NCBI GenBank assembly: GCA_017395555.1
Contig: JAFPUE010000121.1
Location: 1-55,124 of the forward strand
From: Ruminiclostridium sp.
GTDB lineage: Bacteria > Bacillota > Clostridia > Oscillospirales > Ruminococcaceae
DNA length: 55,124 nucleotides
Direction: 5' to 3'
Position 1 is the first letter of the stretch; every line of letters begins with the position of its first letter. The position numbers were made by a program, and so were the translations under genes. Below are positions 1 to 55,124 of the stretch, one piece after another. The notes beneath the pieces are model-generated. The model was not told the origin of the DNA, ran no database searches, and saw only the letters and a list, made by a program, of their open reading frames with translations.

Positions 1-863
1 AAACTCTCGTCCTCCTCACGGGCTTCCGAAGCATTTATCATCTCAATCAGCGTGTTAAGGTTCTGTTCTTCTTCCGGCGCTTCATACCAAATGTACCCGA
101 TCAGGGCGCAATAGTACAAGCGTTCAGCCTTGACCCAAAAATCTTCCCCGGATTGGTTACCCTCGCCTTTGGTGTTCGCTATAATCGTGTTCACCAATTT
201 GAGAATGTCTTTCTCCGAGCGGATATACGCCAGCGGATTGTAGTGCATAGACTTTGCGAAATTGATAGTGTTCAGCACTTTTATCCTGTAACCGCCGTCC
301 AGCAAAGCCTTTCCCGTTTCGATCAGAACTGTTCCTTTTGGGTCAGTTACAACATAGGAACTGTGCATTTGCAGCAGATTAGGCTTTACGAAAAACCTCG
401 TCTTACCGGAACCGGAACCGCCGACAACAAGAATGTTCTTGTTCCTCGCGTATTTCGGACCCGCCGCAGGACGACCCTCCATTGTCAGACGTTCTGTTTC
501 GGTCAGGATAACGTTATCCTCGAACTTTTCAGCCATATATGGCTTGATGTCATTTGCATTGCCCCACCGGGCGGAGCCGTATTCGCTGCCTTTGCGGTAT
601 TTCTTCGCGTTCTTTGCCTTGACGTAGATATACAGCTTTATCAGAGCCGCACCTGCTACTCCGACAAGCAGATCTACCGGCATAAGGCTCGGCAGCGGAT
701 TTTGGAATACCTGTGCGATATTCTTCAATCCGTTGGTTATGATCTCTCCGGCATCACTGCCGGTTGCCGTAGTGAAAGCCTGCGCCAGTTTGTTGGCAAA
801 GTAACCGATCATCACAAAGGGAAGAACCTTGACGACTTTCTGCTTATCGAATTTGAAAGCCAT
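1..863 (-). CDS. VirD4/TraG-type conjugative coupling protein (3' part missing)
   Basis: The reading frame starts at the ATG at 863 and stays open to the left edge, giving 287 residues of the N-terminus. Two hydrophobic stretches (about residues 11-30 and 60-80) fit the usual membrane anchor. They are followed by an EYGSARWG-type block and a Walker A motif GGSGSGKT at residues 148-155, then VVTDPKGT, the pattern of type IV coupling ATPases that feed relaxase-bound DNA to a conjugation channel. A GGGAGG ribosome site lies about 10 bases upstream. The ATG overlaps the stop of pcfB (TAATG), so the two are translationally coupled. Family assignment is by recognised motifs. The C-terminal ATPase motifs lie outside the window. 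Confidence 0.93.
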   Translation of the reverse strand, partial: MAFKFDKQKVVKVLPFVMIGYFANKLAQAFTTATGSDAGEIITNGLKNIAQVFQNPLPSLMPVDLLVGVAGAALIKLYIYVKAKNAKKYRKGSEYGSARWGNANDIKPYMAEKFEDNVILTETERLTMEGRPAAGPKYARNKNILVVGGSGSGKTRFFVKPNLLQMHSSYVVTDPKGTVLIETGKALLDGGYRIKVLNTINFAKSMHYNPLAYIRSEKDILKLVNTIIANTKGEGNQSGEDFWVKAERLYYCALIGYIWYEAPEEEQNLNTLIEMINASEAREEDES

Positions 864-1339
864 TACAGCGATTCCTCCCTCTGCTTGTGCTTTTCACGGG
901 TACGCTCCTTGTTCTTTGCGGCAAGCTCCTTGACGAGCTTATGCAGCTTTTCGCGGATAGACGGCTTTTTCTTCTTGTCCATCTCTTTTCCGAGGAACTC
1001 CTTGAAAGCCGCTGTCATCGTATCCGTGTCCTTTGCCTTGAAAAAGACGAAATACCTCGGCGGTTCTTTCGACTTATCCTTACGGAGCGAATAGTCGATG
1101 CCGTATTTTCTCGCCACCCGGGAGAACGACTTAATGTTCTCGTCGGTTATCTCGATGTTGGTGAGCTTTTCGCCGCTTTTGGCAAGCTTTTTCACGGACT
1201 GCTTTCCCTTGTAAACCTTTGGGGACTTGTTCTTCTGAGCCGCGAGGAAACGGTGTATCGCACTTTTCAGCACATTTGCGGTCATTTTAGAAGCCCGCAC
1301 TGAGAGTGAGATCATTTTCTCGGCGTTACGTTCCTGCAT
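863..1339 (-). CDS. pcfB: PcfB family (DUF3801) conjugation protein
   Basis: A basic 158-residue protein with a block around residues 60-120 (ITDENIKSFSRVARKYGIDY, then a YFVFFKAKDTD strand) and a Lys/Arg/Glu-rich tail, as in PcfB/DUF3801 proteins. In enterococcal and Tn1549-type conjugative elements PcfB accompanies the coupling ATPase, and here it is immediately upstream of the VirD4 gene and overlaps it by one base. The start ATG has AAGGGAGG upstream. No promoter is obvious directly before it; the stretch 1340-1465 holds only the leader. The role in substrate recruitment is inferred from the family, not from this sequence. Confidence 0.85.
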   Translation of the reverse strand: MQERNAEKMISLSVRASKMTANVLKSAIHRFLAAQKNKSPKVYKGKQSVKKLAKSGEKLTNIEITDENIKSFSRVARKYGIDYSLRKDKSKEPPRYFVFFKAKDTDTMTAAFKEFLGKEMDKKKKPSIREKLHKLVKELAAKNKERTREKHKQREESL

Positions 1340-1465
1340 TTATCCTCCCTTCCGCTTTCCTACTAAAGAAAATCAATACGTTTTCTGATGAAAGCCCCTC
1401 CTTTCGTTGCGTGTTATGTAGTATAAATGAATTTCACATATTTAGGCTTCTTTGATTCCGTATTC

Positions 1466-1494
1466 TTGACAATCTCTCTGATATGTGATATAAT
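1466..1494 (+). promoter_or_regulatory. Sigma-A type promoter of the riboswitch-antiporter unit
   Basis: TTGACA at 1466-1471, a 17-bp spacer, and TATAAT at 1489-1494. Transcription would start near 1501, just before the riboswitch. Much of the element is shared with the copies near 3758 and 3979. Confidence 0.85.
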
Positions 1495-1502
1495 AATCAA
1501 TA

Positions 1503-1599
1503 ATAAAGGGAATGACGCTCTCCCTCGGATTATCCGAAACCGCTTTTTCAAGCTGATGGCATCTGCAATTTAGGCAGATACTATCGGCTTTTTTGATTG
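1503..1599 (+). promoter_or_regulatory. Probable fluoride riboswitch (crcB motif) with intrinsic terminator
   Basis: The leader matches the crcB aptamer pattern. A hairpin GGGA-ATGACGCTC-TCCC spans 1508-1524, a second hairpin CGGAT/ATCCG spans 1526-1536, then come AAACCGCTT, a short loop and AAGCTGATG (1537-1558). The AGCTGAT at 1551-1557 can pair instead with ATCGGCT at 1583-1589, enclosing the ATCTGC/GCAGAT stem and ending in a run of T at 1589-1594. This forms an intrinsic terminator that competes with the aptamer. That architecture would switch the antiporter gene on when ligand stabilises the aptamer. The ligand assignment is from motif recognition; a covariance-model search would settle it. 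Confidence 0.82.
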
Positions 1600-1611
1600 A
1601 AGGAGGCTATT

Positions 1612-2811
1612 ATGTTACTATCACTTGCGATAATTTTTCTTGTTGGTCTGTCGGCTGCTGCAATATTCAATGCCTTGAAGCTGCCTCGGATCATCGGTAT
1701 GCTGCTGACGGGAATTGTAGTAGGTCCCTATGTTCTTGACCTGCTCGACCCGTCTATACTTGGCATTTCCTCGGAACTCCGACAGATCGCGCTCATCATC
1801 ATTCTTATAAAAGCCGGACTTTCATTAAACCTGTCCGACCTGAAAAAAGTCGGCAGACCGGCTGTGCTTATGTCATTTCTGCCTGCTTGCTTCGAGATAA
1901 TCGGGTATGTCTGCTTCGCACCGATGTTCTTCGGAATTGATCTTATTGAAGCCGCCGTTATGGGTGCAGTTCTAAGCGCTGTTTCTCCTGCCGTAGTTGT
2001 CCCGAGAATGGTAAAGCTGATCGAGGATAAACGCGGCACTGATAAGAGCATACCTCAGATGATACTTGCAGGAGCCTCATGTGATGATATATTCGTCATT
2101 GTGCTGTTCTCGACCTTTCTGACAATGGCACAGGGCGGAGACCTGAACATCATCAGCCTTGCAAATATTCCGGTGTCAATAATACTCGGCTTGCTGTTCG
2201 GTACAGCAGCGGGATTTGTACTTTTCGCATTGTTTGAAACTGCATATAAGCACGCTCACACAATAGGAAACAGCACTAAAGTCGTTATACTACTTGCATC
2301 GGCATTTCTGCTGATGTCAGTCGAAACACTTGTAAAAAGCTATTTCGCGATGTCGGGACTGCTTGCGGTCGTCGCTATGGCTTGCGTCATAAAAATAAAA
2401 GCTGACAGCACTGTTTCAGTAAGCCTTTCAGAAAAATTCGGCAAGCTATGGATAGCCGCAGAACTTATATTGTTTGTTCTTGTAGGCGCGGCAGTCGATA
2501 TCCGTTATGCTCTCGGAGCCGGTCTTTCAGCAATTGCAATGATATTCACAGCACTTACATTCCGCGCAGTCGGCGTTCTTATCTGCCTTATCGGGACTGA
2601 GCTTAACGCCAGAGAACGGCTTTTCTGCGTTATAGCATATCTCCCGAAAGCTACGGTACAGGCTGCTATCGGTTCCGTTCCTCTCGCAGCAGGACTGCCA
2701 TGCGGAAATATCGTGCTGTCTGTTGCAGTAATGGCAATATTGATAACTGCTCCGCTCGGAGCGATAGGAATGGACAAAAGTTATAGCAAGTTGCTCAATA
2801 TATCAACTTAA
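1612..2811 (+). CDS. CPA-family cation/proton antiporter
   Basis: A 399-residue integral membrane protein with about 11-13 hydrophobic segments, of the monovalent cation:proton antiporter (NhaP/KefB-like) fold. Recognisable parts are the N-terminal LPRIIGMLLTGIVVGP block, a central ASCDDIFVIVLF segment with paired aspartates in the position expected for ion binding, and a late YLPKATVQAAIG block. The ATG at 1612 is chosen over the upstream in-frame TTG because AAGGAGG sits five bases before it. It is controlled by the riboswitch in its leader, so it is probably a fluoride-response gene, perhaps helping to restore ion or pH balance. It is cargo between pcfB and another mobile-element gene. No dedicated fluoride channel is visible. 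Confidence 0.88.
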   Translation: MLLSLAIIFLVGLSAAAIFNALKLPRIIGMLLTGIVVGPYVLDLLDPSILGISSELRQIALIIILIKAGLSLNLSDLKKVGRPAVLMSFLPACFEIIGYVCFAPMFFGIDLIEAAVMGAVLSAVSPAVVVPRMVKLIEDKRGTDKSIPQMILAGASCDDIFVIVLFSTFLTMAQGGDLNIISLANIPVSIILGLLFGTAAGFVLFALFETAYKHAHTIGNSTKVVILLASAFLLMSVETLVKSYFAMSGLLAVVAMACVIKIKADSTVSVSLSEKFGKLWIAAELILFVLVGAAVDIRYALGAGLSAIAMIFTALTFRAVGVLICLIGTELNARERLFCVIAYLPKATVQAAIGSVPLAAGLPCGNIVLSVAVMAILITAPLGAIGMDKSYSKLLNIST

Positions 2812-2842
2812 CCGTCGGAGGAGATTTACAGATATTGAGTTT

Positions 2843-3688
2843 TTAGTTACCGCCGTTCATATCGTGATTGACCTCGGCAGCATAAAAGTTGCTGATAGTT
2901 GCCGGAGCATTGTAGAGCACAGTGGTCAGATATGCCTTGATATTCCTGATCTTTGTGGCATTACGTTTAAGACTCCAAAAGATGTACTCGATATGCTCGC
3001 TGTTGATTTTCAGGAAACGGCTTCTGACCGCTTCCGCAGGCATATCCTGCTTACCAACAGTGACTTTATCCCTTGAAGAGCAGATAACCTCGGTCATAAG
3101 CTCAACTATCTCGTCAAGCTGTTCCTTGTCATACTGCCCGCTGATAATGTCATATTCGATATTTTCCTTTACAGTCTCCCGCGCTTCTTCGATCCTATCA
3201 ATCCAATCCCTTTTGTTTTCACCGCTTTCGGCCGGATTGATTGATTGAGTATTTGATTCTTCTATATTTAATTTTTTAGTAGTTAATTGGTAAGTATTTA
3301 ATTGTGACTGCTTTTCCGCATACGGTTTCTCCGTTTGCGGTTTTACCGTGTGCTGTTTTTCAGTACACGGTTTTTCAGCAGACGGTGAGCCGGTTTTCGG
3401 CTTTTCGTAAATGTTATAGACACAGCCGCCGAGCTTTCCGTCAGCACCGCGCTCCTGATAACGCTCTATGTACCCGCATTCTTCAAGCTCCCTGACCATA
3501 GCTGCAATTGAACTCTGACACTCGCGGCATATAGCTGTCAGACCTCGCAGCGAGTAATCCCACTCCGGCGGCAGAGACAGCATAACGGACATAAGACCTT
3601 TGGCTTTCATCGAGAGCCTGTTGTCACGAAGATGATAGTTGCTCATTATCGTGTAACCCTGTACACGTTCTACGTTAAATCTCGCCAT
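2843..3688 (-). CDS. DUF6017-like / replication-initiator-type helix-turn-helix protein of the mobile element
   Basis: A 281-residue protein. The first ~90 residues read as a winged helix (YTIMSNYHLRD, LSMKAKGLMSVMLSLPPEWD, then IAAMVRELEECGYIER), the pattern seen in replication-initiator N-terminal domains of Firmicutes mobile elements. A low-complexity linker rich in EKP repeats (about 100-130) leads to a C-terminal helical domain (about 160-270) resembling DUF6017. The ATG at 3688 follows GGAGG; an in-frame TTG 15 bases upstream is less likely. Such genes sit near the conjugation module in Tn1549-like elements. Whether it initiates replication or only binds DNA cannot be read from the sequence. 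Confidence 0.75.
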   Translation of the reverse strand: MARFNVERVQGYTIMSNYHLRDNRLSMKAKGLMSVMLSLPPEWDYSLRGLTAICRECQSSIAAMVRELEECGYIERYQERGADGKLGGCVYNIYEKPKTGSPSAEKPCTEKQHTVKPQTEKPYAEKQSQLNTYQLTTKKLNIEESNTQSINPAESGENKRDWIDRIEEARETVKENIEYDIISGQYDKEQLDEIVELMTEVICSSRDKVTVGKQDMPAEAVRSRFLKINSEHIEYIFWSLKRNATKIRNIKAYLTTVLYNAPATISNFYAAEVNHDMNGGN

Positions 3689-3806
3689 TGTAAATACCTC
3701 CAAAAATTATGTTAAATATTTGTTGATTTCGTATAGATAATATTTTTCAGAAACCGCTTGACAAATCTCTCGATTTGTGCTGTCTCTGTAAACCTGTGTT
3801 TCAGAA

Positions 3807-3848
3807 AAGAAAAAGCTCCCACACCGGGGCGAACCCCGATGCAGGAGC
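3807..3848 (-). terminator. Stem-loop, intrinsic terminator on the minus strand
   Basis: GCTCC (3815-3819) pairs with GGAGC (3844-3848), with an inner CGGGG/CCCCG stem. Read on the minus strand the stem is followed by CTTTTTCTTTT. Confidence 0.55.
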
Positions 3849-3867
3849 AAAGAAAGAAAGGAGAGCA

Positions 3868-3936
3868 ATGAAACACAAAGAGGATTGTGTGTTTTGTCAA
3901 AAATATAGCGAAAGATTTGTTACATTTGATAATTGA
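3868..3936 (+). CDS. Possible 22-residue peptide with CxxC
   Basis: An ATG preceded by AAAGGAG at good spacing opens a 22-codon frame encoding MKHKEDCVFC followed by QKYSERFVTFDN. It lies just downstream of the first promoter/hairpin module. The strong ribosome site and CVFC motif are the only evidence. It could be a leader peptide or a small metal-binding protein of the element, or it could be chance. Confidence 0.3.
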   Translation: MKHKEDCVFCQKYSERFVTFDN

Positions 3937-4010
3937 CAAGTGATTATCAGATTTTTTCATAAATTTTTCCGAAAACCCTTGACAAATGATCTGATTTGTG
4001 ATATGGGAAC

Positions 4011-4056
4011 AAAAAAAGCCTCCTGCATAAGAAGCTGTTACGCTTCTATGCAGGAG
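4011..4056 (-). terminator. Stem-loop, intrinsic terminator on the minus strand
   Basis: CTCCTGCATA (4020-4029) pairs with TATGCAGGAG (4047-4056), with an inner GAAGC/GCTTC stem. On the minus strand it is followed by GGC and seven T residues. Confidence 0.65.
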
Positions 4057-4104
4057 AAAACAGTTCTTTTTGTGAATATTATTTTAATATGTGGTAATAG
4101 ATAG

Positions 4105-4305
4105 TCGTTTCGACAATTCATTAAACGTTGCAATTTCGTAGTGGCACCAGAGCAGAAAGCCCGCGCCACCTACGACAATATCCTGCGCATATCCGACGAT
4201 CCCGACGTTACAAACATAATCCGCTATCTGCGCGAACGCGAGATTGTGCATTTCCAGCGCTTCGGCGAGCTTCTCGACAAACTGCAGAGCAAGATCCAGA
4301 AGTAA
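4105..4305 (+). pseudogene. cotJC: C-terminal remnant of a CotJC / manganese-catalase-like spore coat protein
   Basis: From about 4138 the frame reads VVAPEQKARATYDNILRISD, continues through DDPDVTNIIRYLREREIVHF, and ends QRFGELLDKLQSKIQK. This is the conserved C-terminal end of CotJC-type proteins, di-manganese catalase relatives of the spore coat (normally near 190-200 residues). There is no start codon: the frame opens just after a TAG at 4102 in AT-rich DNA belonging to the neighbouring mobile element. The gene therefore seems cut by the element, with its 5' part beyond the left edge or lost. It ends properly and is followed by a terminator. Confidence 0.78.
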
Positions 4306-4309
4306 AGAA

Positions 4310-4378
4310 AATCAGCCTGTGCAGCGGCAGGATGCGGCAATTCAGCATTCTGTCACGGCGCAGACTGATTGTTTTTTC
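4310..4378. terminator. Bidirectional stem-loop between cotJC remnant and opp operon
   Basis: AATCAG at 4310 pairs with CTGATT at 4365 as the base of a longer imperfect stem. A run of T follows on the plus strand and a TTTTC tract on the minus strand, so it can serve both converging units. Confidence 0.6.
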
Positions 4379-4393
4379 AGAAATTATCTGCGG

Positions 4394-5419
4394 TTACTCT
4401 GTAGCTTTCTTGACACCCTCCGAAACAAGATGGCAGCCTACCATAAGAAGTATCATGATGACAGCCGGAGGGATAAGCTTGTATGGGTGCAGCAGTGCAT
4501 TTGAAAATCCGTCCGAAAGAAGAGTTCCGAGAGAACAGGTTCCCGCCGGCATTCCAAGCCCTACGAAGCTCAAAAATGCTTCAAGGAAAACGGCAGACGG
4601 AATGCTTATCATAATCTGTGTTGCAAGCTTGCCAACAATGTTCGGTACTATCTCGCGGACTATGATATGGAAATGCCCTGCCCCCATAGTTCTTGACGCC
4701 TGAACGTATTCAAGCTCCTTCACCCTGAACACTTCGGAACGTGCGATAAGGCTCATCTCAAACCAACCGGAGAGCATCAGCGCGACGATGATAGAGCCCA
4801 TACCCGGCTGGAGCACAAGCATAAGGAGCGTCACGACAACAAGTGTCGGAATGCTTCCGATGACATCAACGATCCTCTGCATTATGATATCCGTGATACC
4901 GCCGAAATAGCCGGAGATTATTCCGTAGTTCATACCAATAAGGAGATTTATAGCTGTCGCGGCAAGCGCTATGATCAGCGAGATGCGAAGTCCCATGAAG
5001 CACCTTGCGAACATATCGCGTCCGAGATTGTCCGTTCCGAAAAGATAGTATATGTCAGTTATGCCGAGTTCTTCATATTTGTTCTGAACAGCTTCACCGC
5101 TCGTCTTCGGAACGGATTCAGAGCCATCCAATATTCCTATGGATGCAAACACCGGGACACGCGGCGACATATTCGCACGGGAAAGATCCTGATCATCGTA
5201 TCCGTGTCCGGAAATATACGGACCGATAATGCTGAAAATAACAAGCAGTCCGATTATTACGACTCCAAGAACGCTCGATTTTCTTGAAAAGAATCGCTTC
5301 AGTGCTTCGTGCTTTACTCCGCCGATTGATTCCTTTGCAACGCCTACGGAAAGATCTGCGGGAGCGAATACAAAATCTTCATCCTGAGGTATATATGCAG
5401 TTTCGGTTTTCATACTCAT
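4394..5419 (-). CDS. oppC: Peptide ABC transporter permease, OppC/DppC type
   Basis: A 341-residue inner-membrane permease. It has a cytoplasmic N-terminus, a first transmembrane segment at about residues 50-70, a long extracytoplasmic loop, and four to five further segments. The EAA-type coupling loop reads ASRTMGAGHFHIIVREIVPN, the site that contacts the ATPases. GTDNLGRDMFAR is a typical OppC signature. It is the last gene of the operon, 16 bases after oppB. A second ATG two codons in is equally possible as the start. The usual substrate of the family is oligo- or dipeptides, but the specificity here is not known. Confidence 0.92.
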   Translation of the reverse strand: MSMKTETAYIPQDEDFVFAPADLSVGVAKESIGGVKHEALKRFFSRKSSVLGVVIIGLLVIFSIIGPYISGHGYDDQDLSRANMSPRVPVFASIGILDGSESVPKTSGEAVQNKYEELGITDIYYLFGTDNLGRDMFARCFMGLRISLIIALAATAINLLIGMNYGIISGYFGGITDIIMQRIVDVIGSIPTLVVVTLLMLVLQPGMGSIIVALMLSGWFEMSLIARSEVFRVKELEYVQASRTMGAGHFHIIVREIVPNIVGKLATQIMISIPSAVFLEAFLSFVGLGMPAGTCSLGTLLSDGFSNALLHPYKLIPPAVIMILLMVGCHLVSEGVKKATE

Positions 5420-5435
5420 TTACCTGCCTTTCCCG

Positions 5436-6368
5436 TTAATTCTTTCCGCCGAGACGAACCCGCGGATCAATGATGCAGTACAGAATATCAAGTATAAGCA
5501 TCACGATTATATACAGTGCCGAATAAATAAAGCTGAGCGCAATCACAACACTGTAGTCGTTCGCGTTTATCGCATTCGTGAGAAGTCCGCCGACTCCGGG
5601 GACAGAGAACATCTGCTCAATTACGAGAGAGCCTGTCAGAAGCGACACGAGCAGGCTTGCCACAACGGTTATGACCGGCATGAGCGAATTTTTCAGTACA
5701 TATTTCGTCATCACGGTCCGGCTCGAAAGTCCCTGACACTTTGCAAAAAGAACGTAGTCAGACTTAATTACTTCGCTCGCTTCCGCTTTTGCGAACCTCG
5801 CCACAACTGCCATTACACCGAGGCTCATAGCCATTACCGGCATCACTGATGAGATAACAGGCGACCGGAAATCATACAGCAGCGGGAGAAGATTTGCTTT
5901 ATATCCTAAGAAGTTGGAGAAGAACATAGCAAAGATGTACGACGGGACCGCGATACCGAGCAGAGTGAAAATGCTGTAAATAGCACCCAGCACACGGTTC
6001 TTGAAAAACGCGGTGAAAAATCCGAGGATCAGTCCCAGAAACGTACCGACGATCATGCTCGCGAAACCTATCATCACCGTTACCGGAAATCTGTTTGAAA
6101 TAAGATCGGTGATCGGTGTGTTCGGCGAAAGTGAATAGCTTACACCGAGATCGCCGCGGAACATGTTGCCTATGTATGTAAAGAACTGAACGATAATAGG
6201 CTGGTCAAGTCCGTATTTCGCCCTGAGCTGTTCGATCTGCTCGGGAGAAAGCTTTTCATCATTAAATGGCGAGCCCGGCATGAACTGAAGCAGGAGAAAC
6301 AGGATGAGCAGTATCACAAGCAATGTTACAGCGGAGATAATAAGCCTTTTTCCGATATATTTAAGCAT
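5436..6368 (-). CDS. oppB: Peptide ABC transporter permease, OppB/DppB type
   Basis: 310 residues with a first transmembrane segment at about 10-30, the OppB signature FMPGSPFNDEKLSPEQIEQL after it, and four to five more segments. The coupling loop reads AKCQGLSSRTVMTKYVLKNS, and the C-terminus ends IIDPRVRLGG, as in the family. The start ATG overlaps the stop of the binding-protein gene (TAATG) and follows AAAGGAGG. It pairs with OppC to form the membrane channel. Confidence 0.93.
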   Translation of the reverse strand: MLKYIGKRLIISAVTLLVILLILFLLLQFMPGSPFNDEKLSPEQIEQLRAKYGLDQPIIVQFFTYIGNMFRGDLGVSYSLSPNTPITDLISNRFPVTVMIGFASMIVGTFLGLILGFFTAFFKNRVLGAIYSIFTLLGIAVPSYIFAMFFSNFLGYKANLLPLLYDFRSPVISSVMPVMAMSLGVMAVVARFAKAEASEVIKSDYVLFAKCQGLSSRTVMTKYVLKNSLMPVITVVASLLVSLLTGSLVIEQMFSVPGVGGLLTNAINANDYSVVIALSFIYSALYIIVMLILDILYCIIDPRVRLGGKN

Positions 6369-8005
6369 TATTTTACCTCCTTTGAAAGACCTGTCACAAT
6401 AAAGTTTACTCCTGTGGGCGAAAGACAGAATCCTTCAACTCCATCATGTATCAGGTAATTCGTCCCCATAGTGCAAATCGGTATCGCGGCGGCATTTTCC
6501 ATCAGAATATCCTCAGCCTTGTGCAGAAGCTTGTTGCGTTCATCGGCGTTTTTCGCCATTTCCGCGCTGTCACAGCGTAGTATCAGATCGTCATATTCGT
6601 CGTTGCTGTATCCGTACGGAACATAATCGGTGAAAAAGCTGTTGAGGAAAGATGTCGGATCGCAGTAATCCGCGACCCAGTTTATGAGTATCATATCATA
6701 CTCACCCGCCATATAGAGACGCTGACGTTCTTTCATCGTAACGCTTCTGAACTCAAAATCAAGTCCGCGGAGCGCCTTCTTCATCTGTGCGGTCAGCGCT
6801 TCAACAAGCGCAGCATTTCCGGAATAATATACTATCTTCAGTTTCACGGAGGAAAGGCCCGTCTCGCTGAGTCCGAGTTCCCAGAGCCGTCCGGCTTCGT
6901 CCGGATCATACCGCGTGTATTCATCATACCGCGACCCGTCCGCCGAATAGTCAGTACCGTCGGTCTCCTTATAGAAATCCGGCGGAGTTATACACGTCAT
7001 GGGCGAATAACCCGTCCTCAGAAGATTATTCACGATGTCATCACGGTCAATGCTCTTTGTAAGCGCAAGCCGCAGATTTCTGTTCTGAAGCGCTGCAGAG
7101 TTTTTATGATTAAAGTCAATGTACGACAGGTACGCCTGAGGATAGACGTGAAGCTCTGGGTCTCCTTCGGTAAGCTCGGCATACTCGCCGGAAACCGATG
7201 TGATATCAACGACTCCCGACTTATAGCACATGATAGCCTGTTGTGTATTCTGTACTATCTGGATCGTAATACCGTGCGTTTTTATCTCATCCGCCCTGTA
7301 GTAATACGGGTTTTCCGTGAAGTGGATCTGCATCGCGATAGGCTCATATCTGTCCATGATATACGGTCCGCAGTAAAGCAGATTCTCCGCTCTGTCCGCA
7401 TAGTCGGTCCCGACTTCGTAATAAAAGTCCTCGTTACAGGGCGAGAAGTTCACCATAGTAATAAGTGACATGAAATAGGGGCAGGGATTTTCAAGCTCCA
7501 CGACAAATGTTTTATCGTCGGGTGAGCTCACTCCGAGCTCATTTACCGGTTTCTGACGCATATTGACTTCTATTGCATTCTTTATTGTGCAGCTGTCTGT
7601 TATCAGATAGACGCTGTTGCTTGCAACATCGGGATCTGCAAGACGCCGGAATCCGAAAACAAAATCCTCGGCATTCAGAGGTCTTCCGTCGCTCCACCTG
7701 AGATTTTCCTTCAGATTAAAGGTGTATGTAAGTCCGTCGTCCGAAACATCACAGCTTTCGGCAAGCCCGGGAACAAGCTCGTGGTCTGTATTGTACACAT
7801 ACAGCGTTGATGTAAAGAACGAAATCACGGAACCGGCATTGGTATCGAACGCTAGCTGAGGATCCACTGTTATCGGTGAACTGGAAAGCGCAATGTTGAT
7901 CTCGTTATCTGCCCCGTCCGACGCCGAACAGCCGCCGAAAACGCCTGTAATCATCACAAGTGACAGAAGAGCACTTATTATTTTTCTCATTCTTTTTTCA
8001 GCCAT
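6368..8005 (-). CDS. oppA: Family 5 extracellular peptide-binding lipoprotein (OppA/DppA)
   Basis: A 545-residue lipoprotein with a signal peptide and lipobox VFGGC (Cys26). The family 5 solute-binding fold is recognisable from LAESCDVSDDGLTYTFNLKE, WSDGRPLNAEDFVFGFRR, and a C-terminal DMILINWVADYCDPTSFLN block. It captures peptides outside the cell for OppBC. The ATG at 8005 has GAGGAG about eight bases upstream, inside oppF. An alternative start at 7990 overlaps the oppF stop as ATGA and would give a shorter signal peptide. Both are compatible with export. It lies between the ATPase and permease genes, and all five genes are tightly packed, so one transcript is likely. Confidence 0.92.
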   Translation of the reverse strand: MAEKRMRKIISALLSLVMITGVFGGCSASDGADNEINIALSSSPITVDPQLAFDTNAGSVISFFTSTLYVYNTDHELVPGLAESCDVSDDGLTYTFNLKENLRWSDGRPLNAEDFVFGFRRLADPDVASNSVYLITDSCTIKNAIEVNMRQKPVNELGVSSPDDKTFVVELENPCPYFMSLITMVNFSPCNEDFYYEVGTDYADRAENLLYCGPYIMDRYEPIAMQIHFTENPYYYRADEIKTHGITIQIVQNTQQAIMCYKSGVVDITSVSGEYAELTEGDPELHVYPQAYLSYIDFNHKNSAALQNRNLRLALTKSIDRDDIVNNLLRTGYSPMTCITPPDFYKETDGTDYSADGSRYDEYTRYDPDEAGRLWELGLSETGLSSVKLKIVYYSGNAALVEALTAQMKKALRGLDFEFRSVTMKERQRLYMAGEYDMILINWVADYCDPTSFLNSFFTDYVPYGYSNDEYDDLILRCDSAEMAKNADERNKLLHKAEDILMENAAAIPICTMGTNYLIHDGVEGFCLSPTGVNFIVTGLSKEVK

Positions 8006-8931
8006 TTTTCCAACTCCTCATCGGTGCAGCGTACCCTGTGCGTTTCAGAAACATTATGCCATGAACCGATCGCATAATCTATGCCTGCCCCGGTATGATC
8101 ATACACTTCCGTTTTCTCATCCGGAATCACCGGGTTCATACGCGGTATTGCGGCAAGAAGATTGCGCGTATACGGATGCACCGGCGACGTGAATATGTCA
8201 TCCGATGTTCCGGTCTCAAGAAGATAACCGAGATGCAGAACGCCGATACGGTCGGACAGGAACCTTACCATATTAAGGTCGTGTGATATGAACAGAAACG
8301 ATGTGCCTGTCTCCTCTTTTATACGGCGGAGCATGTTTACGATTTGTGCCTGAACGGAAGCATCCAGCGCGGCAATACACTCATCGGCAATGATAAGCTT
8401 CGGTTTTGCCGCGAGAGCCCTCGCTATACCTATTCTCTGACGCTGACCGCCGGAAAAATCCTTAGGATAACGATTCCTGTACTCAACAGGGATCCCGACC
8501 TTTTCAAGCATCTCCGCAACTATATGATCCTGCTCCTCACGGCTGTTTCCGATATGCTGTATCACCAGGGTCTCGCGGATTATCTCACCTGCCTGCTTCT
8601 TGGGATTGAGCGAAGACATCGGATCCTGGAAGATCATCTGTATATCTCTGGTTTTTTCGTTGTATTCTCTGCGGCTTTTTATTCCGGTAAGCTCTTTTCC
8701 CTCAAAGGTGATACTGCCGCTTGTTGCCTTGTTGAGTCCTATGATGCACTTTCCTATCGTCGATTTTCCGCTTCCCGATTCACCAACGAGTCCGAAAGTC
8801 TCACCCTCGTTTATACAGAAGCTGATATGCTCGGAAGCCTTTATTCTCTTTCCCTTTGCATCAAAATACATACAAAGATCATCGACCGAGAGAAGTACGG
8901 GGTTTTCTGTTTTACTCGCTGTCGATGACAT
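7987..8931 (-). CDS. oppF: Peptide ABC transporter ATPase, OppF/DppF type
   Basis: 314 residues with Walker A GESGSGKST (about residue 55), Q-loop FQDPMSSLNP, signature SGGQRQRIGIARAL, Walker B LIIADECIAALD, and the switch histidine in FISHDL. In the Walker B region the common DEP(V/T)SALD is DECIAALD, which keeps the catalytic Glu. A C-terminal peptide-transporter extension begins HPYTRNLLAAIP. The start overlaps the end of oppD by 20 bases, with AAGGAGGG in front. It is paired with OppD as a heterodimeric ATPase. Confidence 0.94.
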   Translation of the reverse strand: MSSTASKTENPVLLSVDDLCMYFDAKGKRIKASEHISFCINEGETFGLVGESGSGKSTIGKCIIGLNKATSGSITFEGKELTGIKSRREYNEKTRDIQMIFQDPMSSLNPKKQAGEIIRETLVIQHIGNSREEQDHIVAEMLEKVGIPVEYRNRYPKDFSGGQRQRIGIARALAAKPKLIIADECIAALDASVQAQIVNMLRRIKEETGTSFLFISHDLNMVRFLSDRIGVLHLGYLLETGTSDDIFTSPVHPYTRNLLAAIPRMNPVIPDEKTEVYDHTGAGIDYAIGSWHNVSETHRVRCTDEELEKWLKKE

Positions 8932-9994
8932 AATCTCTGCCCTCCTTCTTCATTCTCTCGATACGTTCCTTGAGTGCTGCCGGCATCTCTACCGCAGGCG
9001 CTCTTTCGTCAAGAAGCCATGTTGCGGCGTAATGAGTATCCGATACGCGGAATATCGGCGGCTCTGCCTTGAAATCCACGGCGAGAGCATAGGGATTTCT
9101 CGGCGCAAATGCATCACCGACGATCTCTTTTGCGAGATTTGGTGGAGTTCCGGGTATAGAATAAAGGTCCCCCTTTTCATCCGAAACTTCTGGCACAGCG
9201 GAAAGAAGTCCCCATGTGTACGGGTGCCTTGGATTGTAGAATATATCGAACACGGTACCGTATTCCACGATCTTTCCGGCATACATTACACCGACATAAT
9301 CCGCGATCTTCGCAACAACTCCGAGATTGTGCGTGATAAATATTACCGATATGCCTCTTGCTCTTCGGATAGTTTCAAGAAGATCAAGTATGCGTTTCTG
9401 TATTGTAACATCGAGCGCGGTAGTCGGCTCGTCACATATAATTATTTCCGGATCACAGGACAAAGCTATGGCTATTACTATTCTCTGTCTCATACCGCCG
9501 GAAAGCTGATGCGGATACTGACCCATCGTTCTTGCGGGGTCCGTTATTCCAACTTCACGAAGGAGCTCAAGAGAAACAGCATAGGCTTCCTTCCTGCAGA
9601 CATGTTTATGGTCGCGGATCGACGTTATGAGCTGAGCACCGATGCTCATAGTCGGATTTAGCGATGTCATGGGATCCTGAAATACCATAGCGATCCTGGA
9701 CCCGTTGATGTTTTTCTGTCTCCACGATCTCTTTTTTGTCAGAAGATCGATGTCTCCGTCTTTTCCGTGATAGATGACTTTGCCGGAATTTATCACCGCG
9801 TTTTCGGGGAGAATGCCCATAATCGTCTTTGCGCTTATGCTCTTTCCGCAGCCGGATTCACCCACAAGAGCAAGCACCTCGTTTTCTCTGAGAGAAAAAT
9901 CAACGCCGCGTATCGCATGGATATTTCCGGTAGGCATTCTGAAAGTGATATCAAGGTTTTTCACATCAATAACACTTCTGCTTTTATCGCTCAT
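8912..9994 (-). CDS. oppD: Peptide ABC transporter ATPase, OppD/DppD type
   Basis: 360 residues; first gene of the operon. Walker A GESGCGKS, Q-loop FQDPMTSLNP, signature LSGGMRQRIVIAIAL, Walker B IIICDEPTTALD, and FITHNL are all intact. In the C-terminal extension, where many OppD proteins carry cysteines (GCxFxxRCP), this protein reads GDAFAPRNPYALA, so the cysteines that can bind an Fe-S cluster are absent. The ATG at 9994 follows AAAGGAGGAAATGT. A promoter is recognisable at 10045-10073. Confidence 0.94.
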   Translation of the reverse strand: MSDKSRSVIDVKNLDITFRMPTGNIHAIRGVDFSLRENEVLALVGESGCGKSISAKTIMGILPENAVINSGKVIYHGKDGDIDLLTKKRSWRQKNINGSRIAMVFQDPMTSLNPTMSIGAQLITSIRDHKHVCRKEAYAVSLELLREVGITDPARTMGQYPHQLSGGMRQRIVIAIALSCDPEIIICDEPTTALDVTIQKRILDLLETIRRARGISVIFITHNLGVVAKIADYVGVMYAGKIVEYGTVFDIFYNPRHPYTWGLLSAVPEVSDEKGDLYSIPGTPPNLAKEIVGDAFAPRNPYALAVDFKAEPPIFRVSDTHYAATWLLDERAPAVEMPAALKERIERMKKEGRDYVIDSE

Positions 9995-10044
9995 ACATTT
10001 CCTCCTTTATACACATCATGATCTGATCAATATAAGACAATTAA

Positions 10045-10073
10045 ATTATATAACAAGACCGCAGTTTTGTCAA
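10045..10073 (-). promoter_or_regulatory. Sigma-A promoter of the opp operon
   Basis: On the minus strand TTGACA (10073-10068), a 17-bp spacer and TATAAT (10050-10045), about 50 bases before the oppD start. Confidence 0.85.
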
Positions 10074-10200
10074 CCCAAAAGAGACAGAAACCATAAACAG
10101 CTCCGGTTCGATGCCGAGTTCTTCAAAATCGCAGTAATTCTCCGCGATAACATCTCTCACAAGGGAGCGGATTCGTTCATTTACTTTTCCTCCTTTTGCG
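10074..10200 (-). other. Possible gene remnant upstream of the opp promoter
   Basis: On the minus strand an AAAAGGAGG ribosome site (10197-10189) precedes an ATG at 10180 that stops after seven codons. One frame over, the text reads protein-like (NERIRSLVRDVIAENYCDFE, then ELGIEPELFMVSVSFG) up to the opp promoter. This looks like a short gene with a one-base frameshift, or a chance open stretch. The family was not recognised. The rest of 10201-10363 holds a terminator and nothing else that can be supported. Confidence 0.25.
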
Positions 10201-10218
10201 TCTGCTATATATAAAACA

Positions 10219-10250
10219 ACAACCCCTGCGATCTATAATCACGGGGCTGT
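10219..10250 (-). terminator. Terminator downstream of the hybrid kinase gene
   Basis: ACAGCCCC and GGGGTTGT arms (minus strand) form a stem followed by TGTTTTATA. It is about 110 bases after the stop of the kinase gene. Confidence 0.5.
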
Positions 10251-10363
10251 GTCATTTACTTCTTATCAACGTCTGTAAGCGTTTACGTTTTCGCCCTCTG
10301 TTTTGACAGACAGAACCGGCAGCACCCGCATAAAAGCGGATACTGACGGCATTTCTTATTCTG

Positions 10364-13315
10364 TTACATTATCATGATCTTATTGTCGGGCAGATACTTT
10401 ATCAGCAGCTCCTCCAGCTTATCGGGATCGAGCGGCTTGGTGAGATAATCGTCGAAGCCCTCATTTATATACTGCTCACGAGCGCCGAATACAGCATTCG
10501 CGGTGAGGCAGATCGCGGGAGTACCGACATTCGGGGAATCCTCGTCGGCGCGTATCGCGCGGAGCGTTTCAACGCCGCTCATTCCCGGCATAGACTGGTC
10601 AAGTATGATAACGTCATACTTTTTCTCCTTTGCGAGCTTGACCGCCTGTTCGCCGCTGAGAGCGGAATCCGTATGTATCTCTGTTCTGTCGAGCAGCTTC
10701 TGCGTCAGCATAAGATTTACCGGCACATCGTCCACTATAAGCGCGTTCGCACCGGGAGCCCTGAATTTCTCGCGGTATGTGCTGCGCTTTTCAAGCGTCC
10801 TTCTGTACGTTCTGTCATAATCACCGAGCGGCTCGCGGCTTACCGCCTCCTGCTTTATGCGGAAGAACAATACCGCGCCCTCACCGTACATACTCTCCGC
10901 ATTGATGGTGCTGCCCATGACTTTCAGAAGACCCTCGGCGATGATCAGAACGAGACTGTCCGTATTTTCCTCGCCGTCGCCGCCGGACAGCAGTTCACCG
11001 AGCTTCACGGGCTTCATTCCGGTATCCTTCACTGCAATATCCAGAACTATCAGATCGCCGCTGCTGCCTGGGATCTCATCATAATTCACGCAGAAGGTTA
11101 TATCTCCCTTGTTTGTGGTATTTACCGCGTAGGTCAGCAGGTTCATTACCGCCTGCTTTATATGCACCTCGTCGCCGCGAAGCAGTCTGGGCATACTCGA
11201 ATCCGTCTCGATCGAGAGCTTAAGTCCCTTTCTGTCGGCTTCCGGCTGTATCATATTGACAAGATCGCTTATCAGGCAGGAAATGTCGTATTCGACGGCG
11301 GTTATCTGCGCCCTGCCCTCTTCTATGCTTGTAATGTCGAGAATATCGTTCACAAGTCCGAGCAGCATAGCGCCCGATGTGCGGATATTCTCCGAGTATT
11401 CCCGTATGCTCTTGTCCCCGCATTCGCGCAGGATAAGCTCATTCATTCCGAGAATGGAGTTTATGGGTATGCGGATATTATGCGAAACCTTCGACATGAA
11501 CGACGACTTCGCCTCGTTTGCGGCAATAGCCCGCTCCGACATATTTATCAGCTTGTCTCTTCTGCGCTTCTCCGCGTCTATGCCCTCAACCAGCCAGAGG
11601 ACGTGCTCGACGGTGCCGTCGGGAGCACGCTCGGAAACAACAAATCTCGCACGGCTCCAGACACCTTTTATGCTCAGAAATTCCTCGGTTATCGTATTTG
11701 TCTTTTTAAGGCGCTCATTAAGGGTGGACAGATCCACGAATTCATGTATCGTCCTGCGCGAGCTGTCGTCCGCCATCTGATCCATGACCGCATACATCAC
11801 GGACTGGGCGTGTTCTCTGCGGCCGCCGATAAGATCGGTAACTTTCTGCACCCTCGTCTTTATCTCATTGAACGTGTCATTTTGCAGATCAATGTCATGC
11901 ATGGAGAAGTATATATTCGCGACGGAGGATATCTGCGTATTCATCAGCCTTACGGCTTCCTGCGCCTGATCGCGCTCGCGTCTTTCCCTGTCTATATCCT
12001 CGACAAGATATATAGCTCTCGCGACTTTTCCGCTCGGTACTCTCTCGGAGACGATAAAGCGCGCTCTGCGCCATTTCTTATCCACGCTGAGAAATTCCGA
12101 GGTTATGGTGCTGCAGTCCTTGAGACGGTGATTGAGTGTTGTGAAATCCACAAAATCAAGTATCTCGTCCCTTGATGACGGATCGGAGCAGGTCTCCATT
12201 ATCTTTCGTATCAGCTCCTGACAGTTATGCCGCGACTTGCCGACTATCTTATCGGCTTCCTTGTTCGTGCTTCTCACGACGCTGAACGTATCGGTTATGA
12301 AGTTGATCTCATGCAGGGATATGTAGATATCCGCCGTTGAGGAAAGCTGTCCGTTCAGCTGTTCCGCCATAAGCTGACGCTTGCCGGAATTTATCATTAT
12401 CGCCGCGATTATAACGATTATCACGAATGCGGCAGCCACGGTCAGAATGAACAGTATATTCAGCTGCCCGAAAACCTCCGTCGTATCCATAACGGAGATA
12501 ACATCCCAGTCGTTCTGTATTTCCGCGGCGTAGATTATGTAATGCCTGTTACCGAAATTCAGCTCAAAGCAGTCGTCGTTTGTGCTGCGGAGCTTTTCGA
12601 ATACCGCGGCTCCGAATGTGCCGGTCTCACTGCCGTAATCCTTGCCTGCCTCGCCTATATCGGAATGTGCTATGACAACTCCTCTCTCGTTGAGTATCAT
12701 CTCCGTGTCGGCGTTCTCAAAGAGCGTCGCGTTCTCGGTTATTAACTGAACTCTGTCGAGCGACAGGTCAACGGAGATCACGCTTTCGCCGTCCCGCAGG
12801 GTCTTGCCGAGTGCGAGCATCATATTGCCGGTCTGCAGATCAAGGTACGGGTCAAGTACGGTCAGCTCGCCCGGATCTTCGAGCGGTCTTGTGTACCACG
12901 GACGGCTTTTTGCATCATAGCCCTCCGGTGGCTCCCAATTCGTGCCGCTGTAAAACCTGCCCTTGATGCAGCCGTAGATACCCGACGAGTTTTCGTTCAC
13001 TGCGCTTATCAGGGCTGTTGACTGTGCGACGAGATAATCCTGTATCTCGCTCTCCGAGCGGTTTTCTGCCAACATCTGATCGAGCGCGTAGCCCGTGAGC
13101 TTTATTGAGTCGATATTCGCGTAAAGGTAATCCTCCAACAGATCTGCCGCCTGTATAGCCGACAATTCGCCGTCCTTTTTTATGCTCGCCCTCTTCTCTT
13201 CGTACAGCTTATTATAGAAAGCGAAGATGATACCCACGAAGAATGCCGCCACCAGCACCGTACCTATTATATATTTGATTACAAGAGCTTTTTCCTTACC
13301 CGTTCTTCCGTTCAT
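10364..13315 (-). CDS. Hybrid sensor histidine kinase with degenerate ATPase domain (pseudokinase) and REC
   Basis: 983 residues. Transmembrane segments at about 10-32 and 285-307 flank an extracytoplasmic dCache-like sensor containing RPWY (138-141) and DPYLDLQTG (155-163), a pattern resembling amino-acid-binding dCache_1 domains. Two PAS-like repeats follow (about 320-450 and 455-590), then an H-box VSHNIRIPINSILG with His612. The ATPase domain is damaged: the N-box Asn is Tyr729 (NLLTYAVNTT), G1 reads DTGMKPVKLG without GxG, and the GTGLGM box is missing. The receiver (856-975) keeps Asp862/863, Asp906, Thr938 and Lys960. It probably cannot autophosphorylate. It starts 24 bases after the GGDEF gene, so they share a transcript. 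The closest relative in the window is the intact kinase at 37739. Confidence 0.9.
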   Translation of the reverse strand: MNGRTGKEKALVIKYIIGTVLVAAFFVGIIFAFYNKLYEEKRASIKKDGELSAIQAADLLEDYLYANIDSIKLTGYALDQMLAENRSESEIQDYLVAQSTALISAVNENSSGIYGCIKGRFYSGTNWEPPEGYDAKSRPWYTRPLEDPGELTVLDPYLDLQTGNMMLALGKTLRDGESVISVDLSLDRVQLITENATLFENADTEMILNERGVVIAHSDIGEAGKDYGSETGTFGAAVFEKLRSTNDDCFELNFGNRHYIIYAAEIQNDWDVISVMDTTEVFGQLNILFILTVAAAFVIIVIIAAIMINSGKRQLMAEQLNGQLSSTADIYISLHEINFITDTFSVVRSTNKEADKIVGKSRHNCQELIRKIMETCSDPSSRDEILDFVDFTTLNHRLKDCSTITSEFLSVDKKWRRARFIVSERVPSGKVARAIYLVEDIDRERRERDQAQEAVRLMNTQISSVANIYFSMHDIDLQNDTFNEIKTRVQKVTDLIGGRREHAQSVMYAVMDQMADDSSRRTIHEFVDLSTLNERLKKTNTITEEFLSIKGVWSRARFVVSERAPDGTVEHVLWLVEGIDAEKRRRDKLINMSERAIAANEAKSSFMSKVSHNIRIPINSILGMNELILRECGDKSIREYSENIRTSGAMLLGLVNDILDITSIEEGRAQITAVEYDISCLISDLVNMIQPEADRKGLKLSIETDSSMPRLLRGDEVHIKQAVMNLLTYAVNTTNKGDITFCVNYDEIPGSSGDLIVLDIAVKDTGMKPVKLGELLSGGDGEENTDSLVLIIAEGLLKVMGSTINAESMYGEGAVLFFRIKQEAVSREPLGDYDRTYRRTLEKRSTYREKFRAPGANALIVDDVPVNLMLTQKLLDRTEIHTDSALSGEQAVKLAKEKKYDVIILDQSMPGMSGVETLRAIRADEDSPNVGTPAICLTANAVFGAREQYINEGFDDYLTKPLDPDKLEELLIKYLPDNKIMIM

Positions 13316-13339
13316 TGTTATTTCTCCCCCCGAAGACTC

Positions 13340-14695
13340 TCATCTTCTGCGGCGGTCGCCGTGTTTCAGATAGTATGCCGCCTTATCCTCATACATACGC
13401 TTGTCGGCTCGGTGGAACACTTCTTTGTATTCCTTGTCCTCACCCTGCCTGTATATCGCGAAGCCCATGGAAATACTGAGCGGTTTCTTATACGGCTTTT
13501 CGTTTATATTGTCCGACGCGATGCGGTATTCGAGACGGGAAATACCGTTCTGCACCTCCGGCTCCGATATCGTGTTCAGTATCACGATGAATTCGTCTCC
13601 TCCGATACGGAATATCTCGCTCTTGTCATAAACGGAGGAAAGTGCGTTCGTTGCGTCGATTATCGCCATATCGCCGAATTCGTGTCCGAGTTTGTCGTTT
13701 ATGCTTTTCAGACCGTTCATATCGAGCACGATCACGGAAAATGCCGCCGTATCCGACTGTATCATCTCGTTTATTCGCTTCTCGGTGTTCAGATATGAAG
13801 CCTTGTTCCTTACGCCGGTCAGACCGTCGATGTACGCCTGCTCCTTTACGCTTGCGATCTGGAAATAAAGCTCGTCCTGGAGCGAAAGTATCTTCATTCG
13901 GATAGAATCCACAGTGTCGTCGCCATCGTGTTCCACAGCTCTGCGATTCGTGTTCTCCTCGGAGGCATTCACGCCCGACATATTCCGTACTTCCTGCATC
14001 AGCTTGTCGAAGTTGTCGGCAAACTCGTTGAGCTGCCCGTTGACCATACGGATACGCTGACGGTTCTTGCTGGTGAGCATCATTACTATCGCAAGCGCCA
14101 AAAGCAGCGACGATACCGCCGATATCACCGTCGTCCATATCATCGGGGCCAACTTACTGTCGTACCAATCCTTGGCGAAATCAACCGCGACGATACCCGC
14201 GACTCTGCCGTCGGAGCCGAATACCGGGCTGTATGCGGTATAGACCTCGCCCCACTTGTCGAAATGGGAATTCACATCAACCGCCGGCATACCTCTGCTT
14301 GCGGTGTAGAGAGCCTCGGTATATGCGGCGGGACTTCCGAAGTGCTCCGGATCGTTGAATATCGGGTCAAGTCCGTAGGTGAACTGCTTGTTTCCCGCGT
14401 CCTTTATGCAGTATATGTAGTCAAGCTCGATGTTCTGCCGGAACTCTCTCAATATCATTATTATCTCCTCATATCCCGGCTCGCCCCTGTCATCGGGAGT
14501 AACATCGCGCAGAACGTCGCCGTCCAGCATAGCCGCGGCGGTGTTCGTTATATCGAGCATTCTCGCGTTTATCTGCGATCTCATTGCCGACGAGGACTGG
14601 TACGTCAGCAAGCCGCCGAGAATTGCAATCACAATAAAAAGTATCGCCACAAGCAAAGCCATATATCTCGAAGTCATATCTACTTTGCGTTTCAT
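13340..14695 (-). CDS. Membrane diguanylate cyclase (GGDEF) with extracytoplasmic sensor
   Basis: 451 residues. Transmembrane segments at about 12-32 and 184-207 enclose a periplasmic-facing sensor of roughly 150 residues that looks Cache-like. A helical linker leads to a GGDEF domain beginning DGLTGVRNKASY at about 290, with the active-site IGGDEF at 364-369, so it should make c-di-GMP. The RxxD inhibitory site expected before the GGDEF motif is absent (YDKSEIFRIGGDEF), suggesting no product feedback there. The ATG at 14695 is preferred over an upstream in-frame ATG because that one lies between the promoter and the AAAGGAG. It is followed closely by the pseudokinase gene. Confidence 0.93.
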   Translation of the reverse strand: MKRKVDMTSRYMALLVAILFIVIAILGGLLTYQSSSAMRSQINARMLDITNTAAAMLDGDVLRDVTPDDRGEPGYEEIIMILREFRQNIELDYIYCIKDAGNKQFTYGLDPIFNDPEHFGSPAAYTEALYTASRGMPAVDVNSHFDKWGEVYTAYSPVFGSDGRVAGIVAVDFAKDWYDSKLAPMIWTTVISAVSSLLLALAIVMMLTSKNRQRIRMVNGQLNEFADNFDKLMQEVRNMSGVNASEENTNRRAVEHDGDDTVDSIRMKILSLQDELYFQIASVKEQAYIDGLTGVRNKASYLNTEKRINEMIQSDTAAFSVIVLDMNGLKSINDKLGHEFGDMAIIDATNALSSVYDKSEIFRIGGDEFIVILNTISEPEVQNGISRLEYRIASDNINEKPYKKPLSISMGFAIYRQGEDKEYKEVFHRADKRMYEDKAAYYLKHGDRRRR

Positions 14696-14732
14696 ACTTT
14701 CCGACACTCCTTTACATGAATATACATTATGT

Positions 14733-14761
14733 ATTATACCACACAAAACATACTATTTCAA
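14733..14761 (-). promoter_or_regulatory. Sigma-A promoter of the GGDEF-kinase operon
   Basis: Minus strand TTGAAA (14761-14756), 17 bp, TATAAT (14738-14733), about 35 bases upstream of the GGDEF start. Confidence 0.82.
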
Positions 14762-14907
14762 CACCGGGGCGGTGCTTTTCTACAAATTTGTATAAATAAA
14801 CAGGCATCAATTGTTAATATTCAACAGTATATTTTTTTACTGTTTGCTTTGTATTTATTTGCTTTTCACGGCGGGTTCAGGGTATTGTTGTCTGAAATTT
14901 TACACTA

Positions 14908-14936
14908 TTGACATTTCCTTCCGGGAGCACTATAAT
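14908..14936 (+). promoter_or_regulatory. Sigma-A promoter of the PaaK-like gene
   Basis: TTGACA at 14908-14913, 17 bp, TATAAT at 14931-14936, about 45 bases upstream of the start codon. Confidence 0.85.
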
Positions 14937-14980
14937 AATACACAGAATATCGGCGTGAACCGCGAATGAGAGGTAAGATA

Positions 14981-16315
14981 ATGGGTCTTCCGAAAGCAAT
15001 GATCGAAACGAAAAGCGCAGAAAAAATGTCCGGCGAAAAGCTGCGGGAATTACAGCAAAAACGGCTGAAAAAGCTCGTCGCTTATGCGAGAAAAAACAGC
15101 CCCTACTACCGGGAGCTTTATAATAATATCGGTGAAGATTTCGCACTTTCCGAGCTTCCTCCGACAAGCAAGCCGGAGATAATGGCGAACTTCGACAGCG
15201 TGCTGACCGACAGCGCCGTGACCATGCGCAGGATCGACGAATTTACAGAAAACATCGACAATGTCGGGCGTATGATAGACGGGAAATACCTGATATTCAA
15301 GACCTCCGGCTCAACGGGCAACCCGGCAGTCGTGCTGTACGACAAGCAGAACATCGACGTATCCTCGGCAGTCGCCGCTTTCCGAACATTCGCCCGCAAA
15401 GAAGACCTCGACCGATTTCTGAAGCACGGCAAAAAGACCGCCGGAGTTTTTGCGAATTACGGGTTTTATCTTGCGTGCGGGATGTCACGATATTTACAGC
15501 TGAAAATGCCGCGCAAACAGACCAAGATCACCGTGGACGTGAATGCGCCCGAAGCGCAGATAGTAAAGGAGCTGAACGATTTTCAGCCCGCAATGCTCAG
15601 CGGCTATCCTTCAAATCTCGCGCTGCTTGCGGATATAGACAAGCTTGACATTCACCCCGATGTTGTCATCACGGGCGGCGAGCTGCTAACGGACGATATA
15701 CGCGAAAAGCTGACGCGGAAATTCGGCTGCTATGTGCAGACGCATTATTCCTGCACAGAAGCGGGCGAGATCGCGTGCGAATGCTCCGAGCATCACCTGC
15801 ATATCAACGAGGATTGGGTCATAGTCGAGCCGGTGGATAAGAACAACGCTCCCGTCGCCTGCGGAGAGCGCTCCGACAAGGTGCTCATCACGAACCTGTC
15901 GAATTACATACAGCCGTTCATTCGCTACGAGCTTACAGACCGTATAATCCTGCACGACGGGAAATGTGCGTGCGGAAGGCAGACGCGTCGGCTCGAGATC
16001 GAGGGCAGAACGGACGATATCCTCACATTCTCTAACGGTGTCAGCATCGCGCCGATGTCGCTGTACAAGATACTTGAAGAAGTCAAGGCGATACGCAGAT
16101 TTCAGCTTGTGCAGCACTCGGAGAACAGTCTGGAGCTGCGCATTTTCTCCGACGACAGAGAAAACGCGTTTGAACAGGCAAAGCGTGATCTGCTCACGTT
16201 CTTTGAGAGCAAGGGACTTCACGGCATCACTGTCTCCCTTTCCGAAAAATCTCCCGAAGCCAACAAAGTCAGCGGCAAATTCAAACACATAATGAAAGCA
16301 ACTGACAATTTATAA
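14981..16315 (+). CDS. PaaK/CapK-like adenylate-forming enzyme
   Basis: 444 residues of the phenylacetate-CoA ligase / coenzyme F390 synthetase-like family. The phosphate-binding loop is FKTSGSTGNPAVV at about residue 107. A YSCTEAGEIACECSEHHLHI block contains the E-G motif and Cys/His residues typical of a zinc site in this family. An ARTDD-like GRTDDILTFSNG element marks the hinge to the C-terminal domain. The enzyme should activate a carboxylate as acyl-AMP; the acid and acceptor are unknown. The ATG at 14981 has AGAGG at good spacing; an in-frame ATG at 14966 lacks one. It is a single-gene unit with its own promoter and terminator, so the context does not reveal the substrate. Confidence 0.85.
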   Translation: MGLPKAMIETKSAEKMSGEKLRELQQKRLKKLVAYARKNSPYYRELYNNIGEDFALSELPPTSKPEIMANFDSVLTDSAVTMRRIDEFTENIDNVGRMIDGKYLIFKTSGSTGNPAVVLYDKQNIDVSSAVAAFRTFARKEDLDRFLKHGKKTAGVFANYGFYLACGMSRYLQLKMPRKQTKITVDVNAPEAQIVKELNDFQPAMLSGYPSNLALLADIDKLDIHPDVVITGGELLTDDIREKLTRKFGCYVQTHYSCTEAGEIACECSEHHLHINEDWVIVEPVDKNNAPVACGERSDKVLITNLSNYIQPFIRYELTDRIILHDGKCACGRQTRRLEIEGRTDDILTFSNGVSIAPMSLYKILEEVKAIRRFQLVQHSENSLELRIFSDDRENAFEQAKRDLLTFFESKGLHGITVSLSEKSPEANKVSGKFKHIMKATDNL

Positions 16316-16458
16316 TTGCGGATATAGCTGAACAGTGACGAGACTATGAATAATGCAAACAGACCGATAGAACAAACTATCGGTCTGTTAATTCTATCAG
16401 GACACTCGTCACGATTCAGATAACGCGCCAACGGCGCTCACCTAAATTATGAATTACC
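16306..16458. repeat. Inverted pair of a short gene-end repeat around a terminator
   Basis: One arm starts at the stop of the PaaK-like gene (ACAATTTATAATTGCGG, then GTGACGAGA at 16335). The opposite arm, read on the minus strand from the stop of the GNAT gene, has AATTCATAATTTAGG, GCGCC-GTT-GGCGC and ATCGTGACGAG. A third copy follows the transporter gene at 49334. Confidence 0.55.
16358..16389. terminator. Bidirectional terminator between PaaK-like and GNAT genes
   Basis: A perfect 13-bp stem AACAGACCGATAG/CTATCGGTCTGTT with a six-base loop lies between convergent genes. U-tracts are short on both strands. Confidence 0.7.
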
Positions 16459-17184
16459 AAAGGTTCTGGTTTCGGAGGTTTTGACAAAGCCGAGCTTTTC
16501 GGCTGTACGGCGGGAGCCGGTGTTACCGCTGTGACACGCCCACACCGGCGTTTTTCCGAGCGACAGCGCGTACCCGATAAGCGCAGAAGCCGCTGCGGAA
16601 GCAAGACCGTACCCGCGGTATCTTTCAGCGGTCTCAACTCCGATATCGAGCTCATTGCCGCTCACGGCAGCAGAAATTGCCCACGATACCGGCTCGTTTT
16701 CATGGATAACGCAATACCCCTTCCCCTTTTCGAGAAATTCCTCGTTATCCCACGAAAAAGCGGGAATTATCCTGCCGTTCAGACCGCCGATGTTCCCGGC
16801 ATTTATCTCCGATATCGAAAAGCCTTCCGGCAGCTCTGTACGCGGGGATTCACGCTTGTCGAAGGTGTAAAAGTATCTTGTTCCGACGGCTATATCGGGC
16901 TTTTCTTTGAAAAAAAGTGCCGTTTCTTCGTCGTCGGCAAAAAGCACCAGCCGCCTGCCGCCGTTCTTTATAAGATCGTAAACGAAAGCGAGCCGGTCCG
17001 CGCGGCGCTCTCCGACAAGCACCGCAAACCCGCATTTGTGCCATATAAGCGCGGTGCCGCCGTCCTCGTAGATATCGCCGCTTTGTATGCCTCCGATAAC
17101 CGAAAGCGGATAGACCGCCCCGGGAACATTCCCGCCGATCATTTCCGCGAATCTGTTAAATTCTTCTCTCGCTGCCTTTTTCAT
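16447..17184 (-). CDS. GNAT family N-acetyltransferase
   Basis: 245 residues. The C-terminal half carries the GNAT acetyl-CoA signature: a strand, then ERYRGYGLASAAASALIGYA (about 190-209), the Q/RxxGxG/A-type pyrophosphate loop and helix, followed by PVWACHSGNTGSRRTAEKLGF. The N-terminal half is a second, diverged domain seen in GNAT_acetyltran-type proteins. The acceptor substrate cannot be read from the sequence. Its ATG overlaps the stop of the upstream nitrilase gene (ATGA), so the two are co-translated. The stop lies inside the repeat described at 16306. Confidence 0.85.
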   Translation of the reverse strand: MKKAAREEFNRFAEMIGGNVPGAVYPLSVIGGIQSGDIYEDGGTALIWHKCGFAVLVGERRADRLAFVYDLIKNGGRRLVLFADDEETALFFKEKPDIAVGTRYFYTFDKRESPRTELPEGFSISEINAGNIGGLNGRIIPAFSWDNEEFLEKGKGYCVIHENEPVSWAISAAVSGNELDIGVETAERYRGYGLASAAASALIGYALSLGKTPVWACHSGNTGSRRTAEKLGFVKTSETRTFGNS

Positions 17185-18014
17185 TTTGTCAGGCTCCCAT
17201 ACTTCTCCGGGTGTCTGTATTTATCGCCCATTACGTCTCTTTCGCGGTGCTCCCGCAGCAAAGCGAGATCGAGCTCCGCATAATAAATACCCTCGTCCTC
17301 GGGTGCCTCAAACACGCACATATCACGCACTCCCGGCTCGTCCGGCAGCCACGGCACGCCGTTGAAAAGCGTTGAATGGCCGTTGCAGTCCGGCTGTCCC
17401 TTCGGGTAATTGCAAGTCGCCACAGCAAGCATATTCTCATACGCTCTCGTGCGCAGCGCACAAAGCCGGTTTATCTCAATAGGGCAGGCGTTCGGTGCAA
17501 GTATAAGCTCCGCACCCTTTAACATCAGTATCCTCGCGCTTTCGGGGAACTCCCGGTCAAAGCATATCATCGCCCCGACTGTCACATTTCCTTTCTCGGT
17601 ATCGAGCACCGCGGTATAAAAATCGTCTCCCGGTGACAGCACCTTTTCCTGATCGAACGCGCAGGTATGCACCTTTGAATAGTGCAGCACTTCCCTGCCC
17701 CTGCGGTCAAACAGTATAAATGAGTTCAGCGGCTTCGGCTCATGCTTTTCGAGAAATGTTATACCTATAGCGAGTCCAAGTTTTTCCGCAAGCTCACGAA
17801 ATCCGGCAACAAACCTGCCGTTCTTTTCTACCGCGAGCGTGTTCAGCTCGCTTTCGTCCTGCGGGATATGATACCCACAGCTCCACATCTCCGGAAACAG
17901 CGCGATATCCGCACCCGCCGCCTTCGCCTTTTCGCAGGCGGCTTTTCCCTTTTCGTACTGCCTGTCGGGGCTGCCTTCCGGAAGAAGCTGCAAAAACGCG
18001 ATCTTCAGCTTCAT
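17181..18014 (-). CDS. Carbon-nitrogen hydrolase (nitrilase superfamily)
   Basis: 277 residues with the Glu-Lys-Cys triad of the nitrilase fold: Glu in IALFPEMWSCGY (about residue 42), Lys in LHYSKVHTCAFD, and Cys in GAMICFDREFPES. Members hydrolyse amides or nitriles, for example omega-amidase or N-carbamoyl-amine substrates; the exact one is not clear. The ATG at 18014 has GGGAGGTG upstream and gives the normal family start MKLKIAFLQL. Upstream in-frame codons lie in the leader. It has a clear promoter and forms an operon with the GNAT gene. Confidence 0.9.
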   Translation of the reverse strand: MKLKIAFLQLLPEGSPDRQYEKGKAACEKAKAAGADIALFPEMWSCGYHIPQDESELNTLAVEKNGRFVAGFRELAEKLGLAIGITFLEKHEPKPLNSFILFDRRGREVLHYSKVHTCAFDQEKVLSPGDDFYTAVLDTEKGNVTVGAMICFDREFPESARILMLKGAELILAPNACPIEINRLCALRTRAYENMLAVATCNYPKGQPDCNGHSTLFNGVPWLPDEPGVRDMCVFEAPEDEGIYYAELDLALLREHRERDVMGDKYRHPEKYGSLTK

Positions 18015-18060
18015 TTTTTTACACCTCCCGTTTGCGGCGCTATGCCGCTCATCGGATATC

Positions 18061-18089
18061 ATTATATATCAAGATCATCCGTGTGTCAA
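18061..18089 (-). promoter_or_regulatory. Sigma-A promoter of the nitrilase-GNAT operon
   Basis: Minus strand TTGACA (18089-18084), 17 bp, TATAAT (18066-18061). Confidence 0.85.
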
Positions 18090-18163
18090 CTGTGATACAG
18101 ACCGAAAAATCAAATAGAATTGTCATTTATTTTAATTTTGTTCGTGATAATTTCAAAAAAATG

Positions 18164-18192
18164 TTGCAATTTTTACAAATTTATGGTATAAT
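18164..18192 (+). promoter_or_regulatory. Sigma-A promoter of the BMP-phosphorelay operon
   Basis: TTGCAA at 18164-18169, 17 bp, TATAAT at 18187-18192. It is divergent from the nitrilase promoter. No other promoter is obvious before 26402. Confidence 0.82.
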
Positions 18193-18234
18193 AAGACGAT
18201 ATAGTGTCGGTAAAGATCTTTTGCAGGGTGACGT

Positions 18235-19365
18235 ATGTACAAGATAAGCATGAAAAAAATCAGTATTCTGGTAAGTATCGCCTTTTTCGCGATACTTTTT
18301 GTCGTTATTGTCATTCTGCTCAATTTCAGCAATATTGTTAAAGTCAGGAACGCCGACGACAAGCCCTACCGCGTAGCACTGCTGCTGGATGGCATCCGCA
18401 GTGACAGAAGCTGGGGACAGTCGCATTACGACGCGCTCGCGCGTGTCACCGGCGATCTCGGTATAGAGCTCCTCTGCCGCGAAAACGTTTCGTCGGACGA
18501 GACCTTCGACAAGGTGGTCACCGCGCTTATAGAGGACGAGGGATGCAGCGTCATTGTCGCAGCTTCGTTCTTCTATGGCGAGCGACTTCCGGAGCTGACC
18601 GCGAAATACCCGAAAGTGTATTTTCTGCACGCCTCCGGTCTTGACAGCGGGGACAATCTCTGCTCCTTCTACGGCAGAATGTATCAGTACCGCTATCTGT
18701 GCGGCATAATCACCGGGACGCAGACAAAGACCGGAAAGATAGGCTATGTGGCTTCATACCCCACTTCGGAGGTGAACCGCGGTCTGAACGCGTTTGCGCT
18801 CGGAGTGCGCTCGGTCAGCCCTGACGCGCAGGTATTCACCGCATTCAGCGGCTCGTGGAAGGACAGCGAACGTGACCGTGCAACTGCCGAGAAGCTGATA
18901 AACGAGTACGGCGTGGATGTGCTGTCGCAGCACACCGATACTCTCGCCCCGCTCGAAACCGCGAAGGAACACGGGATACTCGCGGCGGGCTGCCACTTCG
19001 ACAACTCCGATATTATCGGGGAAAGCTACCTGACCGGCTGCGTATGGCAGTGGGACGTATTTTACAGGGAGCAGATACTCGCATGTATGCAGTCCCGTTT
19101 CCATGGCGGACACCGTTGGCTGGACAGCGAGAGCGGAATAATGAGCATTGTCGATCCGACAAAGACGGACCCGACGAGAACGGGCTACGAAGAGCAGCTG
19201 AAAGCCGCACAGGACAAGCTCGCCTCCCGCTCATTCGATGTTTTCTACGGACCTGTGAATGACAATAACGGAGAACTGCGCATAGCCGTGGGCGAATCCA
19301 TGTCCGACGAGAGTATGCTGAATAAATTTGACTGGTACGCCGAGGGGGTGGTGATAGTTGAATAA
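18235..19365 (+). CDS. Membrane-anchored BMP/PnrA-type substrate-binding protein
   Basis: 376 residues. An N-terminal transmembrane anchor at about 9-31 is followed by a BMP (PnrA-like) periplasmic-binding fold: YRVALLLDGIRSDRSWGQSH, then VIVAASFFYGERLPELTAKY, GKIGYVASYPTSEVNRGLNA and GCVWQWDVFYREQI. Classical BMP proteins are lipoproteins that bind nucleosides for ABC importers. Here no ABC genes follow and there is no lipobox Cys; instead the gene overlaps a sensor kinase by eight bases. The likely role is as the ligand-sensing partner of the kinase. The ligand is unknown; nucleosides are a family-based guess. An AGGGTGA lies before the ATG. Confidence 0.82.
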   Translation: MYKISMKKISILVSIAFFAILFVVIVILLNFSNIVKVRNADDKPYRVALLLDGIRSDRSWGQSHYDALARVTGDLGIELLCRENVSSDETFDKVVTALIEDEGCSVIVAASFFYGERLPELTAKYPKVYFLHASGLDSGDNLCSFYGRMYQYRYLCGIITGTQTKTGKIGYVASYPTSEVNRGLNAFALGVRSVSPDAQVFTAFSGSWKDSERDRATAEKLINEYGVDVLSQHTDTLAPLETAKEHGILAAGCHFDNSDIIGESYLTGCVWQWDVFYREQILACMQSRFHGGHRWLDSESGIMSIVDPTKTDPTRTGYEEQLKAAQDKLASRSFDVFYGPVNDNNGELRIAVGESMSDESMLNKFDWYAEGVVIVE

Positions 19366-21607
19366 GCTGAAAACAATGATATCCAACTCCCGCTCTGCGA
19401 TAAACATATCATTTATAATCGTGCTGATATTCGTGGGCGTTCTGCTGAATGTTCGTCTGCGCACACTTATGTATGACTTTTCGGAGGATCAGGTTGCGCA
19501 GCAGGCTTCGATAATCGCGGAGAAAAGCTCGGATTCGTTCGGTTCGGTAATGGATTCGCTCAAATCCCGCTCAAACGCGCTCAAAGATCAGGAAGACGAA
19601 ATAGTTCAGAAAATAATGGCGATATTCTCCCGTTCGGAGGGACCGGTCACTCTCGGTCTCGCTGCGGCGGACGGTTCGGCGGCATTCGGCGAGCCCGTGA
19701 ATATCGCGGATTTCCCCGCGGTGCAGGAAGCGTTCCGCGGCAATCCGTCATCCTGCTACAACGCGGACAGAGGGCTTATGTTCTGCTATCCCGTGTTCCA
19801 CGGAGAGAATATCAAATATGTGCTTTACGAGATATATCCGCCGCAGATGCTGCGCGGACGCTTCGGCGTGCATTGCTACGACGGACAGGGACGCGCTGCG
19901 GTAATGTCGCTGAAAAACGAGATCCTTGTGCCGTTCGCGGACGGCGAGATGTCAGAGACCGCGCAGTTCATAAGCAGCGATAATATACCCGTATTCGAGG
20001 AGCTGCGAGACGATCTCGAATACAGCGATGCCGTTTCAAAGCAGATAAATCTGAACGGAAGCGACTATTTCGTGTTCGCTTCAAAGCTCGAAAAGACGGA
20101 TTACTTCCTGCTGGGATTTGTACCTGCTTCGATAGCGGCAGCCGGCGCGAACGATATAACCAGCCTTGTGACCAACGTGTTCATGCTGCTGACGGTGCTG
20201 TTCATCGCGGGCGCGATATTCCTGATGATGAACACGATCAAGCTTCACGAGAACGAGGAGCTCGTAAAGGAGAAGCAGATCGCCGAGGAAGCGTCACGCG
20301 CAAAGAGCGAATTTCTCGCGGAAATGTCGCACGAGATAAGAACGCCTATCAACGCCATACTCGGTATGGACGAGCTGATACTGCGCGAATACACCGATCC
20401 GGAGCTGCGCAAGTACGCGCTCAATATCCGCAACGCCGGAAACACGCTTATGTCAACGATAAACGACATACTCGATTTCTCAAAGATCGAGTCCGGCAAA
20501 ATGCAGCTCGTTCCCGTTGAATACGACGTTTCGCTGATGATATATGACCTTGTGAGTATGATAAAACCGAGGGCGGAACAGAAGGGACTTAATTTCATTG
20601 TCAGCGCGGACGAGAAAATACCGCGGACGCTGTACGGCGACAATATCCGCCTTAAACAGTGCGCACTGAACATCCTCACGAACGCGGTAAAATACACCGA
20701 GAGCGGAAGCGTCACCATGACCGTCAGCTTCCGTCAGACCGACGACAGACACATTATGATCCGGCTTTCCGTCAAGGATACCGGTATCGGTATAAGACCC
20801 GAGGATCTGGAGCGGCTGTTCTCGCCGTTCGAGAGAATGGAGCTCACACGAAACCGCTCCGTTGAAGGCACCGGACTCGGTATGAGCATCGTCAAGAACC
20901 TGCTCGCCATGATGGACTCGAAGATAGAGGTGCAGAGCGATTACGGCAAGGGCTCTGTGTTCTCGTTCGAGGTAGAGCAGGAGGTACGCAGCTGGCGCGG
21001 CATGGGAAGCTATGAATCCGGCGTAGAGGAAGCGGCGAACGAGGAGACCGGCAGCCGTGAGCACCTTACCGCACCCGGCGCAAGAATACTGATAGTTGAC
21101 GATATCGAAATGAACCTTACGGTAGCATCTGGACTTCTCAAGCAGACCGAGATAACGGTTGACACCGCACTCGGCGCAAAGGAGGGTCTTGAGCTCACCG
21201 AAACAAGAGAGTACGATATCATATTCATAGACGACAGAATGCCCGGAATGAGCGGCGTGGATATGCTCAGGGAGCTGCGCAAGAGGGAAAATAACCCGAA
21301 CTGCGGCAAGACGTGCATAGTGCTTACCGCGAACGCGATATCCGGCGCGAGGGACAACTACATAAAGCAGGGCTTCGAGGACTATCTTTCCAAGCCGATA
21401 GACGCGGCGGAACTCGAAAATATGCTGATACGGTATCTGCCCGCGGATAAGGCGGTCATTACGCACGAGAGTACGGAAACGCCCGAAAAGAAGACCTCCG
21501 CCGAAATGACGGACGAAATGGACAGATTCAAGGATTATATCGGAAACGACGATAAGCTGTATGATGCCATGCATCTGCTTTTGAACAGAACGGCGGGCAG
21601 AAAATAA
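19358..21607 (+). CDS. Hybrid sensor histidine kinase with receiver domain
   Basis: 749 residues starting at a TTG behind a G-rich ribosome site; the frame is closed just upstream. Transmembrane segments at about 15-31 and 270-290 flank a 240-residue extracytoplasmic sensor. The kinase core is intact: MSHEIRTPINAILG with His325, N-box NILTNAVKYT (Asn442), DTGIGI and GTGLGMSI. The receiver at about 575-695 has Asp581/582, Asp625 (IIFIDDRMPGM), Thr657 and Lys679. A short charged tail ends without a full Hpt. It is the only gene in this operon with a complete ATPase, so it should be the phosphate source for the downstream proteins. Confidence 0.94.
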   Translation: MNKLKTMISNSRSAINISFIIVLIFVGVLLNVRLRTLMYDFSEDQVAQQASIIAEKSSDSFGSVMDSLKSRSNALKDQEDEIVQKIMAIFSRSEGPVTLGLAAADGSAAFGEPVNIADFPAVQEAFRGNPSSCYNADRGLMFCYPVFHGENIKYVLYEIYPPQMLRGRFGVHCYDGQGRAAVMSLKNEILVPFADGEMSETAQFISSDNIPVFEELRDDLEYSDAVSKQINLNGSDYFVFASKLEKTDYFLLGFVPASIAAAGANDITSLVTNVFMLLTVLFIAGAIFLMMNTIKLHENEELVKEKQIAEEASRAKSEFLAEMSHEIRTPINAILGMDELILREYTDPELRKYALNIRNAGNTLMSTINDILDFSKIESGKMQLVPVEYDVSLMIYDLVSMIKPRAEQKGLNFIVSADEKIPRTLYGDNIRLKQCALNILTNAVKYTESGSVTMTVSFRQTDDRHIMIRLSVKDTGIGIRPEDLERLFSPFERMELTRNRSVEGTGLGMSIVKNLLAMMDSKIEVQSDYGKGSVFSFEVEQEVRSWRGMGSYESGVEEAANEETGSREHLTAPGARILIVDDIEMNLTVASGLLKQTEITVDTALGAKEGLELTETREYDIIFIDDRMPGMSGVDMLRELRKRENNPNCGKTCIVLTANAISGARDNYIKQGFEDYLSKPIDAAELENMLIRYLPADKAVITHESTETPEKKTSAEMTDEMDRFKDYIGNDDKLYDAMHLLLNRTAGRK

Positions 21608-21633
21608 CGACACGGGAGCAGAGGTGAAGCCGA

Positions 21634-24477
21634 TTGAATTATAATGTTATATTTGAAGAGGCGGCGTTCCCGTTTATACTGATACTTTTCGTATTTCTAC
21701 AGGTACGATACAGGGAACGCACGAAGCAGGACAAGTACTTCCTCAACATGGTGCTGTTCATGCTCATCACAGATATACTCGATGTTTTTGTCGTACGCAT
21801 GACGAACAGTCATATCGGCTCGAACGGTCTGGTCATAATGCTGAACACGATTGACCATATCACCTCGGTATGCTCGGCGTTCTCATTCGTGCAGTACGTT
21901 TACGCTTATGTGGATCTCAACGGTGACAGCAAAGCGAGAAAAATATGCAACGTCATAAATCAGAGCATACTTGTGCTGAGCCTTATCGCGTACCTGCAGA
22001 ACCTTATAACGGGCAACATACTGTGGGTGGACGCGGACTGGGTATATACCGAGGGTCCGCTGTTCGAGATATTTTCATACCTTGTGCCGGGATACTACCT
22101 TATGTACTCGACAGCGGTAATAGTCGTTTACAACAAGGCCTTCCGCAGAACGCAGCTTATCGCGGTGCTGGCTTCGACGCTGGTAATACTCGGCTCGACG
22201 GTGCTCCAGCTCACGATCTTCAGCGGCTATCTTATGGCATACTTTGCGTCGGCGCTGGCTGCTTTCATTGTGTTCCTGTCGCACGAGACCCCGGACTACT
22301 ACGCCCTCGAAAAGACTATGGCGGAGCTGAAGGTCTCGCGTGAAGAGGAGGAGCAGGCAAAGCTGAAAGCGATAGCGGCGGACGAGGCGAAAACGCAGTT
22401 CCTGTCGCAGATGTCGCATGAGATAAGGACCCCGATAAACGCGATAATGGGTTACAACGACATAATCGCGGAGGACACCGATGAGTCGCAGACCCGCGAA
22501 TACTCCCGCAAGGCAAAGCTGGCGGCGCAGAGACTTCTCGACTTCTTCGAGGGTATGTTCAACTACATAAATGCCGAAAACAGCGAGGAAACGCTGCGCA
22601 GCATAGCAAAGGGCGACACGGAGACCGAGGATTTCAAGGAAACGGAGGAGGATTCCCCCAAGCCGATACTCGGTGCCGAGGACCTTCGCATACTCATAGT
22701 TGACGACACGGAAATGAATGTCGATCTGCTTGCGAGAATGTTACAGGGAATGGGATTTTCGGTGGCAACGGCGGGAGACGGCGCACAGGCCGTCGAGATC
22801 GTCCGTAAGGAGCATTTCGATCTTATCTTCATGGATCACATGATGCCGGTAATGGACGGCATAGAGGCTATGGAGAAGATACGCGGCGAGCATATCTGCG
22901 ACGATACGCCCGTTGTTATGCTTACGGCGAATACCGTAAGCGGTATCAGCGAGAAATATTTCAAGACCGGCTTCGCGGATTACCTGACCAAGCCGTTCAC
23001 ATTCAAGACTATCAAAAAGACCGTTATCAAGTTTCTGCCCGTTGACGAGGAGCAGATCAACCGCTCCGAATGGGAGGACGAATGGAAGGAGATCCACAAA
23101 GAGCTACCGTTCCTGCGCATCACCGAGGCAAGAGAGTATTTTCGCGCGGACGCGGATATGTATCTCGCGTCACTGAAAGACTACGCTATGACGGGAATGA
23201 TACAGACCCTCGAAGAATACGTCGAGCAGGGCGACTACTACAACTACCGCGCATGCCTGTGCGCCGTCAAGGACTCGTCAAAGCTGATCGGCGCGGACAA
23301 TATCGCAGAGCAGGCGGAGCTGCTCGAACAGCTGTACCGCAGGGGCAAGATAGATGACCTGAAAGTCAGACACATTATCTTCACCGATAAGATCAGAAGG
23401 CTGCTGAAACAGCTCGCTTCCGCGCTCTATCTGACCGAGTCGGAGGCCAAAACGCTTGAGGACGAGATACAGACGGATTCCCGCCCGCTGATACTTGTTA
23501 TCGACGACGATCCCGCGCTGTGCAAGCATATAACCCGAATCCTTTCGGAGACCTACCGAGTAGAGTGTGTCGATACCGGCGAGAGCGGCATAATCCGCGC
23601 GCAGGAGGAATACCCCGCACTCATACTTCTCGATGTGAACCTGCTGAGCATGAACGGCTACGATGTTATAAGAGCGCTCACCTCGATAGAGGAGACGGCG
23701 GATATACCGGTAGTGTTCATGACCGGAGACGACAGCGGCGAGGCAGAGATGCAGGGTTTCAGAAGCGGCGGCGCGGATTTCATACACAAGCCGTTCGTAC
23801 CCGAGGCGCTCAAACGCAGAGTCAGCCGCATAATCGAGCTCTCCGCGCTGCAGAAGCACCTGCGGCATGAGGTAAAGCGCAGGACGGAGAAGATCGGCAA
23901 CCTGTCGCACGAAGTAATGCTCGCGCTGTCAAAGGCCGTTGATGCGAAGGACAAGTACACGAATGACCACTCGCAGCGTGTTGCGAAATACGCCGCTATG
24001 ATAGCGAAGCAGCTCGGCAAATCCAAGACCGAGCAGAACGATCTTTACATCGAGGGTCTGCTGCACGATGTGGGCAAGATCGGTGTACACGAGGAGATCA
24101 TCAACAAGCCCGGCCCGCTTTCGGACGAGGAATTTGCCGAGGTAATGACACACGCAGTAACGGGCTACGATATACTGAACGTGATAACGGAAATGCCCGA
24201 GGCGGCAAAAGCCGCGCGCTGGCACCACGAGCGGTATGACGGAAAGGGTTATCCTGACGGACTTGCCGGAAAGGATATCCCCGAAAACGCTCGTATCATG
24301 TGCGTTGCGGATTCCTACGACGCTATGACGTCACGCCGTTCTTATCAGGCGCTGAGATCGCAGGCGGAGGTACGCGCGGAGATACTGCGCTGCAAGGGTA
24401 CGCAGTTCGATCCCGTTATTGCGGACGCTATGGTGCGTATAATCGACGAGGACAGGAATTATGAGCTTCACGGATAA
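21634..24477 (+). CDS. 7TM protein with HisKA, two REC domains, Hpt-like domain and HD-GYP
   Basis: 947 residues starting at a TTG after AGAGGTGA. The N-terminus (about 10-215) has around seven transmembrane segments. A HisKA helix pair follows with MSHEIRTPINAIMG (His262), but no ATPase domain: the sequence passes directly to REC1 (350-470, Asp401, Lys453). An Hpt-like helical region (490-600) has Cys543 where the phosphorylated His would be (CLCAVKDSSK). REC2 (617-735, Asp667, Lys719) leads to an HD-GYP domain with LLHDVGKIG (HD at 811-812), HHERYDGKGYPDGL and ADSYDAM, which should degrade c-di-GMP. It therefore looks like an output protein driven by another kinase. Confidence 0.93.
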   Translation: MNYNVIFEEAAFPFILILFVFLQVRYRERTKQDKYFLNMVLFMLITDILDVFVVRMTNSHIGSNGLVIMLNTIDHITSVCSAFSFVQYVYAYVDLNGDSKARKICNVINQSILVLSLIAYLQNLITGNILWVDADWVYTEGPLFEIFSYLVPGYYLMYSTAVIVVYNKAFRRTQLIAVLASTLVILGSTVLQLTIFSGYLMAYFASALAAFIVFLSHETPDYYALEKTMAELKVSREEEEQAKLKAIAADEAKTQFLSQMSHEIRTPINAIMGYNDIIAEDTDESQTREYSRKAKLAAQRLLDFFEGMFNYINAENSEETLRSIAKGDTETEDFKETEEDSPKPILGAEDLRILIVDDTEMNVDLLARMLQGMGFSVATAGDGAQAVEIVRKEHFDLIFMDHMMPVMDGIEAMEKIRGEHICDDTPVVMLTANTVSGISEKYFKTGFADYLTKPFTFKTIKKTVIKFLPVDEEQINRSEWEDEWKEIHKELPFLRITEAREYFRADADMYLASLKDYAMTGMIQTLEEYVEQGDYYNYRACLCAVKDSSKLIGADNIAEQAELLEQLYRRGKIDDLKVRHIIFTDKIRRLLKQLASALYLTESEAKTLEDEIQTDSRPLILVIDDDPALCKHITRILSETYRVECVDTGESGIIRAQEEYPALILLDVNLLSMNGYDVIRALTSIEETADIPVVFMTGDDSGEAEMQGFRSGGADFIHKPFVPEALKRRVSRIIELSALQKHLRHEVKRRTEKIGNLSHEVMLALSKAVDAKDKYTNDHSQRVAKYAAMIAKQLGKSKTEQNDLYIEGLLHDVGKIGVHEEIINKPGPLSDEEFAEVMTHAVTGYDILNVITEMPEAAKAARWHHERYDGKGYPDGLAGKDIPENARIMCVADSYDAMTSRRSYQALRSQAEVRAEILRCKGTQFDPVIADAMVRIIDEDRNYELHG

Positions 24478-24491
24478 AAGAGAGAGGTAAT

Positions 24492-25529
24492 ATGAGCGTA
24501 GATATCCTTATTACGGACGACAGCACAGTCGAGCGTAATTTCATTTCCGGGCTTCTGAAAAAGCTCGGCGCGCAGCCTCATCTTGCTGACTGCTGCAAGG
24601 AGGGAGTGCGGCTCGCGTGCGAACAGCCGTTCGATCTGATACTGATAGATTACTTCATGCCGGGCTCGGACGGAGTACACACACTCCGCGAGATACGGCA
24701 GAAGGCAGCAGAGCTGAACGGGAACACTCCCGCTTTGGCGCTCGGCGTTTCGGACTATGAATCGGACAGCGAGTTTTACGCGTCCCACGGGTTTGTTAAT
24801 TACATAGAAAAGCCGGTGGATTTCGATATTCTGCACGCCGCTCTGCTGCTCTATCTCCCCGAGGAAAAGCGCGGTGAGATATGCGGCTCGGCGGAAGCGG
24901 CAACGGACGGCGGGCAGGATTCAATGCTTCCCGGCTGGCTCGGCGATATCCCGGAGCTTTCGGCAGAGGACGGCGTAAAGAACTGCGGCTCGGAAGAAGG
25001 CTACATGAGCGCGCTGGAGATATTCTACAAGTCCATAGACCGTATGTCCGACGAGATAGAGGGATATTACAACAACGGTGACCTGAAGAACTACACCATA
25101 AAGGTACACGCGCTGAAAAGCTCGGCGAGGATAATCGGTCTCGCGGAGCTGTCGGAGCTTGCAAAGGGGCTGGAAGCCGCGGGTGACGGTGGCGACGTTG
25201 AAAGAATAGAAAACGAAACGGGCGGACTGCTGGAGCTTTACCGTTCGTATAAGCGGAAGCTCTCGCCGCTTGACGGTGGAGCGGATACCGGGCAGGAGGA
25301 CGACTCGGACAAGCCGCCCGCGGACAGAGATCTGCTTGACGATATGTTCTCGTCGCTCGACGAATTTGCCGCGCAGATGGACTACGACTCGGTGGAAATG
25401 GTGATCGAGTCGGCAAAGGATTACTCACTGGAGCCGCGTGAAAAGGCGCTGCTCGATGAGATAGATGCCGCTTTTTTAAGCCTCGACTGGAGCGCGATAC
25501 GAACAGCCGCGCAGAAATATTTCTCGTAA
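24492..25529 (+). CDS. Response regulator with REC and Hpt domains
   Basis: 345 residues, 14 bases after the HD-GYP gene, with AGAGAGG before the ATG. REC (1-125) has Asp9/10, Asp53 in LIDYFMPG and Lys107, but Gly85 stands where a Thr/Ser is usual. The Hpt domain (about 155-260) carries KVHALKSSARIIG with His206, the normal phosphotransfer motif. It is the only Hpt in the window with its histidine. A C-terminal helical tail of about 80 residues is unassigned. It probably shuttles phosphate between the kinase receiver and the HD-GYP receivers. Confidence 0.9.
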   Translation: MSVDILITDDSTVERNFISGLLKKLGAQPHLADCCKEGVRLACEQPFDLILIDYFMPGSDGVHTLREIRQKAAELNGNTPALALGVSDYESDSEFYASHGFVNYIEKPVDFDILHAALLLYLPEEKRGEICGSAEAATDGGQDSMLPGWLGDIPELSAEDGVKNCGSEEGYMSALEIFYKSIDRMSDEIEGYYNNGDLKNYTIKVHALKSSARIIGLAELSELAKGLEAAGDGGDVERIENETGGLLELYRSYKRKLSPLDGGADTGQEDDSDKPPADRDLLDDMFSSLDEFAAQMDYDSVEMVIESAKDYSLEPREKALLDEIDAAFLSLDWSAIRTAAQKYFS

Positions 25530-25544
25530 GGAAGGAACGGAAAA

Positions 25545-26402
25545 ATGCTGAAAAACATAATGATAATCAGTGCATCGGAGAGCTTTGCGATAAAAGCTAT
25601 GGAGCAGAAGCTGCTGTCCGTGGACATAAGCGCTTATCAGGTAGCGGCAAGGATCGCCGAGATCGGAAGCAATATCGAGCGGGCGGGTCTTATCGTGCTG
25701 TATCTTGACGAAAGAATGGCGGCAATGACCGCGTCGCTGCAGAATATGCTGTCATATCTCAACGACAAGATGTACGAGTCGAACAAAATGCTCGTTATCA
25801 TAGCCAAGCGCAAGGACTACGAGACCGCAATGCGCTATATTTCCGAGGATTTCGTGCTGCAGTTCTTCGACAGACCTATGAATATGGATGTGTTTATGAG
25901 CACCGTTTCGGACTATCTGAACGGCACCGAAAAAAGCACGGAGGAAGGCAGTGAGAAAGGCGACAGCGAAAACGCCGCTGCCGCACAGCAACAGCAGCAG
26001 AAGCGCAAGTTCACCTCGGATATGGTTGTCGTCAAGAAAAGAAAGATACTGCTCGTTGACGACGACGCTTCGTATCTGCGCATTATCCGAAACTGGCTGA
26101 AAGACGGCTATGAAGTCGGTGTCGCAAGCTCGGGTCTGCAGGCGATAATGTGGCTTGCAAAGAATGATGTCGATCTGATACTGCTCGACTACAAGATGCC
26201 GGTATGCTCCGGGGCGCAGATATACGCGATGCTCAAAAACGACTCGCAGACGCAGAACATCCCCGTGTTCTTCCTCACCGGAAACAGCGAACGCGACAGT
26301 GTTCTTGAAATCCTGCGCCTCAACCCGGAGGGCTATCTTCTGAAAACCTTTGACCGTAAAGCGCTCCTCACGAGACTCGAAGAATTCTTCGAATTCAGAT
26401 AA
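25545..26402 (+). CDS. Pseudoreceiver-receiver protein
   Basis: 285 residues; last gene of the operon, with AAGGAAGGA upstream. Residues 1-127 have the size and strand pattern of a receiver but lack the acidic pair (MIISASES) and have Arg110 in the Lys position, so this is a pseudoreceiver. A charged, Gln-rich linker (about 128-160) joins a normal receiver at 166-285: VDDD at 171-174, Asp215 in LILLDYKMP, Thr245 and Lys267. No output domain is present, so it may be a phosphate sink or act by protein contact. A strong terminator follows. Confidence 0.87.
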   Translation: MLKNIMIISASESFAIKAMEQKLLSVDISAYQVAARIAEIGSNIERAGLIVLYLDERMAAMTASLQNMLSYLNDKMYESNKMLVIIAKRKDYETAMRYISEDFVLQFFDRPMNMDVFMSTVSDYLNGTEKSTEEGSEKGDSENAAAAQQQQQKRKFTSDMVVVKKRKILLVDDDASYLRIIRNWLKDGYEVGVASSGLQAIMWLAKNDVDLILLDYKMPVCSGAQIYAMLKNDSQTQNIPVFFLTGNSERDSVLEILRLNPEGYLLKTFDRKALLTRLEEFFEFR

Positions 26403-26405
26403 AAA

Positions 26406-26441
26406 GCTGTACTATCCCGCCTGCCGGCGGGATAGTACAGC
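26406..26441 (+). terminator. Terminator of the phosphorelay operon
   Basis: A perfect 15-bp stem GCTGTACTATCCCGC/GCGGGATAGTACAGC with a six-base loop, followed by AATTGTTTTT. Confidence 0.92.
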
Positions 26442-26459
26442 AATTGTTTTTATGAGATA

Positions 26460-26666
26460 TTATTCAAACTTTTCCACTTCAATGTCCGCCGGCGCGTCGA
26501 TCTCTTTGCCGACATAGCCGCCATTCTTCCGGCGCTGCTTGACGCACTCGTTCAGCAGGTATTCGATCTGGCCGTTCACGGAGCGAAAGTCGTCCTCCGC
26601 CCACACGGCAAGGTCATTGTACAGCTTTTCGGACAGTCTGAGCGGAATCTGCTTCTTAGCTGCCAT
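26460..26666 (-). CDS. Arc-like ribbon-helix-helix protein
   Basis: 68 residues. IPLRLSEKLYNDLAVWAEDD followed by SVNGQIEYLLNECVKQRRK is the strand-helix-helix pattern of Arc/MetJ-type DNA-binding proteins. The ATG overlaps the stop of the SPFH gene (TAATG), so the proteins are made together. It may regulate its own operon; an inverted repeat at the promoter is a candidate target. No toxin partner is present. Confidence 0.8.
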   Translation of the reverse strand: MAAKKQIPLRLSEKLYNDLAVWAEDDFRSVNGQIEYLLNECVKQRRKNGGYVGKEIDAPADIEVEKFE

Positions 26667-27706
26667 TAATATAAGCTCCCGGAGTTGACAACGGGCTGCG
26701 CGTCGTGGTTGCCGCAGAGAACTACGAGCAGATTGGAGACCATGACTGCCTTACGCTCGTCATCGAGCTCAACGACGTTCTTTCTGCTCAGCTCCTCCAG
26801 CGCCATTTCTACCATGCCTACCGCGCCGTCAACTATCAGCTTTCTTGCGTCAACAACGGCGGATGCCTGCTGTCTTTGCAGCATGGCGGCGGCTATCTCC
26901 GGCGCGTACGCAAGATATGTTATTCTCGCTTCGACTATTTCAAGTCCCGCGTTCTTTACTCTTTCCTGTATCTCCGCCTTTATACGGTTCGCTACAACAT
27001 CGCTCGAACCGCGCAGGCTTCCCTCGTCCGCGATACCGTCGCCCGTTGTGTCAACGTTCGGTGCAACGTCGTAGGGATAGAGTCTTACAACATTACGCAG
27101 AGCCGTGTCGCACTGCAGGGAGAGGTACTCCTTGTAGTTGTCAACGCTGAACACAGCCTTTGCGGTATCGGTCACTCTCCACATTACCGCGATGCCTATC
27201 TCGATAGGGTTGCCGAGGCAGTCGTTTATCTTCTGCTTCGCGTTATCGAGGGTCATTATTTTGAGGGAGATACGTCTGTCATAAGCGGCAGAGGCGGATA
27301 CCGATACATCGCCGGCGTTTGCTTTGATAATTGCGGCTGCGGCATTTCCCTGCCCTACATCTCCGCTCTGACGGAGCTTTGTCGAAGCTGCGGGATTGAC
27401 AGCCGTGCAGAACGGGTTCACATAGTAGAAGCCGTCGCCCTTGAGTGTGCCGACATACTTACCGAAAAGTGTGAGCACAAGAGCTTCCTGCGGCTTAAGG
27501 ACTTTCAGTCCGAGGAACGGTATCCAGCCTATGAACATCCATATTCCGCAAACGATAAGCAATGTTACCCAAAGCGCACCGCCTTCACTCACATCGGTCT
27601 GTATGATGCCCGCTACGAAACCGACGAACGAGCCTAAATACAGCAGTATTGTAAGCAGCATCATCGCCATTCCGTTTTTCCTTGTCGTATAGATTTTTTC
27701 TGTCAT
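26666..27706 (-). CDS. SPFH/band 7 domain membrane protein
   Basis: 346 residues. Two transmembrane segments at about 14-35 and 45-68 precede a band 7 domain: [20 protein letters not shown], then [42 protein letters not shown], and [40 protein letters not shown] in two stretches. SPFH proteins scaffold membrane microdomains or regulate membrane proteases. The ATG at 27706 follows AAAGGAG; the frame is open further upstream but that part overlaps the promoter. Co-transcribed with a ribbon-helix-helix protein. Confidence 0.92.
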
Positions 27707-27750
27707 TTCTATGCACTCCTTTCGGGTATTGAGCCCGTTTTTGTTGTTTG

Positions 27751-27774
27751 TATCAAAGCTCTTTCTCTTTGATA
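27751..27774. promoter_or_regulatory. Candidate operator of the SPFH operon
   Basis: Inverted repeat TATCAAAG-N8-CTTTGATA at the expected transcription start, just downstream of the -10 element. It is a possible autoregulatory site for the ribbon-helix-helix protein (inference). Confidence 0.4.
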
Positions 27775-27779
27775 TCTTT

Positions 27780-27808
27780 ATGATATCACTTTTGTTTCTT
27801 TTTGTCAA
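27780..27808 (-). promoter_or_regulatory. Sigma-A promoter of the SPFH operon
   Basis: Minus strand TTGACA (27808-27803), 17 bp, TATCAT (27785-27780). Confidence 0.78.
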
Positions 27809-27942
27809 TAGGTTTTTGAAAAATTTTTGCTTTTTTGTAAAAAAATCTCCCGCCCGTTAAAAATACGGTGAGAGAGAGCACACGAAGTGACCGGCAAATT
27901 CCGACATTACAGCATAATTACCCTGTTTTCGGAAAATAACTA

Positions 27943-27971
27943 TTGACAACGGAGGGAAAAAATGGTAAAAT
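27943..27971 (+). promoter_or_regulatory. Sigma-A promoter of tRNA-Gly
   Basis: TTGACA at 27943-27948, 17 bp, TAAAAT at 27966-27971, ten bases before the tRNA. Confidence 0.82.
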
Positions 27972-27980
27972 AATATGCAC

Positions 27981-28054
27981 GCGGACATAGTTTATCGGTA
28001 GAACTTCGGCTTCCCAAGCCGACGAGGCGGGTTCGATTCCCGTTGTCCGCTCCA
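27981..28054 (+). tRNA. tRNA-Gly (anticodon CCC)
   Basis: The acceptor stem GCGGACA/TGTCCGC closes the cloverleaf. The anticodon arm TCGGC-TTCCCAA-GCCGA gives anticodon CCC, and the T arm contains GGGTTCGATTCCC. CCA is encoded at 28052-28054. Confidence 0.96.
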
Positions 28055-28440
28055 GCGGGGAACGCCCCGCCGCGAATCCGCCTGCAGTTTCATCTGTGGG
28101 CGGTTTTTTGTGTCGTATCACGCAAGTCTTGTTAAAATCCAAACCGTTCGGTACAGACAGGCGGGGAAGCCCCCGCGGGCAAACCGTCTCGAGCATACAG
28201 CTCGGGGCGGTTTTTCTGCCTCGCAGTCCAGAGAAATATCTAAAGTGTTAACTCCACACAGCCGGCGAGCCGCCGGTCCCAAACCGTCTCGGGTGTACAG
28301 CTCGGGGCGGTTTTTCTTCCTCGCAGCCCAGAGAAATATCTAAAGTGTTAACTCCACACAGCGGGAAGCCCCCGCGGGCAATCCCGTCTCGGGTTTTCCG
28401 AGGCGGGCTATTTTTCTGCCTTGCTGTCCGGAGTAATTAT
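28055..28440 (+). repeat. Tandem array of four two-hairpin terminator repeats after tRNA-Gly
   Basis: Units of about 100 bases. Each has a short GC palindrome that varies between units (GCGGGG-aacg-CCCCGC, GCGGGG-aagc-CCCCGC, CCGGC-gagc-GCCGG, GCGGG-aagc-CCCGC). Next comes an intrinsic terminator (AACCGTCTCG...CGGGGCGGTTTTTCT or similar), then a conserved tail TGCCTCGCAGTCCAGAG-AAATATCTAAAGTGTTAA. Stem sequences differ while pairing is kept. The same repeat follows tRNA-Thr at 43510. The remaining 28441-28524 stretch shows nothing further. Confidence 0.75.
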
Positions 28441-28524
28441 TCCTTCAGCGCCCAATTGTTCACTATATATTCACTACATCTTCGCACGGAAAAACCACCG
28501 CTTTTTTCAGTCAGAAAAAAATAT

Positions 28525-28553
28525 TTGCAAAATCCGGAAAAATGTGTTATAAT
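28525..28553 (+). promoter_or_regulatory. Sigma-A promoter of the secreted-protein gene
   Basis: TTGCAA at 28525-28530, 17 bp, TATAAT at 28548-28553, leaving an 80-base leader. Confidence 0.8.
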
Positions 28554-28636
28554 GTACTTTGTATGAAAACGTAACCAACGCTTTGCCGATTATGCATTGC
28601 TAACTGTGCATCGCGAATTTTTCCCGGGGGTGGATA

Positions 28637-31216
28637 ATGAAAAAAACTGTGCTTAAACTCACCTCCCTGCTGTGTGCGGCGGTCATCGCCGGTGCGGGGA
28701 CCGTGAACGCTTATGCCGACAACAGCTCGTCCGCCGGCAGGAACAATATCCCGGTATCACTGTCCGAGGCGGTAAAGACCTCATACAAGGGCAGCTCCGG
28801 CGTGATCGGGAAGAACGTGAAGCTGACCGGCATCACCGCTTCCAAAAGCGTCATAAACGACTTCGCGAAGAAGGTCAATGCCACCGCCAAGGGAAAGATC
28901 ATACTTCCCGCTGACACAGCCTCACAGACATACTACACCATAAACGGGAACAGCGATAACGGCTATTTCTCCGTGTCCCTCGTCAACGGTCAGTTCTACG
29001 ACTTCTTCCGTATCAACGACAACTATTACCCCGTGAACAAGGTTCTCGACAGCGTTTGCAGGAAGTTGATCGACACCGACGGTACCGAGGACAAGATCCC
29101 GGACCGTATGCTGAAATACCGGCTGCAATGCTCCGAGCCAAAGACCGACAAGGCATATATGACCTGCGCAAAGGCACTCGTTGGCAGGTGGCTCGATACG
29201 CTGAAAACCGAGACCGGCGAATATAAGCTCACCTCGTACAGCTTCAACAACGAGACACTCCCGACGGAGAACGACGCGGTACGCGGTGTCGGACTGATAA
29301 GCGGCGGACGGGAATTCTGCTGCACCGTGGGCTTCGACACACAGGGTACCGGAAAGAACAGCGTCTTCACGATCCCGGAGAACTCCGGCTACAACCGGTT
29401 CTACGACTATTACAGCGGGGCGCTTGTCGTTGTCAGGTGCAGGTGGGAGAACGGTATCTGCCGCATCGTGGATTACGGCAGAGGCGAAAAATATCTCACA
29501 GAAGGGCTTAACGGCATACGCACGGACAGCCCGGCTTACGATACTCTCTTTGATTTCTACCGCGACACCAAGACGGTAGAAAAAATGGACAAAGCGGTGG
29601 TTTACAAGACCACAAGCAATCAGACAAAGGCGGCTTCTTCCCCGATATATATGGCTGACGGCAGGATAGGATATGTTGCGATATATCCGAGAACTTATGT
29701 AAAGACCGGCAAGGACGGCATAAAGACCGCCGTTTATGACAACGCGTTCTTCGGTGAGGACCGCAAGTCAACATACAGCTCTCCCGTAGATTACAAGGAC
29801 GGCGAGGGTGCGCAGAAGGAGAACTTCCACGAGACGTTCTCGCTCGTTTTCGACGATTACAACGGCGACGGCAACGCGGATTTCGCGCTGAAGCAGTCGG
29901 CTTCCGACGAGACAAAGGACGGCGCGAGATACGAGGTGCGGTGTATGTCGAATGACATCACCCCGCGCGGAGAGCGGTTCTCGTTCTTTATGGCGGGACG
30001 CACCGAGGAGTCGATACGTCTCCAGCATATCGACGGCGGCAGATACGTTTACTGGTCAAAGGACAAGAACGGAAAGCTCACGCCCAACGCCGAGATAGAC
30101 GACTACCGTATGTACTCCGAGAGATACTACCTCCCTGCAAAGCTTCGCGCTTACGACGACGAGGATAAGATATACTGCTTCTTCTGGAACAACACCTCAA
30201 AGGACGTGAAAGTCGGCGGGAAGTACCACATCGAGTATAACAAGAACGGCAACTGGGTAGATGTCTCGAAGAACAGAAAGCTGGCGGAGACCACAGCGAA
30301 GGCATACCGCGACACGGAGCTGAAATTCAATATCTCCGGCATCAAGCGCACTCCCGGAGAATACCGCATTGTTATGAAAGTCGGCAATAAGACCGTTTAC
30401 GGCGGGTTCTACATCGGCGGCACGGGCTCGGCAATATCCGTTTCGGCGGAGAGCAGAACGATACCCGCGGGTGCCGATCACATAGAGTTCACAGTGAAGA
30501 ACACCGGTACGGAGCCTGTTCGCATAAGCGAAGCATACATCGCCTCGGACGGCACGAAGGTCACGGAGCTGACCGTCGGCGACAGCCTTGTCCCGGCGGG
30601 TGAGGAAAAGAACTTCGCCGCGGAGCTCGGCAAGGCTCTGACTGCAGGAAAATACACCATTAAGATACCCTACGGTGCCAAAACCGCGTCTTACGCAATA
30701 TCCGTCAAGAACGTAAAGGACAGCGCTCTCACCTTCTTCGGCGGGAAATGCACGGCTTCGCTCACAGACGGAAAACTGGATATCACCGTGAAGAACGGCA
30801 TTTACACAAAAGCCGACGCTTCGCTGAAGCTGTCGGATATCGGCTCGCCCGAGGTGTACCTGAATAATCAATGGACAAAAACGCACTGGATGCTCTACCC
30901 CGTAACAGCCGTGAACGCTTACAGCACAGCGATAAACATTGCTTACGGCAAGTCCCGCACATTCACATTTGCGGACAGCTACAATGCAGTCATGGAAAAT
31001 CCGGAGATACTCGCCGAAGCAAAGGAGCTATACAAATACTACATCGAGTCCCTCGACGAGCGCAAGGGTACCCCGGAATACGAAAAGTACCGGGATATGA
31101 CCTTTGACGAGTTCATGAAGCACATCGCATACGGCGACAGCGAGCCCACCGAACCCCCGAAAGGATCGCTTTACAGGTTAAAGCTCGGCAGCGAGTACAT
31201 ATACTTCGTCAACTGA
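28637..31216 (+). CDS. Large secreted protein with Ig-like C-terminal region
   Basis: 859 residues with a typical signal peptide (basic start, hydrophobic core, cleavage near AYA at residue 27). No enzyme family was recognised. Residues about 395-460 contain FDDYNGDGNADFAL, an acidic DxNxDG-type calcium loop like those of FG-GAP or dockerin repeats. Residues about 590-700 look like beta-sandwich modules of bacterial Ig type (ISVSAESRTIPAGADHIEFT and GKYTIKIPYGAKT). No LPXTG motif or C-terminal anchor is present, so it is probably released or held non-covalently. It is a single-gene unit with its own promoter and terminator. Function unknown. Confidence 0.85.
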   Translation: MKKTVLKLTSLLCAAVIAGAGTVNAYADNSSSAGRNNIPVSLSEAVKTSYKGSSGVIGKNVKLTGITASKSVINDFAKKVNATAKGKIILPADTASQTYYTINGNSDNGYFSVSLVNGQFYDFFRINDNYYPVNKVLDSVCRKLIDTDGTEDKIPDRMLKYRLQCSEPKTDKAYMTCAKALVGRWLDTLKTETGEYKLTSYSFNNETLPTENDAVRGVGLISGGREFCCTVGFDTQGTGKNSVFTIPENSGYNRFYDYYSGALVVVRCRWENGICRIVDYGRGEKYLTEGLNGIRTDSPAYDTLFDFYRDTKTVEKMDKAVVYKTTSNQTKAASSPIYMADGRIGYVAIYPRTYVKTGKDGIKTAVYDNAFFGEDRKSTYSSPVDYKDGEGAQKENFHETFSLVFDDYNGDGNADFALKQSASDETKDGARYEVRCMSNDITPRGERFSFFMAGRTEESIRLQHIDGGRYVYWSKDKNGKLTPNAEIDDYRMYSERYYLPAKLRAYDDEDKIYCFFWNNTSKDVKVGGKYHIEYNKNGNWVDVSKNRKLAETTAKAYRDTELKFNISGIKRTPGEYRIVMKVGNKTVYGGFYIGGTGSAISVSAESRTIPAGADHIEFTVKNTGTEPVRISEAYIASDGTKVTELTVGDSLVPAGEEKNFAAELGKALTAGKYTIKIPYGAKTASYAISVKNVKDSALTFFGGKCTASLTDGKLDITVKNGIYTKADASLKLSDIGSPEVYLNNQWTKTHWMLYPVTAVNAYSTAINIAYGKSRTFTFADSYNAVMENPEILAEAKELYKYYIESLDERKGTPEYEKYRDMTFDEFMKHIAYGDSEPTEPPKGSLYRLKLGSEYIYFVN

Positions 31217-31229
31217 ATACGGACTGTCA

Positions 31230-31268
31230 CTCTCCGACGGCTTTGTGCCGCCGGGGAGCTTTATTTTT
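31230..31268 (+). terminator. Terminator of the secreted-protein gene
   Basis: CTCTCCG-a-CGGC pairs with GCCG-c-CGGGGAG, followed by CTTTATTTTT. Confidence 0.82.
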
Positions 31269-31295
31269 ATACGGCACCGAAAACGGAGAAAACAT

Positions 31296-31324
31296 TTGAC
31301 TTTTGGCGGCAGGTGTGCTATAAT
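31296..31324 (+). promoter_or_regulatory. Sigma-A promoter of the surface-polymer cluster
   Basis: TTGACT at 31296-31301, 17 bp, TATAAT at 31319-31324. It probably serves the four genes to 37655, which are separated by 11 to 32 bases. Confidence 0.82.
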
Positions 31325-31358
31325 ATTATGATAAGTTTTCTCTGAAAGAAAGGCAATC

Positions 31359-33437
31359 ATGAAATTGATCGGTTTGTTGAATAAACGCGTCCTTTTCAAG
31401 GAACGCACTGAAAAGCTCGCCGGTATAATAAACTCACTCGTATTTGCGCTTGCACTCATGCTGTTCTGCGCCGTGTTTCTGAATATGAGCATCGTGCTCT
31501 CGGGCTTGGTGTTCGTGCTTATAGCCGCGGCATTCATTGTCACAAAGCTCTACCGCGTCATGTACAACAATACCGTGCTGGTGCATATCCTATGTGCCGG
31601 CTGCGGGATATACTGCGCATCGCTGATACTTGACATTGCCGCTTTGCGGAGTGACCCCGAAAAAGCGGTCATCGCCGCAGCTTCGGGGATAGTGTTCTTT
31701 GAAGCGACTGAATTTATCTCCGGTATCGCCATGAGCTTTATCGACGAAAAGCCGCACAACGAAAACTTCGGAATGGCTGTGCTCGCCGTTTTTCCGCTGT
31801 TCTTCACGACAGTGATCTTCGTGCCGTCGGAGACTTTTTTCGCGAACTCGGACAGCTTTCTGATAATGTACTCCGATATTGTGCCGTATGTCCTCATAAA
31901 AACGGCATTGCTGACACTGATATCCGCTGTGCTGCTGTGTAGCTTCAATAAAAAACGCTTCAAGATCATAACCCGTATTATTGCGGGAGTGACCCTGTGC
32001 GCCTATGCTCAGTATATGTTCATGAATGGACTTTTGCCGCGCGCTCTCGGTGACAGGGTAGATTGGAATGCGCACACCGTCGAGCTGGTAATTAACGCGG
32101 TGATATGGGTGCTTCTGGCACTGCTCCCAACTGCGGCAGGTATCGTGATCGACAGAGTAAAGGCGCTCAAGGATAAGCCGGCAGCGGAGAATGCACACAA
32201 TTACCTGTCCGCGTTCATAGGCGGTATGCAGCTCATCACTTATGCTGTGCTCCTGTTCACGTCGGATATATGGGAAATGCACGAAGAGCTTGTGCTGCTT
32301 TCAAACACGGAGCAGTTCATTGTCTCCGGAAATAAGAATATCATTACGTTCATCATAGACATGGCTGACCGCAACTACTTCGACGAGGTTTACAGCGATC
32401 ACCCGGAAAAGTTTGAATGTCTTAAAGACTTTACATACTACACCAACGCGTGCATGATGTACGATTCCACGGAATTTTCGATACCGCAGATGCTCACCGC
32501 TTCGCAGGAGCTTCCCGGGACCTCGCTCACGGAATGGCTCGGCAGGGTATGGAACAGCGAGTCGTCGGAGACGTTCTATTCGAGACTGCACGAGAACAAC
32601 TACACCGTGAATGTTTACGGCGATTTCGAGACCGAATACCCGCAGCTTGTCGGAAAGATCGACAATGCCCGCACCGTCGAGCACCGCGATATCAAGGTGG
32701 ACGGGAAAGCTCTTGCTGAGACAGTTGACTGTCTCTCGGCGTACAGGTGGCTGCCGCTTTGCATGAAGGGCATTTACACAAACGCTGACCTCGATTTCAA
32801 CGACGCGGCGCAGATCCCCCTGCAAAGCGTTTATGACAACCGGGAATTTCTGAACGCGACGAACCTTGAAATCTCCGAAAGCGGCGATAACCGCTTCATT
32901 GTCGAGCATATCATCGGCACTCATGAATACACAGGTACTTACTACGAGGAGACGCTTGACTGCCTCGATGTTATTGCGAAATATACAGGGCAGCTCAAAG
33001 AGCTTGGCGTTTACGACGACTCGCTCATTATAATCACCGCTGACCACGGTGAGCACTACAAGCCCGACGATATCCCGATATGGTACATAAAATACCCCGG
33101 CGAGAAGCACAACGAAATGCTTTACAGCAACGCTCCGATATCTCACTCCGACTTCTGCGCAACTTGCCTTTCGGCTGCCGGCCTTTGGCAGGACGGAGAC
33201 TCGGAGCTGTTCGGCAGACCTGTCTCCGAAATAGCCGAGGACGAAGAGCGCACAAGGCTTCTGTTCCAGAGCAACCGCTTTCAATACGTCGGTCCCGTTG
33301 ACTGGAAGATATACTCCGATGCCGAACACATGGGTGCATTGTTCGGATATTACTACACAGGAGACCGTGACGATCTCAAAGCGCGCTGCACAAGCGCCCC
33401 GCCCGATATACTCATCGAGATCACACCGCCGTATTAA
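31359..33437 (+). CDS. Membrane protein with alkaline-phosphatase-fold (sulfatase/phosphotransferase-like) domain
   Basis: 692 residues. About seven to eight hydrophobic segments fill residues 25-310. The extracytoplasmic domain opens with NIITFIIDMADRNYF (metal-binding Asp near 334) and has YDSTEFSIPQMLTA, a likely nucleophile region, then IIITADHGEHYKPDD (metal-binding Asp-His near 561). This is the arrangement of LtaS/sulfatase-type enzymes that transfer phosphoglycerol or phosphoethanolamine to surface polymers. The nucleophilic Thr/Ser is not certain. It is paralogous to the gene at 35865, which shares the layout. Together with the glycerophosphotransferase fusion it suggests teichoic-acid-like polymer work. 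Confidence 0.85.
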   Translation: MKLIGLLNKRVLFKERTEKLAGIINSLVFALALMLFCAVFLNMSIVLSGLVFVLIAAAFIVTKLYRVMYNNTVLVHILCAGCGIYCASLILDIAALRSDPEKAVIAAASGIVFFEATEFISGIAMSFIDEKPHNENFGMAVLAVFPLFFTTVIFVPSETFFANSDSFLIMYSDIVPYVLIKTALLTLISAVLLCSFNKKRFKIITRIIAGVTLCAYAQYMFMNGLLPRALGDRVDWNAHTVELVINAVIWVLLALLPTAAGIVIDRVKALKDKPAAENAHNYLSAFIGGMQLITYAVLLFTSDIWEMHEELVLLSNTEQFIVSGNKNIITFIIDMADRNYFDEVYSDHPEKFECLKDFTYYTNACMMYDSTEFSIPQMLTASQELPGTSLTEWLGRVWNSESSETFYSRLHENNYTVNVYGDFETEYPQLVGKIDNARTVEHRDIKVDGKALAETVDCLSAYRWLPLCMKGIYTNADLDFNDAAQIPLQSVYDNREFLNATNLEISESGDNRFIVEHIIGTHEYTGTYYEETLDCLDVIAKYTGQLKELGVYDDSLIIITADHGEHYKPDDIPIWYIKYPGEKHNEMLYSNAPISHSDFCATCLSAAGLWQDGDSELFGRPVSEIAEDEERTRLLFQSNRFQYVGPVDWKIYSDAEHMGALFGYYYTGDRDDLKARCTSAPPDILIEITPPY

Positions 33438-33469
33438 TAAAGATATATTATGAAAGAAGGAAAACAATA

Positions 33470-33799
33470 ATGAACATCAAACACGAAAAAGCGATAATGA
33501 CTGCTGCCGCTTTATGCGGTTCGGCAGTGGTATTCTCCGTTCCCGCATCGGCGTACATTGATCCCGCCACCACGAGCTACATCATACAGATAGTCGTCGG
33601 CGTAGTCATCGCCTGCGGTACCGCCGCGGGTATCATCTTCAACAAGATGAAGCGCAAGCTGAAGAAAAAGGACGACGGCACCAACACTGCGGAGACCGTG
33701 TCCTCCGGCACCGGCAAGGGCGGTGTCATGACCGCAGCCGATCTGCTCGATGACGAGAACGCGGACGAAAATGCCGATAACGGCAATAGCGAAGAATAA
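33470..33799 (+). CDS. Small YIDPAT-type membrane protein
   Basis: 109 residues. A signal-peptide-like start (ALCGSAVVFSVPASA) is followed directly by YIDPATTSYIIQIVVGVVIA, a transmembrane helix, then KMKRKLKKK and an acidic tail rich in Asp, Glu and Asn. The YIDPA(T/S) plus one helix plus basic stretch pattern recurs in small proteins of surface-polysaccharide clusters, but no function is established. It has AGAAGGAAAA before its ATG and sits between the phosphotransferase and the YidC fusion. Confidence 0.8.
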   Translation: MNIKHEKAIMTAAALCGSAVVFSVPASAYIDPATTSYIIQIVVGVVIACGTAAGIIFNKMKRKLKKKDDGTNTAETVSSGTGKGGVMTAADLLDDENADENADNGNSEE

Positions 33800-33810
33800 T
33801 CGGTACAGTT

Positions 33811-35841
33811 ATGTCAGAGGTGATAGATTTTCTCATCGGCATACTCGGGTATGTGATGAAATTCTGCTATTTTCTGCTGAAGGACTACGGACTGAGCATC
33901 ATACTCTTTACGCTGATAACAAAAGCGGTGCTCTTCCCTCTCAGCATTATGACGCAGAAAAACTCGATACGGATGGTGCAGCTCCAGCCGAAGCTCGACG
34001 AGCTGAAAATAAAGTACATAGACGACAAGGACAAATTCACCGACGAGCAGGTGGCGCTTTACAAGAAATATAAGTACAACCCGTTCCTTGATACCGTTCC
34101 CCTGCTTTTGCAGATACCGATAGTGCTCGGTCTTGTGGGCGTTATCTACCGTCCGCTCAGCTTCGTGCTCGATATCGGCGAAAGCACGATAGGGCGGCTG
34201 AACGACTGGATCGTGAATACCGTCGGCATTACCGACGCAGGCAATATGTTTCAGCTCTCGATACTTGAACAGCTGAAAAACGGCGCAGTCCCGCCTGCCG
34301 ATATCCCCGCGGACGCTCTGCAGAAAATAAACGAGTTCGGGACGCATTTTCTCGGCATTGACCTCGGCAGCACACCCTCATTCACAGGTGACCCGCTGCT
34401 CCTGCTGATACCGCTGCTCGCGGGACTCAGCGCATGGCTTCTGTGCTTCGCGCAGAACAAGCTCAATGTTCTACAGCTTGCACAGGGCAATCTCAACAAA
34501 ATACTCACCACCGTGTTTATGGTTGGATTTTCAACCTACTTCGCGTTCATAGTTCCCTGCGGCGTAGGTCTCTACTGGATATTCGGCAACCTTTTTGCGA
34601 TACCGCTTTTAGTTGTTACGAACCTTGTACTGCCCCCGAAGAAGTACGTCGATTATGATATGCTGCTGCGCACAAGGGAAGAAAAAAAGCGCAAGGAAGC
34701 CGAGTTCAGAAAGTACAGGAAGCGCGAAGCCGCTGATTACAAGCGGTTCTTCGAGGTAAAGGACATGAAGCTGATGTTCTACTCCGAGAGCAACGGCTTC
34801 TATAAATACTACGCGGGAATGCTCGATTATATCCGCGCTCACTCCGACATCACGGTGCACTACGTCACGAGTGACCCGAACGACAGGCTGTTCACAAATA
34901 CGCCGTCGGGGATAGTTCCCTACTATATCGCAAGCGACAGATATCTCGTTCCGCTGTTCATGAAGCTCGACTGTGATATGTGCGTGATGACTATGCCCGA
35001 TCTCGAAAAGTACCACATAAAAAGATCTCGGGTGCGCAATGATATCGAATATGTTTTCGCCTGCCACGGTATCGGAAGTATCATAACCTACCGCAAGGGC
35101 GCGCTCGACCACTACGACACAATTCTCTGCCCAGGAAAGGCGCAGTATGAGGAGATACGCGCTTCCGAGAAGCTGTACGGTACGCATGAGAAGCTGATAG
35201 TCGAAGCGGGATATCCGCTTATCGACGACATGGTCAAGCAGTACAAAAGCACGGAGCATAAAAAGAACGATCCGCCGCAGATAATGATAGCGCCCTCGTG
35301 GCAGCCCGACAACATCATAAGCCTTTGCGGCGAGGAGCTTATCGACAGACTCTCGGAGACGGGATACCGCATAATCCTACGTCCTCACCCGCAGCACGTC
35401 CGTCATGAGCCCGAGACCTTTGCGGCAATGAAGGAAAAGTACGCCGGCAATGACCTTATTGAGATACAGACCGATTTCTCGCAGAACAATCCGGTAATGG
35501 AATCAGACCTGCTTATAACCGACTGGTCTGATATAGCTTGGGAGTTCGCGTTCACCACAAAACGTCCGGTACTCTACATCGACACGCCTATGAAGGTCAT
35601 GAACCCGGAGTTCGACAGGCTGAACATTGAGCCGATAAACAAGAGCCTACGCACGTCGCTCGGAAGGATTATCGGCACGAACGAGCTTGAAAACGCGGCT
35701 TCCGCAGTAAAGGAAATGCTCGCGGACAGAGAGAGATACGCGGAGCGTATAGACGCTGTATATAAGGATCAGATCTATAATATCGGAAGAAGCGGTGAGC
35801 TCTGCGGAAGATACATAATACGCTCACTCGGAGCAAAATAA
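33811..35841 (+). CDS. YidC/Oxa1 insertase fused to a TagB/TagF-like CDP-glycerol glycerophosphotransferase
   Basis: 676 residues in one frame. Residues 1-275 read as a YidC-type insertase: TM1 at about 8-22, YGLSIILFTLITKAVLFPLS, groove arginine in NSIRMVQLQPKLDEL (Arg54), PLLLQIPIVLG, and a C-terminal LYWIFGNLFAIPLL helix. A charged linker (about 285-315) joins a glycerophosphotransferase domain (316-676) with FACHGIG (416-422), IMIAPSWQPD, RPHPQ (524-528) and ITDWSDIAWEFA (569-580), motifs of the Tag/Tar family. A frameshift artefact is unlikely because the junction is continuous and the linker is basic. Flanked by two phosphatase-fold membrane proteins. Confidence 0.9.
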   Translation: MSEVIDFLIGILGYVMKFCYFLLKDYGLSIILFTLITKAVLFPLSIMTQKNSIRMVQLQPKLDELKIKYIDDKDKFTDEQVALYKKYKYNPFLDTVPLLLQIPIVLGLVGVIYRPLSFVLDIGESTIGRLNDWIVNTVGITDAGNMFQLSILEQLKNGAVPPADIPADALQKINEFGTHFLGIDLGSTPSFTGDPLLLLIPLLAGLSAWLLCFAQNKLNVLQLAQGNLNKILTTVFMVGFSTYFAFIVPCGVGLYWIFGNLFAIPLLVVTNLVLPPKKYVDYDMLLRTREEKKRKEAEFRKYRKREAADYKRFFEVKDMKLMFYSESNGFYKYYAGMLDYIRAHSDITVHYVTSDPNDRLFTNTPSGIVPYYIASDRYLVPLFMKLDCDMCVMTMPDLEKYHIKRSRVRNDIEYVFACHGIGSIITYRKGALDHYDTILCPGKAQYEEIRASEKLYGTHEKLIVEAGYPLIDDMVKQYKSTEHKKNDPPQIMIAPSWQPDNIISLCGEELIDRLSETGYRIILRPHPQHVRHEPETFAAMKEKYAGNDLIEIQTDFSQNNPVMESDLLITDWSDIAWEFAFTTKRPVLYIDTPMKVMNPEFDRLNIEPINKSLRTSLGRIIGTNELENAASAVKEMLADRERYAERIDAVYKDQIYNIGRSGELCGRYIIRSLGAK

Positions 35842-35864
35842 TTTCGGTAACAGGTGACAGGGAT

Positions 35865-37655
35865 ATGAAACATACCGTTTCGGCCGGGAGACCGCCGAAA
35901 GAACGTCTTTGCAAAAAAAATATCATAACCGCGCTTGCTGTATGCGTTTTTACCGCATTCACGCTGTGCTTTTTCTCCCCCGCGGAGATGTATGCCGCCA
36001 ACCCGACGGAATACCTGATAGGACCCGCCGATGCGCTCATTCCCCTGCTGATAACGGTGGCCGCGCTTTCAGCGGTGCTGTTCACGGTGACGGCTGTGTT
36101 CCTCGCGCTGAACGAAACTCTCGCGCAGGTAACAATACGCCTGCTGCTCGGATTTACGCTCGCCGGATATGTGCAGATGATGTTCCTGAACGGCAGACTC
36201 GCGAAATTTACCGGCGACGCGGTGAGATACGACATGAGCGATCCGTTCATTGCGGCGGATTTCGTTATATACTACCTCGTTTTTCTTCTGCCGCTGATCC
36301 TGTACGCGGCAAAGCGCTCAAAGCCCGAGGGCAGGCTGTCAAAGTTCCCCGCAGAGAAGATAATTTCCGCGGTAAGCGCGGCGCTGATCGCAATGCAGAC
36401 AATAGGCATTGTCCCCGGTATTATCTCGGCTGCGGACATAATGAAGGAGCGGTACACATTCTCGGACTACTACCTGTCCTATGACCCGATACTGTCGCTT
36501 TCCAAGGAAAACAACGTTATTGTGTTCCTTATTGACCGCCTTGACGGCAACTGGATGCAGCAGGCGATAGACGAGTACCCGGAGCTCAGCGGATATCTTG
36601 ACGGATTTACGTTTTACCGCAACAGTGTCAGCCAGTATGTTTACACCGACCCGTCGGTACCGCAGATGCTTTCGGGAATCAATCCGGAGGACTGCGGCAG
36701 GCATATCGACGAGGAAACGTTCTGGGGCAGCAACGCTGTTCTTAAGCCCCTGCACGACAACGGTCTGAATGTCAATGTCTTCATAGACCGTACCTTGTAC
36801 AAATCACTTGACGACGTTGCTTCATACGGCTATATCGACAATCTCAGCGAGCAGGATATACAGTATCACATAAATTACATTGACGAAGGCGGAGTTGTTC
36901 CGAAGCAGATGCAGTTCTCCTTTATCAAGACAATGCCGTATATCATAAAACCGTTTTTTTACACGGGCATATCCTCCGAATTTGCAAACACCTTCATTGT
37001 GAGCGAAACAGATGTTCCCACTCTTTCACAGGTCGGTATAAGAAGTGATCTGCAATTCCTGAATTATGTGAAGGAGCACGGACTGAACGCCGACAGCGAA
37101 AAGCCCGTATTCGACTTTGTCCATCTGAGCGGAGCACATGACATCAGCGAGGAGCTCGCCATGCTTTACCCGAAGACCGCCGAAAGAGGCGTTTTTGACG
37201 AGGTCACCAACATTCGCGGTGAATTGGAGGTATTAAACTACTGGTTCGAGGAAATGAAGCGCCTCGGCATTTACGACAGCTCAACGATAATCCTCACGGG
37301 CGACCACGGCAGACCGATAAAATACAGCGAGGTCAAAGCGGAAGCTCTCGACGACCCGATACTCACAGGACTTCTGATAAAGCCTGCCGGTGCGGAGCAT
37401 GCCCCTCTCGTCACCGACACCGAGACTGAGATGTACAATCCGTACTTCTCCGCAAGCGTGCTTGAATACGCGGGACTCGATCATTCCGCGCTCGGGACCT
37501 CCTACAACGACTCGATCACCCAGGGAATTCATACCGAAAGGGTCATCTACCCCGTTGATTTCGGCGGTCAGCTCGGCAGACCCGTTGACGCCGGAATATA
37601 CATCATAACCGGCAATGCCATGGATTTCTGCAATTGGAAATATGTCAAGTTCTGA
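35865..37655 (+). CDS. Membrane protein with alkaline-phosphatase-fold domain, paralogue of 31359
   Basis: 596 residues. Five to six hydrophobic segments occupy about 20-190. The outer domain starts NNVIVFLIDRLDGNWMQ (Asp near 224), has FYRNSVSQYVYTDPSVPQML, and ends with STIILTGDHGRPIKY (Asp-His near 480). The order of motifs matches the protein at 31359, so the two arose by duplication around the YidC fusion. Probable role is transfer or hydrolysis of a phosphate ester on a surface polymer. ACAGGTGACAGGG precedes the ATG. Confidence 0.85.
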   Translation: MKHTVSAGRPPKERLCKKNIITALAVCVFTAFTLCFFSPAEMYAANPTEYLIGPADALIPLLITVAALSAVLFTVTAVFLALNETLAQVTIRLLLGFTLAGYVQMMFLNGRLAKFTGDAVRYDMSDPFIAADFVIYYLVFLLPLILYAAKRSKPEGRLSKFPAEKIISAVSAALIAMQTIGIVPGIISAADIMKERYTFSDYYLSYDPILSLSKENNVIVFLIDRLDGNWMQQAIDEYPELSGYLDGFTFYRNSVSQYVYTDPSVPQMLSGINPEDCGRHIDEETFWGSNAVLKPLHDNGLNVNVFIDRTLYKSLDDVASYGYIDNLSEQDIQYHINYIDEGGVVPKQMQFSFIKTMPYIIKPFFYTGISSEFANTFIVSETDVPTLSQVGIRSDLQFLNYVKEHGLNADSEKPVFDFVHLSGAHDISEELAMLYPKTAERGVFDEVTNIRGELEVLNYWFEEMKRLGIYDSSTIILTGDHGRPIKYSEVKAEALDDPILTGLLIKPAGAEHAPLVTDTETEMYNPYFSASVLEYAGLDHSALGTSYNDSITQGIHTERVIYPVDFGGQLGRPVDAGIYIITGNAMDFCNWKYVKF

Positions 37656-37697
37656 ACCATTTTAACAATATTTAGCATAAAACAATAAGACAAGCAA

Positions 37698-37733
37698 AAA
37701 TGCCTTTCCCGAATAATCCCGGGAAAGGCATTT
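37698..37733. terminator. Bidirectional terminator between the polymer cluster and the hybrid kinase
   Basis: A perfect 14-bp stem AAATGCCTTTCCCG/CGGGAAAGGCATTT with A- and T-rich flanks serves two convergent genes. Confidence 0.9.
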
Positions 37734-37738
37734 ATTAT

Positions 37739-40700
37739 TTATTCCGCGCTTTTGATATTGAGCATGGAGAGCTCGACGCTGAGCCATTTGCAGCGCTTCG
37801 TCAGCTCTTCGAGCTTGCGGGTGTCGATAACACCTTCTTCGCTGCCCGCCTGCGCTTTCAGATCCGAGGCAAGCCGCATTATCCACTCCGCGCCCGCCGT
37901 CCTCGACGAGCTTTTCAGCGTTCCGAGCTTGCGGCACATCATAACCGTATCGCCGCTCTCGTAGCATTCGTTGATCTCGTCGGTCAGCGTAAGCAGCATC
38001 TTGGAGTACGTTTTCAGAACTTCGCAATAGATATCCTCGTTGCCGGAGTTCTTGATTCCCTCCGAAACGTCCAGCTCAGGTGTGTCGAAAATGAAATCCG
38101 GGAGCGTCTGCCGCTGCTTAGGTTCCCGCTTCGGGATCTCCTGCACCGTCTTTATCTTCTCCTTCGGCAGACGTTCGTACATCATATTCTCCAGCGCCGC
38201 GGAGTCGATAGGCTTTGTGAGATAGTCGTCAAATCCCGCCTGCAGATACTTCTCACGCGCACCGGATATGGCGTTTGCGGTAAGGCATATCATCGGAGTA
38301 TCGCGGTTCAGATCGCTGTCGGAGGCTTTGAGCTCCTTCAGAGTCTCGATACCGTCCTTGTTCGGCATCATGTGATCAAGGAAGATGATATCGTATTTGT
38401 TCTTGAGCGCGAGCACAATTCCCTCGTCGCCGCTGTCCGCCGTGTCTATATGCACATCCGTCTGCTTGAGCAGGCTCTTGAATACGATCAGGTTCATCGG
38501 AGTGTCGTCCACAACGAGTACGCGGGCATCGGGAGCCGTGAACTTCTCCTTGTACTTCTCGTGCTCCGAGATAGCGTTTTTGTACGCCTTCTGATAGTCG
38601 CCGATAGGATCCCACCTGCGTACCGTCTGCTTTATCTCAAAGCTGAATATCGAGCCGACGCCGTAAACGCTCTCGACTTTCAGAGAGCTGTTCATCATCG
38701 TCAGCAGACTCTGCGTTATCGACATTCCGAGACCGGTACCCTCGATACTGCGGTTGCGCTTCTCTTCGATACGCTCAAACTGCGTGAACAGCTTCGCCAT
38801 ATCCGCCTTCTTGATACCGATACCGGTGTCCTTCACAGAAACGGTGAGCATCATCGCGTCCGGCTCGTCTTCGAGCTTCCGGTAGCCAACACTCAGCGTT
38901 ACGCTGCCCTTTTCGGTGTATTTTACCGCATTCGTGAGGATATTGGTTATTACCTGCTTTATGCGGACCTCGTCGCCGTGCAGATACTCCGGCATATTGC
39001 AGTCAAAATCGGGTACGAGCATAAGCCCCTTCGCCTCTGCCCTTGCGCGTATCATATTCACAAGGTCATTGAGCATTGAAGCAAGCTCGTAATCCACGGG
39101 GATGATCTCCATTTTGCCCGCCTCGATCTTCGAGAAGTCGAGGATATCGTTTATCAGACCGAGCAATGTGGTTCCCGCAGTCCTTATGCTCTCGGAATAC
39201 TCGATGATATTGCTGTCCGTGGATTCGCGCAGCACCATTTCGTTCATACCGAGAACAGCGTTGATAGGCGTTCTGATCTCGTGAGACATATTGGACAGAA
39301 ACGCGGATTTCGCCTCACTCGCCGCGATCGCCCTCTGCGACATATCAATGAGCTTTTCGCGCTCTTTTCTTTCGTTGTCTATGTCCTCAAACAGTCCGAG
39401 AACGTGAACGGGCTTGCCGAGTGAGGAGCGCTCGGAGACGATAAATCTGCCTCTGCGCCACTTCTTGTCCTTGCTCAGATACTCCATTGCAATGGTCTGT
39501 TCCTCCGCCAGACGCTTATCGAGCGTGGACAGATCAATAAATTCAAGCATAGCGTCGAGCGTGGAAGCATCGGTCATCTGCCTTACGACGTTGTTCAGCG
39601 TAGCCTGTGCGTGGCTGAGGTCATTTCCGACGATATCGGTTAGCTGTCTGCTGCCCGCCTTGACCTCGCTGAGCGTGTCCTTCGTGAGATCGAAGTCATA
39701 TACCGACATATAGATGTTCGCTATCGAGCTTATCTGATTGTTGAGCTTCTGGGCAACGGCGGTGAGCTTATCGCGCGCCTGCTTTTCCTTGTCGATGTTT
39801 TCGAGCATCCACAGCACCTTTATGACCTTGCCGTCCTCCGCTCGCTCGGATACCACATACCTCGCTCTGACCCAGATATTGCCGTAGCTCAGATATTCGA
39901 GCGTGACGGTGTTTGTGCCGTTCAGGTACTCGTCGATTCGCGACATATCCGCGAAATCTACCGCAGCCTGCTTTGTCGGGTTCTCCGGCAGACCCTTCAT
40001 AATGCCGAAGAATATCTCCTGCATATTGTGGTCACAGGCTCCTACCGCCCTTGCTATCGCGGGATTTGCGTTCTTTATCTCTACTACGCTGTTATCCGGG
40101 ATATCGAGCTCACATAGCGAGATGTAGATATCTGCAGCGGATTCGAGCTGTGAGCGCAGATTTACGTTCTTTTCGGAGAGCCTGTCGCGCTCGCGCTTTT
40201 CGGTGTCGATGTTTTCAAGCATCCACAGGACGTGCTTCACTCTGCCTGCCTTGTCGCGCTCGGAAACGATATAACGCGCTCTGACCCAGATATTGCCGTA
40301 GCTCAGATATTCGAGCGTTACGACGTTTCTTTCCTTCATACGCTCGTCTATCGTCGAAAGATTGGCAAATTCTATCGCCGCCTTCTTTGTCGGGTTCTCC
40401 GGCAGTACCCGCATTATCCCGAAGAATATCTCCTGCATATTGTGATCGCAGGCTCCCACCGCCTTCGCGATCGCGGGATTTGCGTTCTTGATAGCGGTAA
40501 CGTCGTTGTTCGGTATGTCCAGATCGCATACCGACATATAGATATCAGCCGAGGATATGAGCTGGGCATTGAGCCTTTCGGCGATAAGATCTCTCTTTGC
40601 AGCTCTTACTATTATCACGGCGATGATGAGCAGCGTTATCAGCATAGCGCCTATGCCCACCCACATCGTGATACGAAGCGGGCGGTATGCGCTGTCCGCA

Positions 40701-41542
40701 TCGGAAACGGATACACTGTACCAGCCGTTCTGAATCGGCACCGCGTAGATAATCAGCTTTTTACCGTTGAAATCAACATCAAAGGTGTGCTCTCCCAAGC
40801 CGCGCAGTTTTTTCGCGAGCAGCGTTCCGAAGCTGTCGGAGCCGTCGAAGTAGTTCTTGCCGAGCTCATTTCTGTCGGAGTGAGCGACAACCGTACCGTC
40901 GCCGCAGAGAACTATCTCCGCTATCAGTCCGTCCTGTGCCGTCTCCTTATCGACGATAGCCTGTATCTCGTCCATGGTTATATCGAGCGCGACGACGTTC
41001 TTTCCGTCCTCCGTGCTCTTTGCGAGCGTAAGTATAATACCGCCCGTCTGCATATCGAGGTACGGGTCAACAACCGTGACCTTTCCGCTGTTCTCGACGG
41101 TCCTGATGTACCACGGGCGCTCCGTCGGAACGTAATCCTCGTCCGGCACCCAACCCGCTCCGTCATAGTATTTGCCGTTTATGTACGCGTACAGACCCGT
41201 CGTGTTCGGTACGACAGAGCCGAGTATCATATCCGTCTCCCGGGTAAGATAAGCGAGTATCTCCTCCTCGGAAGCGTTCTCCTTTATCATGGTGCTGACG
41301 GAGTATTCTGTAAGCTCGATAACGTCGATACCCTTTGAGATAAGAGCCGAAAAGCGATCGGCGGAGTCTATCGCGTTGATCTCGCCGCTTTGACGTATCG
41401 TCGTCATGGTGGAGTTATATATCTGCACCCCATAAACAGAAAGAAGCACGGTAAAAAACACCGGCACAAATAATGCCGCCGCTATTTTACGCGCGCCGAA
41501 CCGCATCAATATATCAAATATGCTCGTTTTCCTCTTATCCAT
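37739..41542 (-). CDS. Large hybrid sensor histidine kinase (dCache, three PAS-like repeats, HK, REC, degenerate Hpt)
   Basis: 1267 residues. Transmembrane segments at about 18-40 and 290-312 enclose a dCache-like sensor with RPWY (142-145) and DPYLDMQTGG (159-168). Three tandem PAS-like repeats of about 130 residues follow (about 325-455, 460-595, 600-730); the first two are nearly identical. The kinase is intact: His754, NILTNAVKYT (Asn871), DTGIGI, GTGLGMSI. The receiver (1006-1125) has Asp1011/1012, Asp1056, Thr1088 and Lys1110. The C-terminal Hpt-like region (about 1155-1260) has Gly1207 where the His should be (KLGTLKSSSR). CGGAGA precedes the ATG. Monocistronic. Output partner not nearby. 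Confidence 0.94.
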   Translation of the reverse strand: MDKRKTSIFDILMRFGARKIAAALFVPVFFTVLLSVYGVQIYNSTMTTIRQSGEINAIDSADRFSALISKGIDVIELTEYSVSTMIKENASEEEILAYLTRETDMILGSVVPNTTGLYAYINGKYYDGAGWVPDEDYVPTERPWYIRTVENSGKVTVVDPYLDMQTGGIILTLAKSTEDGKNVVALDITMDEIQAIVDKETAQDGLIAEIVLCGDGTVVAHSDRNELGKNYFDGSDSFGTLLAKKLRGLGEHTFDVDFNGKKLIIYAVPIQNGWYSVSVSDADSAYRPLRITMWVGIGAMLITLLIIAVIIVRAAKRDLIAERLNAQLISSADIYMSVCDLDIPNNDVTAIKNANPAIAKAVGACDHNMQEIFFGIMRVLPENPTKKAAIEFANLSTIDERMKERNVVTLEYLSYGNIWVRARYIVSERDKAGRVKHVLWMLENIDTEKRERDRLSEKNVNLRSQLESAADIYISLCELDIPDNSVVEIKNANPAIARAVGACDHNMQEIFFGIMKGLPENPTKQAAVDFADMSRIDEYLNGTNTVTLEYLSYGNIWVRARYVVSERAEDGKVIKVLWMLENIDKEKQARDKLTAVAQKLNNQISSIANIYMSVYDFDLTKDTLSEVKAGSRQLTDIVGNDLSHAQATLNNVVRQMTDASTLDAMLEFIDLSTLDKRLAEEQTIAMEYLSKDKKWRRGRFIVSERSSLGKPVHVLGLFEDIDNERKEREKLIDMSQRAIAASEAKSAFLSNMSHEIRTPINAVLGMNEMVLRESTDSNIIEYSESIRTAGTTLLGLINDILDFSKIEAGKMEIIPVDYELASMLNDLVNMIRARAEAKGLMLVPDFDCNMPEYLHGDEVRIKQVITNILTNAVKYTEKGSVTLSVGYRKLEDEPDAMMLTVSVKDTGIGIKKADMAKLFTQFERIEEKRNRSIEGTGLGMSITQSLLTMMNSSLKVESVYGVGSIFSFEIKQTVRRWDPIGDYQKAYKNAISEHEKYKEKFTAPDARVLVVDDTPMNLIVFKSLLKQTDVHIDTADSGDEGIVLALKNKYDIIFLDHMMPNKDGIETLKELKASDSDLNRDTPMICLTANAISGAREKYLQAGFDDYLTKPIDSAALENMMYERLPKEKIKTVQEIPKREPKQRQTLPDFIFDTPELDVSEGIKNSGNEDIYCEVLKTYSKMLLTLTDEINECYESGDTVMMCRKLGTLKSSSRTAGAEWIMRLASDLKAQAGSEEGVIDTRKLEELTKRCKWLSVELSMLNIKSAE

Positions 41543-41620
41543 TTGCGTTCTCCGGGTTTATCCGTAAGCATGATCGGACATTATCGAATGAAACGTTAGA
41601 ATAGTATATAATATATTATT

Positions 41621-41649
41621 ATTTTACCATATTTTCATAAAAAAGTAAA
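41621..41649 (-). promoter_or_regulatory. Probable sigma-A promoter of the 1267-residue kinase
   Basis: Minus strand TTTACT (41649-41644), 17 bp, TAAAAT (41626-41621). The -35 is imperfect. Confidence 0.55.
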
Positions 41650-41714
41650 TGTGCGGGAACATATAAAAAAAACGGCGCTTTTCGTCGTTTTGCACAAAAA
41701 TTGTTATAAAAAAA

Positions 41715-41755
41715 CCGCACAAAGCGTATGACTTTGTGCGGTATAGCCTTATAAT
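41715..41755 (-). terminator. Terminator of the UDP-sugar pyrophosphorylase gene, matching an end of the 235-bp element
   Basis: On the minus strand CCGCACAAAG-N7-CTTTGTGCGG forms a perfect ten-base stem followed by seven T residues. The sequence starting at the stop codon (TAAGGCTATACCGCACAAAG) matches the terminal inverted repeat of the elements at 43026 and 43706. Confidence 0.88.
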
Positions 41756-42972
41756 TCAATTCCGTTCTGCTTTAACAGCTCTCTCGCGCTCTCGACGGAA
41801 TCTATGCCCGTCGGGTTCTTTATCGGCGCAAATTCATGCTCTCTGATGACCTCATACGGCAGGCAGGTGGAAAGCTGATGTATCATATCGAGCACGAGCT
41901 GCTCGAACTTGAAGCCGTTCGGCTCTGCGGGCTTTACCAAAGCTCCGCTCTCGTCGATATACGGTATCTTCTTCTTTACGACATGAAGCGGCATACGATC
42001 ATCCGTTACGCTCGCAAGCTCACTCGTGCGGAACAGGTAATTCAGTATAACGCCGTAGTTGTAAGCGGGCTCGCCGTTCTCGTCCTTCGCGTTCATCATA
42101 TCCTCGGAAAGCTCGTAATACTCAACTATGGACGGTCTGCCATCCTCAAGGCACATTACGCCGACCTTCTCGTCGGGGGCAGCCTTGCGCACCACCTTTG
42201 CGCCTACCGAAACATCTGCGAGAACAGTGGCTCCCACGAAGCACGGGTCACAGATGCGCTGGAGGACGTTATCCACAGCGAATATGTCTATCCACTCTAT
42301 GCCCTCGTCGGTGAGTATCTTGTCAAGCCCCGCGCGCACCATTGAGGAATACCAGCCCGCGTTGCCGTTCGGAGAGGTAGATATGCGGTCCTTTGCCTCC
42401 ATATACAGCTTGCCGTTGTAGTCGCAGGCCGGAGCCATGTTCTGCTTGAAGAACACGATCCTGTCCTCTTTGTATCCGAAATAGTCATGCTCTTTGAGGA
42501 ATGTCACGGTTGCGTCGTGGTTCTTCTCGCTCGTCATAACGAAAAGTCTTATCCATGTGTCCGTCTCCTTAACGACATCGAGCAGGTTGGTGATGATGCG
42601 CTCGAAGATGTAAACGTGCTTGGTAAGACCGATATCATACATACCCTTGGGGTTGTCGGAGCCGAGACGAGTTCCCATTCCTCCCGCAAGCAGCAGAGCA
42701 GCGGTCTTTCCCGCTTTTATCGTCTTTACGCCAGCTTCGTAAAGCTCCTTCTCACGCGCTTCGATCTCGGGGCGCTGCATTGCCGCGAGCGGAGCGAATG
42801 TACCGCGTGTGCCGTCCGCGCCCTTGTCTATCTTCGCAAGAACGGAGAAATCCGTATCCTCCACCTGCTGTATCAGCGCAGCCTTCTGCGCTTCGTCAAG
42901 CTCATCATAATACTTGAATATGTGCTCCTGACCTATGTCCGCCATTTTCTTTCTTGCTTCTTCGTAATTCAT
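41749..42972 (-). CDS. UDP-N-acetylhexosamine pyrophosphorylase (eukaryotic AGX/UAP type)
   Basis: 407 residues of the UDPGP family. The uridine-nucleotide loop is LLLAGGMGTRLGSDNPKGMY (about residues 92-111). Further family blocks are FVMTSEKNHDAT, VFFKQNMAPACDYNGKLYME, NGNAGWYSSM, and IFAVDNVLQRICDP, where the Asp binds the metal. The enzyme should form UDP-GlcNAc or a related UDP-sugar from UTP and the sugar 1-phosphate. It differs from the bacterial GlmU type. GGAGG precedes the ATG. Its promoter lies on the far side of a 235-bp repeat element. Confidence 0.9.
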   Translation of the reverse strand: MNYEEARKKMADIGQEHIFKYYDELDEAQKAALIQQVEDTDFSVLAKIDKGADGTRGTFAPLAAMQRPEIEAREKELYEAGVKTIKAGKTAALLLAGGMGTRLGSDNPKGMYDIGLTKHVYIFERIITNLLDVVKETDTWIRLFVMTSEKNHDATVTFLKEHDYFGYKEDRIVFFKQNMAPACDYNGKLYMEAKDRISTSPNGNAGWYSSMVRAGLDKILTDEGIEWIDIFAVDNVLQRICDPCFVGATVLADVSVGAKVVRKAAPDEKVGVMCLEDGRPSIVEYYELSEDMMNAKDENGEPAYNYGVILNYLFRTSELASVTDDRMPLHVVKKKIPYIDESGALVKPAEPNGFKFEQLVLDMIHQLSTCLPYEVIREHEFAPIKNPTGIDSVESARELLKQNGIEL

Positions 42973-43025
42973 TGTGATCTTCCTCCGTTTTTTGTATTTT
43001 AAGCTGTCAGGCCTGTTTGCAATTA

Positions 43026-43260
43026 TTAAGGCTATACCGCATAAATAGCGTGCGCAGATTGCGCAGTCAGTATTTTTTTATGCAGCTTTGTGTCGCGGCA
43101 TCGTGCCGCGTTCGGGCTGCATACACAAGCATCCTGCTTGTGCGTCAGATTGTATAGAAATTTCGCAGGCTTACTGACGTAAGTCAAGAAATTTCTGTGC
43201 AAGATGACGGAATAATATGCAAGCAAGATGTGTGCGACTATTTGTGCGGTATTGCCTTAA
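43026..43260. mobile_element. 235-bp MITE-like element, copy 1, in the pyrophosphorylase leader
   Basis: Bounded by TTAAGGCTATACCGCA at one end and TTTGTGCGGTATTGCCTTAA at the other, i.e. terminal inverted repeats next to TTAA. Copy 2 at 43706 has the same length and lies in reverse orientation. A nested palindrome (TATGCAGC...CGCGGC...GCCGCG...GCTGCATA) can fold strongly. No transposase is encoded. Confidence 0.85.
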
Positions 43261-43261
43261 T

Positions 43262-43290
43262 ATTATAACAAAATTTCCTGCAAAAGTCAA
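43262..43290 (-). promoter_or_regulatory. Sigma-A promoter of the UDP-sugar pyrophosphorylase gene
   Basis: Minus strand TTGACT (43290-43285), 17 bp, TATAAT (43267-43262). Transcription would begin at the edge of the MITE-like element, about 280 bases before the start codon. Confidence 0.8.
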
Positions 43291-43371
43291 TGTTTTTATT
43301 CCGTCTGACATCGCTCGGCTGCCGATATACCTCATAAAAAAGATTTATCCGTTCTTTTTTGAGAAAAACTA

Positions 43372-43400
43372 TTGACAAAAGGTGTTTTTTGTGCTATAAT
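43372..43400 (+). promoter_or_regulatory. Sigma-A promoter of tRNA-Thr
   Basis: TTGACA at 43372-43377, 17 bp, TATAAT at 43395-43400. Confidence 0.88.
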
Positions 43401-43433
43401 TTTTAACTGTAACAGACATCTCTCTTGTTATTT

Positions 43434-43509
43434 GCTGATATGGCTCAGTCGGCAGAGCACATCCTTGGTAAGGATGAGGTCGTCGGTTCGATTCCGACTA
43501 TCAGCTCCA
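43434..43509 (+). tRNA. tRNA-Thr (anticodon GGT)
   Basis: Acceptor stem GCTGATA/TATCAGC, D arm TGGCTCAGTCGGCAGAGC, anticodon arm CATCC-TTGGTAA-GGATG giving anticodon GGT, T arm GTCGGTTCGATTCCGAC. CCA is encoded. Confidence 0.96.
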
Positions 43510-44010
43510 GCCCGCGACGGCGGGCAGCGAATCCCGTCTCGGGTTTATCCGAGGCGGGATATTTTTCTGCCTCGCTGTCCAGAGTTATCAAAAAACCTAA
43601 AGCGTTCGACAGAGACAGTGGCGACGGCCACTGCGAACCCCGTCTCGGGTCATCTGAGACGGGGTTATTTTTCTGCCTCGCTGCCCGGAGTAAATATCTA
43701 AAGTGTTAAGGCAATACAGCACAAATAGGCGCACGCACCTTGCTTGCATATTGTTCCGTCATATTGCACATAAATTTCTTGACTTGCGCCAGCAAGCCTG
43801 CGAAATTTCTGTACAATCTGACGCACAAGCAGGAGGCGTGTGTATGCAGCCCGAACGCGGCACGATGCCGCGACACAAAGCTGCATAAAAAAATACTGAC
43901 TGCGCAATCTCCGCACGCTCTTTGTGCGGTATAGCCTTAACTCCAGACAGGCCGCGGACGCGCGGCGGCAGATCGCTGTATTTTCAAGTACGGCGATTTT
44001 TGTTTTTTCC
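43510..44010 (+). repeat. Second tandem array of two-hairpin terminator repeats, after tRNA-Thr
   Basis: Three units. Unit one has CCCGC-gacg-GCGGG, terminator TCCCGTCTCGG...CGAGGCGGGA-TATTTTTC, and tail TGCCTCGCTGTCCAGAG. Unit two has AGTGGC-gacg-GCCACT and terminator ACCCCGTCTC...GAGACGGGGTTATTTTTC, with the same tail. Unit three, after the inserted element at 43706, has GCCGCG-gacg-CGCGGC and terminator ATCGC...GGCGATTTTTGTTTTTT. The same family follows tRNA-Gly. From 44011 to the promoter at 44081 nothing is recognised. Confidence 0.72.
43706..43940. mobile_element. 235-bp MITE-like element, copy 2, inserted in the tRNA-Thr repeat array
   Basis: Same length as copy 1 and similar throughout in inverse orientation, from TTAAGGCAATACAGCACAAA to TTTGTGCGGTATAGCCTTAA. 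The flanks AAAGTG-TTAA and TTAA-CTCCA join to AAAGTGTTAACTCCA, exactly the uninterrupted repeat text at 28242-28256. This shows an insertion at TTAA with duplication of those four bases. Confidence 0.88.
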
Positions 44011-44080
44011 GGTTAAAATGAATGGGGGTTGGGAAAACTTCTCCCCGGTACTGCCGCAGCATTTTTATATTCCGAAATAC

Positions 44081-44110
44081 TTGACATCGGCACCCTTTTT
44101 GTTATATAAT
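44081..44110 (+). promoter_or_regulatory. Sigma-A promoter of the peptide-export operon
   Basis: TTGACA at 44081-44086, 18 bp, TATAAT at 44105-44110, about 65 bases before the precursor gene. Confidence 0.82.
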
Positions 44111-44176
44111 AAAGTATATATATCAAAAATCAGTCCGTGCAATACGGGCTGAAACAAAGCACAAAGGAGAATTACC

Positions 44177-44407
44177 ATGACAAACGGAACTATAAACGCA
44201 AAAGCTATCACCGATGAGGATCTCGACGCTGTTTACGGCGGAACGGGAAACAATAAGCTCGGAGTTTATGTCGGCAGATGCGGAAAATGCAACAAGAGCC
44301 TTTACACCACGGACTATTATATGTGCATGAACATCAAAGGGCGCACCATATACTACTGCGAGGGACATGAACCGAAGGGCGCTTACGCACCGGCAAAAAG
44401 CTGCTGA
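44177..44407 (+). CDS. Double-glycine leader peptide, putative exported bacteriocin or signal
   Basis: 76 residues with AAAGGAG before the ATG. The first 22 residues end ITDEDLDAVYGG, the acidic leader and GG cleavage motif recognised by C39 peptidases. Cleavage after Gly22 would give a 54-residue basic core with Cys35, 38, 50, 61 and 76. CGKC and CEGH form a CxxC...CxxH arrangement that could bind zinc or form disulfides. No lanthionine, radical-SAM or YcaO enzyme lies nearby, so the product may be unmodified apart from disulfides. It is first in an operon with the peptidase-transporter. Activity is unknown. Confidence 0.82.
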   Translation: MTNGTINAKAITDEDLDAVYGGTGNNKLGVYVGRCGKCNKSLYTTDYYMCMNIKGRTIYYCEGHEPKGAYAPAKSC

Positions 44408-44436
44408 CAGACAAACTTTTTTCATGGTACATAATA

Positions 44437-44919
44437 ATGGCTGAACAACAGACAAGTATTTTCAGGAAACAAAGCATTGAAAGCATTTCCTCGCCGGAAC
44501 AGCTCAACGACTATATCAAATCCGCTTCACCGAGCGTGTGGTTCATTCTCACCGCGGTGATATTCCTGCTTGCCGGGGTTTTCGTGTGGAGCATTTTCGG
44601 GCATATAGACACGGTGGTGACGGCGGGTTCGAGCTGCAAAAACGGCATACTCACGCTGTATATCCCGGAAAAGTACGACGAAACGCTGAAGACCGGAATG
44701 ACGGTGACCGCGGAGGGACGCGAATACACTATCTCCGAGATCACCACTGTACCGGTGCTGCTGACCGATGCCACAGACCCGTATGTTCTGCATATTTCCG
44801 GGCTTTCCTCAGGCGAATTCTGCATGATCGCAACGGCGCAGACTGACCTGCCCGACGGAATTTACTCCGCCGTGGTGACGTTCGACAGCGTAGCGCCGAT
44901 CTCGTTTATTACCAATTGA
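44437..44919 (+). CDS. Short HlyD-like secretion protein of NHLM type
   Basis: 160 residues. The start FRKQSIESISSPEQLNDYIK followed by a single transmembrane helix (about 35-52, WFILTAVIFLLAGVFVWSIF) is the N-terminus seen in NHLM bacteriocin-system HlyD proteins. The remainder is one compact beta-rich region without the long coiled coil of full HlyD adaptors, in keeping with a Gram-positive envelope. The ribosome site is weak. It lies between precursor and transporter genes. Confidence 0.8.
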   Translation: MAEQQTSIFRKQSIESISSPEQLNDYIKSASPSVWFILTAVIFLLAGVFVWSIFGHIDTVVTAGSSCKNGILTLYIPEKYDETLKTGMTVTAEGREYTISEITTVPVLLTDATDPYVLHISGLSSGEFCMIATAQTDLPDGIYSAVVTFDSVAPISFITN

Positions 44920-44941
44920 CAGCGTTAATGGAAAGGGTTTA

Positions 44942-47134
44942 GTGTTGGCAAATAAAGAAGTTAAAAAGCCTGTCAGAAAGGGCGTTGCCAAGGTACCCGT
45001 CGTGATGCAGCTCGAAGCGCTCGAATGCGGAGCCGCGGCTCTCACGATGATACTCGCGTACTACGACAGGTGGGTGCCGCTTGAACAGGTGCGCAAGGAC
45101 TGCGGTGTTTCACGCGACGGCTCCAACGCGAGAAATGTCGTCCGGGCAGCGAGGACATACGGGCTTTCCGCGCAGGGATATAAATTCGAGAACGCGTCCG
45201 ACATGAGAACAGGCGCGAAATTTCCGTGCATAATCCACTGGAATTTCAATCATTTCGTGGTGCTCAACGGCTTCCGCGGGAACAAGGCTTATCTGAACGA
45301 TCCCGCGCGCGGCAGCATCGCCGTGCCTATGGAGGAATTCGACAAGGCGTTCACGGGCATCGCCATGATGTTCGAGCCGAACGAGAGCTTTGAACCGGGC
45401 GGAAAACAGAAAAGCATCATCGGATTTGCAAAAAGACGGCTTAAAGGAGCGGGGACGGCTGTCGCTTTCGTGGCGTTCACTACGATACTCACTTCCCTGC
45501 TGAACATTATAGATCCCGCATTTTCAAGAATACTGCTTGACCGGCTGCTCACCGGGCAGAACCCCGACTGGTTCATTCCGTTCATTGCGGCGCTTGCCGT
45601 TTTCGGCGCGGTGCAGCTTGCGGTAGGCTGGATAAGGGCGGTATATTCTCTTCGCATAAACGGAAAGCTCGCCGCGGTTGGCAATTCCTCATTTATGTGG
45701 AGAGTTCTTCGTATGCCCATGGAGTTCTTTTCACAGCGCATGGCGGGTGATATCCAGCAGCGTCAGGACTCCAACGCCAATATTGCGGACATACTCGTGA
45801 ACACCTGCGCTCCGCTCGTTCTCAACACGGGAATGATGATCTTCAACCTCGTTGTAATGATACGCTTCAGCTGGGTACTCGCTCTTGTCGGAGTTGCTTC
45901 TATCGCGATAAATGTCTTTGTCTCAAATATCATCTCAAAAAAACGCGTGAATATCACCCGTGTGCAGATGCGCGACAACGGAAAGCTCGCGGGAGCGACG
46001 GTTGCGGGTGTCGAGATGATCGAGACCATAAAAGCGAGCGGCGCGGAGGACGGCTTCTTCGCGAAATGGGCTGGCTATCAGGCAAGCGTGAATACACAGC
46101 AGGTACGCTATGCGCACCTCAATGAATACCTCGGCATAATCCCGACACTGGTATCTGCCATAACATCCGACATCGTCTTTATCATCGGCGTTTTCCTCAC
46201 CATGCAGGGCGAATTTACCGCGGGTATGATAATCGCGTTCCATGGATATCTCGGTCAGTTCACCTCCCCTGCCTCAACGCTTATCTCCGCGGGACAGACG
46301 ATACAGGAGATGCGCTCGGAAATGGAGCGTGTCGATGACGTAATGGAATACCCGCTCGATCCGGCATTCGACGCTCCCGATGCCGCGGCGGACGACAGCA
46401 CCGAGTATAACAAGCTGACCGGAAGCATCGAGATAAAAAACATCACCTTCGGCTACTCACGGCTTGCGGAGCCGCTTATAAAGGATTTCAGCATGACGCT
46501 GAAACCGGGCAGCCGCGTCGCATTCGTCGGCACATCGGGCTGCGGCAAATCCACGCTGTCAAAGCTGATTTCCGGACTTTACAGACCGTGGAGCGGCGAG
46601 ATACTTTACGACGGAAAGCCCATAAACGAGATTGACCGCTCTGTTTTCACCGGCTCTCTCGCGGTAGTCGATCAGGATATCATAATGTTCGAGGACACCA
46701 TCGCGAACAATATCAAGATGTGGGACAACTCGATCGAGGATTTCGAGATGATAATGGCAGCCCGTGACGCGCAGCTGCACGAGGATATAATGAAGCGCGA
46801 CGGCGGCTACAATTACAGGATAACCGAAAACGGAAAGGACTTCTCCGGCGGTCAGCGTCAGCGTATGGAGATCGCGCGTGTGCTTGCGCAGGACCCTACT
46901 ATCGTCATTCTTGACGAGGCGACGAGCTCGCTGGACGCAAAGACCGAGTACGGTGTTGTTAACGCTATCAAAGACCGCGGCATCACCTGCATAGTTGTCG
47001 CGCACAGACTTTCTACCATTCGTGACTGCGACGAGATCATCGTTCTTGACAAGGGCAATGTCGTCGAGCGCGGCACCCATGACGAGCTTTTCGCCAAAGG
47101 CGGCTTCTACACAGAGCTCGTAAGCACGGAATAA
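44942..47134 (+). CDS. C39 peptidase-containing ABC transporter (NHLM type, peptidase/permease/ATPase)
   Basis: 730 residues from a GTG (a TTG follows it) after GGAAAGGG. Residues 1-140 are a C39 peptidase: Gln23, Cys29 in LECGAAALTMI, His104 in WNFNHFVVLNG, Asp120 in YLNDPARG. A six-helix exporter domain follows (about 165-460), then the ATPase with Walker A GTSGCGKST, signature FSGGQRQRMEIARV, Walker B IVILDEATSSLD and VVAHRLSTI. It should cut the precursor after GG and export the core. The neighbouring second transporter is typical of the NHLM system. Confidence 0.95.
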   Translation: MLANKEVKKPVRKGVAKVPVVMQLEALECGAAALTMILAYYDRWVPLEQVRKDCGVSRDGSNARNVVRAARTYGLSAQGYKFENASDMRTGAKFPCIIHWNFNHFVVLNGFRGNKAYLNDPARGSIAVPMEEFDKAFTGIAMMFEPNESFEPGGKQKSIIGFAKRRLKGAGTAVAFVAFTTILTSLLNIIDPAFSRILLDRLLTGQNPDWFIPFIAALAVFGAVQLAVGWIRAVYSLRINGKLAAVGNSSFMWRVLRMPMEFFSQRMAGDIQQRQDSNANIADILVNTCAPLVLNTGMMIFNLVVMIRFSWVLALVGVASIAINVFVSNIISKKRVNITRVQMRDNGKLAGATVAGVEMIETIKASGAEDGFFAKWAGYQASVNTQQVRYAHLNEYLGIIPTLVSAITSDIVFIIGVFLTMQGEFTAGMIIAFHGYLGQFTSPASTLISAGQTIQEMRSEMERVDDVMEYPLDPAFDAPDAAADDSTEYNKLTGSIEIKNITFGYSRLAEPLIKDFSMTLKPGSRVAFVGTSGCGKSTLSKLISGLYRPWSGEILYDGKPINEIDRSVFTGSLAVVDQDIIMFEDTIANNIKMWDNSIEDFEMIMAARDAQLHEDIMKRDGGYNYRITENGKDFSGGQRQRMEIARVLAQDPTIVILDEATSSLDAKTEYGVVNAIKDRGITCIVVAHRLSTIRDCDEIIVLDKGNVVERGTHDELFAKGGFYTELVSTE

Positions 47135-47149
47135 GGCAGGTGATGAGAT

Positions 47150-49333
47150 TTGGGATGGTTTGACGAACAGATCAAACAGCGAAAACGCAGCGACGATGAG
47201 CTTTTCACCGAAGCGTTCATAGATATAGCCGGTTCCGTCATGGGCAGGAAGATCTCCGCCGCCCTCAGCGACAGCCTTACCGTAACCAAGAACGAGATAG
47301 ACCGCATACTCAGATTCTATCACGCAAGATCGCGCGATATCCCCGACAATATCACCGACGTTAATGACCGCATCGACTACCTTCTGCGCCCGAACGGGAT
47401 AATGCAGCGCCCGGTGAAGCTCGCGAAGGGCTGGTATAAGGATGCCGTCGGTGCTATGCTCGGCGTGCGCAGATCGGACGGGCAGGTCACTGCCCTGCTC
47501 CCCTCGGGACTTACCGGGTACTGCTTTTACGACGAGAACGGAAAACGTGTCAGGATAAACCGCAAAAACGCCGGGCTCTTCGAGGACGAGGCGCTCGCCT
47601 TCTACAAGCCCTTCCCGCTCCGCAGCATCGGCATTTCCGATATCCTGCGGTATATGCTCGGAACGATCTCCCGCGCTGACATCATTCTGATACTCTCCGC
47701 GCTCCTCGCTTCCTCGCTGATCGGCTTGTTCATGCCACTGATAAACAAGATCGTGTTCGCTCATGTCGTCGATTCCGGCAGTATGCGTCTGCTGTTCTCG
47801 ATCGCCGTTTTCCTTGTGTGCGTGACGATAAGCTCGACTGTTACGGATTCGATCAAGTCTATGCTTATGGCAAGGCTCAATACAAAAATGTCGCTTATGG
47901 TGGAATCGGCATCAATGATGCGCGTTATGTCGCTCCCCGCCACATTTTTCAAGGATTACGGCTCCGGTGAGCTGACGCAGAGAATGCAGTATATCGGCAC
48001 TCTCTGCTCGATGATCGTCGGTACGATACTTTCCACAAGCATAACCTCCGTTTTCTCGCTGATCTACATAGCACAGATCTTTGAATACTCACCCGCGCTT
48101 CTTATCCCGTCGATAGCCATAACGCTGACAACTCTGCTGTTTTCGGTGATCTCAACGCTGGTGCAGATGAAGATAAGCAAGCAGCGAATGGAGCTCGACT
48201 CAAAGAAAAGCGGTATGACCTACGCGCTCATTACGGGCGTGCAGAAAATAAGAATGTCCGGTTCGGAAAAAAGAGCCTTTGCACGCTGGGGAAAGCTCTA
48301 CGCCCGCGTGTCGGAGCTCGAATATGACCCGCCGATGTTCCTGAAAGTGAACAGTGTTATCTGCACGGCGATAGCCCTTGTCGGCAACATCGCTCTGTAC
48401 AGCTCGGCGGTGAGCAGCGGCATTTCCGTACCGGATTACTACGCGTTCACTGTCGCGTTCGGAATGATATCCGGCGCGTTCACGAACCTTTCGGGAATAG
48501 CGCTCACCGCGGCGAACATAAAGCCGATACTCGAAATGGCAGAGCCGATACTCAAAGCAGTACCCGAGGTCTCCGAGGGCAAGGAGACCGTCACCCGCAT
48601 TTCCGGTAATATCGAGCTTAACAATGTCTCGTTCAGATACAACGAGAATATGCCCCTCGTGGTAGATGATATGTCGCTGAAGATACGTCCCGGTCAGTAT
48701 GTCGCTATCGTCGGCAAGACCGGCTGCGGCAAGTCCACGCTCGTCCGGCTGCTGCTCGGATTTGAGAAGCCGCAGAAGGGCGCGATATACTACGACGGGA
48801 GGGATATCAACAATCTCGATCTCAAATCCCTGCGCAGGAAGATAGGCGTTGTGACGCAGGACGGCAAGCTGTTTCAGGGCGATATCTACTCGAATATCAC
48901 CATTTCCGCTCCGCAGCTCACAGTCGATGACGCGTGGGAAGCCGCCGAGCTCAGCGGACTTGCGGACGATATCCGCGCTATGCCTATGGGTATGTACACC
49001 GTCATTTCCGAGGGACAGGGCGGAATTTCCGGCGGTCAGAAGCAGCGCCTTATGATAGCAAGGGCTGTCGCGCCGAAGCCGAAGCTGCTGATATTCGACG
49101 AGGCTACCTCCGCGCTGGACAACATCACGCAGAAAAAAGTCTCGGATTCTCTCGCGCAGCTCAAATGCACGCGTATCGTCATTGCGCACCGCCTTTCCAC
49201 TATCAGGCAGTGTGACCGCATTATCGTGCTCGACAGCGGCAGAATAATCGAGGACGGCACCTACGACGAGCTTATCGCGAAAAACGGCTTCTTTGCCGAG
49301 CTCGTCTCCCGACAGAGAGTCGATGTTAATTAA
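47150..49333 (+). CDS. Second ABC transporter of the NHLM-type system (permease/ATPase)
   Basis: 727 residues from a TTG after AGGTGA. About 160 N-terminal residues (GRKISAALSDSLTVTKNEID, then LLPSGLTGYCFYDENGKRVR) form the extra domain of NHLM_ABC2-type proteins in place of a peptidase. An exporter membrane domain (about 175-450) and ATPase follow: GKTGCGKSTLVRLLLG, ISGGQKQRLMIARAV, LLIFDEATSALD, VIAHRLSTI. It probably forms a heterodimer with the C39 transporter. The gene begins 15 bases after the preceding stop. Confidence 0.93.
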   Translation: MGWFDEQIKQRKRSDDELFTEAFIDIAGSVMGRKISAALSDSLTVTKNEIDRILRFYHARSRDIPDNITDVNDRIDYLLRPNGIMQRPVKLAKGWYKDAVGAMLGVRRSDGQVTALLPSGLTGYCFYDENGKRVRINRKNAGLFEDEALAFYKPFPLRSIGISDILRYMLGTISRADIILILSALLASSLIGLFMPLINKIVFAHVVDSGSMRLLFSIAVFLVCVTISSTVTDSIKSMLMARLNTKMSLMVESASMMRVMSLPATFFKDYGSGELTQRMQYIGTLCSMIVGTILSTSITSVFSLIYIAQIFEYSPALLIPSIAITLTTLLFSVISTLVQMKISKQRMELDSKKSGMTYALITGVQKIRMSGSEKRAFARWGKLYARVSELEYDPPMFLKVNSVICTAIALVGNIALYSSAVSSGISVPDYYAFTVAFGMISGAFTNLSGIALTAANIKPILEMAEPILKAVPEVSEGKETVTRISGNIELNNVSFRYNENMPLVVDDMSLKIRPGQYVAIVGKTGCGKSTLVRLLLGFEKPQKGAIYYDGRDINNLDLKSLRRKIGVVTQDGKLFQGDIYSNITISAPQLTVDDAWEAAELSGLADDIRAMPMGMYTVISEGQGGISGGQKQRLMIARAVAPKPKLLIFDEATSALDNITQKKVSDSLAQLKCTRIVIAHRLSTIRQCDRIIVLDSGRIIEDGTYDELIAKNGFFAELVSRQRVDVN

Positions 49334-49410
49334 CAATTAACAATTGCGGTGCGCCTGCGGCGCAAATCTTGATCGTGACGAGATCCGATTCCTTTTTGTC
49401 ACGATCAAAA
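49334..49410 (+). repeat. Third copy of the short gene-end repeat
   Basis: Directly after the transporter stop: AATTAACAATTGCGG, then GCGCC-TGC-GGCGC and GATCGTGACGAGA, followed by GTCACGATC that can pair back. It resembles the inverted pair at 16306-16458. Confidence 0.55.
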
Positions 49411-49430
49411 ACACTGCGAATACAAAACAA

Positions 49431-49470
49431 AAACGCTTTCCCAAGCACTTTTACAGCCGGGAAAGCGTTT
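49431..49470. terminator. Terminator between exporter operon and metY
   Basis: AAACGCTTTCCC pairs perfectly with GGGAAAGCGTTT across a 16-base loop. It is followed by CTTTAAAT on the plus strand and preceded by an A-rich run that serves the minus strand. Confidence 0.82.
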
Positions 49471-49503
49471 CTTTAAATAAATTATAGATTTTAAAATGAA
49501 AAA

Positions 49504-50775
49504 TTAATCAATTGCTTCAAACGCCTGTTTGAGGTCAGCGAGTATGTCTTCGATGTTTTCAAGACCTACGGAGAATCTTATCATGCCGCCGTCAATGCCC
49601 GCAGCGACAAGCTGCTCGTCGGTGAGCTGGCGGTGTGTGGCGGAAGCCGGGTGCAGCACACAGGTACGGATATCCGCAACGTGTACCTCGTTGGAAGCGA
49701 GCTTTAAGCTGTCCATAAACTTTACGGCTACGCTTCTGCCGCCCTTGATCGAGAAGGAGATAACACCCGCGGCTCCGAGCGGGAGATACTTCTGCACGAG
49801 CGGATAATACTTGTTGCCCTCAAGACCCGGATAGAACACGGATTCTACCTTGTCATTCTCTGCGAGATACTTTGCGACGATCTTCGCGTTCTCAACATAC
49901 TGCTTCATTCTGACGGGCAACGTCTCTATGCCGAGGTTGAGCAGGAACGACGAGTTTGCCGCCGGATAGCATCCGAAGTCTCTCATGAGCTGCATTCTCG
50001 CCTTTACGATGTACGGCGCGAACGGGTATTTTTCGGTGTAAACCGTGCCGTGGTAGCTCTCGTCCGGCTCGGTCATGCACGGGAACTTCCCGCTCGCCGC
50101 CCAGTCGAACTTGCCGGAATCGACTATAACACCGCCTACCTGTACCGCGTGTCCGTCGAGATACTTCGATGTGGAATGTACGATTATGTCCGCACCCCAC
50201 TCTATCGGTCTGCACAGATACGGTGTGGCGAAGGTGTTGTCAACAATGAGCGGAACGCCGTTCGCGTGAGCAGCCTTCGCGAATTTCTCGATATCGAGCA
50301 CGGTCAGCGCCGGGTTTGCGATAGTCTCGCCGAAAACGAGCTTCGTGTTCGGCTTGAATGCCGCGTTAAGCTCCTCGGGCGTGCAGTCCGGGTCAACGTA
50401 GATGCACTCTATTCCGAGCTTTTTGAGTGTTATGCTGAACAGGTTTATCGTTCCGCCGTAGATAGATGTGGAGGATATGAAGCTGTCGCCGGATTCGCAG
50501 ATATTGAGAATACTGCAAAGTGTTGCCGCCTGCCCGGAGGATGTACACATCGCCGCTGCGCCGCCTTCAAGAGCTGCTATCTTCTTCTCAACCGCGTCGG
50601 TGGTGGGATTTTCAAATCTCGAATAGATAAGGCTCTTTGTGGGATCGTCAAATACCGCCGCAACCTCGTCGGTGGAGTCGTAAACGTAGGTGGTGCTCTG
50701 TACTATCGGCATAACGCGGGGTTCGCCGTTCTTCGGTGTGTAGCCTTCATGAAGGCACTGGGTCTCTATTTTCAT
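49504..50775 (-). CDS. metY: O-acetylhomoserine sulfhydrylase (PLP-dependent)
   Basis: 423 residues of the Cys/Met-metabolism PLP family. YSRFENPTTDAVEKKIAALE and the cofactor lysine in ADIIVHSTSKYLDGHAVQVG (Lys near 209) are clear. Length and the FPCMTEPDESYHG insertion fit MetY-type O-acetylhomoserine aminocarboxypropyltransferase rather than the shorter cystathionine synthases. It would make homocysteine from O-acetylhomoserine and sulfide. GAAAGGAAG precedes the ATG and a strong promoter lies at 50809. Single gene; no S-box riboswitch is visible in the short leader. Confidence 0.93.
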   Translation of the reverse strand: MKIETQCLHEGYTPKNGEPRVMPIVQSTTYVYDSTDEVAAVFDDPTKSLIYSRFENPTTDAVEKKIAALEGGAAAMCTSSGQAATLCSILNICESGDSFISSTSIYGGTINLFSITLKKLGIECIYVDPDCTPEELNAAFKPNTKLVFGETIANPALTVLDIEKFAKAAHANGVPLIVDNTFATPYLCRPIEWGADIIVHSTSKYLDGHAVQVGGVIVDSGKFDWAASGKFPCMTEPDESYHGTVYTEKYPFAPYIVKARMQLMRDFGCYPAANSSFLLNLGIETLPVRMKQYVENAKIVAKYLAENDKVESVFYPGLEGNKYYPLVQKYLPLGAAGVISFSIKGGRSVAVKFMDSLKLASNEVHVADIRTCVLHPASATHRQLTDEQLVAAGIDGGMIRFSVGLENIEDILADLKQAFEAID

Positions 50776-50808
50776 TTTCAGACTTCCTTTCGGATTTTTA
50801 TTTCATTT

Positions 50809-50837
50809 ATTATAGCACATATCCGGGTCAATGTCAA
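50809..50837 (-). promoter_or_regulatory. Sigma-A promoter of metY
   Basis: Minus strand TTGACA (50837-50832), 17 bp, TATAAT (50814-50809). Confidence 0.88.
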
Positions 50838-50854
50838 TCACGAACTATTCCCGT

Positions 50855-51157
50855 TTACCTCACCGCCTTCCACGCAAGCTCGCTGTACTTGCGCTTTGTC
50901 GCGAGCCCGCCGCGGATATGCCGCTCCTGCTTGTTGCGTTCGAGCACTTCCCTCACCTGCCTGTGCAGCTCCGGGTCAACCTTTTCGAGCCTTGCCGTAA
51001 TATCCTGATGTACCGTGCTTTTGCTTATCCCGAATACTTTTCCTGCGTTTCTGACTGTCGCGTCGTTGTCTATCATATACTGTGCGAGGCTTACACATCT
51101 TTCCTGTTTTGTTCCGCAGACGGCTGCCGCCGCCCTTGTGTTTTTATTCTGTGACAT
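50855..51157 (-). CDS. spoIIID: Sporulation transcription factor SpoIIID
   Basis: 100 residues. ERCVSLAQYMIDNDATVRNA, then GKVFGISKSTVHQDITARLE (helix-turn-helix) and NKQERHIRGGLATKRKYSE are diagnostic of SpoIIID, the mother-cell regulator acting with sigma-E. The N-terminus carries a short extra MSQNKNTRAAAAVCG. GGAGGGG precedes the ATG. No terminator separates it from metY, whose promoter lies just downstream. Confidence 0.96.
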   Translation of the reverse strand: MSQNKNTRAAAAVCGTKQERCVSLAQYMIDNDATVRNAGKVFGISKSTVHQDITARLEKVDPELHRQVREVLERNKQERHIRGGLATKRKYSELAWKAVR

Positions 51158-51177
51158 GGTATCGCCCCTCCGATCAA

Positions 51178-51220
51178 AAATTGATATATCAATTTATATG
51201 CGGGTGTCCCCGTCAATATG
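51178..51220 (-). promoter_or_regulatory. Candidate sigma-E promoter and palindrome before spoIIID
   Basis: Minus strand CATATT (51220-51215), 14 bp, CATATAAA (51200-51193) resembles the sigma-E consensus spacing. Directly after it lies a perfect 18-base palindrome AAATTGATATATCAATTT (51195-51178). In Bacillus spoIIID is sigma-E dependent; the match here is by eye. Confidence 0.45.
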
Positions 51221-51298
51221 TTTACAGGCAAATCGGCATATAAACCGCTCAATTATCGTCGATATTTTGTGCATAACCGACAACATTTCCGAAAGATA

Positions 51299-51327
51299 TT
51301 GATTATTCCGGCATTTTTGTATATAAT
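51299..51327 (+). promoter_or_regulatory. Sigma-A promoter of the citrate synthase gene
   Basis: TTGATT at 51299-51304, 17 bp, TATAAT at 51322-51327. Confidence 0.78.
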
Positions 51328-51365
51328 AGTATTATGTGTCAAAAAACCGAAAGGATAATGCAGAT

Positions 51366-52754
51366 ATGCCGATAGATATATACAATGACAAGGAGATAAT
51401 CAACCCCAAGGAGGGCGAAAAGCAGCTTCTTGAGGAGCTCTACGACAGCTGCCTGAGCGAAGGCAGGATAGACCCCGCGCTGTACGTTGAGTACGACGTA
51501 AAAAGAGGGCTTCGCGACAGCACCGGAAAAGGCGTTCTCACAGGTCTTACCGAGATATCCGACGTGGTTTCCTACAACATCATCGACGGCAAGAAGATAC
51601 CGTGCGACGGACGGCTGTACTACCACAACTACAACATCGTCGATCTCGTGAACGGCTTCAAGGGCAGACGCCACAATTTCGAGGAGACTACATACCTCCT
51701 TCTGTTCGGCAAGCTCCCGAATGCCGATCAGCTCATGCGCTTCGACAAGCTCATAAGCGCGTATCAGAACCTCTCGAACAACTTCACACGAGACGTTATC
51801 ATGAAAGCGCCTAGCTCGAATATAATGAACGCGCTCCAGAAAAGCGTGCTGACACTGTATTCCTACGACGACAACCCCGAGGACATTTCCGCGAAGAACG
51901 TTCTGCGCCAGTCGATACAGATAATCGCGAAGATGCCGCTTATCTCGGTGTACGCTTATTGTGCTTACAGACATTTCAAGCTCCACGAGAGCCTTATGAT
52001 AAGAAACCCGCTGCCGGAATACTCGACAGCGGAGAACATACTGTATATGCTGCGTGAGACGGGCGAGTTCACACCGCTGGAGGCGGACGTGCTCGACAAG
52101 GCTCTTGTTATACACGCGGAGCACGGCGGCGGCAACAACTCCACCTTCACCACGCACGTCGTAACGTCCTCCGGCACGGACACATACTCCGCAGTCGCGG
52201 CGGCTATCGCTTCCCTGAAAGGCTTCCGTCACGGCGGCGCGAACATGAAGACAAAGCATATGCTCGAAGATATCAAGACGCACGTTCTCGACTGGCATAA
52301 CGAGGGCGCTATACGGGAATACGTCGCGAAGATCGTGGACAAGCAGGCTTTTGACTGCACGGGTCTTGTTTACGGTGTCGGACACGCCGTTTATACGCGC
52401 TCCGATCCGCGTGAGGTCATTCTCAAGGAATACGCGAAGAAGCTCGCGGCGGAAAAGGGCAGGCTCGCGGAATACGACTTCTATGACCGCGTTGAGCGGA
52501 TCGCAAAGGAAGTAATTGCGGAAAAGCGCCACCTTTTCAAGCCTATCTGCGCAAACGTCGATTTTTACAGCGGATTTGTCTATGATATGCTGCGCATACC
52601 GGAGGAATTATTCACACCGATATTCGCGATATCGAGAATATCCGGCTGGTCAGCGCACAGGCTCGAAGAGATAATCAACAACGGAAAGATAATACGTCCC
52701 GCGTACAAGTACGTTGCAGAGCATCTCGACTATGTGCCGCTTGAGGAAAGATAA
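51366..52754 (+). CDS. gltA: Citrate synthase
   Basis: 462 residues. The active site is recognisable from ALVIHAEHGGGNNSTFTTHV (His), FRHGGANMK, GLVYGVGHAVYTRSDPRE (His) and NVDFYSGFVYDML (Asp). It condenses oxaloacetate and acetyl-CoA. The N-terminal extension of about 60 residues and the length fit the longer Clostridia type. The ATG at 51366 is chosen because the in-frame GTG at 51336 lies only a few bases after the predicted transcription start; AAAGGA stands upstream. It is followed by the exonuclease gene after six bases. Confidence 0.93.
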   Translation: MPIDIYNDKEIINPKEGEKQLLEELYDSCLSEGRIDPALYVEYDVKRGLRDSTGKGVLTGLTEISDVVSYNIIDGKKIPCDGRLYYHNYNIVDLVNGFKGRRHNFEETTYLLLFGKLPNADQLMRFDKLISAYQNLSNNFTRDVIMKAPSSNIMNALQKSVLTLYSYDDNPEDISAKNVLRQSIQIIAKMPLISVYAYCAYRHFKLHESLMIRNPLPEYSTAENILYMLRETGEFTPLEADVLDKALVIHAEHGGGNNSTFTTHVVTSSGTDTYSAVAAAIASLKGFRHGGANMKTKHMLEDIKTHVLDWHNEGAIREYVAKIVDKQAFDCTGLVYGVGHAVYTRSDPREVILKEYAKKLAAEKGRLAEYDFYDRVERIAKEVIAEKRHLFKPICANVDFYSGFVYDMLRIPEELFTPIFAISRISGWSAHRLEEIINNGKIIRPAYKYVAEHLDYVPLEER

Positions 52755-52759
52755 GCGAT

Positions 52760-53707
52760 ATGAATTATCTGATATTTGACCTTGAATGGAACCAGCCCTC
52801 CGGCTCCGACAAATCCCCCGATCTGCCGCACGGTGAGATCATACAGATCGGCTTCATCACGGTGAACGACACCATGGAGATAACCCGGCGCGGCGAGCTT
52901 ACCATAAAGCCTGTGGTGTACAGGAAAATGAACCCGTATGTCAGCACGCTGACCGGCATAAAGCAGTCTGACATAGACGCGGGAATGACGTTCGCCGAAG
53001 CGTTCGTGCAGATGCGTGAGCTTTTCACGCCGGAGACGGTGCTGATAACTTGGGGCGACGACGATATGCCGATACTGCGGGACAATTTGAAGTATCACGG
53101 CATTGCCGACGATGTGCTCCCTGTGCATTACAATTTACAGCGTATATTCGCGTCGCAGACGGACTCGAAGCTGCGGCAGACGGGTCTGAAAAGCGCTTTG
53201 GAAACGCTCGGCATAACCGAGGAAATGAAGGCGCACGACGCTCTGAACGACGCGTATATGACATATCTTATCGCGTGCGAGCTCGACATGGCTCTCGGCA
53301 TCGCGAAATATGCGGCGTTCACGGAAGCCACCGCGGCGAAGAAGCCGGCTTGGGAGAGCACGGAACCTGCGTTTCTTGTGCGGCTCCCGTTTGATAAGAA
53401 TCCCTCGTCCTTTGCGGGAGAATGCCGGAAGCTGCATATATGCTGTCCTATCTGCGGAGCCGACATATCGGGCGCGGATATCTTCCGTCAGGGCAAGAAC
53501 TCGTTTGTGGCGGCATCATTCTGCGGATGCAGGGAAAGGCTTTTTGTGCGCTACGAGCTGAAAAACGGACATATCACGGTATCGGCGCACGAGATGACGA
53601 AGGAGCTTGAAGTTGTGTATTCCGCGCGTGTGAGAAGCAAGGAAAAGCGAGAGAAGCGCCGCGAGATATACAAGATAATAGCGAAGGCAAAAAAGAACGA
53701 AAAATGA
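52760..53707 (+). CDS. DEDDh 3'-5' exonuclease with C-terminal zinc-ribbon-like segment
   Basis: 315 residues. The Exo I motif is FDLEWNQ (Asp-x-Glu), Exo II lies in ITWGDDDMPILRDNLKYHG, and Exo III is AHDALNDAYMT with the catalytic His and Asp, as in DnaQ/KapD-type nucleases acting on DNA or RNA ends. After residue 230, CCPICGAD and CGCRERLF place four cysteines as in a zinc ribbon. The C-terminus is strongly basic. It overlaps the next gene by four bases (ATGA). Confidence 0.88.
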   Translation: MNYLIFDLEWNQPSGSDKSPDLPHGEIIQIGFITVNDTMEITRRGELTIKPVVYRKMNPYVSTLTGIKQSDIDAGMTFAEAFVQMRELFTPETVLITWGDDDMPILRDNLKYHGIADDVLPVHYNLQRIFASQTDSKLRQTGLKSALETLGITEEMKAHDALNDAYMTYLIACELDMALGIAKYAAFTEATAAKKPAWESTEPAFLVRLPFDKNPSSFAGECRKLHICCPICGADISGADIFRQGKNSFVAASFCGCRERLFVRYELKNGHITVSAHEMTKELEVVYSARVRSKEKREKRREIYKIIAKAKKNEK

Positions 53708-54279
53708 CTGATATATACGGATTAACTTATGAGAAGCTGAAAACGCGGTTATCGGAGATCGGTGAAAAGCCGTCGCGCGCGGATATCATATTCCCCGCTA
53801 TCTACGGTGAACCGCCCGTCCCGTTAAGCGAGCTTCCGCTGAAAAAAGAAACACTTGAAAAGCTCTCCGGCATTTTCTTTACCGGGGAGCTTGAATGTAT
53901 AAGGGTACAGAGCTCGGAGACAGCGGATAAATACCTGTTTGCGCTCAATGACGACAACACGATAGAATCGGTGCTTATGAAGCACGAATTCGGGTACAAT
54001 GTCTGCGTATCGACGCAGGTGGGCTGCAACATGGGCTGCGCGTTCTGCATGAGCGGGAAGCTGAAAAAGCGCCGCGATCTCACGGTCAGCGAGATGACGG
54101 AGCAGCTTCTTGCGATAAGGAAGATAAGCGAAAAAAAGATCACAGGCATTTCGATAATGGGAATAGGCGAACCTCTCGAAAACCTTACGAACGTGCTTGA
54201 TTTTATAGGGGCAGGCGAGACTAATCGAAATGCAAAAAGCCTTTCAACAACAAGCACAACAACAACCAAATGGCGGTAA
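53704..54279 (+). CDS. rlmN: RlmN-like radical SAM rRNA/tRNA methyltransferase, truncated at a sequence junction
   Basis: The frame runs 191 codons, but only the first ~168 are RlmN-like: KPSRADIIFPAIYG, ETADKYLFALNDDNTIESVL, CVSTQVGCNMGCAFCMSG with the CxxxCxxC cluster motif, and GIGEPLENLTNVLDF. RlmN proteins are about 340-360 residues, so the half containing the catalytic cysteine is gone. From about 54209 the frame reads GAGETNRNAKSLSTTSTTTT, which is foreign. The start overlaps the exonuclease stop. Confidence 0.88.
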   Translation: MTDIYGLTYEKLKTRLSEIGEKPSRADIIFPAIYGEPPVPLSELPLKKETLEKLSGIFFTGELECIRVQSSETADKYLFALNDDNTIESVLMKHEFGYNVCVSTQVGCNMGCAFCMSGKLKKRRDLTVSEMTEQLLAIRKISEKKITGISIMGIGEPLENLTNVLDFIGAGETNRNAKSLSTTSTTTTKWR

Positions 54280-54550
54280 CATGTTAGATAAGTACAGAAC
54301 TCCAGCTCAACAACCACAAGCAACCCAAGCTCAGCAAGGGTTCCAATCACAAGAGCCGGCAAATACAAAAACGTACAGTTATCTTCCGTCTCCAACACCT
54401 GTCAAAGCGGGCGATATTGAACCGGCTAGAGGTTATATGCCATCACCGCAGGGTGTTCAAACAAACTCGTATGATACAAAACCCGGAGATGATGCCCTCG
54501 CAAGATCTGAAGCGGCAATACAAGAAACAATGAAGGTTCTTAATTCATAA
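54209..54550 (+). CDS. Gln/Pro-rich protein of foreign DNA, 5'-truncated
   Basis: The frame is open from the junction and reads GQARLIEMQKAFQQQAQQQP before continuing with Gln-, Pro- and Ala-rich sequence to a C-terminus DDALARSEAAIQETMKVLNS. An ATG at 54230 exists, but the protein-like reading continues upstream of it, so the true N-terminus is probably lost. Codon use (CAA, ACA, TCA) differs from the rest of the window. The family was not recognised; a phage or plasmid structural protein is possible. Confidence 0.5.
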   Translation, partial: GQARLIEMQKAFQQQAQQQPNGGNMLDKYRTPAQQPQATQAQQGFQSQEPANTKTYSYLPSPTPVKAGDIEPARGYMPSPQGVQTNSYDTKPGDDALARSEAAIQETMKVLNS

Positions 54551-54586
54551 AACTATTTTACTTTTAGATAACTGCTATGAGATAAA

Positions 54587-54620
54587 AAAATGGATTGTCC
54601 TTGTATAGACAATCCATTTT
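54587..54620. terminator. Bidirectional terminator in the foreign segment
   Basis: A perfect 13-bp stem AAAATGGATTGTC/GACAATCCATTTT with an eight-base loop lies between convergent genes. Confidence 0.85.
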
Positions 54621-54636
54621 ATCAGCTTAACTTAAA

Positions 54637-55124
54637 TTATTTAATAATTTTTGCCCATTGTTCTTCAGTAAGTTGTCCGTTATTAGATTTCATAAGAGCA
54701 TATAATTCTTTATGCTTATTCAATACCGGATTGTTGTCGGTCAGGTATTTATATTCCATTAGAGAACCTGCTTTTTCAACACGCCTTCTGTTATAACCCT
54801 CATATCTAATACTTTTCTTTACTGCGCTTTCATAATTTTTCTTTAGTATTTTAAATGCTTTTAGTAAGGTTTTATAGGTTGTTTGCGTAGATTTGTTATC
54901 AGGATTTTCTATTAGAGCTTGCTTGACTCCCTTTATGTCATTGCTTATATACTTAAGTTGAGTTTCCATAACTGCCATGTCTTCCCAATGTTCACCCAAG
55001 GCATACAAGTCTGTTTTATTAATTTTATCGACATATTCAACTACTCTTTGATCAATTTTGCCATAAATCTTAATAAGATCTTGCGTAACTATTTCCGGAT
55101 ACTTTTTAAACAATCCTACATTTC
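54637..55124 (-). CDS. Uncharacterised helical protein of the foreign segment, 5'-truncated by the window edge
   Basis: At least 162 residues in a frame open to the right edge; a TTG at 55113 is possible but the frame continues beyond it. Lys-rich and predicted largely helical (LLKAFKILKKNYESAVKKS), ending NNGQLTEEQWAKIIK. No domain recognised. AT-rich with tta/aat codons, like the neighbouring gene. Confidence 0.6.
   Translation of the reverse strand, partial: NVGLFKKYPEIVTQDLIKIYGKIDQRVVEYVDKINKTDLYALGEHWEDMAVMETQLKYISNDIKGVKQALIENPDNKSTQTTYKTLLKAFKILKKNYESAVKKSIRYEGYNRRRVEKAGSLMEYKYLTDNNPVLNKHKELYALMKSNNGQLTEEQWAKIIK

Follow-up and report, generated by a model that had tools for sequence, protein, structure and literature searches.

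A YidC-TagF-like fusion and its shuffled relatives suggest a candidate four-module membrane machine for surface decoration

In the window, by which we mean the whole stretch of 55,124 nucleotides analysed here, from a gut bacterium, a YidC/Oxa1 domain and a TagF-like transferase domain (GT) are joined in one protein, whose gene lies together with those for two sulfatase-fold (SULF) membrane enzymes and a short YIDPAT protein. Relatives of this locus distribute the four modules (YIDP, YidC, GT and SULF) over their genes in different ways, a sign, as far as the sequences can tell, of a single membrane machine not described before. With a little more confidence than doubt, we propose that the operon encodes a dedicated four-module machine that would attach small phospho or phosphono head groups, activated by CMP/CDP, to surface molecules. 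The features of the locus are as follows.

31296..31324, + strand: promoter-like site, TTGACT-17-TATAAT with TG preceding the second hexamer, 34 bp upstream of the first gene (11 of 12 consensus positions; consensus match only)
31359..33437, + strand: sulfA, multi-TM enzyme with a sulfatase/alkaline-phosphatase-type domain, LtaS-like by profile, in which D334, T371, H522, D562 and H563 are conserved
33470..33799, + strand: YIDPAT protein; its N-terminus is signal-like, and the YIDP motif at residue 29 is followed by a TM helix, a basic stretch and an acidic tail
33811..35841, + strand: YidC-GT fusion, 676 aa, ATG start
33886..34605, + strand: YidC/Oxa1 domain of the fusion, residues 26-265, with Lys38 at the groove position (codon 33922-33924)
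34756..35838, + strand: TagF-like (PF04464) transferase domain of the fusion, start approximate, with invariant His419 and His526
35865..37655, + strand: sulfB, second sulfatase-fold membrane enzyme, a paralogue of sulfA
37698..37733, + strand: stem-loop terminator-like site (stem-T) 3' of sulfB (consensus match only; the other strand scores too, for a convergent gene)

The genes for sulfA, YIDPAT, the fusion and sulfB likely form one four-gene operon, since the gaps between them are only 11-32 bp and they stand between an extended -10 promoter match (31296-31324) and the stem-T terminator (37698-37733), both consensus matches only. As the earlier note had described, an insertase is fused here to a TagB/TagF-like domain. 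The single uninterrupted 676-aa frame at 33811-35841 (+) matches PF02096 60KD_IMP at residues 26-265 (E 9.3e-36, 123.7 bits against a cut-off of 35) and TIGR03592 (112.6 bits against 84.3), and then PF04464 Glyphos_transf at residues 448-590 (E 1.5e-12, 47.6 bits against 22.1), where just 148 of 367 profile positions are covered. The description of its neighbours as paralogous membrane enzymes of LtaS/sulfatase type and a YIDPAT peptide also held, with the YIDPAT gene at 33470-33799 and PF00884 Sulfatase matches of 31359-33437 and 35865-37655 at 27.1 and 30.0 bits, barely above the cut-off of 25. Two doubts raised in the note, a stop or frameshift around residue 280 and confinement to one assembly, were removed: the frame contains neither, and many family, order and GTDB loci carry the fusion. 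Because YidC-GT is open across 49/49 compared loci and another YidC frame is present in 44/44 system-bearing genomes examined, the fusion is not an assembly artefact. It was found in at least 14 of 247 family genomes and, at E<=1e-40, in 12 of 295 order genomes (the window's own genome included in both), and 21 of 26 pattern-matching GTDB stretches were confirmed as fusion loci with 54-88% identity, among them one from the named strain Ruminococcus sp. FC2018. Family and order matches starting near residue 180 are YidC-GT too by domain profiles, and a plasmid search with the query gave no place covering 80% of it.

The modules are arranged differently among the relatives. In clade A, separate YIDP and SULF genes accompany YidC-GT; in clade B, the layout is YIDP-GT and YidC-SULF; and at one locus (L159), YIDP-SULF adjoins YidC-GT. 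The two clade-B fusions lie within 6 kb of each other in 18 of 19 loci (L116, whose GT frame is cut by a contig end, was excluded from this count), and the YidC frames are 7-10 kb off in the remaining one. This re-partitioning argues for one complex in which YidC would be more than a mere anchor. When the YIDP profile was searched in 245 order genomes, the 10 best matches (E 1.5e-6 or lower) were all located within 0.7 kb of a fusion. Among the 49 clade-A loci, YIDP was not found in 5, and SULF was not found within 6 kb in 14. Since clade B joins YIDP to the transferase, and one locus joins it to a SULF enzyme, the idea of YIDPAT as a partner of the fusion is well supported.

The YidC module itself was proposed to be repurposed, and this stands in the sense that it appears specialised and not housekeeping. 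A separate YidC, for which the earlier note had advised a check, is present in the window's own genome (G000:C47), the fused YidC is never the sole YidC in the 44 genomes, and the fused domains form a clade of their own (support 100/100). Clades A and B are each supported at 100/100 and lie apart in the tree, whose bootstrap is not fully settled and in which 12 clade-A rows are less than half filled; a single joint clade is compatible with the data (AU p 0.168), so YidC may have been recruited a single time or on two occasions. A solved-structure match of the YidC part spans residues 7-114. K47 and C95 are found in 23/23 separate YidCs and in 0/49 clade-A domains, Q101 is present in 49/49 clade-A domains, and Q215 and N271 are kept in all 37 clade-A rows with a residue there, positions at which the separate YidCs have mixed letters. 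At the groove position in TM1 (Lys38 here), where we take a positive residue to be important for insertase activity, clade A has 48 K and 1 R of 49, clade B has no positive charge in 24 (19 N, 2 S, 2 Q and 1 T), and the 23 separate YidCs, a set drawn from 34 loci and biased to query-like proteins, have 15 K, 7 R and 1 Q. The idea that Lys replacing Arg marks clade A as repurposed was dropped, as Lys is also found in those 15 separate YidCs; an uncharged groove as such a mark would apply to clade B only. Compared with YidC/Oxa1 insertases, the fused domains match the same PF02096/TIGR03592 profiles and, in clade A, keep the groove Lys and Q101, but they are fused to a transferase or LtaS-like enzyme, occur in addition to a separate YidC, and either lack K47 and C95 (clade A) or have an uncharged groove (clade B).

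These residues bear on a reading that we regard as unlikely, though worth weighing, in which the YidC part is a dedicated insertase, with YIDP and the multi-TM SULF proteins as its clients, and being fused does no more than bring insertion to the place where the products work. YIDPAT is small, and its YIDP motif is followed by a TM helix and then by basic residues, presumably typical of a YidC client; clade A retains the groove Lys and Q101, which leaves room for it as a client. However, a dedicated insertase fits poorly with the groove of clade B, with YIDP itself being joined to enzymes in relatives, and with the absence from clade A of K47 and C95, which all separate YidCs carry. It is improbable that YidC simply anchors a soluble TagF-like domain in the membrane. 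The YidC fold ends on the cytosolic side and GT directly follows it, as expected of an anchor, but the clade-B GT has a YIDP TM helix of its own and YidC nevertheless persists there joined to SULF, and clade A conserves its own YidC positions (Q101, Q215 and N271). The earlier note's proposal that YidC is the membrane platform of the transferase is incomplete for the same reason: in clade B, YidC is kept, joined to the sulfatase-fold enzyme, although the transferase there has its own helix.

Both enzyme modules carry strongly conserved residues. In GT, H419 and H526, which we assume from the motif to be the catalytic histidine pair of TagF, are invariant in 22/22 domains. In the GT tree, built from 29 of the 49 clade-A rows, 20 rows of clade B and 10 of the 12 candidate outgroup frames, one branch (SH-aLRT 99) separates clades A and B together from 10 further PF04464 proteins of the class. 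The clade-B profile gave a weak, single match to the TagF-like Cps3D (8qoy, E 0.0041); no TagF structure was matched when the fusion profile was compared with solved structures, and a single-sequence PDB search with the GT part gave no match. Compared with TagF, TagB and Cps3D, GT shares the C-terminal Pfam match, the two histidines and the weak Cps3D match, but it forms a separate branch and its neighbours would supply choline, phosphonate or threonine-type donors, not CDP-glycerol. Among 71 SULF proteins, D334, D562 and H563 are conserved in all, H522 in 69, and position 371 is T in 68 and S in 3, this Thr being presumably the nucleophile by analogy with alkaline-phosphatase-type enzymes, and the Asp and His residues fitting their D-H metal site. 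In sulfatases, the nucleophile lies in a formylglycine motif, CxPxR or SxPxR; CxPxR was absent from the 71 proteins, and [CS]xPxR occurred in 4, never near the conserved Thr. The best solved match of the SULF profile is LtaS (2w5q, E 3.1e-9), and true sulfatases are matched as well (5.1e-8 and weaker), while single-sequence PDB searches gave weak matches to sulfatase-type entries alone for sulfA and no match for sulfB. The SULF proteins thus resemble LtaS-type synthases as membrane enzymes with a C-terminal alkaline-phosphatase-type domain, a Thr/Asp/His pattern and this best PDB match, but the similarity is low, several sulfatases match almost equally, and here the enzymes are accompanied by YidC and YIDP modules and occur in up to three copies per locus.

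The neighbours of the relatives suggest what may be transferred. Donor genes (NTP, ChoK, Ppm and CTPt) lie within 6 kb in 20/49 clade-A and 9/19 clade-B loci versus 1/20 control stretches, where the counts are inflated by neighbour profiles built from counted loci (donor: L036, L053 and L062; YIDP and SULF: many) and the controls, from 15 system-bearing genomes, were chosen by hand at round coordinates and not at random. With L036, L053 and L062 left out, 17/46 clade-A loci have a donor gene, and the 20 control stretches together contained one NTP, one FeADH and one AT match. These neighbours are of the types for cytidylyl activation of small head groups, namely choline, phosphonate and threonine-like ones. 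PEP mutase was detected at E<1e-30 in 15/25 fusion genomes versus 4/25 others (p 0.0015), the latter hand-picked from the window's own family and unmatched by phylogeny. Among the genes of the window's own genome are those for a phosphonopyruvate decarboxylase and for a fusion of CTPt with PEP mutase, each above its NCBIfam cut-off.

The earlier note had placed the cluster in teichoic-type polymer synthesis, and this was not borne out. It would need GT to build a glycerol phosphate polymer out of CDP-glycerol and the SULF proteins to act as LtaS-type enzymes; the PF04464 match, the Cps3D match of clade B and the closeness of SULF to LtaS speak for such a polymerase. In the window's own genome (87% complete), however, glycerol-3-phosphate cytidylyltransferase (TIGR01518) reached 23.4 bits at best versus a cut-off of 165.4 and the fusion is the sole PF04464 match, and the neighbours in relatives would make other head groups, so that we hold a teichoic-type polymerase to be improbable as well. 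A neutral fusion, in which a housekeeping YidC was accidentally joined to a neighbouring enzyme and gained no new function, agrees with clade-A YidC being nearest to the separate YidCs of its order, but it is already contradicted by the second YidC in every system genome, by the 100/100 clade across several families and by the conserved neighbours, and we consider it very improbable.

In the route that we infer for the four-module machine, with its assembly into a complex, donors, acceptors, topology and all catalytic steps, a CMP/CDP-activated group would be made by cytosolic enzymes, in the window's own genome probably a phosphonate from phosphonopyruvate. Second, a membrane-bound acceptor would receive the group from the cytosolic GT domain. 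Third, the YidC-fold module and the YIDP helix would tie the GT and SULF enzymes together, and they may also be the route of the loaded lipid to the outer leaflet, which is the least certain part. Finally, the group would be transferred or trimmed on the final acceptor by SULF, whose catalytic domain would lie outside. What the sequences themselves show is the four modules, how they are redistributed over genes, which genes lie beside them, and the second YidC. The module permutation, the YIDP matches near fusions, the invariant GT histidines, the conserved SULF residues and LtaS as the best solved match count for this machine, and so do the donor neighbours, the PEP mutase bias and the CTPt-PEP mutase and decarboxylase of the own genome. 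Against it count the lack of a donor gene near the window's own operon, with the phosphonate cluster on a different contig, and the clade-A loci with no donor gene within 6 kb (29/49), no SULF or no YIDP. The groove Lys shared by clade A and most separate YidCs, which is compatible with insertase activity, the Ppm found without the fusion in 4 of the 25 hand-picked controls, the SULF profile matching true sulfatases, the weak sulfatase-type matches of sulfA and the missing TagF structure match count against it as well. Lipid scrambling by E. coli YidC in vitro (PMC10491306, preprint) counts in its favour. A bolder version, which we put forward only tentatively and think rather less likely than the machine as such, is that the YidC/Oxa1 fold was turned from an insertase into the core of the machine and forms, with the YIDP helix, a groove carrying GT-loaded lipid carriers outward for unloading by the LtaS-like enzyme, clade B with its uncharged groove being the fully converted state.

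The operon and its shuffled relatives offer candidate enzymes, on both sides of the membrane, for attaching phosphonates or other CMP-activated groups to the bacterial surface. If the proposal is true, a biosynthetic complex would have an Oxa1-family fold among its permanent subunits. We know of no physiological use assigned to lipid scrambling by insertases in bacteria, and scrambling by an insertase fold becomes a testable idea here. The chemistry would be of a known kind; the four-module architecture was not found in the literature searched, where most subscription papers fall outside coverage.

Two known systems are close to parts of this one. In the accessible text of Rice et al. 2019 (PMC6697681), PEP mutase is fused to PF12804 or PF01467 nucleotidyltransferases in the Pnt (phosphonyl tailoring) pathway, as next to several fusions here, and the later tailoring steps are termed enigmatic; however, LicD-like transferases are named there, and the words YidC, TagF and insertase are absent from the main text. 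In the type A flagellin modification of C. difficile (CD0241-CD0244), the glycerophosphotransferase-like CD0244 is required for full phospho-N-methyl-threonine modification, and its role is left open in the accessible part of PMC4441256, where no YidC, YIDP or SULF part is described. The nucleotidyltransferase-aminotransferases of L053 and L066 were considered as PntC-AEPT and dropped, because the aminotransferase part, tested for L053, was nearest in NCBIfam to the threonine-phosphate decarboxylase CobD (163.4 bits, under the cut-off of 290.55). The L053 locus, which thus carries a nucleotidyltransferase-CobD-like fusion and also a methyltransferase, resembles the C. difficile type A system in these genes as well as in its glycerophosphotransferase-like protein.

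The YidC-transferase fusion of the window is the third of four consecutive genes, which lie on the same strand with intergenic gaps of 11-32 bp:

31359-33437, + strand, sulfA, LtaS-like sulfatase-fold enzyme (SULF), 692 aa
33470-33799, + strand, YIDPAT protein (YIDP), 109 aa
33811-35841, + strand, fusion of YidC and TagF-like transferase (YidC-GT), 676 aa
35865-37655, + strand, sulfB, second SULF, 596 aa

A promoter match with an extended -10 was found 34 bp upstream of sulfA and a terminator-like stem 3' of sulfB, so that, judging from these signals, the four genes are likely read as one transcript. Pfam matches place YidC (PF02096) at residues 26-265 of the fusion and the transferase (PF04464) at residues 448-590. 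sulfA and sulfB match PF00884 barely above cut-off, and the YIDPAT protein has no Pfam match above cut-off. In the Ruminococcus-group YIDP proteins (window 33470-33799 and the compared loci L036-L055), a basic stretch is followed by a common acidic tail at the C-terminus (consensus ADDLLDD).

The fusion, as described in the earlier note, is not an artefact, since both domains lie within one open frame at 49 of 49 loci (the window and 48 others). Using the fusion as query, it was found in at least 14 of 247 family genomes and, at E<=1e-40, in 12 of 295 order genomes (the window's own included in both), and it occurs at 21 GTDB loci, one of them in a named strain, Ruminococcus sp. FC2018, at 72% identity. 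One or other type of the system was present in 14 of 391 genomes searched across the class and in 3 of 348 searched across the phylum, one of the three being from outside the class. In each of the 44 examined genomes with any form of the system, YidC is also encoded in a frame of its own (241-551 aa); in one of them (G071) the only such match is partial and close to the end of a contig. In the window's genome the separate YidC lies on contig C47 and keeps Arg at the groove position (Lys38 of the fusion's YidC domain).

At clade-A loci (YidC-GT with separate YIDP and SULF), the YIDP profile matched within 6 kb of the fusion at 37 of 49 loci and SULF at 35 of 49. A loose motif scan found YIDP at 6 of the 12 loci without a profile match and an order-wide profile search added one (L105, genome G396), giving 44 of 49; the five without YIDP nearby by profile and motif scan are L035, L038, L049, L065 and L066. 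As controls, 20 stretches (18 kb each) were taken from genomes that carry the system; these held no YIDP, SULF, YidC, GT or PEP mutase (Ppm), and a single NTP match. When 245 order genomes were searched with the YIDP profile, the ten best hits (E<=1.5e-6) were each no more than 0.7 kb away from a fusion. The eight that ranked after them were weak (E 1.9e-5 to 9.5e-4) and included the YIDP-GT of G343.

The same modules are also joined differently. Transferase relatives without the YidC fusion (L115, L117, L118 and L119) start with YIDPGTGSMLF and a TM helix, and thus have the YIDP peptide joined to the transferase. The adjoining gene at these loci and at L116 encodes 917-984 aa with a YidC domain followed by a sulfatase-type domain, which was recognized in five of five by our own SULF profile (Pfam Sulfatase: above cut-off in L117 only, below it in L115, L118 and L119, no match in L116). 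In this clade B, 18 of 19 loci have YIDP-GT and YidC-SULF no more than 6 kb apart, and the 19th (L157, genome G675) has two YidC domains in long frames 7-10 kb off. A third arrangement, YIDP-SULF adjoining YidC-GT, was found at L159. Both clade forms occur together in genome G717, and in G380 and G415 YidC-GT is accompanied by a further YidC domain, encoded in a frame of roughly 930 aa.

The proposal that YidC is repurposed here is well supported, and by its sequence the YidC part is specialized. The clade A and clade B domains each form one clade (support 100/100). A positive charge at the groove position is regarded as essential for insertion. This position is K in 48 and R in one of 49 clade-A domains, and 15 K, 7 R and 1 Q in 23 separate YidCs, while in clade B the charge is gone (19 N, 2 S, 2 Q and 1 T; n=24). 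None of the 49 clade-A domains has K47 or C95, both of which are fixed in the separate YidCs (23 of 23). P238 is fixed in the separate YidCs as well and is absent from all 37 clade-A domains that have a residue at this position; Q266 occurs in 6 of 37. Other positions are fixed within clade A itself, namely Q101 (49/49), Q215 and N271 (both 37/37). Taken together, the YidC fold has been kept under changed constraints.

Both catalytic parts look alive from their conserved residues. Two GT histidines are invariant in 22 of 22 fusions and four of four clade-B rows (there H156 and H263), and in a quick tree with long branches, built with 29 of 49 clade-A and 20 clade-B GT domains, the two clades together are set apart by one branch (SH-aLRT 99) from 10 further PF04464 proteins drawn from the class. 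In 71 SULF proteins (sulfA numbering), D334, D562 and H563 are invariant, H522 is present in 69, and position 371 is T in 68 and S in 3; Thr371 is presumably the nucleophile, by analogy with LtaS. Among solved structures, LtaS was the best match of the SULF profile (E 3.1e-9), ahead of sulfatases and phosphonate monoester hydrolases; none of the SULF proteins has the CxPxR sulfatase motif. Two or three consecutive SULF paralogues stand beside a single fusion at L043, L045, L046, L051, L052 and L061, perhaps for different acceptors.

The system probably functions in head-group decoration. In relatives, a choline kinase-nucleotidyltransferase and a BCCT transporter adjoin the fusion at L036 and L061; at L059, L062, L063 and L158 its neighbor is a PEP mutase with fused cytidylyl and NTP transferase domains, accompanied by genes of the TPP-decarboxylase type and, at some of these loci, for alcohol dehydrogenase; and a nucleotidyltransferase-aminotransferase fusion, CobD-like in L053 (the one tested), lies near it at L039, L053 and L066. 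Within 6 kb, 20 of 49 clade-A loci (p 0.002) and 9 of 19 clade-B loci (p 0.003) have a donor-type gene (NTP, ChoK, Ppm or CTPt), vs 1 of 20 controls; the p-values are optimistic, as loci are related and some were also the source of the profiles. PEP mutase (E<1e-30) was found in 15 of 25 fusion genomes vs 4 of 25 others (p 0.0015), and PEP mutase or a match to the L036 kinase-nucleotidyltransferase (E<1e-20; in several genomes to its nucleotidyltransferase part only) in 20 of 25 vs 7 of 25.

The window's own locus has no donor-type gene within 6 kb, and nothing in its genome (~87% complete) matches the L036 kinase-nucleotidyltransferase at E<=1e-8. Contig C29 of this genome carries a phosphonate cluster:

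L112 (G000:C29), 2923-9803: cytidylyltransferase-PEP mutase, metallophosphatase, epimerase, DUF6564 protein, saccharopine-dehydrogenase-like protein and phosphonopyruvate decarboxylase

The PEP mutase fusion (TIGR02320, 402.7 bits vs cut-off 319.55) contains EDK-X5-NS, and the decarboxylase scores 464.9 bits (TIGR03297, cut-off 312.5); the seven scanned frames gave no aminotransferase or Fe-ADH match. Teichoic-type polymer synthesis, as proposed earlier, is unlikely, because this ~87% complete genome has neither a glycerol-3-phosphate cytidylyltransferase above cut-off nor a PF04464 protein besides the fusion, and the neighbors in relatives point to other head groups. In C. difficile, CD0244 (PMC4441256) offers a putative precedent for the pairing of a glycerophosphotransferase-like protein with a group other than glycerol.

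By the YidC topology rule, GT would be placed in the cytosol, where the CMP/CDP donors are, and SULF, by analogy with LtaS, would act outside the cell. YidC is retained when GT has its own YIDP anchor and YIDP is mostly retained when YidC anchors GT, which argues against a pure anchor role for either one; a complex with an inner and an outer enzyme seems to require both. A partnership of the YIDPAT protein, once suggested as partner or client, is well supported by the YIDP fusions to GT (clade B) or SULF (L159). The Oxa1 fold, E. coli YidC among others, scrambles lipids in vitro according to a preprint (PMC10491306), so one natural guess is that the YidC fold may help a loaded lipid reach the outer leaflet. 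For the present system, such lipid translocation is a bold but testable guess. In titles and abstract openings, with subscription literature largely outside the scope, no description of such a YidC fusion or of a YIDP protein was found, and the main text of Rice et al. 2019 (PMC6697681) does not contain the words YidC, TagF or insertase.

Several other neighbors were observed. At L058, a polysaccharide pyruvyl transferase (6799-7935) lies immediately behind the YidC-GT fusion. In the window, an 859-aa protein that looks secreted and contains a Big_14 Ig-like domain (28637-31216) lies immediately upstream of the operon, and a 1267-aa hybrid sensor kinase (37739-41542, - strand), with a segment that by eye is repeated about three times ahead of the kinase part, is convergent to it.
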